Source: Crossaster papposus
Lineage: Eukaryota; Echinodermata; Asteroidea; Velatida; Solasteridae
Reading direction: 5' to 3'
Assembly (NCBI GenBank): GCA_037893245.1
Contig: JBAIAA010000594.1
Coordinates: 620,001 to 684,000, forward strand
DNA: 64,000 nucleotides
A program made the position numbers and the translations under genes. Position 1 is the stretch's first letter. Each line of letters begins with the position of its first letter. Positions 1 through 64,000 of the stretch are shown in pieces. The notes under the pieces are model-generated. The model ran no database searches. It was not told the DNA's origin and saw only the letters and a program-made list of their open reading frames with translations.

Positions 1-850
1 GTGTTATACCGTGTTATACACAACACCGACGAAGCCATCAGGCTCCAGCAGGAACTCGATGCACCTAACGCCACAAACCTGTAAAATTAACTTACTCTGT
101 CCATGGCCATCTACTGGAGCAGTGTCATCAGCCAAGTAATTAGATCACAGATAATTTGTCATCATGGAACAGACATGTCGATGTCGATATCGACACCACC
201 TCCCCATAAGTGCATGAAATATCTCGGTTTTTTACTGCGCAACGAGCAACTGTCGCTGACCCGCTGCTATACACCCCCTTGCTCCTTAGCTTTGTGCGGC
301 CTATGCTGTGCATGAGATGATCCATTCACCAATACGAACGAATACATGTATCTTCAAAATCGAATCTGTCCGAATCTGTTCAACGCACAGTACGTCATGA
401 ATAACTACTCCAGAGATAGCAGTGTCAACACAATTCTGAGTATTTAGGTTGGGAATCTCCACAACATAGAAGAGCTATTTCCAAAGTCTCAAGGATGTGC
501 GGGATCACCAATAAACTCCTTGAAATCCTTGACAACCAACTAATCCCGGCAAGGTCATCCACCAGAGGCAACAGCAAGATATGATTCGTTCCACCACCCG
601 TACAACCTTACAGTCACCGTCCGTGGAACTCGCTGCCCCAGCAAGTGTCGAGTCACTATAATGCACCAAGTCCAACCATAGTCTTCAAGGCTATTTTCTT
701 CTGAACATTATATCACATAGCCTTGACATGTTTAATACATTGTGTACTGTTTACTATCTGGTTTCATAAACTGTACATTACGATAATGGACATGTAAAAT
801 GTAAGCTGTTACTTTCTGACATATAGCAAGAGATTTGTGACAGGATGCTT
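1..850. other. Non-coding left flank, probably 5' UTR intron of a further NLR unit
   Basis: No convincing coding exon is seen. About 690-850 is closely similar to about 63638-63900 (shared text around catagcc, gtttaatacattg, tttactatctggtttcata), which lies just before the promoter-like block at the right end. By position this is the start of the 5' UTR intron of an NLR copy whose coding exons would lie left of the window. That assignment is inference. Confidence 0.4.
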
Positions 851-1197
851 ACCGTGACTTTGACGCGATGTCAGTCCTCCCAAACGAGTATCGAATCATT
901 CAGCCAGTCTGGTCTCTTTCTATCCTGACAAATTCCCTTTTGCAATTAAACCGGGTAGGTTTTGCAGATCCAGTGTAACCATGCATGGCAAGTTTTCGTC
1001 GGTAGGAGAATCTCCAATGTGACTTACGCAAATAGTTTCAGGTGCTGAAGTTGTACCGTGCATCGAGCTTGACGGGCGGGAGTGGGGTGCTTTTCACTAA
1101 AACTGGTGACGTGGCGCTCGATGACGTGTATAGTGATTGCCGTACACAAAGTTTCCATATAAATTTGACTATCAATAACATTTTCCTCCTTATAAGG
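851..1197 (-). promoter_or_regulatory. Promoter / noncoding first exon block of the outer left unit
   Basis: This is a diverged relative of the blocks at 15151-15540 and 44112-44506. On the minus strand a splice donor CACG|GTAAGC ends the presumed noncoding exon at 853. A perfect CArG box, CCTTATAAGG, lies at 1188-1197. The TATA box of the other two blocks is not preserved here (the equivalent near 1045-1055 reads ttgtaccgtg on the plus strand), so this promoter may be weak or dead. It would drive a gene to the left of the window. Confidence 0.4.
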
Positions 1198-1793
1198 GCT
1201 TGGAATCGGCTCACAAGTTGAAAAGAAACGGCTTTTGGAAACATGCCAAATGGGATAGGCCCTAGCATTATAGAAATGTGATTGTGATTATGATTGGTTA
1301 AAGCAACACAGGGTAAATCATATAGAAGCAAACAAGTATAGAATTTTAGAGTGTTCAATGTTTATGGGTCATTCCATGAAATTAAAAAAATATACATGTG
1401 CAAACATAATTTTTTTAAACTACCAACATAATAATTATTATGAATTACCTACTGGACTGTTGGTGAATAAGTCTAAAGCATGGCACCATTATGGTGTGCT
1501 GTCATTTTCAATAAAACTTGTGTTTTTATATCATTTTCTGACATGTACTTCCGGTTACTTATTTGTTGACTCGCCCTGTACTTAATTACCTGGAACTTTC
1601 TTTAGGGTAGAGTTCAGAAAGTTGCCCGTGAGGGGAGAGTCGATAGGTCAACCCGTGTCACCCGGCGTGCCATGCACAGTCCTTGGCCTCCTTCTCTTTT
1701 GGGCCTATACGTAATGACTTTTCACAGGATGCATGTGTTACAGGCGTGAATGTTACTTATGTTTCTATGGATTTGTTGGGCTGAAAAGTTGTA

Positions 1794-1989
1794 ACGCTCG
1801 GTTCAGACAGGCGTTCCACAGTCGCGCCGAACCAACTGAGTGAATTGAGTCCGACGTCTGAAACGAATAAGGGTGACAAGGCGCGCCAAACGGCGAACGA
1901 TAGACTGCTGGAGTTGTAGAGCGACTTAGGGGCGACTTGGTTTCAATTTGGTTCGGCGCGACTGCGAAACGCCTATCTGAACCGAGCGT
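1794..1989. mobile_element. MITE with about 40 bp terminal inverted repeats
   Basis: The left end reads ACGCTCGGTTCAGACAGGCG and the right end is its near-perfect reverse complement. About 40 bp at each end pair, including an internal GTCGCGCCGAACC. The element is about 195 bp, non-coding and GC-richer than its surroundings. I could not define a target-site duplication. No second copy was noticed in the window. Confidence 0.75.
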
Positions 1990-2916
1990 ATAAGTTACAT
2001 TGCTGTCTGCGAAGTCTGGATTATAATTTATATACTAGAAACGCGCTTTAGTACTGTTACAATTGTATTTTTTCCGCGCTTTAATGATTAACTAAGTATA
2101 AGGAACTGCGCGCACAAATGCACCTTCGGCTGTTCTGTTACTGTTAAGTTGAATCACGAAAACTGTTTTATGAAAGCAGTTTTCCACTGTTAACGTAATG
2201 TTTTTTCCCTGTTTGATTCCTTGCAGAATTGACTAAATATCATATATCTCAATCCTTGAACCCTACCTTCGAGCCGTTCCTTCCGTCGCCAAGCATTATT
2301 TTTGTTGAAGAGTTACAAGTTTAAGAAGTTGGTTTTTTTTCTTTCAACGAAAATCGCTTGTGATTTGATTCCTGATGACGCCATTATGACGTCAGAGTAA
2401 TATGCATCACTTAGGATAAGGGTTGATACAATTAATAAATGTATACCCATAAACTCTTTAGGAGAAATCCTGAGGAGAATGATTGTCTGGAAATAAAATG
2501 AAGGACGGAAACCGAGAAAGATTCATTTTATTTTATTTTATTTTATTTATTTCCTATTTACTCTGGGTAAACATTTCAGTGGATCACTGATGCCCAGCAA
2601 TAACACACATTTGAAAGTATAAAGTAGAAATATTAAACAGTAAAAACATTAAAACAAATATTTATGAATGACTGCCATTCCCTAACAGTCAAGTAAAGTA
2701 TTTTAATGATAATTTGGGAATTTATTTTGTGTATTGCAAATGTTGTATTTCCTCAAATAATACTCTTCAACCATAATACAACTGAATAATAAACTGAAAT
2801 GAAAAATGTAGCAAGCCACATTCAACTAAATGTGACTCCGTATCTAATGCACATATTTTTGGTACAAATCAATGTACTTCAACAATATTTCAAGTTAGGT
2901 TTTACATTTATACGGT

Positions 2917-3054
2917 ACACTGTAAAAAAAACGTGTAATTTTACAGAAAATATTTTTTAACAGATCTGCACTGTAATTATTTTTTACAGAACTTTTGATG
3001 TTAAAATTACAATTTGTCTGTTTTTTTAACAGAATTTAGTATATTTACAGTGTA
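2917..3054. mobile_element. Short inverted-repeat element with ACACTGTAAA ends
   Basis: It starts ACACTGTAAAAAAAACGTG and ends TTTACAGTGTA, an inverted repeat with internal ttttacag motifs. It is about 138 bp. Related copies lie near 17964 and 46912, where the right end has decayed, and similar motifs occur near 21025-21425 and 49795-50210. The family is a common type of AT-rich MITE; its superfamily was not determined. Confidence 0.5.
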
Positions 3055-4688
3055 ATTTGTAAGAAATAGTAATACATATAGTAAAATATTTTGTTATATA
3101 ACTATTGACTTTAAAGTTAATACACCTTTCCGCCAAATGTTAGTGTTTTAGAATGTTGCAAATTAACAGTGTCTTTTTCCAAAAGAAATATGGAAAATTA
3201 GAGTCGCCAATGCATGATTGACCTTTTATTTGCATATTGACCCCGAATGAGCAAGACTTGCTCATTTACACTTTTGTTCCCCTCAGCGTATGGGTTGGAA
3301 GTAGTTGTGGTAACTTCTACAACTTTGATATCCATTTTCCACAAAGCTGTAATTTAACACATTCTTATATAGGCCTACACATGTTAGAAACCTGTGAAAC
3401 GATTTGACAATCATTAGATTATTGTCAATTGTAACCATTAAACATTTCAGCTGCTGCTGCAGATAAGTAAATTACAATTCAGTAAATGATAACCATTTTA
3501 CAGAACAGGTCAAAGTGTACCATATTCGTCCAGTACTAAAATAATGTTGCGTCCAGTACTAAAATAGTCCACTTGTACTAACATTATTTTTTTGTTTTCT
3601 TATTTTACAACTATATACAAAATTGTTCATACGAATCTTAACCATGAACATAGGGGGAATATATGCTATTTCCCCTGTTAAACGATGTTTCGTAATTTTT
3701 AAACAAAGGTTGCTATGTTATAATATAGTTTTCGAATTCCATATCATTAGTATTAATGTTGCACAGCACGTACATTCTCTGGATTTGTTTTCTATACAAT
3801 ACTAAATTAACTCCCACCCTTAATAGCGATACCCTGTACAGTATAATTATCAATGCGTTTCCATTAGACTCCCTGTACAGTGCTCCCTAACTAACGGCAG
3901 GTTGTATCAAATAAATCTGTTTGCAATAATAAATACAATGTTAGTATACGCGCATGCGTAGACGCAGAGGAACAAAAACCTGCCGTCAGATGTGACGTCA
4001 GTTGCAAATGGTGTATCTGCAAAATGGGTTGTGGGTTGTGTGAGGCAGTTGTTTGTAGTTTTACAAGATTTTACCTTGACATACTTATGTAATGTTACAC
4101 TGTATACCTCGCGGGGCTGTTTGAAATTTGCGAGAAAACAGCGGAGAAGCTGTTAGAGTGGAATTCGAAGCAACAACTTCCTGCTTAATGAAAACTGCTT
4201 TACTGAAACATTGTGAGCAACACGATGACCTGCTACTGCAAACTCCTATAATAATCTATTTTACCGTTTAAAAAAACAAAACAAACTGGAGGTATTTAGC
4301 TAATTCGAAAAACTTCCGGACATGTGTTGGTTATCTTGCAATCCTACAGACAGTGTTGGTGGGAAAATAAGTGTTTTTCTGCAGGAACCTAATAAAAAGC
4401 TTTTTTTTGTGACTTAGTTGGTAAATACTTAAAGTTCACGCAAGCCAACGTTTGTATAGGATGGATTGAGTTGCTGAGGAAAAGAAATAAAACATTATTT
4501 CATGAAATTGATTAATGTTCGATAATGTGACATTTTGTCATGGATATTTTCTGAATCAAAAGGCAGAGACCTGAAAGTGAATTTTTTCGAAGACGCAGAC
4601 AAAACAAATCGTTTTGCTTTCAGTTAATTTTTGTATTTTCTTATTTTGTTTGGCACATCTACCACAGGCTGCCACTGCGGCGTGTTTT

Positions 4689-7600
4689 CTATGCTACATC
4701 TCGCATCGGTAACCACTCGGTACCAATCTTATAATGATGCAGCGAAGGAACAACACTCACCAACGCCTCTACCACGTTACTACGCAAATTGTTGCCGCTC
4801 AAGCTGACTGCAGACACATGACCAAGCAATAACAGTAATCCGATAATTGCCGCAATGTCGCTGTTTTGCAGACCACACTCAGTAAAAGACACTACGTGAA
4901 GGGAGGGGATAGGATCAATGTTGAATTGGGATAAACCGTGCAAATTGTTTCCTCTCAGACCAACTGTCTTTATGCTGCCTGCTGATGAAAGAAGAGAGAA
5001 AAGTGGCTCGATATCACTGTTTGTCAGACTACTTTCATATAGGTGCAATTCTTCAAGGGAAGAGACACTAGCAATCGTGAAAGGCTGCAAACCGTGCAAA
5101 TTGTTCCCTTTCAGAAAAACATTCTTTATGCTGCCTGCTGATGAAAGAAGAGAGAAAAGTGGCTCGATATCACTGTTTTCCAGACTACTTTCATATAGGT
5201 GCAATTCTCCAAGGGAAGGGACACTAGCAATCGTGACAGGCTGCAAATCTTGTAAATTGTTTCCTTGCAGAACAATTTTCTTTATGCTGCCTGCTGATGA
5301 AAGAAGAGAAAAAAGTGGCTCAATATCACTGTTTGTCAGGCTACTTTCATTTAGGTACAATACTTCAAGGGAAGGGACACTAGCAATCGTGACAGGCTGC
5401 AAACCGTGCAAATTGTTTCCTTTCAGACAAACTGTCTTGATGCTGCCTGCTGATGAAAGAAGAGAGAAAAGTGGCTCGATATCACTGTTTTTCAGACTAC
5501 TTTCATACAGGTACAATTCTTCAAGGGAAGTGACACTAGCAATCTTGACTGGCTGCCAACCGTGCAAATTGTTTCCTTTCAGAAAAACTGTATTTATGCT
5601 GCCTGCTGATAAAAGAAGAGAGAAAAGTGGCTCGATATCACTGTTTGTCAGACTACTTTCATATAGGTGCAATTCTTCAAGGGAAGGGACGCTAGCAATC
5701 GTGACAGGCTGCAAACCGTGCAAATTGTTTCCTTGCAGACCAACTGTCTTGATGCTACCTGCTGATGACATAAGAGAGAAAAGTGGCTCAATATCACCGT
5801 TTGTCAGACTACTTTCATATAGGTGCAATTCTTCAAGGGAAGGGACACTAGCAATCATGGCAGGCTGCAAACCGTGCAAATTGTTTCCTTTCAGACCAAC
5901 TGTCTTTATGCTGCCTGCTGATGACAGAAGAGAGAAAAGTGGCTCGATATCACTGTTTGTCAGACTACTTTCATGAAGGTGCAATTCTTCAAGGGAAGGG
6001 ACACTGGCAATCGTGACAGGCTGCAAACCGTGCAAATTGTTTCCTTGCAGAAAAACATTCTTTATGCTGCCTGCTGATGACAGAAGAGAGAAAAGTGGCT
6101 CAATATCACTGTTTGTCAGACCACACTTAAAAAGGTAACATTTTTTCAGAGATGGAATTTGGTTGATGTTTTGTTCAGATATTGTATCATGCAATTGGAT
6201 GCCATTTAATTTGACCTTTTTTGTATTGGTTCTTGATAACATTTCGAACAGTTTTACAATGTTCCATTCACAGTTATGTACCTCTAAAGACTTCAGATAT
6301 TTTAATATCGCTACAGAGTTCTCCAAAAAGCTATCCCAGCTGGTTCCATGAAGTACAAGCTTCAGCAACGGCTTACATGTTGTGAGTGTCATTATCTTTT
6401 CTAAAAGTTTGAGGTCAGCAAGACCTTGACATGTAGCAGTAATTTGCTCTATGTCTACTTTGTGCAGTAATTCATGTTTGGACCCGACCTCAAAGAAAAA
6501 GTGTGCCGCCACTAAAAGTTCACCCTGCAGTTCGTATGGAAACTCAACCTTTCCAGTCTCAAGAAATTCCTTAACGAGAGGTTCTGACTTAGCTTCAAAT
6601 AGAAGCAACATTGAAATTCTATGCAAGGACTTGTTCAGTTCATTTTGCTTCAAGAGATCTCGAAAGCGCCTTAAAATCACCTTGGCGGCTTTTTTGTTTA
6701 GCCCACAGCTGAATCGCAGAACGTATTCCAAGCTTTCCACATCACCATGAAATATACGAGACAAGTATTGGTCGAAGGCTTCTCTGTCATTCCTCAACAA
6801 ATCTACCAAATATGCCGCCGCGCAGTACTCCTGAAAAGTCTTGTGGAGGAACGAAAAGTACGAAACCGTCTCGAGACCTTGAAATGTCTTTCCTTTTGAC
6901 AACAGGCCAACATCAGATCCCCTCTCGAAAATATCCCGGTCGTTTGTATCCATCTCATTTTCCATGAAATGAAGCCTTTCTCCATTTGGATCTAACAAAC
7001 CTTCAAGAGCTATCCGACCAAGTTTGGAAACATATGTGTGGGTGTCAGAAACTTGCTGGTCTGTTTCCTTACTTGCCTTATGCTGGAAAAGCAACTGAAT
7101 GTTATCCTGAAAAAGGTTAGTTATTTGGTCAGGCAGTTTTCTTTTATCTGCCCATGTGTCGCACATCAGCCGCAGAAATAACGGTATCTCCGCCAAACTA
7201 CGTAACGTTTCTGATCGATTTATCTTTTCAAGGAAGCTGGTTTGTTCAACTGGTCCGTAACTTTTCAAGTATTTCTTAACGTAGTTTTCCCTGTTTTTTT
7301 CATCAAAGCCTACCATGTTAATTTTCGTGTAGTGTGGATGCATAGTCAGGAGTTCATCTGCCGTCTTCTGTCGGCTCGTAACTATAACCTTACACGACTT
7401 GAGTGATTTGAACGATAGTACACCGTTCAAGTTAATACCGCTCTTGCACTGCCCCGCGTCCTTTAGTCTTTGCATAGAAATCTCATCAGCGCCATCAAGA
7501 AGAATTAATACGCGCTCTTGGTTCTCCTGGATGTATTTTTCTAGGCCCGTATTTTTCAGTTTGCTGTCTGTAAGAATTTGAGAGAAAATGGCGTCAATGA

Positions 7601-8140
7601 TGTCGAATTTGTGACCCATTCGACTAGCCTCTACCACAAAGACAAGCTCATACTTGTCAAGAACTGAATTAGGCTCAGGTTGTTGTTGGTTGTCAGTTAG
7701 ACCCCCCTTGGTTTTGAGATCAGCCCAATCGTAACCAATCTTTTTAAGTATTGTGGTTTTCCCAAAACCCGCCTCAGCTCTGATTAGTAATCGATTTGAT
7801 TCGAGCACGAGCATGTCTTTGTAGGAGTCAAAGGAAATCTTCTGGACATGAATCCCTTTGTACTTATCAGGGAGTGAATCGGGTAGTTTGTTGGTACCTC
7901 TTTGCGAGGCTTTCGAATGCTCCGACTGGATACCTGTTTGTACCTGCATCTTTGTCTCAGACAAAGAGACCGGAGTTGGTATGTTGGTCTCCTGCAATAG
8001 CTGTAGGTTGACGTAGAGGTCATCCATCTCTCTAGACATGTGTCTCTCTGTAGGGTGTGTCGTCACTTTTAACGTCTGCCTGTAATGTGCTGCCAACTCT
8101 CTTGCACACTGATTAACGTTAAAAGAAGTTTCTGCAATGC
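4689..8140 (-). CDS. Copy A exon 5: NACHT ATPase and LRR array
   Basis: 3452 nt, a single exon; acceptor TTTACACAG|GC, phase 1. A Met codon-like start a few bases upstream (8168) is intronic. It encodes a linker of about 110 residues, Walker A AEAGFGKTT, Walker B LILLDGADE, sensor 1 KVIVTSRQ, IPLFLRLMC and the FLHKTFQEYCAAAYL motif of the winged-helix/HD2 region. Then come about 180 helical residues and eight LRR double units. The stop follows PMRDVA. Confidence 0.9.
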
Positions 8141-11099
8141 CTGTGTAAACAATAATTGTTGGGAACAATCGCGTAAACTATGATTATTATATCCAAATAA
8201 AAAATCAAAGCATCAGCATATGGGCGCGATTTTATGTCGCTGCTGAATCATTATAAATACAGCCTTTATCATCTTAACAGGGCCCCAGACAGTCAGCACA
8301 GCCACAGGCATTATATATTTTGAGTAAAAGTGTTTTACCTGTGGACTTTACAACAAATTTGAACCACCATTAGTGCGTAACCTTAATTTGCTGTCGTTAA
8401 TGAATTTGTTTTTGCTGATATACTCAATTTCTAAATTAGTCTTGTAGTAGTTCAGTTCATAATGTACAGTTTGAAAGTTTTGTTTACTTTATTGGAGATT
8501 AGGAAAACCACACATATTTTTTAAATTTAGGATATACTTGTCTGAAAAAAAAGGTTTCATTTGCTTCGACAGCCTCTAAGGCGGTCATCTTGGAAACCTT
8601 TTGTCGTGAGGACGATATCGTGGGTCATGTGACGTCACATTAAAGGTGTATTTTTCAAAAGGTATATTTCTCCGGATGTACAAGTCCAATTGGGTTCAAA
8701 TAAACTAGGTATATTAGGTATGTCGGGATGCCTATAAATTGAGGTGAGGTCACGTGATTTGTTAAGTTTGTTTTTAATTTGTTGGACCTTTATGCTATAT
8801 CTCATCAGAGGAACATTATACATATAAAATTGTTTTTGTAATAGGTTATTGGGTCATTACATTTACATCAAAATTGTGAAAAATATGCGACGTCATCATG
8901 AGGTCATCAAAAATGCCATTTTGAAAATCCAAGATGGCCACCATAAAGACCCTAAAAAAAATCCATCATTGTTTTTTATATCCTAACGTTTTCAAAAATG
9001 TATAGTTTAGCAAATCTAAACAAAAGTGAATGAAAATACATAAGAAACCTGACTAGACACTATAGACACTGCCTAGGGTGACGGTTGTTGGCAAGAACGA
9101 GCTGTTTGACTGTTTTAATTAGCTTTCATACCTGGCACTTGTGATGCCAGGTCACCACGGTCCACGTCTTTTAGAGCGTCTCGTAGCTTCTCAGGAGCAT
9201 CTGCGGGGTTGTCTTGTTTCTGCCACCAGGCAACTAACATCTTGTAGATTTGTTCGTGTAAGTTCCCCCTGTAGTCTTCTTGGAATTGCTCTAGTTTTCC
9301 TTCCTTGAATCCCAACCGTCTGCCGAGCCTCTTCCAGCCTTGTCCAAGATCATCTGCCAATTTTGAGAAGTAAATGCTTCTCGACTCTTCCTTTTCTGGA
9401 ATGCAAAACCATTCAAACCAAAACAGTTCACATCAATCATCTTCAGGGGGAATTTGTACGAGGGGCTTCAAACGAACGTGAACGTCTTTGAACCCAAGGG
9501 TTAAAGATCACAAGCCCACATTGAACGAGATTTGACGGTTTGCATGGCGAAAGGCAATGATAAGTAGTAACATCATGGGTAATTATCTTTAGTGAGTTGT
9601 GGTTGTGAAAAGAACCATATTGACTGATCAAACATTTATTACTCTTGCAGCTATTCACGTATTTAAGATAATTGAAGTTCGTCGTTTCTGCAGGTTTCTT
9701 ATATTGTAATACGGCATTTTCGAGGGCTGGCGCCGAGATTGGAGAATAGTTCCCCCACCTTTTCAAACTGGTGAATGTTAGTTAAACTGTCAATTTAACC
9801 GACTTTTGAGATAACCCATTGCATCAATACTGTAGTTACCTAATCCACCACCCAACAGACCGGCAGCGCGAAGCTGGATGTTCTGGTCTTGCTGTATCCC
9901 ATGGTCGCAAAGGGAGAGCAGGTCACAAAGCTGTAAAACAATTGTAATGAAATTATATTTGATTTCTGATCATCCATTGGACTGGTATGACATGCCCAAA
10001 TTCTAGTACAAAAGAACCTGGCGGTCTTAAGGATTTTCTTGCAAGTAATTCACCATAGAAATTTACACATCGGGAAAAACTCTCGGGAAAAAATCACTCT
10101 GTAAAACCAAGCATATCTTAATCACAGCAGATAAAGAAAGTATAACTTTAATATGCGCTCCGATAAAAATGAATTTAAAAAGTGACATGGCCTGATTTTT
10201 ATGGTATGGTAATAAAAGCGGCACCTGAAAGTTTCTCCCGATGTAAAGGTGTTGATCTTGAGGCTGGATGCCACTCTCACGTTGAACCAGCGACTTTAAA
10301 TCGGCTACTGATGTATCTGGATCCAGTTGCAGACAAAGCGTCTTTGTTAAGAGGAGACCTCGGACGAAGACCTGCAATTTCTGTCTCGCTTCAACGGGAC
10401 TGCAAAAGTGAATACACAATAAACACTCCTGAATGAGATGAAGCGACAACTCTCTGATAATCTTCTTTTTTTTTCATTTCAGCTGGATTTCGGATTTCTA
10501 TATCAAATTTTCTATATCACAGAGCAGCGGCATCCTATTATTATGAGTTGTAATTTGTAATTCATTTTAGATACAGAGTGAAGGCTGCTGGGAATATTTC
10601 ACCCAGTTGTGAAATGAGGTGGGAATGAGGAAACGAATAAGACTTGGTCAACAAGGAATTATGAACACGCTACTAAGAATGTTTGGTTGGGTTGTGCTCT
10701 GAAGAGCTGAAAACCATCATTCCCAATCAGATATGTCAAGAAATAGGACACAAAGATACCACCTTGTAGTTTAGGTTATAATGATTTGGTTGATTTAGAT
10801 TGATAGAAATTGCCCTGTTAATACCTTCCTATTTCCGCTTTGCTAGCTGGTTCTTCTGCTTTCGGAGTGTTGCTATGCTCCGGCTTTGTAATTGGCGCCA
10901 CTTTCAGTGACATGGCAGATGCTCCCTCTTCGTGAGAATGGAGTCTTGGCCGAGCTTTGACTGGAAAGACGGTCATGAATGCCGCCTTACGACATGGTTT
11001 CGCCTTCCTCTTCGTGCTGACGAGTTTACCGAGTGAGTGGTTGTACTCCTCGGCCATGATCATCGCTTTACCTCGCTGACCAGGTCGGTCTTGCTGCAT
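4689..11099 (-). CDS. NLR copy A: ubiquitin-like / Death / NACHT / LRR receptor (5 coding exons)
   Basis: Predicted intracellular innate-immune receptor, joining 11099-10825, 10399-10225, 9930-9840, 9395-9132 and 8140-4689. The five exons total 4257 nt, exactly 1419 codons with stop, so all proposed GT-AG junctions keep frame. Domains: basic N-terminus (1-91), ubiquitin-like (about 100-179), Death (about 193-265), NACHT (Walker A AEAGFGKTT 390-398, Walker B LILLDGADE 480-488), winged-helix region with FLHKTFQEYC, then eight 52-residue LRR units. Of the three copies this is the only one with both an intact P-loop and an open frame. It ends PMRDVA: a 2 bp deletion and loss of following sequence removed the polybasic CaaX tail of B and C. 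It also lacks five residues (between Walker B and sensor 1) present in B and C. The first in-frame ATG after an upstream stop is at 11099, with A at -3. Confidence 0.85.
4879..6126 (-). repeat. Copy A LRR array: 8 x 156 bp
   Basis: The unit is 52 residues: a 28-residue LRR (core LEELHLYESSLTNSDIEPLF) and a 24-residue LRR (core IKTVGLKGNNLHGLQP). This is the alternating 28/24 layout of ribonuclease-inhibitor-type LRRs. The text tatgctgcctgctgatga recurs on the plus strand exactly every 156 bp, for example at 4971 and 5127. The terminal unit is distinct (SQFNIDPIPSLHVV) and is shared with C. Confidence 0.95.
8141..9131 (-). other. Copy A intron 4
   Basis: Phase 1 intron between the Death and NACHT exons. 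It contains an old repeat (about 8625-8945: tgacgtcacattaaaggtg to aagatggccaccat) also present in the same intron of B and C, so it predates the triplication. About 500 bp present in B and C (beginning gacacattcgcc in B) is missing here near 9060. Confidence 0.75.
9132..9395 (-). CDS. Copy A exon 4: Death domain
   Basis: 264 nt; acceptor GCATTCCAG|AAAAGG, donor CCAG|GTATGA. Residues 181-268. The pattern LADDLGQGWKRLGRRLGF, then EQFQEDYRGNLHEQIYKMLV, AWWQKQ and LRDALKDVDRGDLA is a typical six-helix Death domain, the homotypic interaction module at the N-terminus of many invertebrate NLRs. Its likely partners are adaptor Death domains; none is encoded in this window. Confidence 0.9.
9840..9930 (-). 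CDS. Copy A exon 3: C-terminal part of ubiquitin-like domain, ends LLGGGL
   Basis: 91 nt, phase 0 in and phase 1 out; acceptor TTTTACAG|CTTTG, donor TTAG|GTAACT. It encodes residues 151-180. The stretch LCDLLSLCDHGIQQDQNIQL matches the last strand region of ubiquitin (TLSDYNIQKESTLHL), and the tail RAAGLLGGG takes the place of ubiquitin's RLRGG. With exon 2 the domain is about 80 residues against 76 in ubiquitin. The exon is too short to stand out as an open frame and was found by conservation in all three copies. Confidence 0.8.
10225..10399 (-). CDS. Copy A exon 2: first two thirds of ubiquitin-like domain
   Basis: 175 nt; acceptor TTTTGCAG|TCCC, donor TTTCAG|GTGCCG. Residues 92-150. The run LQVFVRG aligns with the first strand of ubiquitin (MQIFVKT). 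It is followed by a helix-like SVADLKSLVQRESGIQ matching the ubiquitin helix and its GIPPDQQ turn (here GIQPQDQHLYIGRNFQ). The assignment rests on fold pattern, not on high identity. Confidence 0.8.
10825..11099 (-). CDS. Copy A exon 1: basic N-terminal region
   Basis: It encodes 91 residues plus two bases of a split Ser codon; donor GGAAG|GTATTAAC. No known fold was recognised. Residues about 28-40 contain STKRKAKPCRK, a basic cluster that could act as a nuclear localisation signal; the rest is rich in Pro, Ala, Glu and Lys and probably disordered. A TGA lies in frame five codons upstream of the ATG, which fixes the start. The same exon at the same length (275 nt) occurs in B and C. Confidence 0.75.
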
Positions 11100-11134
11100 C
11101 TTTGTAAATTCAAGTCAACGTCAGGGCGATGAAC
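11100..11134 (-). other. Copy A 5' UTR part of the first coding exon
   Basis: On the minus strand the sequence TATTATTTCAG|GTTCATCGC gives a good acceptor 35 nt upstream of the ATG, conserved in B (32467) and C (58887). This suggests that the ATG exon is not the first exon and that transcription starts further upstream. Inferred from splice-site pattern only. Confidence 0.5.
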
Positions 11135-12929
11135 CTGAAATAATACAGAATAACAATAATGTATAAGATAAGTAGTTTGCGAATACACCGCGTGGTAATC
11201 TTTTTTAGTGAGATGTGCGGTTCTGAAAAAACCCGGAGGGAACTCAACATTTCGGTCAGTATGCCCGTCGTCAGGAGACTAATGTCATTATCGACCCAGT
11301 CCTCATGCGGCAGCCTCGAAACCACAACAGAACTGATTGCATGCGCGGCGGCCAACAACGAGAACATGTTGCATATTGATAATCGAGAGCCAAATTCTCA
11401 CTGGTCCAGAATACCCCCACGTGCCAGCCGCTATTGTTGACGTCATTACAAACTAAATCAACTCTTTTTCATGTCCGATAGAAGGTGTATTTTGGGATAA
11501 TGACGTCATCAGCCATTTCGTGTCATTGTCATTCACCACTGAACACATCTACAATTTACTTGTCTGTAATGAAACTTTTATTTATTTTCCACTGCACTTC
11601 CGGTAACACCGGAAGTAAATATCAGACGACATTGTTCCCGGGAAGCAATTGTTGAGAACGGCACTTCATTCATGCAAAAAGTAATAGTCAAAAGTAAATA
11701 TGCTAATTTTGAGCTAAAATCGATTGTAATTCGATACAACAAAACGTTGTATGCGTGTTCTTGTTTGAGTGAGACTATCTCAAAATGTCAATTGTCAACC
11801 CACCAATAATTGGAAAACAAGTGAAAGATGACAATGCTGATCATCATTTTTCCTGTATAGAGCCTGAACATCTTTGCGCGTTCTGAGTATTTTTGTATTT
11901 TTGTAGTATGGGCAATTGTCACTGGTGTCTATAAGAATTTGTTATACAGTGTGCACCCTTTGGGGCCCTTTTGTAAGAAATATTGAGTCAAACCAGAGAA
12001 CATTTACATGGAATACAGTAACAACTTCAAAAACTGTTCACTCGACTTTCTATACGAGGGTGCTTTTGATATTTATTTCTTTAAAGCGTTATTACAAGAG
12101 TGCAAGAGTGATTGTAATTGGATACAACAAAACGTCATAATGATGACGTCACAAAATATCTCACATCTTTGGCCAAGGATTCAACTTCCTATCACGTTGT
12201 CATAATTCAAGGAACAGTTTTCAAGAAATCACGGTTTGTTTTGAATTCACCAAACGTTGACCTCCTGGTAACCCCGAAAGCAAAGGTCAAGCCAATTTAC
12301 GTACACGACAAAAACTAATCAGTAGACAAACGATGCATTAGATCACAAACACGGTAGTTTCATTCAAGATTTATACGTAAATAAAGAAGGTAATTTGACA
12401 CCAGAGGATGTCAAAGTTATATGTACCTGTCGGAGTCAGGGTCAATATAATCCAAGGTTACAACTTCATACTATGTACCGTTCAGCAGATAAGTTGCGGA
12501 GAATTCTTGTACGGAAGAAGGAATGAACTAAACAATAAAGAGGTTCGCGTTTGTTAAGCTACAAACAGAGAGTGGTCGGACATACAACTTGTTTATTAGA
12601 CATTGCTCAGTTCGAGTTCAGATGCATATATATGTCAAAACAGAAAACAAATAACGAAAGTTAGCTTTTAAAGTACAACCATCAGTTTTGTTTTGAAAAC
12701 AAAAATCATCTTTTGGGGTAATGATCAATAATTTCAGTACACATTTCGGTACACGCAGTTATTTCCGGTTGGTGACGTCATTGGCAATAGAGAAAGGGAA
12801 TACTAGTACTAGTTCAGAATGGATACCCGTTTATCAAGAAATTAAAATATCGCGTGGAAATCATAAGTGTATAGAATTATATCAATAACACCCAACTTCT
12901 GGTTTGAAGAGACAGGTGTCGTATGAATA

Positions 12930-13497
12930 AGTCATTTGCGTGTTAAATTTAAATAATATCTGGTTCACCGACTTGCTCAACATGTTTGGCACATTTTAAA
13001 TTGGAATTCTCTAGACTAAAGACACTGTTGCTATATGACGTGATTCGGGGCAATCTCTTGCATAGTTACATAAGAGACGCTTGGCACAAATACATTGTTC
13101 ACAATGGGTGAAAACGGGTGATAACGGGTGAGAACGGGTGAGAACGGGTGAGAACGGATGAGAACGGGTGAGAACGGGTGAGAACGGGTGAGAACGGGTG
13201 AGAACGGGTGAGAACGGGTGAGAACGGGTGAGAACGAGTGAGAACGGGTGAGAACGGGTGAGAACGGGTGAGAACGGGTGAGAACGGGTGAGAACGGGTG
13301 AGAACGGCAAAAAACGGCAAAAAGACAATAGACCATTCTGGAGCTGGGGGTTGCTAGCACAAGGCTTGCCCCGAATCACAGGATATAGCAACAGTCGCTA
13401 ATAGTCTGGATAATTCAAAGTTAAAATGTGCCAAACATGTTGAGCAAGTCAGTGAAGAAGATATTTAATATTCAAATTTAACACGCATATGTTTTAT
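12930..13497. mobile_element. Palindromic element with about 130 bp inverted ends, minisatellite in the loop
   Basis: The left arm (...gcgtgttaaatttaa, acttgctcaacatgtttggc, tgattcggggcaa) is mirrored by the right arm (ttgccccgaatca, gccaaacatgttgagcaagt, tttaacacgca). The unit B counterpart at about 38140-38515 has the same arms. Non-coding foldback or MITE-type element. Confidence 0.75.
13107..13310. repeat. 10 bp minisatellite (agaacgggtg), about 20 units
   Basis: Nineteen consecutive 10-mers are aligned at 13111-13300, nearly all agaacgggtg, with variants aaaacgggtg, ataacgggtg, agaacggatg and agaacgagtg. Degenerate units flank them. Unit B (38331-38345) has a single unit at the same place, so the array expanded after duplication. 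The open frames across it on the minus strand (SPVLTRSHPF repeated) are a by-product of the repeat. Confidence 0.97.
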
Positions 13498-14468
13498 TGG
13501 TCTAGGAACAGAGTCACGAGAAACCAATACAGAATTTAAATTTAAAAACAAAATTACCTTATTCAAATTCTCCCCACAGTGACTTCCGGTTTGTGGTTCA
13601 CCAAATAATACTTAGTACAATTTCGATGAATGTTTTTTCAGTTTCAAAAACACTTTCTGATGTACCGCCGAGGGCGTCCTATCGGGTGATGACTTCATCA
13701 TGTTTGTTTGTGTTTAGCATTCCTCATCCAACACTTGTCTGTAGTAAAATGCTTCTGTTTTGTGTCATTGGGAATAAGATGTTGGTCAAGGCACCGTCTA
13801 GTACCACCCAACAAAATACGAAGACTATACTATAGTTAGTTAAAAAGATATATTTCCAAGTTTTGCCCTTAAAAACACAACATTTAAACATCCGTCTTCG
13901 CACCACGGTTCAAGTTCATCCTGACTATACCGTTTATATACCGAAATATACCGTTTTGAAAAAAATTCGGGATCATTTTCTTTTTTTCAGGCTAATGTTT
14001 TATTTTTTAATCCACTGAAATTTGACCGTCCAGTAGACCCGGAAGTAAAGGTCACGCAAGTCCATTGATTGATCAAATTTTAAAGTTTATTTGATAGTAA
14101 TTGTTGAAATGATTTTATTTTAAAGAGCTTTCAAAATGCAATTAAATAAGAGGTCCCCTAGCTTCATAGGGCAAGCGGTTCTTAAGTTATCACCATTTTG
14201 AAGTCGTATTTCTTTACCCTAAATGATGCTTGTTTTGGATGAAAAACTGTGACCACATCAATAATGTGTACAAACATATGGGAAGTCTACACACACAGTG
14301 GCAGCATTGCTGTTTTGGGGAATCCATAACTTTTTTGGGCAACGTGATTTTCTTACATGTACAAACCAAACTTTTTAAGGTTAACTACACCCTGTAATTC
14401 TTCTTTTTTTGACGTTTGGAGCTTTAAAAAAAAAAATTCCCTTCTATGTTACATTCCATGACTAGATG

Positions 14469-14659
14469 TTCCGGCACTACATAACGACCGAGGGGCGAGA
14501 CACAAAGGAGAACAAAGGAAACAAAAGACCCTCGGTCGGCGGTATGAATGGAAAAATCCGGTCCTCGATCGACGGTGCAAGCGCTAGCCAATGGGTTAGG
14601 GTACAGTAAAGGAAACAAAGGAAAACACAATACCGAGCCTCGATCGTTATGTGGTTCAC
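14469..14659. mobile_element. MITE specific to unit A, about 9 bp target duplication
   Basis: Unit B (about 42395-42410) reads straight through catgactagatgcgctcac. Here a 191 bp insert is flanked by GACTAGATG and GACTGTATG (7 of 9 identical). Inverted ends: ACTACATAACGACCGAGG against CCTCGATCGTTATGTGGT. A related insert lies at 50932-51112 (shared aagcgctag, gggttaggttacagta). A 9 bp duplication would fit a Mutator-like element; that class is inferred. Confidence 0.65.
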
Positions 14660-15150
14660 GACTGTATGCGCTCACACAAACTGAGGTAATTTGGGGCATA
14701 CAAATTGGCGCCACCAACGTCAAAGTACTATCAATATAATATTTTGTTAAAAATGAACCGTTATACTAGTAATATTATTATTAGCCTACTAGCTGGAAGA
14801 AAATTTGCATTTTTCAAGGAACAAACGCTTGTTATTTGACACCCGATGACGTCATTGCGACGCCAAAATAACCTTTGAAAATTGTAGAGCATAACGACAA
14901 ACGAAAAGTGGTGGAAGTTCAGTTGTTAGTTGCAGTTTTGGATTGAGATTTTGTTTAGATTACCTTGTCATTTTGTCGTCCATATAATTCAAACTTTAAA
15001 GAAAAGAAATGTTCCGTGGCCTTTAAGCGGGACCTGGACCCCACGCCGAAAAGGTTTCGCACTCCGCACTCGCCAATTGTATTTGAAAAACCAAGGACTC
15101 ACTGACAAATTGCCGCTACTTGGCATTCAGAGGTGAGATACGTTGCTTAC

Positions 15151-15360
15151 CTTTAATATGTCGTTGGTTGTCAGCACTCCCCAACGAGTCCCGAATACTT
15201 CAGAGAGTGGTCTCAACCACCGTTGACGTATGCCGAAATATGCGTTGGTGTCCCTCCTTCTCTTTGCAACTTTGAGTCAGGTAGGGTTGGAAGGATGCTA
15301 TGTAACCATGGTCAGTGTAACCATGGTCATGGTTAGGTCGAGAATGGGGCATCTCCAATG
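15151..15360 (-). other. Copy A probable noncoding first exon
   Basis: On the minus strand this stretch begins about 30 nt after a TATA box and ends at a strong donor, ATTAAAG|GTAAGC (exon end 15151). The same arrangement is conserved in unit B (44112-about 44320). The start is estimated from TATA spacing. It contains several short upstream ATGs (around catggtcagtgtaaccatgg) that would open only short upstream frames. It would splice to the acceptor at 11134. Confidence 0.5.
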
Positions 15361-15384
15361 TGACTCGGTAATGGCTTTCGGAGC

Positions 15385-15392
15385 TCTTATAT
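15385..15392 (-). promoter_or_regulatory. TATA box of copy A
   Basis: Minus-strand TATATAAG, followed downstream by the presumed first exon. A GC-rich stretch (CCGCCCTGCGCCGGC) lies about 15 bp further upstream. It is identical in unit B at 44347-44354. Confidence 0.5.
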
Positions 15393-15530
15393 ACCGTGAG
15401 CTTGTGCCGGCGCAGGGCGGTGTTTTTCGCAAAGACCCAGAAGACTGAATATAACACGCATGCCCCACCCCATCACGCGCTCGGTGGAGTGATTTCATTC
15501 GCTGCTGGAGAAAAATCATCAGAATTTTCT

Positions 15531-15540
15531 CCTTATAAGG
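15531..15540. promoter_or_regulatory. CArG box (SRF-type site)
   Basis: CCTTATAAGG is a perfect palindromic match to the serum response factor consensus CC(A/T)6GG. It lies about 140 bp upstream of the TATA box. The same 10-mer, in the same context (ctccttataagggcttggaatcgg), occurs at 1188-1197 and 44497-44506. Confidence 0.45.
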
Positions 15541-15749
15541 GCTTGGAATCGGCTCGTAAGTTTAAAAGAAAGGCTTTTGGAAACATGCCAAAATCTTCAT
15601 ACGACACAGGATAAATCGATTGAAGCAAAATCAATAGAGATTATCAGTACGTGTCCTGATAAGGTGGTAAAATGCACACGTGCATTTATGCAGTTATAAC
15701 AGCCTGTGGGCCATTAAAACTCATATGCAACATTAACACCGTGTGTCCT

Positions 15750-17830
15750 CAAAGTTGCTTCGGATTATGGCCATAAATTGACGCTGGTTTTGTTAAAGAA
15801 TTTAAGGTTGGTTGTTTTTTTTAACTAAGAGGGCATAAGGGCAAATAACAATGCAACCAAGGTGTGTAATCGTTGATAGTGTTTTTAATCATTACTCTAC
15901 TTGAATAATATATTTTGAAGTTTTGCCCTGGTTAATCATTAAAGTGTTGACGCACATCAGCAAGAGTTTCGGTTTGATTCACATTAATTTTTGCCCTTTA
16001 ACCCATTATGTGCACAATGTGTGGTATCAGGAGACCTGATCTGGTCCATTATGTAGATTGGGTTTTCAGTCGCTGCCTGATTCCGTGGGTTTTCCTCAGA
16101 CAATTTGTAATGGGGTTTTCCTCCCACCTCGATAGTACTCTAACTTCTTCACATTGTCTTCTTAAAAATATCCACCCTGCGCTTTATAGCTGTTGGGTGT
16201 TGATTTAAATACATTTAAAAAATAATACAAACAATTAATGTGAAATTAACCAGTTTGCATAGTCTGTGATTTGGTTGGCGTGTATTCTGTTGTAAAAGTT
16301 TGTCTACACATAACCACATTTCTATAGAGGCTACATTAAGAAAATAGCATTTTCCTTTAAACGTTCTTTGGCATATTTCAATTAAGATTAACCTCAATAA
16401 CCAAACTACATTTAATTGGCACCGCTCGATAGAGGACAAAAGTACCGTATTATTGCAATCACTCGGCATCTTGTTGCGGCAATTGTATGCGGTAAGTGGA
16501 ACGAGCTTGAGTTAGCTACGAGACTCGATACATTAGATGGTCATCGGTCCTTTTTCTCATAATCAGGTGATGCATAAAATGCATCGTTGTTTGTCGCGTA
16601 CGATACATAACATGTACACGAATATGAATGAGATTTCATAATACAAATACATTACATCTCTAAAGCGCGCATACAGAAAACAAGATGGCGGTGCGTAAAC
16701 GCCGACAAGTCTTGTCTCTATAATAGCACGTCTTGGGGGTACACCCCTGTAAATAAGCCAAAAGTCCACCCGCCGACCTCATGAATAAAAGTTATACACT
16801 AAAATGATTCTATATTAAGGGTTCTAAGAGCCATGGAATTGGGTAATTGAAGGAATATCGCATTGTATCTCTGACCCTGACTTGGGGCTTTCAATTTTGA
16901 GTATATTTGGATGAAATTGAGTTCAAAAGTGGCGCTATTTAGCGGAGGAATCCTTTTTCAAAATGGCTACTTTTCTAGTTTGGGAAACATCATTCGTTGT
17001 AGACGTGTTCTTGTTTTAGTGAGACTATCTCAAGATGTCAATGGTGAACCCACCAAAATCTGGAAAACAAGTGAAAGATGACATATTGATCATCAATTTC
17101 CTGTAGAGAGCCTGAACACCTTTGAGCGTTCTGAGTAATTTTAAATGATATTTTTAGTATAGGCATTTATCACTGGTGTCTATGATAATTTGTTATACAG
17201 AGGTGCACCCTTGGGGCCTTTTGTAAGAAACAATGGAGCCAAGACAGAGAACATTTACATGAAATACAGTAACGACTTAAAAAAAAACTGTTAAGCGCAC
17301 ATTCGACTGTCTATACGAGGGTGCCTTTGCTATTACAAGAGTGCATGGGCAATTATATTGTGACAAAGTAGGTACCGAACTTTTTTTTTTGAAAATGTTT
17401 GCCACGCCTAATTATAGGAACAACATTTGTCAAAAAGACAGCACTCTGTTCATTTGAATCGCTTGCCTGTTAATGTCTCATTTTTTTGGTCGGGGGGGGG
17501 GGGGGGCGTTACGCCTTACCATAGTTTGACTCAGAGTTGCTTCGGATGCTGGCCATAAATTGACGCTGGTTTTGTTAAATAAATTAAGGTGGGGTTTTTT
17601 TTACTAAGAGAGCATAAGGGCAAATAACAATGCAACCAAGGTTTGTAATCGTTGATAGTGTTTTTAATCATTACTCTACTTTAATAATATATTTTGAAGT
17701 TTTGCCCTGGTTAATCATTAAAGTGTTGACGCACATCAGCAAGAGTTTCGGTTTGATTCACATTTGCCATTTAACCCATTATGTGCACAATGTGTAGTAC
17801 CAGGGGACCTGGTCTGGTCCAATATGTAGA
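15750..17830. repeat. Imperfect local duplication, about 1.78 kb period
   Basis: The text ccataaattgacgctggttttgtta, and what follows down to the cattatgtgcacaatgtg motif, occurs at about 15768-16020 and again at about 17552-17795. The same pair exists in the spacer before C (about 44770-45010 and 46490-46730), so it predates the duplication of the spacer. Confidence 0.7.
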
Positions 17831-17963
17831 CAGACAAACGTTAAACGATATTTACTATAAAATACAACCCCCAAATCCACCAATTCATGATAAATCAAGC
17901 AATTACCAATGGTGTATTCTGTCTATAAACAATATTACAAGTTAGGTTTTACAATCATAAAGG

Positions 17964-18120
17964 TACACTGTAAAAATATTTGAATTTTTACAGAAAATAT
18001 TTGTTTTACAGATCTATACTGTAATTTTATTTTGACAGCACCTTTGATGTTAAAATTACAATTTTTCTTCAAGTCTCCGTATTTAGTATTTTAATATATT
18101 TACTAAATTATTTACTATTT
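17964..18120. mobile_element. Remnant of ACACTGTAAA-type MITE
   Basis: It begins acactgtaaaaatatttgaat, is rich in tttacag motifs, and has a decayed right end. Its duplicate is at about 46912-47060. Related to 2917-3054. Confidence 0.45.
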
Positions 18121-19495
18121 AATATACCATAGTTACTAACTGGTAGGCGTATATTCAATCATGGTGAGGGTTGATACAATTATTAAATTCATACCCTTAA
18201 ACTCTTTAGGAGAAATCCCGAGGAGAATGATTGTCTGGAAAGCAAAAGGACGGAAACCAAGAAAGATTTATTTTATTTAATTTAATTTATTTCTTATTTT
18301 CCCTGGGGAAACCTTTCAGTGGATCACTGGTGCCCAGCAATAACAAACATCTGAAAGTGTAAAGTAGAAATATTAAACAGTAAAAACATTAATTAAAACA
18401 AATATTTAAAAAAGTAAATGAACATTAGTTTACTTCTTTTCTTCCCTTCTGTTTTTCTTCCTTTTTCTCCCAAATCCACATGTACCATAAAATATTAAAA
18501 TATCAGGTTCTTGTAATAATGCTTAAAACTGGCTGGGAGGCAAAGTGTCGCAGGGAGGTCATTAAATAAATTAACCCCACGAGACGCAAATTTGTGTTTT
18601 CCTCAATTATATTTAGATAATTTTTACAATTTCAAAACACTCGTGTTGTGCCGTATCGCCCCATAGAGGATAATCTACAATCAAATTTCATATAGGCCTA
18701 CACGTGTAGACGTTCCCAAATAAGCCCCCGTTTAATTATTTTGAGACGGAGAACCATATTGACGAATTGACGAGTATAGTGACCTTTATTTTAAAGGGCT
18801 CGTATACGTTTAGTAATTACTCCAAAAATTAATGGCAATAAAAAGTTACTTGGTGAGAAGTACAGCAGCTTTGGATAGTATAATTTGAGAAGCGTTACTG
18901 CAGTGGAGTGTGTATTCCAATGCAGATTATTCTTCCTGCGTGGACATAACCGCTCCAGATTTTCGGCAATATCTGAAAATCGCTACCACCTTTTGGAATG
19001 AAATTTGTACAGGTTAGTTTCATGGTATATATCTATATCTATATAGGAATAAAACAAACAGTGGGTTTCAATTACCAAACGTATATGATCCCTTTAACCA
19101 GTATAATGTCGATTGAAGTCCCCGTGTCTCAGTTTCCACGCCCTGTGGACTCCACACCCGATTTTTTTCCCATCCTCATTTCCGCCTTGTCACTCACATC
19201 CCTTTCAGCACTGTACTTTCCTTCGCAGTGAGAAGACATCGATCCCAATACAGAACATAAACGGACATAGTGCGAGAGGCGCTTTAAAACGATTTGTACA
19301 AAGTGTTTTGTTAGGCAGAGTGGAGGATAGAGGCCAAAGAACCCAAGTAGTATAAAGGGAACCCACAGATCTGTTAAAACACTCGTGAGCCTGGGCACAA
19401 GACTGAATTTGTATTATGTCTATGTCCCCTAGCAGGCACGAACAAGAGGCTTCGCCGATAGAGGTCGCTATCGACCAAATCCAATCTTAGAAGCA

Positions 19496-19965
19496 TTGGG
19501 GTACACTAGCCTAATTCAAGCCCCATTGAAAACAGTGTAAAAATAACAAAGTATAGGGCCAAGTTTCATGCAAACCGACATCACTGGGGTTTATCAAACA
19601 ACAATCAGATTATTGTTTAGGCCTTTATCTTTCCATTTCTTTTCAATTTTGGGTGGGTTAGCCAATTACATTTTTTAATATTCACACCAAAAGAAACTCG
19701 CCTCCCGAAAACTGATACTCTCCCAGCCTGCACGCAGCCATTTTACAAATGGCATCCCTCCACGTTCTAGGGCAATTAGAACCCATTTTCAACCGTAATT
19801 TTGTCAAGTCTGCCCTCAGATTGAAGCTTAAAAACCAGGGAGTTGAACCTATATGCTATATTTACACAATAACACTATTTATTTCACCAAACGGCCTCCT
19901 TTTTTCAAAAGAAATTGTGGGGGGGGGGGGGGGGGCATTCTCCCTTCAATTAGGGCGGTGCACCC
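19496..19965. mobile_element. MITE with TGGGTGCACC-type ends, copy 1
   Basis: The left end is TTGGGGTACACTAGCCTAAT and the right end ATTAGGGCGGTGCACCCA, inverted copies of one another. Internal text (cattgaaaacagtgtaaaa, ccctccacgttctagggcaat) is shared with 34833-35322 and 48181-48683. A poly-G run interrupts the right part near 19918. Confidence 0.7.
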
Positions 19966-20989
19966 ATTGACAGCGATTTTCTGGGTTCCATGCCAACAGA
20001 TCCAGACATTGAGGCCAAACATCATGTCCCATGTGCTATTTCGGTCTTCAAGAAAATACTGAGATTGCTATAATCCAACTTCACTTTATGCCATTTATTT
20101 CTTTTAATAACCACAAGAGTATATTATGGGTATTGTTTTGAGAAATTAACAATGGACATTTTATGCATTTTCGCCGAAATGTTTATGGGCGAAGCGTTCA
20201 ATTTGAGAAATGGCTATAAAAACACGAAAATCAGTCATTTATCCATACTGTCAGCAGTTAGTTGATACATTGAAGGTTCGAACAAAGAAACTAGAGAGGG
20301 GAAGATATAATATAGGTATCAATTTGGAGAAGCGGAAGTGCCAAGGGCGCCGTCAACGGCACGTAGGTAAGCGCGCCTTCGGCTGCGCAGAATCGACAGT
20401 CAATTAATGGGGATCCGGTGTAAAAATGCAATAAGAGGGGTTAAAGGTCGAATACACCGAGAAATTAAGGAATAAACTAATTAACCAATTAATATTTAGT
20501 GTAAATCAATAAAAGAGGATACAAGTAGATCTGTCAGTGAATATAGAGACATGTTGAGATTTATAGCAAAAGCTTATCAATAATTATCAGAAAATACAAC
20601 ATGTAAGTTTAATATAGTGATCATTGCTCAAAAGTATACAAATTACTGATGTTTTAATATGGAAACTAGCTTTAAATGTTTGGTTTTTCCAGCGCCGGTC
20701 GGCCGACCAGCGTTTGAAAATGATACAAACTACCACTTTACTTGAAAATGTCAGCACACCAAGAGCCATTATTTTACAGTATGCTTCAGACTGCCATTTA
20801 TTTGCAGTCCAGTAAAGTATTTGTTTATGTTTTGTTTTGTTAAATAATACTCTTTCTCATACATTTTGTATCGCTCAAACCATAATACAACTGAATAACA
20901 AACTGAAATGAAAAATGTAGCGAGCCACATTTAACTAAATGGGACTCCGTATCTATTGCATCTATTTTAGTACAAATCATTGTATTATA

Positions 20990-21430
20990 ACAAATAATCC
21001 AAGTTAGGTTTTACATTCATAAGGTATAATTTTTAAAAACATATTTGTAATTTTACAGAATTTTACTTTTTGTACTGTAATTGGTTTTTTTACAGCACTC
21101 TCAAAGTTTAATACAACTTTCCGCCAAAGTTCTGTGTTTTAAGAGAATTGTGTACATTTAGTCTCCGTGTTTTAACGGAATTTGGTATATTTACAATGTA
21201 ATTGGAACAAAATAGTAATGCATATAGTAAAATATTTTGTTAAAATACGTGGGTTAACTTGGCGTCAAATTGACGGCACTTGTACGTTCAATCAATATAC
21301 ATGTATTCGGTTTACCTGGAAAAAAAGGCATTTTGCATACACTGCAAATTTTGTTTTTTACAGCCACTTTTGACGTAAAATTGTAATAATTGTGTTTTAA
21401 TATAATTTTGTACATTTACAGTGTCTTTTG
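20990..21430. repeat. Cluster of ttttacag / tttacagtgt motifs
   Basis: Repeated imperfect copies of the terminal motif of the 2917-3054 element, in degraded form, mirrored at about 49780-50215. Probably nested old MITEs. Confidence 0.35.
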
Positions 21431-23232
21431 TTAATTTTTTTTTTCTTAAAATTAGAGTCGCCAATGTATGGTTGACCTTTCATTTGCATATTGACCCCGA
21501 ATGAGCAAGACTTGCTTATTAAACATTTACATTGAACATTCTCCAAGTAGTTGTGATAACTTTTGATTGCTTAATAAGCTGAAGTACGACTGTGGTAATC
21601 AGGCAAGAAACATCTTAGGCAGTGTTATTATTAACACCGATTGACCTTTGAGGTCACGCATTGAAGTTTGCTGGTTACATTCCCCTTTTGTTAATATCCA
21701 TACAATTTCATATCGACTGTGGACTTTGATATAAATTTCCCACAAAGCTGTGATTTAACACGTTCTTCATACACATGATAAAAACCTGTGAAATGATTGG
21801 ACAATAATTAGATTATTGACAATTGTAACTATTTGAAAATTTCAGTTGCTTCTGCAATTAAGTAAAATACAATTTAGTAAATGATAGCCATTTTAAAGAA
21901 CAGGACTTACGTAAGCTGTATTTTTGTTTTATTTTACAACTATATACAAAAATTGTTCATGCAAATTTCAAGCATGAACACAGGAAACATAAATTATATG
22001 CTATTATCATCTTAAATTCACCGACAGTTAAACGATGTTCCGTTACTTTTCAAACAAAGGTTGCTATATTATATAGCATGTTTTCCAATTCCCAATCATA
22101 AGTATCAATGTTGCACACCACGTACATTCTCCGATTGTTTGCACAATACCAAATTAACACCCATTGACTCGCTCAGTAATCCCCTGTACAGTAATTAAAA
22201 TAAGTTTTCATTACAATCTCTATGCAACAGACTCCCTGCACAGTGCACCCTCAGTTTCTGTAGGTTATGTAAATTAAATTCATTAGCAATTACAATACAA
22301 TACAATATATCTACGCATGATCGTATAACATCATTTAACGTCAGCTCTAACTGGTGTATCGGGCTTGTGGGTAATGTGAGACATGTAGGGTGTAATGTTA
22401 CACTACATACACATTGCTGTCCGAAATTTGCGAGAAAAACAGCCAAGAAGCTGATCGAGTGGAATTCGAAGCAACAATTTCCTCAAGTTGATACAATTCT
22501 GAAAAGTGTGTTTAACACTTCAAATTCCTGGGAGCTTCTTTTTAAATGGAAACCGTTTTCATGAAACATTGTGAGCAAGACGTAATAATCTATTTTACTA
22601 TTTAAAAAAACCAAAAAAATTGAGGTAATTAGCTAATAAAAACAAATCCTGAAGTTTGTGGGTTATCTTGTAATCCGAGAGGCAGTCTTGGTGGGAAAAG
22701 GAGTGTTTTACGCAGGATCTAGAACCTGGTAAAATGGGTTTTCTTTTACGACCAAGGGGGTAGACCGTTTTAAGTTTAGATTGTGAACTTGGATTAATGA
22801 GTAAAAGACATGAAACAATATTTTTCACAGAATTTATAAACATTTGAGAATGGAAACTTTTGTCATGGATATTTTCTGAACTAGAGACCTGAATATATAT
22901 TTTTTGTTATAAAAATGTGTGGCTTTCAGTAAATTTGTTTACCCGTGTTTTCTTGTTTTCCTGTTTTGTTTGGCACATCTGTCACAAGCTTCAACTTTTT
23001 AGGATGATGCCTCCGGTTTGACTGTACTTCTTGAGGTCAATTGAATTGAATTGAGCTGAACTGAATTATTTTTTGTTTTGAAACGAATCCTGTAAATTAT
23101 AAAACCACTAGCCAAGTTTGTGATTAGTTAGCACACAGTTAAGATGTACCCGACATCTTGTGCCATCGTAAAAAAAATGACTGATTTGAAATGTTGGGAA
23201 TGTTGAACAGTGCAATTTCTCGAAGCTGCAGA

Positions 23233-26200
23233 TTACATTATCATACAGGTCTTCTTTTTGCGATGTTTTCTGTCTGTTACATTTCGCATCGGTAAGCTTT
23301 CAACATCATTATCAATCAGATGTATATACTGTAGAGAAGGAACGGCAGCCAATGCCCCAGCCACGTTACCATGCAAATTGTTGCCGCTCAAACCGACGCT
23401 AGTCACATGATCGAGAGACAACAGTAACCCGACGATTGCCGCGATGTCTCCGTTTTGTAGACCACACTCAGTAAAAAACACTATGTGAAGGGAAGGGATA
23501 GGATCAATGATGAATTGAAATAACCCGTGCAAATTGTTTCCTTGCAGAACAACTGTCTTTATGCTGCCTGCTGATGAAAGAAGAGAGAAAAGTGGCTCGA
23601 TATCACTGTTTGTCAGACTACTTTCAATTAGGAACAATTCTTTAAGGGAAGGGACACAAGCAATCTTGACAGGCTGCAAACCGTGCAAATTGTTTCCTTT
23701 CAGAGCAACTGTCTTTATGCTGCCTGCTGATGAAAGAAGAGAGAAAAGTGGCTCGATATCACTGTTTGTCAGACTACTTCCATATAGGCGCAATTCTTCA
23801 AGGGAAGGGACACTAGCAATCTTGACTGGCTGCAAACCGTGCAAATTGTTTCCTTTCAGAGCAACTGTCTTTATGCTGCCTGCTGATGAAAGAAGAGAGA
23901 AAAGTGGCTCGATATCACTGTTTGTCAGACTACTTCCATATAGGCGCAATTCTTCAAGGGAAGAGACACTAGCAATCTTGACTGGCTGCAAACCGTGCAA
24001 ATTGTTTCCTTTCAGAGCAACTGTCTTTATGCTGCCTGCTGATGAAAGAATAGAGAAAAGTGGCTCGATATCACTGTTTGTCAGACTACTTTCATATAGG
24101 TTCAATTGTTCAAGGGAAGGGACACTGGCAATCGTGACAGGCTGCCAACCGTGCAAATTGTTTCCTTTTAGAAGAACTTTCTTTATGCTGCCTGCTGATG
24201 ACAGAAGAGAGAAAAGTGGCTCAATATCACTGTTTATCAGACTACTTTCATATAGGTACAATTCTTCAAGGGAAGGGACACTAGCAATCTTGACTGGCTG
24301 CCAACCGTGCAAATTGTTTCCTTTTAGAAGAACTTTCTTTATGCTGCCTGCTGATGACAGAAGAGAGAAAAGTGGCTCAATATCACTGTTTGTCAGACTA
24401 CTTTCATATAGGTGCAATTCTTCAAGGGAAGGGACACTAGCAATCTTGACTGGCTGCCAACCGTGCAAATTGTTTCCTTGCAGAACAACTTTCTTTATGC
24501 TGCCTGCTGATGACAGAAGAAAGAAAAGTGGCTCAATATCACTGTTTATCAGACTACTTTCATATAGGTGCAATTCTTCAAGGGAAGGGACACTAGCAAT
24601 CTTGACTGGCTGCCAACCGTGCAAATTGTTTCCTTGCAGAACAACTTTCTTTATGCTGCCTGCTGATGACAGAAGAGAGAAAAGTGGCTCAATATCACTG
24701 TTTGTCAGACTACTTTCACATAGGCCCAATACTTCAAGGGAAGGGACAGTAGCAATCATGGCATGCTGCAAACCGTGCAAATTGTTTCCTTGCAGAACAA
24801 CTTTCTTTATGCTGCCTGCTGATGAAAGAAGAGAGAAAAGTGGCTCGATATCACTGTTTGTCAGACTACTTTTATATAGATGCAATTCTTCAAGGGAAGG
24901 GACACTAGCAATCATGGCATGCTGCAAACCGTGCAAATTGTTTTCTTGCAGAACAACTCTCTTTATGCTACCTGCTGATGAAAGAAGAGAGAAAAGTGGC
25001 TTAATATCATTGTTTGTCAGACTACTTTCACATAGGCACAATTCTTCAAGGGAAGGGACACTAGCAATCTTGACAGGCTGCAAACCGTGCAAATTGTTTC
25101 CTTTCAGAGCAACTGTCTTTATGCTGCCTGCTGATGAAAGAATAGAGAAAAGTGGCTCGATATCACTGTTTGTCAGACTACTTTCATATAGGTTCAATTG
25201 TTCAAGGGAAGGGACACTGGCAATCGTGACAGGCTGCCAACCGTGCAAATTGTTTCCTTTTAGAAGAACTTTCTTTATGCTGCCTGCTGATGACAGAAGA
25301 GAGAAAAGTGGCTCAATATCACTGTTTGTCAGACTACTTTCATATAGGTGCAATTCTTCAAGGGAAGGGACACTAGCAATCTTGACTGGCTGCCAACCGT
25401 GCAAATTGTTTCCTTTTAGAAGAACTTTCTTTATGCTGCCTGCTGATGACAGAAGAGAGAAAAGTGGCTCAATATCACTGTTTGTCAGACTACTTTCATA
25501 TAGGTGCAATTCTTCAAGGGAAGGGACACTAGCAATCTTGACTGGCTGCCAACCGTGCAAATTGTTTCCTTGCAGAACAACTTTCTTTATGCTGCCTGCT
25601 GATGACAGAAGAAAGAAAAGTGGCTCAATATCACTGTTTATCAGACTACTTTCATATAGGTGCAATTCTTCAAGGGAAGGGACACTAGCAATCTTGACTG
25701 GCTGCCAACCGGACAAATTGTTTCCTTGCAGAACAACTGTCTTTATGCTGCCTGCTGATGACAGAAGAGAGAAAAGTGGCTCAATATCACTGTTTGTCAG
25801 ACTACTTTCATGTAGGTTCAATTCTTCAAGGGAAGGGACACTAGCAATCGTGACAGGCTGCCAACCGTGCAAATTGTTTCCTTGCAGAACAACTTTCTTT
25901 ATGCTGCCTGCTGATGACAGAAGAGAGAAAAGTGGCTCAATATCACTGTTTGTCAGACTACTTTTATATAGATGCAATTCTTCAAGGGAAGGGACACTAG
26001 CAATCATGGCATGCTGCAAACCGTGCAAATTGTTTTCTTGCAGAACAACTTTCTTTATGCTGCCTGCTGATGAAAGAAGAGAGAAAAGTGGCTTAATATC
26101 ACTGTTTGTCAGACTACTTTCACATAGGCACAATTCTTCAAGGGAAGGGACACTAGCAATCATGGCATGCTGCAAACCGTGCAAATTGTTTTCTTGCAGA

Positions 26201-28619
26201 ACAACTCTTTTTATGCTGCCTGCTGATGAAAGAAGAGAGAAAAGTGGCTTAATATCACTGTTTGTCAGACTACTTTCATATAGGTGCAATTCTTCAAGGG
26301 AAGGGACACTAGCAATCTTGACTGGCTGCCAACCGTGCAAATTGTTTCCTTGCATAACAACTGTCTTTATGCTGCCTGCTGATGAAAGAAGAGAGAAAAG
26401 TGGCTCAATATCACTGTTTGTCAGACTACTTTCATATAGGTGCAATTCTTCAAGGGAAGGGACACTTGCAATCGTGGCATGCTGCAAACTGTGCAAATTG
26501 TTTCCGCTCAGAACAACTTCCTTTATGCTGCCTGCTGATGACAGAAGAGAGAAAAGTGGCTCAATATCACAGTTTGTCAGACCACACTCAAAAAGGTAAC
26601 ATTCTTTCAGAGATGGGATTTTGTTGATGTTTTGTTCAGATATTGTATCATGCAATTGGATGCCGTTTAAAATGACCTTTTCTGTATTGGTTCTTGATAA
26701 CACTTCGAAAAGTTTTACAATGTTCCATTCACAGTTATGTACCGCTAAAGACTCCAGATGTTTTAATATCGCTACAGAGTTCTCCACAAAGCTATCCCAG
26801 CTGATTCCATGAAGTACAAGCTTCAGCAACGGCTTACATGTTGTGAGTGTCATTATATCTTCTACAAGTTTGAGGTCAGCAAGACCTTGACATGTAGCAG
26901 TAATTTGCTCTATGTCTACTTTGTGCAGTGATTCATGTTTGGACCCGACCTCAAAGAAAAAGTGTGCCGCCACTAAAAGTTCACCCTGCAGTTCGTATGG
27001 AAACTCAACCTTTCCAGTCTCAAGAAATTCCTGAACGAGAGGTTCTGACTTAGCTTCAAATAGAAGCAACATTGCAATTCTATGCAAGGACTTGTTCAGT
27101 TCATTTTGCTTCAAGAGATCTCGAAAGCGCCTTAAAATCACCTCAGCGGCTTTTTTGTTTAGCCCACAGCCGAATCGCAGAACGTATTCCAAGCTTTCCA
27201 CATCACCATGAAATATACGAGACAAGTATCGGTCGAAGGCTTCTCTGTCAGTCCTCAACAAATCTACCAAATATGCCGCCGCGCAGTACTCCTGAAAGGT
27301 CTTGTGGAGGAACGAAAAGTACGAAACCGTCTCGAGACCTTGAAATGTCTTTTCTTTTGACAACAGGCCAACATCAGATCCCCTCTCAAAAATATCTAGG
27401 TCGTTTGTATCAATCTCATTTTCCATGAAATGAAGCCTTTCCCCATTTGGATCTAACAAACCTTTAAGAGCTATCCGACCAAGTTTGGAAACATATGTGT
27501 GGGTGTCAGAAACTTGCTGGTCTGTTTCCTTACTTGCCTTATGCTGGAAAAGCAACTGAATGTTATCCTGAAAAAGGTTAGTTATTTGATCAGGCAGTTT
27601 TCTTTTATCTGCCCATGTGTCGCACATCAGCCGCAGAAATAACGGTATCTCCGCCAAACTACGTAACGTTTCTGATCGGTTTATCTTTTCAAGGAAGCTG
27701 GTTTGTTCAACTGGTCCGAAACTTTTCAAGTATTTCTTCATGTAGTTTTCCCTGTTTTTTTCGTCAAAGCCTACCATGTTAATTTTCGTGTAGTGTGGAT
27801 GCATAGTCAGGAGTTCATTTGCCGTCTTCTGTCGGCTCGTAACTATAACCTTACACGACTTGAGTGATTTGAACGATAGAACATCGTTCAAGTCAATACC
27901 GCCCAGCTCATTATCCTCCTTGCATTGCCGCGCGTCTTTTACTCTTTGCATAGAAATCTCATCAGCGCTATCCAGAAGGATCAATACTCGCTCTTGGTTC
28001 TCCTGGATGTATTTTTCTAGGCCCGTCTTGCTCAGTTTGCTGTCTGTAAGAATTTGAGAAAAAATTGCGTCGATGATGTCGAATTTTGGACCCATTCGAC
28101 TAGCCTCTACCACAAACACAAGCTCATACTTGTCAAGAACTGAATTAGGCTCAGGTTGTTGTTGGTTGTCAGTTAGACCCACCTTGGTTTTGAGATCAGC
28201 CCAATCGTAACCAATATTTTTAAGTATTGTGGTTTTCTCAAAACCCGCCTCAGCTCTGATTAGTAATCGATTTGATTCGAGCACGAGCATGTCTTTGTAG
28301 GAGTCAAGGGAAATTTTCTGGAAATGAATCCCTTTGTCCTTATCAGGGAGTGAATCGGGTAGTTTGTTGGTACCTCTTTGCGAGGCTTTCGAATGCTCCG
28401 ACTGGATACCTGATTCTACCTGCATCTCTGTCTCGGACAAAGAGACCGGAGTTGGTATGTTGGTCTCCAGCAATAGTTGTAGGTGGTTGACGTAGAGGTC
28501 ATCCATCTCTCTAGACATGTGTCTGTCTGTAGGGTGTGTCGTCACTTTTAACGTCTGCCGATAATGTGCTGCCAACTCTCTTGCACACTGGTTAACGTCA
28601 AAAGAAGTTTCTGCAATGC
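23233..28619 (-). CDS. Copy B exon 5: NACHT and expanded LRR, CaaX terminus
   Basis: 5387 nt in one exon, acceptor TTTACACAG|GC. Order: linker, defective P-loop (AEAGFEKTT), LILLDSADE, KVIVTSRQ, FLHKTFQEYCAAAYL, twenty 52-residue LRR units, C-terminal cap and tail TDRKHRKKKTCMIM. Except for the P-loop the recognised NACHT motifs are kept. Confidence 0.9.
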
Positions 28620-31600
28620 CTGTGTAAACAATAATTTTGGGGAACAATCGCTTAAACTATGATCATTATATCCAAAGGAATTAACAAGCATCAGAATACG
28701 GGCCCGATTTCATTTCGCTGCTCAAACATGATAAATACAGCCTTTATCATCTTAACAGGACCCCAAACAGTCAGCACAGCAATAATCATTAATAATCATG
28801 TTTCACCTGTGACTTTACCAAACATTTGAACCACTGTTCGTGCGCGTAACCCTAATTTGCTGTCGTTAACAACAATTTATTTGCTGATGAACTCAATTTC
28901 TGAATTATTCTTGTAGTAGTTCAGTTCATATTCTACAGTTTGACAGTTTCGTTTACTGGAGATTAAAATAACTACCGACATTTTTTGAAAATTTAGGATA
29001 TACTTGACTGAACAAAAAATGTTTCCATTTGCTTCGACAGCCTCTATGGCGGTCATCTTGAAAACCTTTTGTCGTGAGGACGATATCGTGGGTCATGTGA
29101 CGTCACATTAAAGGTGTATTTTTCAAAAGGTATATTTCTCCGGATGTACAAGTCCAATTGGGTTCAAATAAACTAGGTATATTAGGTATGTCGGGATGCC
29201 TATACATTGAGGTGAGGTCACGTGATTTGTTTTTAATTTGTTGGACCTTTATGCTATATCTCATCAGAGGAACATTATACATATACAATTCTTTTTGTAA
29301 AAGGTTATTGGATCATTTACATTTACATCAAAATTGTGAAAAATATGCGACGTCATCACGAGGTCATCATAAATGCCATTTTTTTAATCCAATATGGCCA
29401 CCATAAAGACCCTGAAAGCAATCCAACAATGTTTTTTTTTATATCCTAACGTTTTCAAAAATGTATAGTTTAGCAAATCTAAACAAAAGTGAATGAAAAT
29501 GCATAAGAAACCTGACTATAGACACATTCGCCTACGGAGGCGGAGCTTGTTTAGACATAGACGGTATTACTTCACAATTTCCCGTAAATGGGCCGTGTTA
29601 TGTATTTTTAATGCACTCTTTGAGTAGGCTCCATTGTGCCCTATTGGACCTAATTTTAAATTTTCACCTGGCCATTTTGAAAGGTATTTCGGTGCCTTTT
29701 GCTTACTGTCCTCAATCGACACACCACTGAACCGCCCCCAAAGGGGGGGGGTGAAACAGAACGAAAAACACGGTGTTTGGTGCTAAACCTGAATGGCTAT
29801 TGATATTTCAGCCTAATAAGTACAGACCTGTGTCATGTCAGACATGCAGAAACATAGTCATTCAAGTCTAGCACAAATCGGCGTGTTTTTCCCTTCTCTC
29901 TTAATTGTCTTTCCCTTTTTAGGCTGATTCAGTGTAATTGCAGTAAAAGATAGCAAGCCACTGAGAAAGCTTGTCTCGTGTCTCAAAACATGGTTCACAC
30001 GGGCAACAAATGATTTTCTCCAATTGCTAGATTTCCAGGGGGGGGGAGGCGCTAGGGTGGCGGTTGTTGGCCAAGACCGGGCAGTTCGAGGAAGTCACTA
30101 TAAACTAGTCAGTGTAGCGGTTCTTCTTTTATTTCTCAAGGAACTTGTGTACCCTAACCTGGTTTTCCCTTCCACCTTGTTAAGGCTTGTCCTATGGTTA
30201 AAATAACCCACACGAAAATGTGTCAACGAAAAAGACGAATGTTAGGCTAACGATAGTCGGATTCGAACACACAGACCTTTCAATCCATAGCTCTCCTCTC
30301 TACCAACTATGCTATTGGCGAGTGGGTTGAGGACAGCCGTTCTTGATAATTCTTTAATGTAGCCGAGTTGCAATAGTTCTTTCTCATTAATATACATTCT
30401 CGCACCACCCAGCTGCTGAAAAAATATCGCGAACCGCTACACCGGTTAGTATTAAGTGTCTTCCGCAGTTTGACTGTTTTGATTACCTTTCATACCTGGC
30501 ACTTGTGATGCCAGGTCACCACGGTCCACATCTTTTAGAGCATCTCGCAGCTTCTCAGGAACATCTGCGGGGTTGTCTTGTTTCTGCCACCAGGCAATTA
30601 ACATCTTGAAGATTTGTTCGTGTAAGTTCCCCCTGTAGTCTTCTTGGAATTGGTCGAGTTTTCCTTCCTTGAATCCCAACCGTCTGCCGAGCCTCTTCCA
30701 GCCTTGTCCAAGATCATCTGCCAATTTTGAGAAGTAAATGCTTCTCGACTCTTCCTCTTCTGGAATGCAAAACCATATAACAGTTCACATCAAACGAACG
30801 TGAACGTCTTTGAACCCAGTGGTTAAAGATCACAAGCCCGTAATGGACGAGATTTGACGGTTTGCAGGGCGAAAGGCAATGATAAGTAGTTAGCAGTAAC
30901 ATCATGTGGTAATTATCTTTAGTAAGTTGTGGTTGTGAAAAGAACCATATTGACTGATCAAACATTTATGACACTTGCAGCTATTCACGTATTTAAGATA
31001 ATTGAAGTTTGTCGTTTCTGCAGGTTTCTTATATTGTAATATGACATTTTCGGGGGCCGATTCTGAAATTGGAGAATAGTTTCCCCTCCTTTTCGAAAAG
31101 AGAATGTTAGTTAAACCGCCAATTTAACCGACTTTTGAGATAACCCATTGCATCAATACTGTAGTTACCTAAACCACCACCCAACAGACCGGCAGCGCGA
31201 AGCTGGATGTTCTGGTCTTGCTGTATCCCATGGTCGCGAAGGGAGAGCAGGTCACAAAGCTGTAAACAAATTGTAATCAAATTATATTTGATTTCTGCTC
31301 ATCCATTGGACTGGTATGACATGTCTAAATCCTAGTACAAAAGAACCTGGTAGTCTTAAGGATATTCTTGCAAGTAATTCACCATATTGGAAGAAATTTA
31401 CACATCGGGAAAAACTCTCGGGAAAAAGTCACTCTGTAAAACCAAGCATATCTTAATCACAGCAGATAAAGAAAGTATAACTATCATGCGCTCAGATAAA
31501 AATGAATTTAAAATGTGACATGGCCTGATTTTTATGGTATGGTGATAAAAGCGGCACCTGAAAGTTTCTTCTGATGTAAAGGTGTTGATCTTGAGGCTGG

Positions 31601-32433
31601 ATGCCACTCTCACGTTGAACCAACGTCTTTAAATCGGCTACTGATGTATCTGGATCCAGTTGCAGACAAAGTGTCTTCGGTAAGAGGAGACCTCGGACGA
31701 AGACCTGCAATTTCTGTCTCGCTTCAACAGGACTGCAAAGTGAATACACAATAAACACTCCTGCATGAGATAAAGCAACAACTCTCTGGTAATCTTCTTT
31801 TGTTCTTCATTTTAGCTGGATTTCGGATTTCTATATCACATTTTCTATATCACAGAGCAGCGGTATCCTATTATTATGAGTTGTAATTTGTAATTTATTT
31901 TAGATACAAAGTGAATCCTGCTGGGAATTGTTCACCCAGTTGTGAAATGAGATGGGCATGAGGAAACGAATGAGACTTGATCAACAAGGAATTATGAACA
32001 ACTTACGTAAGAATGTTTGGCTGGGTTGTGCTCTGAAGAGCTGAAAAACATCATTCCCAATCGGGTACGTCAAGAAATAGGACACAAAGATACCACCTTA
32101 TAGTTCAGGCTATATTGATTTGGTCGATTCAGATTCATAGAATTTGCCCTGTTAATACCTTCCCATTTCCGCTTTGCTAGCTGGTTCTTCTGCTTTCAGA
32201 GTGTTGCTATGCTCCGGCTGTGTAATTGGTGTCACTTTCAGTGGCATGGCAGATGCTCCCTCTTCGTTAGAATGGAGTCTTGGCCGAGCTTTGACTGGAA
32301 AGACGGTCATGAATGCCGCCTTACGACATGGTTTCGCCTTCCTCTTTGTGCTGACGAGTTTACCGAGCGAGTGGTTGTACTCCTCGGCCGTGATCATCGC
32401 TTTACCTCGCTGACCAGGTCGATCTTGCTGCAT
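23233..32433 (-). CDS. NLR copy B: ubiquitin-like / Death / NACHT / 20-unit LRR / CaaX
   Basis: Same five-exon gene as copy A: 32433-32159, 31732-31558, 31259-31169, 30759-30496 and 28619-23233. The total is 6192 nt, exactly 2064 codons with stop. Exon lengths 1-4 equal those of A. Two features stand out. The P-loop reads AEAGFEKTT, with Glu for the invariant Gly before Lys (codon GAG at 28239-28237 where A and C have GGG), which should impair ATP binding. The LRR array has 20 units against 8 in A. The C-terminus is TDRKHRKKKTCMIM, a polybasic stretch with a CaaX box, predicting prenylation and membrane attachment. Walker B reads LILLDSADE. The protein could act as a signalling-dead sensor or decoy, or the gene may be decaying; all splice sites and the frame remain intact. 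Confidence 0.82.
23469..26588 (-). repeat. Copy B LRR array: 20 x 156 bp
   Basis: The tatgctgcctgctgatga marker is first at 23560 and last at 26524, 2964 bp or 19 periods apart, giving 20 units. Variation between units is concentrated in short patches: the residues of LEELxLxE, the IKxVxLxG stretch, and the LQPVT / WQPVK / LQHAM segment. The framework is almost invariant. Confidence 0.97.
23937..26120 (-). repeat. Higher-order repeat: 7 LRR units (1092 bp) duplicated in tandem
   Basis: Units 4-10 (25029-26120) and 11-17 (23937-25028) have the same order of variants. For example, the LINSDIEPLFF unit falls at positions 7 and 14 and the LEQLNLYE unit at 9 and 16. Matching text lies exactly 1092 bp (7 x 156) apart, for example at 24121 and 25213, with about two mismatches per unit in the stretch compared. 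Confidence 0.85.
30087..30470 (-). mobile_element. SINE/MITE-like insertion with GCAGTT target duplication
   Basis: C reads gagcagtttgact and A gagctgtttgact at the empty site; here 384 bp are inserted between two copies of GCAGTT (30081-30086 and 30465-30470). The ends carry an inverted repeat (agtgtagcggttc against gaaccgctacac). A tRNA-like internal promoter lies on the minus strand (30254-30325). Confidence 0.6.
30254..30325 (-). other. tRNA-like sequence inside the insertion
   Basis: The minus strand reads TAGCATAGTTGGTAGAG, an A-box and D-arm match, and about 35 nt later GTTCGAATCC, a B-box and T-loop match. The T stem and acceptor stem do not pair properly, so this is a tRNA-derived promoter, as in SINEs, rather than a working tRNA gene. 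Confidence 0.45.
30496..30759 (-). CDS. Copy B exon 4: Death domain
   Basis: 264 nt, acceptor ATTCCAG|AAGAGG, donor CCAG|GTATGA. Nearly identical to the exon of A (KLDQFQEDYRG, QIFKMLIAWWQKQ, DVPEKLRDALKDV). The inserted element at 30087-30470 stops about 25 bp downstream of this exon's donor and does not disturb it. Confidence 0.9.
31169..31259 (-). CDS. Copy B exon 3: ubiquitin-like C-terminus, LLGGG
   Basis: 91 nt, acceptor TTTACAG|CTTTG, donor TTTAG|GTAACT. It encodes LCDLLSLRDHGIQQDQNIQL followed by RAAGLLGGGL. The Gly triplet is identical in all three copies. Confidence 0.8.
31558..31732 (-). CDS. Copy B exon 2: ubiquitin-like, first part
   Basis: 175 nt, acceptor CTTTGCAG|TCC, donor TTTCAG|GTGCCG. 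Relative to A it changes LLLTKT to LLLPKT, LKSLV to LKTLV and YIGRN to YIRRN. Fold pattern unchanged. Confidence 0.8.
32159..32433 (-). CDS. Copy B exon 1: basic N-terminal region
   Basis: 275 nt as in A, ATG at 32433, donor GGAAG|GTATTAAC. It differs from A by a handful of substitutions (for example AMITAEEYN, HSNTLKAEEP, AEMG) and keeps the KRKAKPCRK cluster. Confidence 0.75.
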
Positions 32434-32467
32434 CTTTGTAATTCAAGTCAACGTCAGGGCGATGAAC
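32434..32467 (-). other. Copy B 5' UTR part of the first coding exon
   Basis: The acceptor TTTCAG|GTTCATCGC is conserved with A and C, 34 nt upstream of the ATG. Inferred. Confidence 0.5.
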
Positions 32468-32606
32468 CTGAAAATAAATACAGAATAACCATAATGTATA
32501 AGATAAGTAGTTTGCGAATACACCGCGTGATAATCTTTTTTAGTGAGATGTGCGGTTCTGAAAAGAACCGGAGGGAACTCAACATTTCGGTCAGTATGCT
32601 CTATCT

Positions 32607-32995
32607 AGGGGTGTCATACACACCGTGCAGACCCACTAGACAACGAGTAACAACATGAGAATTTGCAGATCTCATGAAATGTATCATCTGAAAAAGAAAG
32701 ACTTATATGAAAAATATGAGCAACATACATACTAGAAAAGATTATTTGAAATGCTTGAAAGATGTAAATAGAATAAATGAGATGGTTCAAAAAACACTTT
32801 TTAATTACTGTTGCTTAATACGTTTGTTGTCTAGGAAAAAGCGCAATCTGAAAAGTTTATCGGACCATAACTTGGCAACGCTTTGACCGATTTTGAAAGT
32901 TGAAAGAGATTTGCAATCTACTCACCAAGCCCTTCAAGAAATAGTCCCAAATAACTTCCTAAAAGCAATATTAAAATTTGTATTGTCCCCCCCTA
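32607..32995. mobile_element. hAT-like MITE, 8 bp target duplication CTCTATCT
   Basis: The 389 bp insert is absent from unit A (11256-11270). It is bounded by CTCTATCT at 32599-32606 and 32996-33003. Ends AGGGGTGTCA... and ...TGTCCCCCCCTA are imperfect inverted copies of the AGGGG type. Length of the duplication and the end type fit hAT elements. No transposase. Unit A's empty site lacks even one copy of the 8-mer, so the exact history is unclear. Confidence 0.6.
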
Positions 32996-33116
32996 CTCTA
33001 TCTGCCCGTCGTCAGGAGACTAATGTCATTATCGACCCAGTCCTCATGCGGCAGCTTCGAAACCACAACAGAATTGATTGCATGCGCGGCAGTCAACAAC
33101 GAGAACATGTTGCATA

Positions 33117-33978
33117 TTGTAACGGCGGCCCAGAAAGGGCCAACCGCCAGTTGGGGAATTAACTAAATTAATGCATGTATACAAATAAAATATAACCAAC
33201 ACGAAAATAAGAAAAACATACGAGAATCGTGAAAATGCAATTCAAAGATAAATTTAATTTAGAAAGCGTCTGTTTGCTCTACAAAAATCAAAGGAGCTGG
33301 GGCATACAAAATATTACTACAATTATATACAGTTAGTTACTGGCAGAGCAATGCAAAAAATGTCAGTTACACAAGGCTACGGCGGGACGTCGTAGCCTAT
33401 TGGCATGGGGAATATAATGACTACAATTAACAAGGCAAATGACCATACTCACAAACCGATGCAGAACACTGAACCCTGTATAGTGAGAGATGGTGGCGGT
33501 GATGCATGGTGCTAAATTATCAACACAGGTTTTCTTATTAAACTCAATAATTAACTCAGACGGCCTGTAAATTTGGGCTACAACACAACCAATATGAAGA
33601 GCTAAAGAAATGCACCACCATCCACCACCATGCCCCAGTCGCAAGTCCTCGCCCTTATGGGATTACAAGGAGGTTTTATAGTAAGGGTGACCCAAATAAA
33701 ATACTTAAGAATGTTATTGTTAACTGAAAAGATTTACATAACTAATCCAGCTATATGTGCTATTGAACAAAAAACTACCAGTACAACAAAGGCCCACCCC
33801 TATGAATATCTAACAAAAGAAACACAGCACAATCACACGCCTAATCCATGCCATCTGTCTACAATATGCAACCACAGCTTGCTGGCCCATCAGGGCTAAG
33901 AAAAACATGGTGCAATATACGATACCTTAAAGGCACTAGATTAAAAACACAATTAGGTGGCCAATAATTTTGTTACAA
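33117..33978. mobile_element. TA-flanked element with TTGTAAC ends
   Basis: Absent from unit A (gttgcatattgataatcg near 11369). Here the 862 bp insert runs between TA dinucleotides (33115-33116, 33979-33980) and has inverted ends TTGTAAC / GTTACAA. A TA duplication is typical of Tc1/mariner-type transposition. No coding capacity recognised. Confidence 0.55.
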
Positions 33979-34293
33979 TATTCATAATCGAGAGCCAAAT
34001 TCTCACTGGTCCAGAATACCCCCACGTGCCAACCGCTATTGTTGACGTCATCAGTCACATCAATGAACACATTTACAATTTACTTGTCTGTAATGAAATG
34101 TTTTCATTTGTAAGTTATATTTATTTTCCATTGCACTTCCGGTAACACCGGAAGTAAATATCAGACGACATTGTTCCCGTAGTCCTGCAGATTACTACAA
34201 TAATATTGCATTTAGTGATACAAGCACCAAAATTGGCACACATGCTCATTTTGGGTCACCTTACACAAAAACCCCGTTAGCCAAGTTAAAATC

Positions 34294-34680
34294 CAAGATG
34301 GCCGCCATTTTTGAAGATGGCCGCCAATAAAGGCCAAATATCACCGAAATATTGATGTACGGATGGATAGAATGGCAATACAAGCACAAAACTTGGCATT
34401 TAACATCCGTTTGGTCTCCCTGTTGTTGGCATATCCAAAACAGTATATTAGGCACTTGAAAATTCAAGATGGCCGCCATTTTTGAAGATGGCCGCCAATG
34501 AAGGCCAAATATCACCGAAATATTGATGTACGGATGGATAGAATTGCAATACAAGCACAACACTTGGCATTTAACATCCGTTTGGTCACCCTGTTGTTGG
34601 CATATCCAAAACAGTATATTAGGCACTTGAAAATTCAAGATGGCCGCCATTTTCCAAAATGGTCGCAACTGAATGGCTAG
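34294..34680. repeat. 171 bp subterminal tandem repeat
   Basis: Starts at 34294, 34465 and 34636 (caagatggccgccatttt...). The first two units are nearly identical through tattgatgtacggatgga and cagtatattaggcacttg; the third is partial. The minus-strand frame across it (WRPSSKMAAILNF repeated) is a by-product. Confidence 0.85.
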
Positions 34681-34832
34681 TAGTAGTGTTAGCAAGGATC
34701 AAACAGTAATACAAGGACCAAAATGGGCATTTAATCTCCATTTGAATCCAATATTATGCTAAAATTGTCAACAACTTGGTAATTCAAGATGGCTACCATT
34801 TATAAAGATGGCCGCCACAAGATGACTCAGCC

Positions 34833-35322
34833 TATGGGTGCACCAGCCTAATTCAAGTCCCATTGAAAACAGTGTAAAATCAACAATGTTCACGACCAAG
34901 TTTCATGCACACCGACATCACTGGGGTTTCTCAAACAACAATCAGATTATTGTCTTGGTCTTTATCTTTCCATTTCTTTTAAATTTTTAGTAGGTTAGCC
35001 AATTACATGTTTTAATATTCACACCAAAAGAAACTCACCTCCCAAAAAGTGATACTTCCCGAGCCTGAAAGCAGCCATTTTACAAATGGCATCCCTCCAC
35101 GTTCTAGGGCAATTAGGACCCATTTTTCAACCGTAATTTTGTCAAGTCTGCCCTCAGATTGAAGCTCAAAAACCAGGGAGTTGATCCTATCCTATATTTA
35201 CACAATCCCACCATTTATTTCACCAAACGGCATCCTTTTTCAAAATAAATTGTGGGGGCACATTTCATGCAGATGAGCTCGCGTAGAAATTGTCCTTTCA
35301 ATTAGGATGGTGCACCCCTATA
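34833..35322. mobile_element. MITE with TGGGTGCACC-type ends, copy 2, TA-flanked
   Basis: It reads TA|TGGGTGCACCAGCCTAATTC at the left and ATTAGGATGGTGCACCCC|TA at the right. Same family as 19496-19965 and 48181-48683. Nested in the 3.1 kb element. Confidence 0.75.
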
Positions 35323-35375
35323 TGTTACAAAAAGTGACACATAAATCTAAAAATATCTGGTACAAAGACATACAA

Positions 35376-36351
35376 CACACTCTAAAAACAGATTGGTTGA
35401 AAATAACCAATATATTGGTCGATTTTAACCAATCCAGTTGGTAGATATATGGTAACCGAAATATTGGTTAAAATAACCAATCTGATATTGGTTACCTAGT
35501 CAATCCATATTGATTATAACACCAACCAATGCAATGTTGGTTAATTTAACCAACCCACAATGGACTCCAACCAATTTGTATTGGTAATTTGTATTGGTTA
35601 TAGCACTAACCAATACATAATAGTAGGGCTGCATATTCATATTGGTTAACACGCAACCAATTTGCATAACACCAACCAAACAATTTGCATAACACCAACC
35701 AATACAATAGGTTCCCACGCAACCAATTACATAACGTGGACAAATTACGTAATGAAATAATACCAATGAAATTAACATTGCAATTATGCATACATACAAT
35801 AATAACATATTCCTATTAGATATTAGCTACTGACCACTTACTACACACTTAGCTACTGCCGTTGTTAGTTTTATAGTTCGCTTTTTTTGTCCACGACGAA
35901 GTCACAGCTATTTCTTTATGAAAAAATGTCAACCGTTGCATACGGATGAAATTTATTGTCAATTTGTCACTATGTTTGCACAAACATCTAAATTCGATCA
36001 TGGAATCGTTTGAATAATTACATATTATGGTCAAAAAAGTTCATTTTGGACTAAATACCACAATTTAACATCGACTATTGTCAAAACAAATTGTCTCACT
36101 TCTGATTGGTTAGTTGCTGTAGGTACATTTCCTACATTATGAATAACCAATAGATTGGTTAATACCTTGGTTACAAGCTCAACCAATATAACTGGTTGAA
36201 GGACAACCAACATATTGGTTATGAATAACCATTAGATTGGTTAATACCTTGGTTACAAGCTCAACCAATATGACTGGTTAAAGGACAACCAATATATTGG
36301 TTATGAATAACCAATAGATTGGTTAATACCTTGGTTACAAGCTCAACCAGG
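35376..36351. mobile_element. Element dense in AACCAAT/ATTGGTT, with 82 bp tandem repeats
   Basis: Dozens of aaccaatatattggtt-like short palindromes fill the segment. At 36141-36351 an 82 bp unit (gaataaccaatagattggtt...) is repeated about 2.6 times (starts 36141, 36223, 36305). Start acactctaaaaacagattgg. No coding capacity. The exact boundaries are uncertain. Confidence 0.6.
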
Positions 36352-36379
36352 ACTGATGAGATTGATTTGCTCTATGCAT

Positions 36380-36559
36380 TGGCGTGTCCAGGGGGGGGGG
36401 GGCTTTGGGGGCTGAAGCCCCCCCGCACGCGCGGATCCCAACAAAAAAATGAAAGAGAAAAAAGAAGGAAAGGAGGAAAAAAAAAACGAAAGAAAAAACG
36501 AAAAAAAAAAAATGATTTGATTCAGCCCCCCGCAGGAAAAAATCCTGCACACGCCTCTG
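36380..36559. mobile_element. hAT-like MITE, 8 bp target duplication CTATGCAT
   Basis: 180 bp between CTATGCAT at 36372-36379 and 36560-36567. Ends TGGCGTGTCCAGG and the complement of CAGAGGCGTGTGCAGG, the CAGAGGCGTGT type seen in hAT elements. The A-rich core (aaaaagaaggaaagg) creates meaningless Lys-rich frames. Confidence 0.75.
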
Positions 36560-38139
36560 CTATGCATGGTATGTTAAAACACAGACTGTAAGTGTAAGCA
36601 TCAAAGGCACGCTATAAAGTATGCCTTCAAATGTTCAGTAACGCAAATACAAAATAAAAAGTTAATCTTGGAAAGCAATTACAACAGTAATAGTAAGAAT
36701 CTCAAGTCAGGTCGCAATTCTTGTAATCATTTTCTACTCTACTGACACCCGCTATTGTTATAAATAGGTATTGTACGTACGTGTTGGCCGCCATTTTGAA
36801 AAATGGCGGCCATCTTTGATTTCCAGTGATTTATGATTTGTTAATTATAAATGACCAACGAGAGGTAAATTGCAGCTTTATTGTATGACCATTTGGTTTC
36901 TTTTGTAAAATAACCAATGTATGTCATTCAATGAAAGCAATCTTAAAAAACATGGCCGCCATCTTAAAAAAATGGCCGCCATCTTGAATGTTTAAGTTGT
37001 TTCTAGTTTTGAATTGATAAGGGGTACATTTTGTGGATAGTTGCAACTGTTGGTGCTTGTATGACCAATTAATCCAATGTAACATTAAGTGTTACCATTT
37101 AGTGGCGGCCATCTTGAAAAAAATGGCCGCCATATTGGATTTTAATTTGGCTAACGGGGTTTTTGTGTACAGTGACCCCAAAAGAGTAGTTATGCAAATT
37201 TTGGTGCTTGTATCATCAAATGCAATATTGTGGTGAAAAAAGTTATTAATCTGCAGGACTACGAGGCAAAGTCTACCTAGCTGATCGCATAGACTGAGAA
37301 CGGCACTTCATTCATGCAAAAAGTAATAGTCAAAAGTAAATATGATAATTTTGAGCTAAAATCGATTGTAATTTGATACATCAAACCGTCATAATGATGA
37401 CGTCACAAAATATCTCACATCTTTCGACAAAATAGGATTCAACTTCCTACCAAGTTGTCATAATCCAAGGAACAGTTTTAAAGAAATCACGGTTTGTTTT
37501 GAATTCACCAAACGTTGACCTCCTGGTAACCCCGAAAGCTAAGGTCAAGCCAATTTATGTACACGACAAAAACTAATCACCGACATACGATCCATTAGAT
37601 CATAAACACGATAGTTTAAGAGTAGTACCTTTTGGGGTCAGGGTCATTATATTCCAAGGTTACAACTTCATACTATGTACTGTTCAGCAGAAAAGTTGCG
37701 GGGAATTCTTGTATAGAAGAATTCTTGAAGAAGGAATGAAACAAACAATGAAGAGGTTCGCGTTTGTTGAGCTACAAACGCATAGTGGTCGGACATACAA
37801 CTTGTTTATTAGACACTAGTTCGAGTTCAGATGCATATTTGTGTCAAAACAGAAAACAAATAACGAAAGTTAGTTTTCAAAATACAACCATCGGTTTTGT
37901 TTGAAAACAAAAATCATCTTTTGGGGTAATGATCAATAGTTCAGTACACATTTCGGTACACGCAGTTATTTCCGGTTTGGTGACGTCATTGGCAATAGAG
38001 AAAGGGAATACTAGTAGTTCAGATTGGATACCCGTTTATCACGAAGAAATATTGCGTGGAAATCATAAGTGTAAATCATACAGTAAGTGTATAGAATTAT
38101 ATCAATAACACCCAACTTCTGGTTTGAAGAGACAGGTGT

Positions 38140-38515
38140 CGTATGAATAAGTCATTTGCGTGTTAAATTTAAATAATATCTGGTTCACTGACTTGCTCAA
38201 CATGTTTGGCACATTTTAAATTAGAATTCTCCAGACTAAAGACACTGTTGCTATATGACGTGATTCGGGGCAATCTCTTGCATAGTTACATAAGAGACGC
38301 TTAGCACCAATACATTGTTCACAATGGGTGAGAATGGCAAAAAGACAATAGACCATTTTGGAGCTGGGGGTTGCTAGCACAAGGCTTGCCCCGAATCACG
38401 TGATATAGCAACAGTCGCTAATAGTCTGGAGAATTCAAAGTTAAAATGTGCCAAACATGTTGAGCAAGTCAGTGAACCAGATATTTAATATTCGAATACG
38501 CAAATGGTTTATTGG
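38140..38515. mobile_element. Palindromic element, unit B counterpart without minisatellite
   Basis: Same inverted arms as 12930-13497 (acttgctcaacatgtttggc / gccaaacatgttgagcaagt). The loop holds just gggtgagaatggcaaaaag. Confidence 0.75.
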
Positions 38516-38544
38516 TCTAGGAACATAGTCACGAGAAACCAATA

Positions 38545-41421
38545 CACAGTGGTGTAAAACCCTATGTGACCCAGACATGAGTAGATTATATTTACAAAAC
38601 GGTCAGATACTTCTTGAAAATCATTAAACAGTGTACAACATACATTCAGTGAACTTTGAAAATATTTTTGCAAAGGTTGTATTGGGCCAGAAGACGTAAA
38701 ATTGCTTAAAATGTGAAACTTTCGACGTTAAATCATGATAATTACAATTCTTTTGTTTCTGTCAAAAGAGGGCGCTATATTGTGTAAGAATGAATTGCGC
38801 CCTCTGTTGACTATGTTTTTCAGTCAGTGTTTATACGTGATACATAACCTTTTTTATTTACTGAGTGACACCAAAAACGAGGTTTCTCTGAATAAAATAT
38901 TATATTAAGGTATGTAGTTTCGAGGACACCATTAATCCCACAATTACCTTTATTTACTTATGTTTGAAGTGCCATAAAATGTGAAACTTTCGACGTTAAA
39001 TCATGATAATTACAATGCTTTTGTTTCTGTGTTTGAGCATTTTGTTTAAACATGCCTATTATTTTAAATCTGATTCGCTTATCGAAGATACATTACAAAA
39101 AACGAAACTGAGAAAATATCAACTTAGCACAGAATATTCATGGGCACATACCTCAACTAATGATTTACTAAAGGAAGACATTGAAAAGTTCGTTTTGGAG
39201 TTTACTTGAAGTCCTTGCCTACAAAATGAGAAACGGCTAATCTAAAAAAAGCCTCATTTTCTGTGACTTCGATTGTCTCCGTTTTATCTATTTAAGTATA
39301 TATTTCTTATGTGAATTCGGTTCCGTGAAGGCTGTAATCTTTAATTATGTCTCTTGCTACATCGATATAACCTGGTCTCTTACGGCCGACCCATCTCCCT
39401 TTGAGGTATCTAGGGCCTATTCTAAATTTCCCGTTTTGAGGGTGGACCAGGCGGTTCCAACGTTTCCCAGTTCCCAGGGACTATAAAGCAATTTCTAGCT
39501 GGAGAAACAAAACGATTTTGCTTTTTGGAATTTAAATGTGGTTGGTTATTATTTCCAATAAAACGTTCAGAATCGTCATTCCCAAACCCTGTAGCCCAGC
39601 CCAGCCCCCCCCCCCCCCCCCCCGCCCCCCACCACTTATTGGGAAAAGATGTAAGTAAGATTTATGAGGTTTGCCAGGGAATATAAAACAATTGCCAACA
39701 AGATTTTGATTTTTGCAACAAAAGTGGTAAATATGATTGAATACCAATAGCACAATGGAATCATCATACCCTTACCATATTCATAAACAAATACACGATA
39801 CTAACATATGAATGTATACGGTCACCTAGGGAAAACCCCGCTCAAACTGTGGGAAGGTGGTAGTCTTGGTGCGCGTGCAAGACGTCCCTGTTTTGTATTT
39901 CCACAAATTTCCGCTAATAGGAGGGCGCTATCACTCCACCAACCGCTATCACCCACGAATCGCTATCGGTTCGTGGGTGATAGCGGTTGGTGGAGTGATA
40001 GCAGGGACGTCTTGCACCAAGACTAGGATGGTGGTCGTGTCGCAGAAAAATTATTTTCTTTCTACGTTCCTACGTCAGAATATTAATTTCTTTTCTATAT
40101 CTTCCTCATGTAATACTATTAATAGATTTCATAAACCGAAAGAAAAGGGAACAGACAACAATGATTTGGTGAACTATTGGGATGGTAGAGCACTGGAACT
40201 CGCTCATTTTATTTGTATACATTGTATAGACAAACCCTGGAATCTGGGTACATTTGAACACAACTGCGTGTGTTACCAGAGTTACAATCTCTTATAGTAT
40301 ATGGATATATTTATATCAGTTGGACACACAGGTCCTAGTTGCCGATAGGTTTGGAAGGAATGATGGTCAAAAATCTATGCACAATACAACGCCAAAAAAC
40401 AGGAAATTGTCTCGATATAGAAAGTGAATAAAGCAGGGCGATCGGTGCCACGGTCCTGCATTTCTGCAGGCACTCGGAGGCCACGAAAAACCTCTTATTT
40501 TTTAAGAGGAAACGTGGTTGCATCCTAGGACACCGATCGAGGGTGCACTCCCTGTTCCCCGCGGTTAGTTATTATTATTAATACCGTTAATACTATTAAT
40601 TATGGGCTTAAGTCGGGCGGGCGGGAGGGAGGGAAGGCGAGGTTCGAATGCTTAGACCGAGAGGAAAGGCATTGAATGCAATGCCCGCTTTTATAAGCTA
40701 GAGCATTGGGACGTAACGAAAACGTTATGTAACGGTTCTATTGAGCCCACCTGTCGTTCGATACCGAAAAGAAATGGCATAACTTGTCTGTACGTTACGG
40801 CTGAACTAAGTCAGCCAACAGAGGGCGCTATTTAAAATCTCGGAAGCGTAAAAAAATGGCTTAAAACAGTTTTCTAAATTAGCTTTTTCCAAGACAAAAA
40901 GAAACTTCGCCTAATTTCCGCCGAATTTCTTTTGTTACAACATATTTAATCTTTCATTTTATGAAGAAATTAAAACATTTGGTCCAGGCCTTTAGTGGCG
41001 TATTATGAAAATTTGTAACTGTATAAAAAAAAATTAAAAAAAAATATTTAGGTTTGTGAGTAAATATCGGTACACGATTATTATCTTACAGTACTTTAGA
41101 ATTTGTTTTCATATTATATTTTAAACCACTAGAAAGAGTACATCGTGGGCAATATGTCAAATGTTAATTGTGTTCATAGCTTTTGTATTATTTGCATGGC
41201 AACTATTTTAATAAAACATAAGAAGTGTGCACTTTATTATATTTCAACTCTATCATTAAACACATGTTTATTAAATGGTACCCCCAATGGCACAATATTA
41301 ATTTTAATAAACTTAAATTCAATAAAAATTTGATGTTTACAATTGACAGGAATCAATAAATAACAAATCTAAAAAAAACAAAAATCGGTCAAATGTCTGG
41401 GTCTTAAATTAAACCACTGTG
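38545..41421. mobile_element. 2.9 kb insertion with CACAGTG ends and 5 bp target duplication CAATA
   Basis: Unit A reads gaaaccaatacagaattt (13516-13533). Here, after CAATA (38540-38544), 2877 bp are inserted, followed by CAATA (41422-41426) and aagaattt. Ends: CACAGTGGTGTAA left, and right end reverse complement CACAGTGGTTTAA (12 of 13); GACCCAGACAT recurs about 25 bp inside both ends. A 5 bp duplication with CAC...TG termini is the Transib/RAG-type pattern, though Transib targets are usually GC-rich. The inside has short frames only, a direct repeat (aaactttcgacgttaaatca at about 38714 and 38985), and the hairpin at 39862-40025. Confidence 0.7.
39862..40025. repeat. Large perfect-core hairpin
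   Basis: gctatcactccaccaaccgc and the following tatcacccacgaa (39927-39960) pair with ttcgtgggtgatagcggttg... (from 39968) around a short loop. Outer parts (gtcttggtgc, gcaagacgtccctg) pair as well. One arm is interrupted by about 35 bp (ttttgtatttccac...). Confidence 0.85.
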
Positions 41422-42744
41422 CAATAAAGAATTTAAATTTAAAAACAAAATTACCTTATTCAAATTCTCCCCACAGTGACTTCCGGTTTGTGGTTCACCA
41501 AATAATACTTGGTACAATTTCGATGAATGTTTTTTCAGTTTCAAAAAGTTAAACACTTTCTGATGTAGGCCTACCACCGAGGGCGTCCTATCGGGTGATG
41601 ACTTCATCATGTTTGTTTGTGTTTAGCATTCCTCACCCAACACTTGCCTGTAGTAAAATGCTTCTGTTTTGTGCCCGCGGTAATAAGATGTTGGTCAAGG
41701 CACCGTCTAGTACCACCAACAAAATACGAAGACTATACTATAGTTAGTTCAAAGGATATAGTTCCAAGTTTTGCCCTTGAAAACACAACATTTATATATC
41801 ATCTTCGCACCACGGTTCAAGTTCATACTGACTATACCGCTTATATACCGAAATATACCGTTTGGAAAAAAAATCGGGATTGTTTTCTTGTTTTCAGGCT
41901 AATGTTTTATTTTTTAATCCACTGAAATTTGACCGTCCAGTAGACCCGGAAGTAAAGGTCACGCGAGTCCATGTATGCAACAACGAAAAGTTGACAATTA
42001 TGTAGATTGATCAAATTTTAAAGTTTATTCGATAGTAATTGTTGAATTGATTTTATTTTAAAGAGCTTTCAAAATGCAATTAAATAAGAGGCCCCCTAGC
42101 TTCATAGGGCAAGCGGTTCTTAAGTTATCACCATTTTGAGGTCGTATTTCTTTACCCTAAATGATGCTTGTTTTGGATGAAAAACTGTGACCACATCATT
42201 TGATGTGTACAAACATATGGGAAATTTACACACACAGTGGCAGCATTGCTCTTTTGGGGAATCCATAACTTTTTTTGGCAACGTGATTTTCTTACATGCA
42301 CAAACCAAACTTTCTAAAGTTAACTACACCCTGTAATTCTTCTTTTTTTGACGTTTGGAGCTTTTACGAAAATTCCCTTGTATGTTACATTCCATGACTA
42401 GATGCGCTCACACAAACTGAGGTAATTTGGGGCATACAAATTGGCGCCACCAACGTCAAAGTACTATCAATATGATATTTTGTTAAAAATGAACCGTTAT
42501 ACTAGTAATATTATTATTAGCCTACTAGCTGGAAGAAAATTTGCATTTTTCAAGAAACAAACGCTTGTTATTTGACACCCGATGACGTCATTGTGACGCC
42601 AAAATAACCTTTGGAAAATTTAGAGCATAACGACAAACGAAAAGTGGTGGAAGTTCAGTTGTTAGTTGCAGTTTTGGATTGAGATTTTGTTTAGATCACC
42701 TTGTCATTTTGTCGTCCATATAATTCAAACTTTAAAGAAAAGAA

Positions 42745-43905
42745 AAAAACATTTTAATTACACGGTGTATTTACTGTGCACGGCCTACTCCGTTCATTAA
42801 ACCTCTGTACCGCCCTCTTTTGGCAAACATAACTAGCCGAGTCCTGACAAATTCTCATTCATATTGTTAAAAGTGGTTTTTATCATTGCGCCAATTGCGC
42901 GCTTCAGTTCAGTTATAAACGAGGAGCGGGACACTCGATTTTCGTGTGCAATGTTTCATTCGAAAGCTCATAACAAATATAATGCTTCAAAAATACTAAT
43001 TTTCAGGGTGCAACCCCTAAAAGCACGATCACACCAGGGGTGCGTTCCACTCCAGCGAACGTTGCCAACGTTGGCCAACGTTAGCGTTGTTCGCGTGAGT
43101 GGAACGCAATGTGCGCAAATTATGTTGGCCAACGTTAGCGAAAACGGCGAACGACATTCCGAGCTGTTCGCTGTTGGCCAGTGACGTATTTTAATGATGG
43201 CGAAGCGGTTAGCAGACGAGAGTGTTCTTTTCACGGTTTATATTTACGTTTTATACTTTGTTATAAACGGTGGATTGTTTTGAGCATTCACAGGGATCTT
43301 TTAAAGAAAAATAATGAGTTGGACAAAAAGCAGCGAACCAAACGATGTCACTTTCACTGGGCGCCGCCATTTTGAAAACGTAGTTTTTAAAATATCGTTC
43401 CACTTCAACTAACGCCAACTCAAAACGTTGGCGAACGTTCGCGCAAACAGTTCGCGTAAGTGGAACGCACCCCAACTTTAACATTAAAATTAAACAAATC
43501 AAGATTATATCTCTGACGGTTGAGTTTTTTCAGGAACTTTCAAAAGAAAAGGGGTATTTTTTTTCTAACGGCCGGTCTGATGACGTCATTATTTCTTTTG
43601 CGCCAAGGTGTTGTCTGCATAAAGGGGTTATATCCATTAGATTTTAAGTGATTACTGGAAACTTTGCCACTATGATCAACTAAACATTCAGTTTTTACAT
43701 TTGTCAACCTGCCGTCAGAGGGCGCTCGAATAATGCATCACATCACTGGTCAAAAAACGAAAAAAGAATTTAACTTTCGTAGTCGTAACTTGGCCAACTA
43801 GTGTTTTGCTGTGGAATGGTTTTAGTTAGGCTAAGGCTACTACAGTATAATATAAATACATCTGCCAAGTTTTGTTCCAAACGGTCAAAAAAAAACTAGT
43901 CAGAA
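42745..43905. other. Unit B-specific insertion of unknown type
   Basis: Unit A goes directly from tttaaagaaaagaaa to tgttccgtggcctttaagcg (near 15005-15025); here about 1.16 kb lies in between. It includes the MITE at 43037-43473. The rest is not recognised. Confidence 0.5.
43037..43473. mobile_element. MITE with GGGGTGCGTTCCACT ends
   Basis: Left GGGGTGCGTTCCACTCCAGC, right ...AAGTGGAACGCACCCC, inverted. Interior rich in AACGTTGGC / GCCAACGTT and gcgaacg motifs near both ends. 437 bp, non-coding. Target duplication not clear; the ends recall PIF/Harbinger-type MITEs but I would not insist. Confidence 0.65.
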
Positions 43906-44111
43906 ATGTTCCGTGGCCTTTAAGCGGGACCTGGACCCCACGCCGAAAAGGTTTCGCACTCCGCACTCGCCAATTGTATTTGAAAAACCAAGAACTCCTT
44001 GACAAAATTGCCCCCCCCCCCCCCCCCCCCCCGCTTAAAAAATTCTATATCCGCACCTGCTATAGGTGTACACTGACTACTTGGCACTCAGAGGCGAGAT
44101 ACGTTGCTTAC

Positions 44112-44320
44112 CTTTAATATTTGGTGGGTTGTCAGCACTCCCCAACGGGTCCCGAATCCTTCAGAGAGTGGTCTCAACCACCGTTGACTTATGCCGAAAT
44201 ATGCGTTGGTGTCCCTCCTTCTCTTTGCAACTTCGAGTCAGGTAGGGTTGGAAGGATGCTATGTAACCATGGTCAGTGTGACCATGGTCATGGTTAAGTC
44301 AAGAACGGGGCATCTCCAAT
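44112..44320 (-). other. Copy B probable noncoding first exon
   Basis: Ends at donor ATTAAAG|GTAAGC (exon end 44112). Aligned with 15151-15360 with few differences. Start estimated from the TATA box. Confidence 0.5.
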
Positions 44321-44346
44321 GTGACTCGGTAATGGCTTTCGGAGCT

Positions 44347-44354
44347 CTTATATA
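44347..44354 (-). promoter_or_regulatory. TATA box of copy B
   Basis: Minus-strand TATATAAG in the same context as at 15385-15392 (caagctcacggTATATAAG). Confidence 0.5.
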
Positions 44355-44496
44355 CCGTGAGCTTGTGCCGGCGCAGGGCGGTGTTTTTCGCAAAGACCCA
44401 GAAGACCCAGAATAATGATACACGCATGCCCCGCCCCATCACGCGCTCGGTGGAGTGATTTAATTCGCTGCTGGAGAAAAATCATCAGCATTTTCT

Positions 44497-44506
44497 CCTT
44501 ATAAGG
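44497..44506. promoter_or_regulatory. CArG box (SRF-type site), unit B
   Basis: CCTTATAAGG, about 145 bp upstream of the TATA box, as in unit A. Confidence 0.45.
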
Positions 44507-47500
44507 GCTTGGAATCGGCTCGTAAGTTTAAAAGAAAGGCTTTTGGAAACATGCCAAAATCGTCATACGACACTAGTCCAAATGTGATAGGTTAAAGTAT
44601 CACGCACGGGATAAATCGATGAAGCAAAATCAATAGAGATTATCAGTACGTGTCCTGATAAGGTGGTAAAATGCACACGTGCATTTATGCAGTTATAACG
44701 GCCTGTAGGCTATTAAAACTCATATGCAACATTAACACCGTGTGTCCTCAAAGTTGCTTCGGATTATGGCCCTAAATTGACGCTGGTTTTGTTAAAGAAT
44801 TTAAGATGTTTTTTTTTACTAAGAGAGCATAAGGGCTAATAACAATGCAACCAATGTATGTAATCGTTGACAGTGTTTTTAATCATTGCTCTTCTTGAAT
44901 AATATATTTTGAAGTTTTGCTCTGGTTAATCATTAAAGTGTTGACGCACATCAGCAAGAGTTTCGGTTTGATTCACATTTGCCCTTTAACCCATTATGTG
45001 CACAATGTGTGATATCAGGAGACCTGGTCTGGTTTAATATGTAGATTGGGTTTGTAGTTGCTGCCTGATTCCGTGGGTTTTCCGCAAACAATGTGTATGG
45101 GGTTTCCCTCCCACCTCGATAGTACTCTAACTTCTTCACATTGTCTTCTTAAAAATATCCACCCTGCGCTTTATAGCTGTTGGGTGTTGATTTAAATACA
45201 TTTAAAAAATAATACAAACAATTAATGTGAAATTAACCAGTTTGCATAGTCTGTGATCTGGTTGACGTTTATTCTGTTGTAAAAGTTTGTCTACACATAA
45301 CCACATTTCTGTAAAGGCTACATTAAGAAAATAGCATTTTCCTTTAAACGTTCTTTGGCATATATCAATTAAGATTAACCTCAATAACCTAACTACATTG
45401 TATTGGCACCGCTCGATAGAGGGCAAAAAGTACCGTATTATTGAAATCACTCTGGCATCTTGTTGCGGCAATTGTATGCGGTAAGTGGAGCGAGCTTGAG
45501 TTAGCTACGAGACTCGATACATTAGATGGTCATCGGTCATTTTTCTCATAATCAGGTGGTGCATAAAATGCATCGTTGTTTGTCGCGTACGATACATAAC
45601 ATGTACACGAATATGAATGAGATTTCATAATACAAATACATTACATCTCTAAAGCGCGTATAAAACAAGATGGCGGTGCGTAAACGCCGACGTCTTGTCT
45701 CTATAATAGCACGTCTTGGGGGTACACCCCTGTAAATAAGCCAAAAGTCTACCCGCCGACCTCATGAATAAAAGTTATACTCTAAAATGATTCTATATTA
45801 AGTGTTCTAAGAGCCATGGAATTTGGTAATTGAAGGAAATATCGCATTGTATCTCTGGCCCGGACTTGTACAAGCTATTTAGCGGAGGAATCCTTTTTCA
45901 AAATGGCTACTTTTCCAGTTTGGGAAACATCATTCGTTGTAGGGGTGTTCTTGTTTGAGTGAGACTACCTTAAAAGGTCAATGGTCAACCCACAAAAATT
46001 GGAAAAAAAGTGAAAGATCATATTTCCTGTATAGAGCCTGAACACCTTTAAGCGTTCTGAGTATTTTTAAATGATATTTTTAGTATAGGCATTTATCACT
46101 GGTGTCTATGATAATTTGTTATACAGAGGTGCAATCTTGGGGCCTTTTGTAAGAAACAATGGAGCCAAGACAGAGAACATTTACATGAAATACAGTAACG
46201 ACAGTAAAAATCTGTTAAGCGCACATTCGACTGTCTATACGTACGAGGGGGCTTTTGTTATTACAAGAGTGCATGGGCAATTATATTGTGACAAAGTAGG
46301 TACCGACAGGTTTTTTTTCTTTGAAAATGTTTGCCACGCCTAATACTAATAGGAACAACATTTGTCAAAAAGACAGTACTCAATTCATCATAACTGTTTG
46401 TCTGTTTATGTCTTTCTTTTTTGGTCGGGGGGGGGGGGGGGCGTTACGCCTTACCATCGTTTGACTCAGTTGCTTCGGATTCTGGCCATAAATTGACGCT
46501 GGTTTTGTTAAAGAATTTAAGGTTTTGGTTTTTTTACTAAGAGGGCATAAGGCCAAATAACAATGCAACCAAGGTTTGTAATCGTTGATAGTGTTTTTAA
46601 TCATTACTCTACTTGAATAATATATTTAGAGGTTTTGCCCGGATTAATCATTAAAGTGTTGACGCACATCAGCAAGAGTTTCGGTTTGATTCACATTTGC
46701 CCTTTAACACATTATGTGCACAATGTGTGGTACATGTACCAGGAGACCTGGTCTGGTCCAATATGTAGACAGACAAACGTTAAACGATATTTACTATAAA
46801 ATACAACCCCCAAATCCACCAATTCATGATAAATCATGCAATTACCAATGGTGTATTCTGTCTATAAACAATATTTCAAGTTAGGTTTTACAATCATAAA
46901 GGTACACTGTAAAAATATTTGAATTTTTACAGAAAATATTTGTTTTACAGATCTGTACTGTAATTTTATTTTTACAGCACTTTTGATGTTAAAATTACAA
47001 TTTTTCTTCAAGTCTCCGTATTTAGTATTTTAGTATATTTACTAAATTATTTACTATTTAATATACCATAGTTACTAACTGGTAGGCGTATACTCACTCA
47101 TGATGAGGGTTGATACAATTAATACATTTATACCCATAAACTCTTTAGGAGAAATCCCGAGGAAAATGATTGTCTGGAAAGAAAAAGAAGGACGGAAACC
47201 AAGAAAGATATATTTAATTTAATTTAATTTATTTCTTATTTTCCCTGGGTAAACCTTTCAGTGGATCACTGGTGCCCAGCAATAACAAACATCTGAAAGT
47301 GTAAAGTAGAAATATTAAACAGTAAAAACATTAATTAAAACAAATATTTAAAAAAGTAAATGAACATTAGTTTACTTCTTTTCTTCCCTTCTGTTTTTCT
47401 TCCTTTTTCTCCCAAATCCACATGTACCATAAAATATTAAAATATCAGGTTCTTGTAATAATGCTTAAAACTGGCTGGGAGGCAAAGTGTCGCAGGGAGG

Positions 47501-48180
47501 TCATTAAATAAATTAACCCCACGAGACGCAAATTTGTGTTTTCCTCAATTATATTTAGATAATTTGTACAATTTCAAAACACTCGTGTTGTGCCGTATCG
47601 CCCCATAGAGGATAATCTACCATCAACTTTCATATACACGACGTTCGCAAATAAGCCCCAGTTTAATTATTTTGAGACGGAGAACCATATTGACGAATTG
47701 ACGATTATAGTGACTTTTATTTTAACCAGTATAATGTCGATTGTAGTCCCCGTGTCTCAGTTTCCACGCCCTGTGGACTCCACACCCGATTTTTTTCCCA
47801 TCCTCATTTCCGTCTTGTCACATTCCTTTCCGCACTGTACTTTCCTTCGCAGTGAGAAGACATCGATCCCAATACAGACAATAGACGGACATAATGCGTG
47901 AGGCGCTTTAAAACGTTTTTAGCGGGAATTGTTTTAATATATAGATAAACGAAACTCGTTGTGGTCGATTTGTACAAAGTGTTTTGTTAGGCAGAGTGAA
48001 GGATAGAGGCCAAAGAACCCAAGTAGCATAAACGGAACCCACAGATCTGCCCAAACACTCGTGACTTGTTTAGCCTGGGCACAATACTGAATCTGTATTA
48101 TGTCTATGTCCCCTAGCAGGCACGAACGAGAAGCTTCGCCGATAGAGTTCGCTATCGACCAAATCCAATCTCAGAAGCAT

Positions 48181-48683
48181 TGGGGTACACTAGCCTAATT
48201 CAAGCCCCATTGAAAACAGTGTAAAATCAACAAAGTTCAGGGCCAAGTTTCATGCAAACCGGCATAGCTAGGGTTTATTAAACAACAATCAGATTATTGT
48301 TTAGGCCTTTATCTTTCCATTTCTTTTCAATTTTGGGTGGGTTAGCCAATTACATTTTTTAATATTCACACCAAAAGAAACTCACCTCCCGAAAAGAGAT
48401 ACTCTCCCAGCCTGCACGCAGCCATTTTACAAATGGCATCCCTCCACGTTCTAGGGCAATTAGAACCCATTTTTCAACCGTAATTTTGTCAAGTCTGCCC
48501 TCAGATTGAAGCTTAAAAACCAGGGAGTTGATCCTATGCTATATTTACACAACCACACTATTTATTTCACCAAACGGCCTCCTTTTTCAAAAGAAATTGT
48601 GGTTGGGGGTGGGGGGGGGGGGCACATTTCATGCTAATGAGCTCGTGTAGAAATTCTCCCTTCAATTAGGGTGGTGCACCCAT
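48181..48683. mobile_element. MITE with TGGGTGCACC-type ends, copy 3
   Basis: TGGGGTACACTAGCCTAATT at the left, GGTGCACCCA at the right. It is the positional duplicate of 19496-19965. Confidence 0.7.
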
Positions 48684-50931
48684 TGACAGCGATTTTCTGG
48701 GTTCCATGCCAACAGATCCAGACATTGAGGCCAAACATCATGCCCCGTGTGCTATTTCGGGTAACAGTCTTTAAGAAAATACTGAGATTGCTATAATCCA
48801 ACTTCACTTGATGCCATTTATTTCTTTTTATAACCACAAGAGTATATTAGGGGTATTTTTTGGCGAAATTAACAATGGACATTTTATGCATTTTCGCCGA
48901 AATGTTTATGGGCGAAGCGTTCAATTTGAGAAATGGCTATAAAAACACGAAAAGCAGTCATTTATCCATACTGTCAGCAGTTAGTTGATACATTGAAGAT
49001 TCGAACAAAGAAACTAGAGAGGGGAAGATATTATAGGTATCTATTTGGAGAAGCGGAAGTGCCAAGGGCGCCGTCAACGGCACGTAGGTATAAGCGCGCC
49101 TTCGGCTATACGCAGAATCGACACGTGAATTATTGGTCATCCGGTGTAAAAATGCAATAAGGGGGGGGGGGGGGGGGGGTTGAGGTGGAATACACCGAGA
49201 AATTAAGGAATAAACTAATTAACAAATTAATATTTAGTGTAAATCAATCAAAGAGGATAAAAGTAGATCTGTCAGTGAACAAATAGAGACATGTTGAGAT
49301 TTATAGCAAAGTTTATCAATAATTTTCAGAAAATACAATACTTATGTAAGTTTAATATAGGCCTAGTGGTCATTGCTACAAAGTCTACAAATTACTGATG
49401 TTTAAATATGGAAACTAGCTTTAAATGTTTGGTTTTTCCAGCGCCGGTCGGCCGACCAGCGTTGGAAAATGATATAAAATACCACTTTACTTGAAAATGT
49501 CAGCACACCAGGAGCCATTATTTTACAGTATGCTTCAGACTGCCATTTATTTGCAGTCCAGTATAAAGTATTTGTTTATGTTTTTTTAAATTTATTTTGT
49601 ATGTTAAATAATACTCTTTCTCATACATTTTGTATCGCTCAAACCATAATACAACTGAATAACAAACTGAAATGAAAAATGTAGCGAGCCACATTTAACT
49701 AAATGAGACTCCGTATCTATTACATCTATTTTAGTACAAATCATTGTACTATAACAAATAATCCAAGTTAGGTTTTACATTCATAAGGTATACTTTTTAA
49801 AAACATATTTGTAATTTTACAGAATTTTACTTTTTGTACTGTAATTGATTTTTTTTACAGCACTCTCAAAGTTTAATACAACTTTCCGCCCAAGTTCTGT
49901 GTTTTAAGAAAATTGTGTACATTTAGTCTCCGTGTTTTAACGGAATTTGGTATATTTACAATGTAATTTGAACAAAATAGTAATGCATATAGTAAAATAT
50001 TGTGTTAAAATACGTGGGTTAACTTGGCGTCAAATTGACGGCACTTGTGATGTTCAATCAATATACATGTATTCGGTTTACCTGAAAGGAAAAAGGCATT
50101 TTGCATACACTGAAAATTTTGTTTTTTACTACACTATTGACGTTAAATTTTAATACACCTTTCCGCCAAATTTCAGTGTTTTAATATAATTTTGTACATT
50201 TACAGTGTCTTTTGTTTAAAAAACAAATTAAAATTAGAGTCGCCAATGTATGGTTGACCTTTCATTTGCATATTGACCCCGAATGAGCAAGACTTGCTTA
50301 TTAAACATTTACATTGAACATTCTCCAAGTAGTTGTGATAACTTTTGATTGCTTAATAAGCTGAAGTACGACTGTGGTAATCAGGCAAGAAACATCTTAG
50401 GCAGTGTTATTATTAACACCGATTGACCTTTGAGGTCACGCATTGAAGTTTGCTGGTTACATTCCCCTTTTGTTAATATCCATAACATTTCATATCGACT
50501 GTGGACTTTGATATCAATTTCCCACAAAGCTGTGATTTAACACGTTCTTCATACACATGACATAAACCTGTGAAATGATTGGACAATAATTAGATTATTG
50601 ACAATTGTAACCATTTGAAAATTTCAGTTGCTTCTGCAATTAAGTAAAATACAATTTAGTAAATGATAGCCATTTTAAAGAACAGGACTTACGTAAGCTG
50701 TATTTTTGTTTTATTTTACAACTATATACAAAATTGTTCATGCAGATTTCAAGCATTAACACAGGAAACATAAATTATATGCTATTATCATCTTAAATTC
50801 ACCGACAGTTAAACGATGTTCCGTTACTTTTCAAACAAAGGTTGCTATATTATATAGCATGTTTTCCAATTCCCTATCATAAGTATCAATGTTGCACACC
50901 ACGTACATTCTCCGATTGTTTGCTCTTGTTT

Positions 50932-51112
50932 CCTTTTGCGATCGAGGATCGAAACACACAAAAAAACAAAGGGAACAAAATATCCTCGAAGGACGGTTTC
51001 TTTGTCCTCGATCGCTCCGGTAAGCGCTAGGCGATGGGGTTAGGTTACAGTACAGGAATAAAGGAAAACAAAATAGGAGATTCTCAGTCGTAATGGCAAT
51101 TCACGAACTATA
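50932..51112. mobile_element. MITE absent from the duplicate spacer
   Basis: The other spacer (near 22138-22150) reads gattgtttgcacaatacc; here about 181 bp is inserted after gattgtttgc. It shares gatcgaggatcg, aagcgctagg and gggttaggttacagta with 14469-14659. Confidence 0.6.
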
Positions 51113-52256
51113 GCACAATACCAAATTAACACCCATTGACTCGCTCAGTAATCCCCTGTACTGTAATTAAAATAAGTGTTCATTACAATCTCTATGCAAC
51201 AGACTCCCTGCACAGTGCACCCTCAGTTTTTGTAGGTTATGTCAATTAAATTCATTAGCAATTACAATACAATACAATATATCTACGCATGATCGTATAA
51301 CATCATTTAACGTGAGCTCTAACTGGTGTATCGGGCTTGTGGGTAATGTGAGGCATGTAGGGTGTAATGTTACACTACATACGCATTGCTGTCCGAAATT
51401 TGCGAGAAAAACAGCCAAGAAGCTGATCGAGTGGAATTCGAAGCAACAACTTCCTCAAGTTGATACAATTCTAATAAGTGTGTTTAACACTTTCCTGGGA
51501 GCTTCTTCTTAAATGGAAACTGTTTTCGTGAAACATTGTGAGCAAGACGTAATAATCTATTTTACTATTTCAAAACAAAAACAAAACTGAGGTAATTAGC
51601 TAATAAAAACAAATCCTGAAGTTTGTGGGTTATCTTGTAATCCGAGAGGTAATCATGGTGGCAAAATGAGTGTTTTTACGCAGGATCTAGAACCTGGTAA
51701 AATGGGTTTTCTTTTACGACCAAGGGGGTAGACCGTTTTAAGTTTAGAATCTGGAGAATTTGGATTATTGAGTAAAAGAAATGAAACAATATTTTTCACA
51801 GAATTTATAAACATTTGAGAATGGAAACTCTTGTCATGGATATTATCTGAACTAAAGGCAAAGACCTGAAAATATATTTTTTTTATAAAAATGTGTGGCT
51901 TTCAGTAAATTTGTTTACCCGTGTTTTCTTGTTTTATCTTGTCCTGTATTGTTTGGCACATCTGTCACAAGCTTCAACTTTTTAGGATGATGCCTCTGGT
52001 TTGATTGTACTTGTATTTTTCGATGTGATTAATAACGTGAAAGTAGATATTTTCTTGAAGTCAATTGAATTGAATTGAACTGAACTGAATTATTATTTGT
52101 TTTAAAAACGAATCGTGTAAATTATAGAACCACTAGCCAAGTTTGTGATTGGTTATCACACAGTTAAGATCTACCCGACTACATGTGCCATCGTAAAAAA
52201 ATGACTGATTTGAAATGTTGGGAATGTTGAACAGTGCAATATCTCGAAGCTGCAGA

Positions 52257-55200
52257 TTACATTATCACACAGGTCTTCTTTTTGCGACGTTTTCTGTCTG
52301 TTACATTTTGCATCGGTAAGTACTCATCAGTATTTATCAGACGTAAATACTGCAGAGAATGAACGGCAGCCAATGCCTCCGCCACGTTACTATGCAAATT
52401 GCCGCTCAAGCCGACTACAGACACGTGACCAAGAGATGACAGTAATCCGATGATTGCCGCAATGTCGCTGTTTTGCAGACCACACTCAGTAAAAGACACT
52501 ACGTGAAGGGAGGGGATAGGATCAATGTTGAATTGGGATAAACCGTGCAAATTGTTTCCTCTCAGAAAAACTCTCTTTATGCTGCCTGCTGATGAAAGAA
52601 GAGAGAAAAGTGGCTCGATATCACTGTTTGTCAGACTACTTTCATATAGGTGCAATTCTTCAAGGGAAGGGACACTGGCAATCGTGACAGGCTGCAAACC
52701 GTGCAAATTGTTTCCTTTCAGACCAACTGTCTTGATGCTGCCTGCTGATGAAAGAAGAGAGAAAAGTGGCTCGATATCACTGTTTGTCAGACTACTTTCA
52801 AGAAGGAGCAATTCTTCAAGGGAAGGGACACTAGCAATCGTGACTGGCTGCAAACCGTGCAAATTGTTTCTGCTCAGAACAAATGTCTTTATGCTGCCTG
52901 CTGATAAAAGAAGAGAGAAAAGTGGCTCGATATCACTGTTTGTCAGACTACTTTTATATAGGTGCAATTCTTCAAGGGAAGGAAAACTTGCGATCGTGAC
53001 TGGCTGCAAACCGTGCAAATTGTTTCCGCTCAGAACAACTTTCTTTATGCTGCCTGCTGATGAAAGAAGAGAGAAAAGTGGTTCAATATCACTGTTTGTC
53101 AGACTACTTTCATATAGGTGCAATTCTTCAAGGGAAGGAAAACTTGCAATCGTGACTGGCTGCAAACCGTGCAAATTGTTTCCGCTCAGAACAACTTTCT
53201 TTATGCTGCCTGCTGATGACAGAAGAGAGAAAAGTGGCTTAATATCACTGTTTGTCAGACCACACTTTAAAAGGTAACATTCTTTCAGAGATGGAATTTG
53301 GTTGAAGTTTTGTTCAGATATTGTATCGTGCAATTGGATGCCATTTAATTGGACCTTTTTTGTATTGGTTCTTGATAACACTTCGAACAGTTTTACAATG
53401 TTCCATTCACAGTTATGTACCTCCAAAGACTTCAGATGTTTTAATATCGCTACAGAGTTCTCCAAAAAGCTATCCCAGCTGGTTCCATGAAGTACAAGCT
53501 TCAGCAACGGCTTACATGTTGTGAGTGTCATTATATCTTCTAAAAGTATGAGGTCAGCAAGACCTCGACATGTAGCAGTAATTTCCTTTATGTCTACTTT
53601 GTGCAGTGATTCATGTTTGGACCCGACCTCAAAGAAAAAGTGTGTCGCCACTAGAAGTTTACCCTGCAGTTCGTATGGAAACTCAACCTTTTTAGTCTCA
53701 AGAAATTCCTTAACAAGAGGTTCTAACTTAGCTTCAAATAGAAGCAACATTGAAATTCTATGCAAGGACTTGTTCAGTTCATTTTGCTTCAAGAGATCTC
53801 GAAAGCGCCTTAAAATCACCTTGGCGGCTTTTTTGTTTAGCCCACAGCCGAATCGCAGAACGTATTCCAAGTTTTCCATATCACCATGAAATATACGAGA
53901 CAAGTATTGGTCGAAGGCTTCTCTGTCAGTTCTCAACAAATCTACCAGATATGCCGCCGCGCAGTACTCCTGAAAAGTCTTGTGGAGGAACGAAAAGTAC
54001 GAAACCGTCTCGAGACCTCGGAATGTCTTTCCTTTTGACAACAGGCCAACATCAGATCCCCTCTCAAGAATATCCAGGTCGTTTGTATCAATCTCATTTT
54101 CCATGAAATGAAGCCTTTCCCCATTTGGATCTAACAAACCTTCAAGAGCTATCTGACCAAGTTTGGAAACATATGTCTGGGTGTCAGAAACTTGCTGGTC
54201 TGTTTCCTTACTTGCCTTATGCTGGAAAAGCAACTGAATGTTATCCTGAAAAAGGTTAGTTATTTGGTTCCTTTATCTGTCCATGTGTCGCACATCAGCC
54301 GCAGAAATAACGGTATCTCCGCCAAACTACGTAACGTTTCTGATCGGTTTATCTTTTCAAGGAAGCTGGTTTGTTCAACTGGTCCGTAACTTTTCAAGTA
54401 TTTCTTCACGTAGTTTTCCCTTTTTTTCCCGTCAAAGCCTACCATGTTAATTTTCGTGTAGTGTGGATGCATAGTCAGGAGTTCATTTGCCGTCTTCTGT
54501 CGGCTCGTAACTATAACCATACACGACTTGAGTGATTTGAACGATAGAACATCGTTCAAGTCAATACCGCCCAGCTCATTATCATCCTTGCACTGCCGCG
54601 CGTCCTTTACTCTTTGCATAGAAATCTCATCAGCGCTATCCAGAAGGATCAATACTCGCTCTTGGTTCTCCTGGATGTATTTTTCTAGGCCTGTCTTGTT
54701 CAGTTTGCTGTCTGTAAGAATTTGAGAGAAAATGGCGTCGATGATGTCGAATTTGTGACCCATTCGACTAGCCTCTACCACAAAGACAAGCTCATACTTG
54801 TTAAGAACTGAATTAGGCTCAGGTTGTTGTTGGTTGTCAGTTAGACCCCCCCTGGTTTTGAGATCAGCCCAATCGTAACCAATCTTTTTAAGTATTGTGG
54901 TTTTCCCAAAACCCGCCTCAGCTCTGATTAGTAATCGATTTGATTCGAGCACGAGCATGTCTTTGTAGGAGTCAAGGGAAATCTTCTGGACATGAATCCC
55001 TTTGTACTTATCAGGGAGTGAATCCGGTAGTTTGTTGGTACCTCTTTGCGAGGCTTTCGAATGCTCCGACTGGATACCTGTTCCTACCTGCATCTTTGTC
55101 TCGGACAAAGAGTCCGGAGTTGGTATGTTGGTCTCCTGCAATAGTTGTAGGTTGACGTAGATGTCATCTATCTCTCTAGACATGTGTCTCTCTGTAGGGT

Positions 55201-55284
55201 GTGTCGTTACTTTTAATGTCTGCCGGTAATGTGCTGCCAACTCTCTTGCACACTGATTAACGTCAAAAGAGGTTCCTGCAATGT
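52257..55284 (-). pseudogene. Copy C exon 5: NACHT-LRR exon with 10 bp frameshifting deletion
   Basis: Acceptor TTTAAACAG|AC. First frame 55284-54260 covers linker, Walker A, LILLDSADE and sensor 1 (MVIVTSRQ). Second frame to 52257 covers winged-helix/HD2, LRR and tail. No other stop or frameshift was found in either part. Confidence 0.85.
52485..53264 (-). repeat. Copy C LRR array: 5 x 156 bp
   Basis: Five 52-residue units. The last, SQFNIDPIPSLHVV, matches that of copy A. The first two units share the KVVLSGNNLHGLQPVTIASF variant, pointing to a recent duplication inside the array. Confidence 0.95.
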
Positions 55285-56901
55285 CTGTTTAAAAAATCAT
55301 TTTGGGAAACAATCACGTAAATTATGTATATCCAAATAAAATATCCAAGCATCAGAATATAGGCGCGATTTTATGTCGCTGCTGAAACATTATAAATACC
55401 ACCTTTATCATCTTAAGAGCTCCAGCACAGCAAAATGCATTATATCTTTTGAGTACAAATGTTTTACCTGTGGACTTTACAACAGATTGGAACCACTATT
55501 CGTGCGCAATCTCAATTTGCTCTCGTTAACGCATTTGTATTAGCTGATGAACTCCATTTCTAAATCATCATTCTTGAAGTAGTTCGGTTCGTAATGTACA
55601 GATTGAAAGTTTCATTTACTTTATTGGGGATTAAAAAAACTTAATTTTGTTGAACATTTTGGATATTTTTATTTAACTGAAAAAAAAATGTTTTCATTTG
55701 CTTCGACAGTCTCTATGGTGATCATCTTGGATACGGTATCTTAATTGAACAATAATTCCATATGGTTTGTACACATTTTGTTCCACTAGAGCACTTTGAT
55801 ATTTTACTAAAATACACTGTTCATTCACAGATGGTTCTCAACACTTTTCGTCGTGATAAAGGCATCGGGAGTCATGTGACGTCGCATTAACAAAGGTGTA
55901 TTTTTCAAAAGGCCTATATATCTCTGGATGTACAAGGCCGGTTGGGTTCAAATTTGGTATATAGTTATCTCGAGATGTGTTACAGATATAAATTGAGGTT
56001 AGGTCATGTGATTTGTTGTTTAATGGTTTTTTTTACCTTTATGCCATATTTCATCAGAGGAACATTATACATTTAAAATTATTTTTTGTAATAGGTTTAT
56101 TAGGTCATTTACATGTGCACACAATTGTGAAAAATATGCGACGTCACCATAAAATCATCAAAAATGCCATTTTAAAAATCCACGATGGCCGCCATACAGA
56201 GCCTGAAAAAATGCTAACATTGTTTTTTGTTTGTTAATTATATCCTAACGGTTCCAAAAATGTATAGTTTAGTCAATCCCCAAAATAGTGAACCAAAATA
56301 CATAAGAAACCTGACTATAATTATAAACACATTTGCTTACAAATGTTTAGACATAGACGGTATACTTCACAATTTCCCGTAAATGGGCCATGTTATGTAT
56401 TTTTAATGCAATCTTTGAATAGGCTCCATTGTGCCCTTATTAGACCTTTTAGACCTTTTGAAAGGTATATCGGTGCCTTTTGCTAATTGGCTTACTGTCC
56501 TTAACTGAAACCCACTGAACCGCCCCCAAAAATAGGGGGGAGGAGGGAAAGTGAAAAAGAAGGAAAGATACGAGGTTTGGTGCTAAACTTGAATGGCTAT
56601 TGATATTTCTGCCTAATAAGTCCAGACCTGTGTCATTTCTGGCATGCAGAAACACCAATAGTCATTCAAGTTCACCACCAATCGGCTGTTTCCCTTCTCA
56701 CTTTTCGTTCCCTTTTTAGGGTAATTCAGTGTTATTGCAGTAAAAGACAGCAAGCCAATGAGAAAGCTTGTCTCATATCTCTAAACATGATTTACACAAG
56801 CAACAAATGCTTTTCTCCAATTGCTCAATTTCCAGTGGGGGAAGAGGGTGGCGATTGTTGGCCAAAACGAGCAGTTTGACTTTGTTTATTAGCTTTCATA
56901 C
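55285..56901 (-). other. Copy C intron 4
   Basis: Phase 1 intron. Contains the old repeat at about 55865-56200, shared with A and B, and a stretch at about 56330-56860 shared with B. No coding exon. Confidence 0.65.
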
Positions 56902-57159
56902 CTGACACTGCCAGATCACTACGGCCCACAGCTTCTAGAGCGTCTCGTAGCTTCTTAGGAGCATCTGCGAGGTTGTCTTGTTTCTGCCACCAGGCAACTA
57001 ACATGTTAAAGATTTGTTGGTGTAAGTTCTCCCTGCTGTTTGCTACGAATTGGTGAAGTTGTCCTGTATTGAATCCCAAATGTGTGCCGAGCTTCATCCA
57101 GTCTTGTCCAAGAACATCTGCCAGTCCTGAGAAGTAAACGTTTCTCGCCTCCTCCTCTT
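56902..57159 (-). CDS. Copy C exon 4: diverged Death domain
   Basis: 258 nt (two codons shorter, in frame), acceptor ATTCCAG|AAGAGG, donor GTCAG|GTATGA. Much more changed than the other exons: WMKLGTHLGFNTGQLHQFV, ANSRENLHQQIFNMLVAWWQ, LRDALEAVGRSDLA. The Death-domain pattern is preserved. Confidence 0.8.
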
Positions 57160-57552
57160 CTGGAATGCAAAACCATATAACAGCTTACATCAAACGAACG
57201 TGAACGTCTTTGAACCCAGGAGTTAAAGATCACAAACCCGTATTGGACGAAAGGCGAAAGGCAATGAAGTAGTTAGCGGTAACATCATGTGGTATTATCT
57301 TTAGTGAGTTGTGGTTGTGAAAAGAACCATATCGACTGGTGAAAAACATTTATGACGCTTGCAGCTATTCACGTATTTAGGATAATTGAAGATCGTCGTT
57401 TCTGCAGGTTTCTTATATTGTAATACGGCATTTTCGAGGGCTGGTGCCGAGATTGGAGAATAGTTCCCCCGCCTTTTCAAAAAGTGAATGTTAGTTAAAC
57501 CGCCAATTTAACCGATCTTTGAGATAACCCATTGCATCAATACTGTAGTTAC

Positions 57553-57643
57553 CTAATCCACCACCCAACAGACCGGCAGCGCGAAGCTGGATGTTCTGGT
57601 CTTGCTGTATCCCATGGTCGCGAAGGGAGAGCAGGTCACAAAG
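57553..57643 (-). CDS. Copy C exon 3: ubiquitin-like C-terminus, LLGGG
   Basis: 91 nt, acceptor TTTACAG|CTTTG, donor TTAG|GTAACT. Encodes LCDLLSLRDHGIQQDQNIQL then RAAGLLGGGL, as in B. Confidence 0.75.
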
Positions 57644-57985
57644 CTGTAAAACAATTGTAATGAAATTATATTTGATTTCTGCACATCCATTGGACTGGTA
57701 TGACAGTCATGTCCAAATCGTAACAGTCAAGAGAACCTGGCAGTCTTAAGGATTGTCTTGCAAAAATTAACCATATTGGAAGAAAAGTTGTATTTACAAA
57801 ATCATGGTACAATTATGCAATGCAAAACTCTCGGGGAAAAGTCACTCTGTAAAACCAAGCACATCTTCATTACAGCAGATAAAGAAAGTACATGTATAAC
57901 TTTAATATGCGCTCAGATACAAATGAATTTTAAAAGTGGCATTGGCTGATTTTTTCTGTTCATGATATAGTATTAGAAGCGGTAC

Positions 57986-58160
57986 CTGAAAGTTTCTCCC
58001 GATGTAAAGGTGTTGATCTTGAGGCTGGATGCCACTCTCACGTTGAACCAACGCCTTTAAATCGGCTACTGATGTCTCTGGATCCAGTTGCAGACAAAGT
58101 GTCTTTGTTAAGAGAAGACCTCGGACGAAGACCTGCAATTTCTGTCTCCCTTCAACAGGA
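57986..58160 (-). CDS. Copy C exon 2: ubiquitin-like, first part
   Basis: 175 nt, acceptor TTTTGCAG|TCC, donor TTTCAG|GTACCG. Contains LQVFVRGLLLTKTLCLQLDP, DPETSVADLKALVQRESGIQ. Intact. Confidence 0.75.
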
Positions 58161-58577
58161 CTGCAAAAGGAATACACAATAAACACTCCTGGATTAGACG
58201 AAGCAACAACTCTCTGGTAATCTTCTTGTTTCAATTCAGCTGAATTTCGGATTTCCATTTGCTATATCACAGAGCAGCGGTATCCTATTATTATGAGTTG
58301 TAATTTGTAATTTATTTTAGATACAGAGTGAAGGCTGCTGGGAATATTTCACCCAGTTGTGAAATGAGGTGGGCATGAGGAAATGAATGAGACTTGGTCA
58401 ACAAGGAATTATGAACACGTTACGTAAGAATGTTTGGCTGGGTTATGCTCTGAAAAGCTGAAAAAAACATCATTTCCAATCGGGTACGTCAAGAAATAGG
58501 ACACTAAAATACCATCTTATAGTTTAGGTTATAATGATTTGGTTGATTTAGATTCATAGAAATTGCCCTGTTAATAC

Positions 58578-58852
58578 CTTCCTATTTCCGCTTTGCTAGC
58601 TGGTTCTTCTGCTTTCGGAGTGTTGCTATGCTCCGGCTGTGTAATTGGTGTCACTGTCAGTGGCATGGCAGATGCTCCCTCTTCGTCAGAATGGAGTCTT
58701 GGCCGATCTTTGACTGGAAAGACGGTCATGAATGCCGCCTTACGACATGGTTTCGCCTTCCTCTTCGTGCTGACGAGTTTACCGAGTGAGTGGTTGTACT
58801 CCTCGGCCGTGATCATCGCTTTACCTCGCTGACCAGGTCGGTCTTGCTGCAT
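58578..58852 (-). CDS. Copy C exon 1: basic N-terminal region
   Basis: 275 nt, ATG at 58852, donor GGAAG|GTATTAAC. Close to A and B; reads VFPVKDRPRLHSDEEG where A has VFPVKARPRLHSHEEG. Confidence 0.7.
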
Positions 58853-58887
58853 CTTTGTGATTCAAGTCGGACGTCAGGGTGATGAAC
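58853..58887 (-). other. Copy C 5' UTR part of the first coding exon
   Basis: On the minus strand TTATTTCAG|GTTCATCACC gives the conserved acceptor 35 nt upstream of the ATG. Confidence 0.45.
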
Positions 58888-59587
58888 CTGAAATAATAAC
58901 AATAGTTTTTAAGTATAAACTGGGTGTCGTATGAAAATCTGACTCTTGTGAAAATTTGACTCTTTTTCCGTATAGAGCCCGAACGTGCCCAATTTTGTCT
59001 TTGCGCTTCCATACCCTCCGTGACTTGTATACGGGCATTTTACTCGCGGGTTGCCCTTTCTCTTGCTATAATTTTTGAATTAATGATTTCTAAGCGTACT
59101 CTCCCTCGAGAAACATTCATGTTTTAATGTTATCTTGGCATTCCTCAAGAAAAAAAATGATGAGAAATCAGTTGGAAATGGGTAAAAACGAATTTTACTT
59201 GCGACTTTTACCCCCGGATTTTCGTTCCTATAGGTCACTTTGCTCGATCACGTTTAGTCACCGACACCACGAAGTAGTACTCAACCATACTTCCATGCAG
59301 TAAACAAAAAAAACAAAAAAGTAAATAAGCATGTAAAGGTCGTAATTTTTTTTAAATTATTGTTTGTTACATTGGATTCTTAAGAAAATCACACGCTGAA
59401 AAGGCCTTTGTAAAATTCGTCACACTCAACCATACTTCCATGCAGTAAAAAAAAAAAATTTTTTTTTAATGCATTAAATATATTATTAGTAAGACAAAAA
59501 ATATTATATTTTAAATTCTACAATTTAAAAAGTTAATTATTATGGTAATTAGGTTAATGAGTGTAAGTAAAATAACGGTGGATTGTT

Positions 59588-59633
59588 CGTTTTCACGAAG
59601 TAACACTCTATAGAGTGTTACTTCGTGAAAACG
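59588..59633. repeat. Perfect 46 bp palindrome
   Basis: CGTTTTCACGAAGTAACACT followed by CTA, then its exact complement TAGAGTGTTACTTCGTG.... Two 23 bp arms with no loop. The motif ttttcacgaagtarcact recurs through the foldback element. Confidence 0.95.
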
Positions 59634-59790
59634 ATTCTGAGCACTTTCCATGTCTGTGTAGTTCCACGAAGTAACTCTCTACTCTCGTCCCCAGGGGTAC
59701 ACGCACATGTACACGAACACGGATATTTTACAGTGTACAAGAATTGTACGCGCGCTTCACGGTCATTATTGAAAACGACGTTGCATTCAA

Positions 59791-60010
59791 AGATTTCGTT
59801 TTCACGAAGTAGCACTGATGCTTGTGTGCGCGCACTGTACGTATTTCCTGCAGATTTCGTTTCCACGAAGTAGCACTGAGTTGTATGTGCGCGCACTGTA
59901 CGGTTTTCCTGCAGTTTTCGATTTCACGAAGTAGCACTGATATCTTTGTGTACGCGCACTGTACGGATTTCCTGCAGATTTCGTTTTCACGAAGTAACAC
60001 TCTTCTTAAA
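59791..60010. repeat. 61-63 bp tandem repeat, about 3.3 units
   Basis: agatttcgttttcacgaagt agcactga ... gcgcgcactgtacgg ... tttcctgc; the cacgaag motif is at 59803, 59864, 59925 and 59988. Minus-strand frames over it are repeat by-products. Confidence 0.9.
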
Positions 60011-61706
60011 TCTTTAATTAATTCGTAATTAATTAACCCATGGAAACATAAATAACACATTCACGACGTTTTAATGTAGTACTTTATTTAAATCCCAAAC
60101 AGGTTTTCAATTCACATTTTATTTGCGGGATAAAAACCTTGCAAACATTCAAACGCGTGTATCTTCAAATAAAAACTATTTGCTGTGTGTACATGAGTGC
60201 TACTTCGTGGTGTTGGCGACGGTTTATTTTCACATCGCGTACTGGCGCGAGAACGAAAACAAAATGATCAACGACGCGATTTATCCAAGTACCTACGGCA
60301 GATGGATTGTATAATTATTAAGGCTCGTTTCGAAAACAGTTCTTATCCACGATCATTGTAGATTTGTTTGTAAATGAAAATAAGTCCCTCAATTAAACAA
60401 AATCGTGTCTCACAAAATACATTTTATTCTCCTATTTTAGTTGTTAACCTAATGGCCGCCACAACATTATTTCATGAATTTTTTTCTTAGAGTGCTCCGA
60501 TTCCACGACTCCATCTGTACATGTACTTTTGATTTTCGGAAATGAAAGGTCATTATTGGTACGATATATTTTTCTTACACGTCTTCCATTTTTTCAGTTT
60601 CCATAAATGGGGAGGCTAGTAACAATTCGTCACCAACACCACGAAGTAGCACTCATGTACACACAGCGAATAGTTTTGATTTGAAGATACACGCGTTTGA
60701 ATGTTTGCAAGGTTTTTATCCCGCAAATAAAATGTGAATTGAAAACCTGTTTGGGATTTATATAAAGTACTACATTAAAACGTCGTGAATGTGTTACTTA
60801 TGTTTCCATGGGTTAATTAATTACGAATTAATTAAAGATTTAAGAAGAGTGTTACTTTGTGAAAACGAAATCTGCAGGAAATCCGTACAGTGCGCGTACA
60901 CAAAGATATCAGTGCTACTTCGTGAAAACGAACAATCCACCAAACCGCGTTATTTTACTTACACTCATTAACCTAATTACCATAAAAATTAACTTTTTAA
61001 ATTGTAAAATTTAAAATATAATAGTTTTTGTCTTACTAATATATTTAATGCATTAAAAAAAAATTCTCTCCTAATTATCTTCTTTAGGCATGCGCGGTAG
61101 GCTACAACCAGCGAGTCCGTATTTCATAGTCTTAAATTCACGTTAAACGGCGTTGGGACCACGAAGTGGGGGATACTGGCTTTGATTATGGGAATCAATA
61201 TATGTGTCATGAGTAAAAATTTAACTTATTTTGTTTCTTTAGCTTCCTGTAATGTATATACCTAGCACGATATAAGGTCGAGTGACCAGACCACCCCTTC
61301 CCCTTTAGTCCCCCACAAATATACTATTATTAGTGTTACCTAACACATCCCCCAAAAAAACACCAATAAGAAGGGGGTTCCCTCCGTCTCATTCTTGCTT
61401 CAAAAAGGTAATGTAGATAAATTGTTATCTTAACCTTGTATGTATGCCTCTCCCCGCAGCATAGCTATTTTATTCTCAGGTGAAGAAATACAATAGTCTT
61501 GAGATTGGTCTTCTTCATGCATTATCCAGTAAAACCATAGTTAGTCAGCAGCGGCGGCGGAACACTTGACAACAAAGTCAGGGTAAACTCTGATGCTAGG
61601 AACGCATGAAAAGTAATTCCCTTTAATAAAAAAGGGCGATCAAAACAATGTATCTACGTTTAGGTGTTAATAGACCTTTATCAGGGTAGGCCATCTTGAC
61701 AATTAA

Positions 61707-61967
61707 ATGATACAAACAAACATGGCAGCCTCTATGGTCTGTGCAGTAAAAGAGTGGCTCTCGCAAAGTTACAGCAGATTACCTTTATTTCGGCTACTTG
61801 TTTAGGCTTTGTTTGTTTGTTTGTTGGGGTGTATGATCCTTCTTCAAACTACAATGAGACTTACTACCTGTACAGATTGACGTTTGGGGAAAATGTAAGC
61901 CATTCGTCTGTTTAAGATTGTTAATCTGCTGTAACTTTGCTGCCATGTTTGTTTGTATCGTTTCATT
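61707..61967. repeat. Imperfect inverted repeat
   Basis: Left: atgatacaaacaaacatggc agc, then gcaaagttacagcagatta after a 36 bp interruption. Right (61922-61967): taatctgctgtaactttgc, tgccatgtttgtttgtatcg, ttcat. MITE-like; no known family. Confidence 0.65.
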
Positions 61968-63903
61968 TTTATTTCAAGTTCTATTGCAGGATAGGTGCAC
62001 ACTTATGTGCAAGATAAGAAACAAACTGGTCAGCAATACAATTATCGCACTCGCTGTTTGTTACTCGTTGCTGGCTTCCTGGAATATTCGCTGATTCTAC
62101 TTTTGTGCCGAAGACCAAAACATGGGGCGTTATTATCATTGAATAGACCTACATAACAACAAAAACAGCCGATTGCCTGCCACGAACAACAATTAGCATA
62201 CAATTATTTCTAAGCCAATTTGAGCATTACGTTTCCCCGTGTGCACAGAATTTGTTCCACGTACTACATTCCCAGGGAGGAAGACAATAATCAAAAACAT
62301 AAGGGACAAAAAAGTAAACCTATTCCTCACAAAACGAAACAAATCAAGTCAATGGTATTAATGTAGGACAGGTGCGCATGAAAATAAACTGGCGGGCGCG
62401 GATCCACATTAACAAAATCTGACGGGTCTGATCCACTGGAAAAAAAACGGCCACGACTAGTCACTATTAAATTAAAATTATCTCACTCATTCACTGTCGC
62501 TAAAGTTGTGAATCAGATTTATTGAAATTATAATTGTTCATAATTGCACTGCCGGTACAACCCGGAGTAAGGGTAACGTAAGACCTTTGCACGAGGAAGC
62601 GCCTTCAGTCCAGTATGAGGAAATGAGCAAAGAACTGCATGGAAACGTATATTGTTGAGTTTAACGGTCCACAATATTGCCTCGTGAAATATTCATGACG
62701 TGATAACATGAGAATAATACTAACTGCACAGTAATAATAATTAACAAATATTGACTGCTGTGATGAGAAATGACATTGTTAACACCCGAGGAACGCACAT
62801 CACGCAAGACGAAGGCGAGTTATGCGAAGTATTTTCTAACAAAACTGAACATGTTTCTTAGTTCAAAGTTATGACTGACCTTCATTGGGATGGTATACAT
62901 TTTTATATACACGTAATACATGTTTATATACATCTAGGATGCCAGATTCTTTTCACGTTTGTCTTTAATTTATTGTTCCTTCCCAACCTATACATGTATA
63001 ACCAAGGTTGGTCAAAGTGGGCATGTGGCACTTTCACATCAAGAAAAACAACTATAGGCCCAAGTTCAAGCCGAGCAAGCAGATCAGGACTATGCCATTA
63101 GAGCGCGTAAGTTGACCTCAAAATCTACCGAGATCCAGGCACCATGAATAACGATCTGTACGTCTAAAAAATAAATGCATTTCTTTTGCATCATGACTGG
63201 GCTCAATCCTATCAATGGCAATAGTATTGTTATGGGTAGGCCTACTGTGAACAAAAAAGGGATTTCAACTTTCAAAATGTTTAAGAAAACTGCGATTTGT
63301 TTACTACATGTATACATTAAATTGGCTGACCTCAACTCCTGTTCAACGTTCACGCACATAAACAGTTGGGAAATTCAAACGCGGGAGTTTGTGACTAGAC
63401 TAGTCAGTGTTTGGTAAAATGATAACACTTTCACAGTCTAGTCACCTCATCGACGTTGTCCAAGCTGTATTTCAACAGAATTTTGTGGCAAATTTGGCAG
63501 AAACAAAAGCATGAAAGGAATGCCTTATAAATCAAGCGACTTTACAATTCTGAAGACGAGCTGACGCATATTAATCGTTTTACAAGGAATTGTTAAGTAA
63601 AATGTTCAGTGTTCTGAAGCAATCACAATTGGTTCATTTTCTTTTGAACATTATATCACATAGCCATGAAATGTTTAATACATTGTATATACTGTTTACT
63701 ATCTGGTTTCATAAACTGAACATTAAGATAATGGCGATGGTTTCAGATTAGACTCACGGGGTGATCATAACATTTTGTAATGTTGACATGCAAAATGCTT
63801 AGACTTACTCAGTTTATAGGTTTGAAACTACATGTACATGTACATGTATATAAATGTAAGCTGTTACTTTCTGACATAATAGCAAGAGATTTGTAACAAG
63901 ATG

Positions 63904-64000
63904 CGTTGTCAGCCCCCCAAACGAGTTCCGAATCCTTCAGTTTGGTCTATTTATATGGCCTGACAAATTCTCTTTTGCAATTTAACCGGGTAGGTTTTGC
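63904..64000 (-). promoter_or_regulatory. Edge of promoter / first-exon block of copy C
   Basis: gttgtcagccccccaaacgagttccgaatccttcag matches the first-exon region of the blocks at 0.87, 15.17 and 44.13 kb, then the window ends. Compared with the left-edge block about 20 bp spanning the splice donor (CACG|GTAAGC) appears deleted. Confidence 0.35.

Follow-up and report, generated by a model that had tools for sequence, protein, structure and literature searches.

A polybasic CaaX terminus in a family of NACHT-LRR receptor genes of Crossaster papposus

Three receptor genes in the window

The window, that is, the whole stretch of DNA analysed here (64,000 nucleotides, C594:620001-684000), lies within a 1.02-Gb assembly. 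It contains three related genes, A, B and C, all on the minus strand, and the last exon of each encodes a NACHT domain and a long LRR array. A profile search places NACHT (PF05729) above the cut-off in all three copies, and LRR repeats (PF13855) are found in each. In copy A the NACHT-LRR exon occupies 4689..8140 and belongs to the same family as those of B and C. In copy B, the NACHT domain, the LRR array and a C-terminal tail share one open frame at 23233..28619, with an acceptor before 28619. The corresponding exon of copy C (52257..55284) joins a cap like that of copy A to a tail like that of copy B and carries a frameshift near 54260-54272; on this reading of its frame, copy C is likely a pseudogene or a recent mutant. 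The P-loop is GFGKTT in A and C and GFEKTT in B. For the modelled receptor end an LRR-type fold is predicted, and the best Foldseek matches are LRR proteins, NLRs among them, with only one match at E ≤ 0.001.

Upstream of this exon, copy A encodes a Death domain (PF00531, E 1.7e-14) at 9132..9395, and homologous exons lie at 30496..30759 in copy B and 56902..57159 in copy C. Further 5′, two exons encode a ubiquitin-like domain (UBL). They span 9840..10399 in copy A (10225-10399 and 9840-9930) and 57553..58160 in copy C (57986-58160 and 57553-57643). In copy B they lie at 31558..31732 and 31169..31259, the lower end of the latter being inferred from the length of the copy A exon. The spliced ubiquitin-like part of copy A resembles single ubiquitins of the PDB at E about 1e-7 and scores 9.5e-5 against Pfam ubiquitin, which is below the cut-off. 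According to a splice prediction made from the genomic sequence, copies A and C have intron phases that agree from UBL through Death to NACHT, and in copy A the ubiquitin-like exons join in phase to the Death exon; in copy B the script missed one donor, that of the second ubiquitin-like exon. As judged from their encoded domains, the window genes are UBL-Death-NACHT-LRR receptors and qualify as NLRs. This architecture is, to our knowledge, unusual. The UBL of copy A ends LRAAGLLGGGLE, with a run of glycines where ubiquitin has its cleavage site, and a deubiquitinase might cut the domain off these receptors.

Two further features accompany the genes. On the plus strand, antisense to the LRR arrays, very long open frames of up to 1026 aa are present at 23519-26599, 4900-5976 and 52507-53277; they are probably a by-product of near-identical LRR repeats. 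On the minus strand at 13011-13397, a short tandem repeat reads (SHPFSPVLTR)n in several frames.

The C-terminal tail and its conservation

Copy B terminates in TDRKHRKKKTCMIM, a polybasic stretch followed by a CaaX motif, and copy C in TDRKRRKKKTCVIM. As the sequence-only reading had reported, the stop codon stands right after the Met; it is TAA in both minus-strand genes. That reading had put the tail of copy B at 23233..23274, an interval which includes the stop and covers only 13 of the 14 residues. Stop and full tail together occupy 23233..23277 (TAA at 23233-23235, residues at 23236-23277), and their counterparts in copy C lie at 52257..52301 (stop at 52257-52259, residues at 52260-52301). 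Copy A lacks the tail and ends LPMRDVA-stop.

A chance CaaX motif at the end of an open reading frame is ruled out by two counts. In the window, a CaaX of the tested form terminates 2 of 1239 stop-to-stop frames of at least 30 aa, and these two are copies B and C. Genome-wide, a degenerate DNA pattern of the tail, which excludes the CRIM copies described below, gives nine matches against none for the reversed control. Splicing past the stop was examined in the last 400 nt, where the best donor-like site matches the consensus at 7/9 positions in B and 6/9 in C. Given the altered P-loop of B and the frameshift of C, neither is the best example of a tailed receptor; L026, outside the window, is intact by sequence, with CVIM, a frame of 1751 aa and the P-loop GFGKTT.

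To place the tail within the family, 33 gene ends were compared: the best 30 from a genome search with the last 110 residues of copy B, and three further ends. The DNA block that encodes the tail is absent from 20 ends and present in 13, in ten of which the tail is in frame. Absence from other family members, which the sequence-only reading had named as evidence against itself, is thus found for one part of the family and not for the other. Two in-frame copies end in CMIM (L018, which is copy B, and L019), six in CVIM (L020, L022, L024, L025, L026 and L027, the last being copy C) and two in CRIM, with a charged a1 (L021 and L023). All ten fit the pattern of a farnesyltransferase substrate (Cys at -4, an aliphatic a2 and X = M, S, Q, A or C), with X = Met before the stop, and all ten carry KHRKKKT or KRRKKKT directly before the Cys. 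In nine of the ten, all but copy C, a single open frame of 974-1807 aa runs through NACHT, LRR and tail. The P-loop was read in nine of them, all but L025, and is GFGKTT in eight, copy C included; the ninth is the GFEKTT of copy B. The remaining three block-bearing ends are broken: L029 has an in-frame TGA ahead of the tail, and in L028 and L046 the tail is out of frame, L028 having lost the Cys codon as well. L024 and L025 show no difference over the compared end.

Elsewhere among the NLRs of this genome, a CaaX was found at none of 15 sampled frame ends, a small share of the total, whose places were estimated from NACHT position and frame length and several of which may continue in later exons; one sampled gene (L095) stops inside its own LRR. 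For loci L001-L008, six of eight frames reach a stop in the flank (that of L007 lies in NACHT), with a CaaX at none of the six.

Conservation was assessed over ten rows, comprising nine distinct in-frame copies and L029; L025 was dropped as identical. The last 11 residues contain two variable columns, and none of 89 upstream windows of 11 residues is equally conserved (mean 5.8 variable columns); these counts are small, the windows overlap, the pairs compared below are non-independent, and no formal p-value is attached. One variable column is an H/R exchange and the other is a1 of the CaaX (V, M or R), while C, a2 (I) and X (M) are invariant in the ten in-frame copies. In crystals of farnesyltransferase (FTase) with CVIM, as excerpted from PMC9141697, a2 contacts the isoprenoid hydrophobically and a1 does not. 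A variable a1 with fixed Cys, Ile and Met is therefore the pattern which the enzyme structure allows and predicts.

Divergence figures point in the same direction with unequal clarity. Between L029 and the other nine rows, the last 11 residues differ by pS 0.218 and pN 0.037, the cap by pS 0.200 and pN 0.186, and the adjoining UTR by 0.152. The nonsynonymous difference of the tail is thus about fivefold under that of the cap, with synonymous differences alike. When all pairs are taken, tail and cap differ less sharply (last 11 residues pS 0.103, pN 0.047; cap pS 0.141, pN 0.106), and the block's 3′ UTR shows little divergence as well (p 0.073). Recent homogenisation may therefore account for some of the tail's low variation. 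Taken together, the sequence data support well that the tail is a CaaX C-terminus, and of the farnesyltransferase type which the sequence-only reading had recognised: it is in frame, common to ten copies, and constrained at CxIM in a manner that fits the FTase structure.

A block of tail and 3′ UTR, and the exchange of gene ends

The tail is part of a longer block, which in copy B occupies 22997..23259 on the minus strand and consists of the KKKTCMIM codons, the stop and about 236 bp downstream (boundaries placed by visual inspection of the alignment, accurate to a few bases). In the alignment of gene ends, 29 of the 33 were examined for this block. KKKTCxIM codons, stop and the beginning of the 3′ UTR are missing from copy-A-type genes, and homologous sequence continues on both flanks. 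A DNA search with a 296-bp block query, in which very common words were skipped, finds 13 gene ends, all of this receptor family; the block as a mobile element is unsupported by this search.

The distribution of the block was then compared with trees of the receptor bodies and of their ends. The NACHT tree holds 25 of 31 loci, 12 with the block and 13 without. Block-bearing and block-less labels are mixed on it, with seven changes, at least four of which are forced by well-supported branches. A single tailed clade is rejected for NACHT (AU p 9e-5), and the labels are not clearly more clustered than after shuffling, which gave equally low values in 86 and 108 of 500 runs. Trees of the ends were built from 26 of the 33, with regions measured in nt before LPM. 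LRR DNA at 1100-260 nt gives four label changes, one of them forced, with L023 on a long branch; the region at 260-75 nt gives two, and 260-0 nt one, as does a separate end tree which still holds the tail columns. Label changes thus become fewer toward the 3′ end, and the cap tree (26 ends) separates tailed from tailless genes. Because tailed and tailless genes intermingle in NACHT trees but part in cap trees, the sequences argue that gene ends have been exchanged between receptor bodies by recombination. Copy C displays such a join directly, with its copy-A-like cap followed by a tailed end.

When the NACHT tree is rooted at its midpoint, tailed genes fall to either side of its deepest split. 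This position favours an old tail, although exchange could give the same pattern. In a tree without an outgroup, the block may either have been gained by the tailed genes or have been deleted from the others. We consider it an evenly balanced proposition that polybasic farnesylation tail and 3′ UTR form an exchangeable cassette which is shuffled between bodies. A locus would then maintain both prenylated membrane versions and soluble versions of closely similar receptors, in sets that vary between haplotypes.

The in-frame tailed copies are divided equally between two contigs, with L018, L021, L022, L023 and L027 on C594 and L019, L020, L024, L025 and L026 on C146. DNA at C594:800000 has its best other match at C146:1136228 (99%, opposite strand) and DNA at C594:300000 at C146:1667782 (87%, 940/1201 bases, opposite strand); the two queries flank the array on either side. 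The family genes of C146 also run on the strand opposite to those of C594. From these flanking matches and the opposite gene strand, C146 and C594 probably represent one cluster in two haplotypes. As there are repeats in both queries, and as the C594:800000 query also matches C362 (97%) and C617 (96%), the haplotype assignment is likely rather than proven. The gene content of the cluster differs between the two contigs. Their copies are probably alleles, and the independent gene sample is therefore smaller than ten.

More family members lie on C632, C745 and C1427. Among the best candidates scored, 31 NACHT loci are at least 83% identical to copy A (split genes counted once), and the next NLRs fall to about 35%. 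Two members have giant open frames, of 3959 aa at C146:1279584-1291624 and of 3653 aa at C632:942434-953380. At about 1370000-1475000 of C146, pieces recur at steps of about 50 kb, and their ends show no difference where compared or translated (L024/L025; L036/L037/L038); the cause is a tandem duplication of very recent date or else a duplication in the assembly.

A putative membrane anchor and its alternatives

Our preferred reading, to which we give a probability of roughly 0.7, is that one class within a recently expanded receptor family truly terminates in this tail, that receptors of this class are farnesylated and held at a membrane, that their tailless sisters are soluble, and that the ends are swapped among them. 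It takes as its starting point the observed sequence and frame of the tail, its conservation pattern, the presence or absence of the block and the discordant trees.

The enzyme most likely to modify the Cys of CxIM after translation would be protein farnesyltransferase. Met at X is the classical choice of this enzyme, and prenyltransferase beta-type domains are encoded on three contigs of the assembly (C835, C325 and C269). The last three residues would then be removed and the Cys methylated. In the structure model, which used a ten-row alignment, the LRR solenoid is followed by tail residues 199-210 with pLDDT below 50 (193-205 are drawn as a low-confidence helix). With a tail of such low confidence beyond a more confident LRR, the model suggests that the cysteine may be accessible. 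Together with the adjoining KRRKKK, the farnesyl group would tether the receptor to a cytosolic membrane face that bears negative charge. The LRR end would then lie beside the membrane, and NACHT, Death and UBL would be free to oligomerise. The products of sister genes, which resemble these in NACHT and LRR but lack the tail, would stay soluble. By swapping both kinds of end among receptor bodies, recombination would let the cluster offer anchored and free versions of similar receptors.

Anchoring of the tailed receptors at a membrane, as the sequence-only reading had proposed, is a strong inference from the sequence. For polybasic residues with CVIM, one would naturally expect the inner face of the plasma membrane, by analogy with the polybasic segment of NLRP3: as a GFP fusion this segment is mainly nuclear, and it moves to the plasma membrane when CVIM is appended (in the passages on these constructs in PMC11392533). 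An endomembrane or nuclear-envelope site is a possible alternative.

The basic run may also be read differently. Five to six basic residues in a row are NLS-like, and KRRKKK could be a nuclear localisation signal, like that of a nuclear NLR, to which the CaaX is incidental or secondary; or both could act, as in lamins, and yield a receptor of the nuclear envelope. The mainly nuclear NLRP3 segment (described in the same part of PMC11392533) fits this account. An NLS, however, does not need CxIM at the exact C-terminus, and among the in-frame copies C, I and M change no more than the lysines do, in contrast to a1; we consider this account unlikely. Within the range of lipid chemistry, the tail may be read by the cell and yet be modified otherwise or unstably, for instance by geranylgeranylation or by a weak polybasic-only contact, and serve trafficking instead of permanent anchoring. 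The lipid type is predicted here from the sequence pattern, and the LRR protein FBXL2 changes location upon geranylgeranylation by GGTase3 (as outlined in PMC7729025). Against this stand the classical Met at X and the use of the K-Ras4B CVIM as the FTase peptide in the excerpted part of PMC9141697, and we regard such a modification as very improbable.

A third account concerns the genes and not the chemistry: the tailed copies may be a decaying, largely untranslated branch, whose tail arose by a 3′ rearrangement and whose likeness stems from nothing but recent duplication and conversion. Of the 13 block-bearing ends three are indeed broken, copy C is frameshifted, the P-loop of copy B is changed, the block UTR has diverged little as well, and the cluster differs between the apparent haplotypes. 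Against decay stand the long frames kept in nine of ten tailed copies, the low nonsynonymous and ordinary synonymous difference of the L029 tail, and the occurrence of the tail on both sides of the deepest midpoint-rooted NACHT split. We judge it quite unlikely.

Several known proteins share single aspects of this arrangement. K-Ras4B likewise has a polybasic stretch immediately ahead of CVIM; the protein is non-homologous, and the short motif on a receptor would be convergent. NLRP3 is a NACHT-LRR protein which reaches membranes via a lipid-modified cysteine beside a polybasic stretch, but there, in the sections of PMC11392533 on its targeting, the signal lies between PYD and NACHT, Cys130 is S-acylated, and CVIM occurs only in an engineered construct. 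In the receptors described here, the CVIM-type signal is natural and stands at the extreme C-terminus, after the LRR. In FBXL2, too, the CaaX follows the LRR. A prenyl anchor sets the location of this protein (excerpts of PMC7729025), which, unlike the present receptors, is an F-box E3 ligase subunit without NACHT. For the BspA-like LRR proteins of Entamoeba, a prenyl anchor has been suggested for the family; the predicted sites in the protein of PMC5349171 are at 413, 909 and 1032, prenylation was not demonstrated there, and NACHT is lacking.

Among immune sensors, OAS1 occurs as p46 and p42, with and without a C-terminal CaaX, and the prenylated form goes to endomembranes (as abstracted from PMC8357416). 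It differs in that one gene produces both forms through a splice-site variant and the lipid is geranylgeranyl, whereas here separate NLR gene copies carry or lack the tail. ZAP-L requires farnesylation of its CaaX for antiviral activity and ZAP-S is the short isoform (excerpt of PMC8568172); ZAP is an RNA-binding protein with an inactive PARP domain, and its forms are isoforms instead of paralogues. Since the presence of a CaaX changes the site or action of both sensors in these excerpts, the split into tailed and tailless genes suggests, by analogy, one receptor family in membrane-anchored and free forms. Tailed receptors would then watch membranes and tailless ones the cytosol. An immune role and a benefit of having both forms, like prenylation and the membrane site themselves, are what we infer here.

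The sequence-only reading had known of no prenylated NACHT-LRR architecture, and this agrees with the literature searched, in which full-text searches aimed at a prenylated NLR found no description of one among the openly available papers listed. Three papers that match both NACHT and CaaX treat other matters in the matching passages: PMC9253692 concerns prenylation of small GTPases, PMC11392533 the engineered CVIM on NLRP3, and PMC12134225 mentions CAAX only among its references. A review of plant prenylation (PMC12609287) contains no occurrence of NLR, leucine-rich, resistance protein or NB-LRR. If the exchangeable-cassette reading is true, on which the odds are even, these receptors, as NLRs with a C-terminal prenylation signal, would be, as far as is known, the first naturally prenylated ones. 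The placement of NLRs on membranes, and whether placement sets what is sensed, is an open question for NLRP3; closely similar receptors of which, by nature, some have a K-Ras-type anchor and others do not would offer a direct way to test it. The logic of OAS1 p46/p42 and ZAP-L/S, where a cytosolic sensor is sent to membranes by its CaaX, would then hold for NLRs too, by gene copy and not by splicing.

Two minor observations concern the assembly itself. On its mitochondrial contig, COX1 translated with table 4 shows Lys at places where Asn is usual, in agreement with the echinoderm code (AAA = Asn), and tRNA genes precede COX1, an order that suggests a sea star. Contig C8, which exceeds 5 Mb, has two COX1-like places, at 2872001 and 5208663, without in-frame TGA, unlike the mitochondrial contig C1841; C8 is probably a bacterial symbiont or a contaminant.
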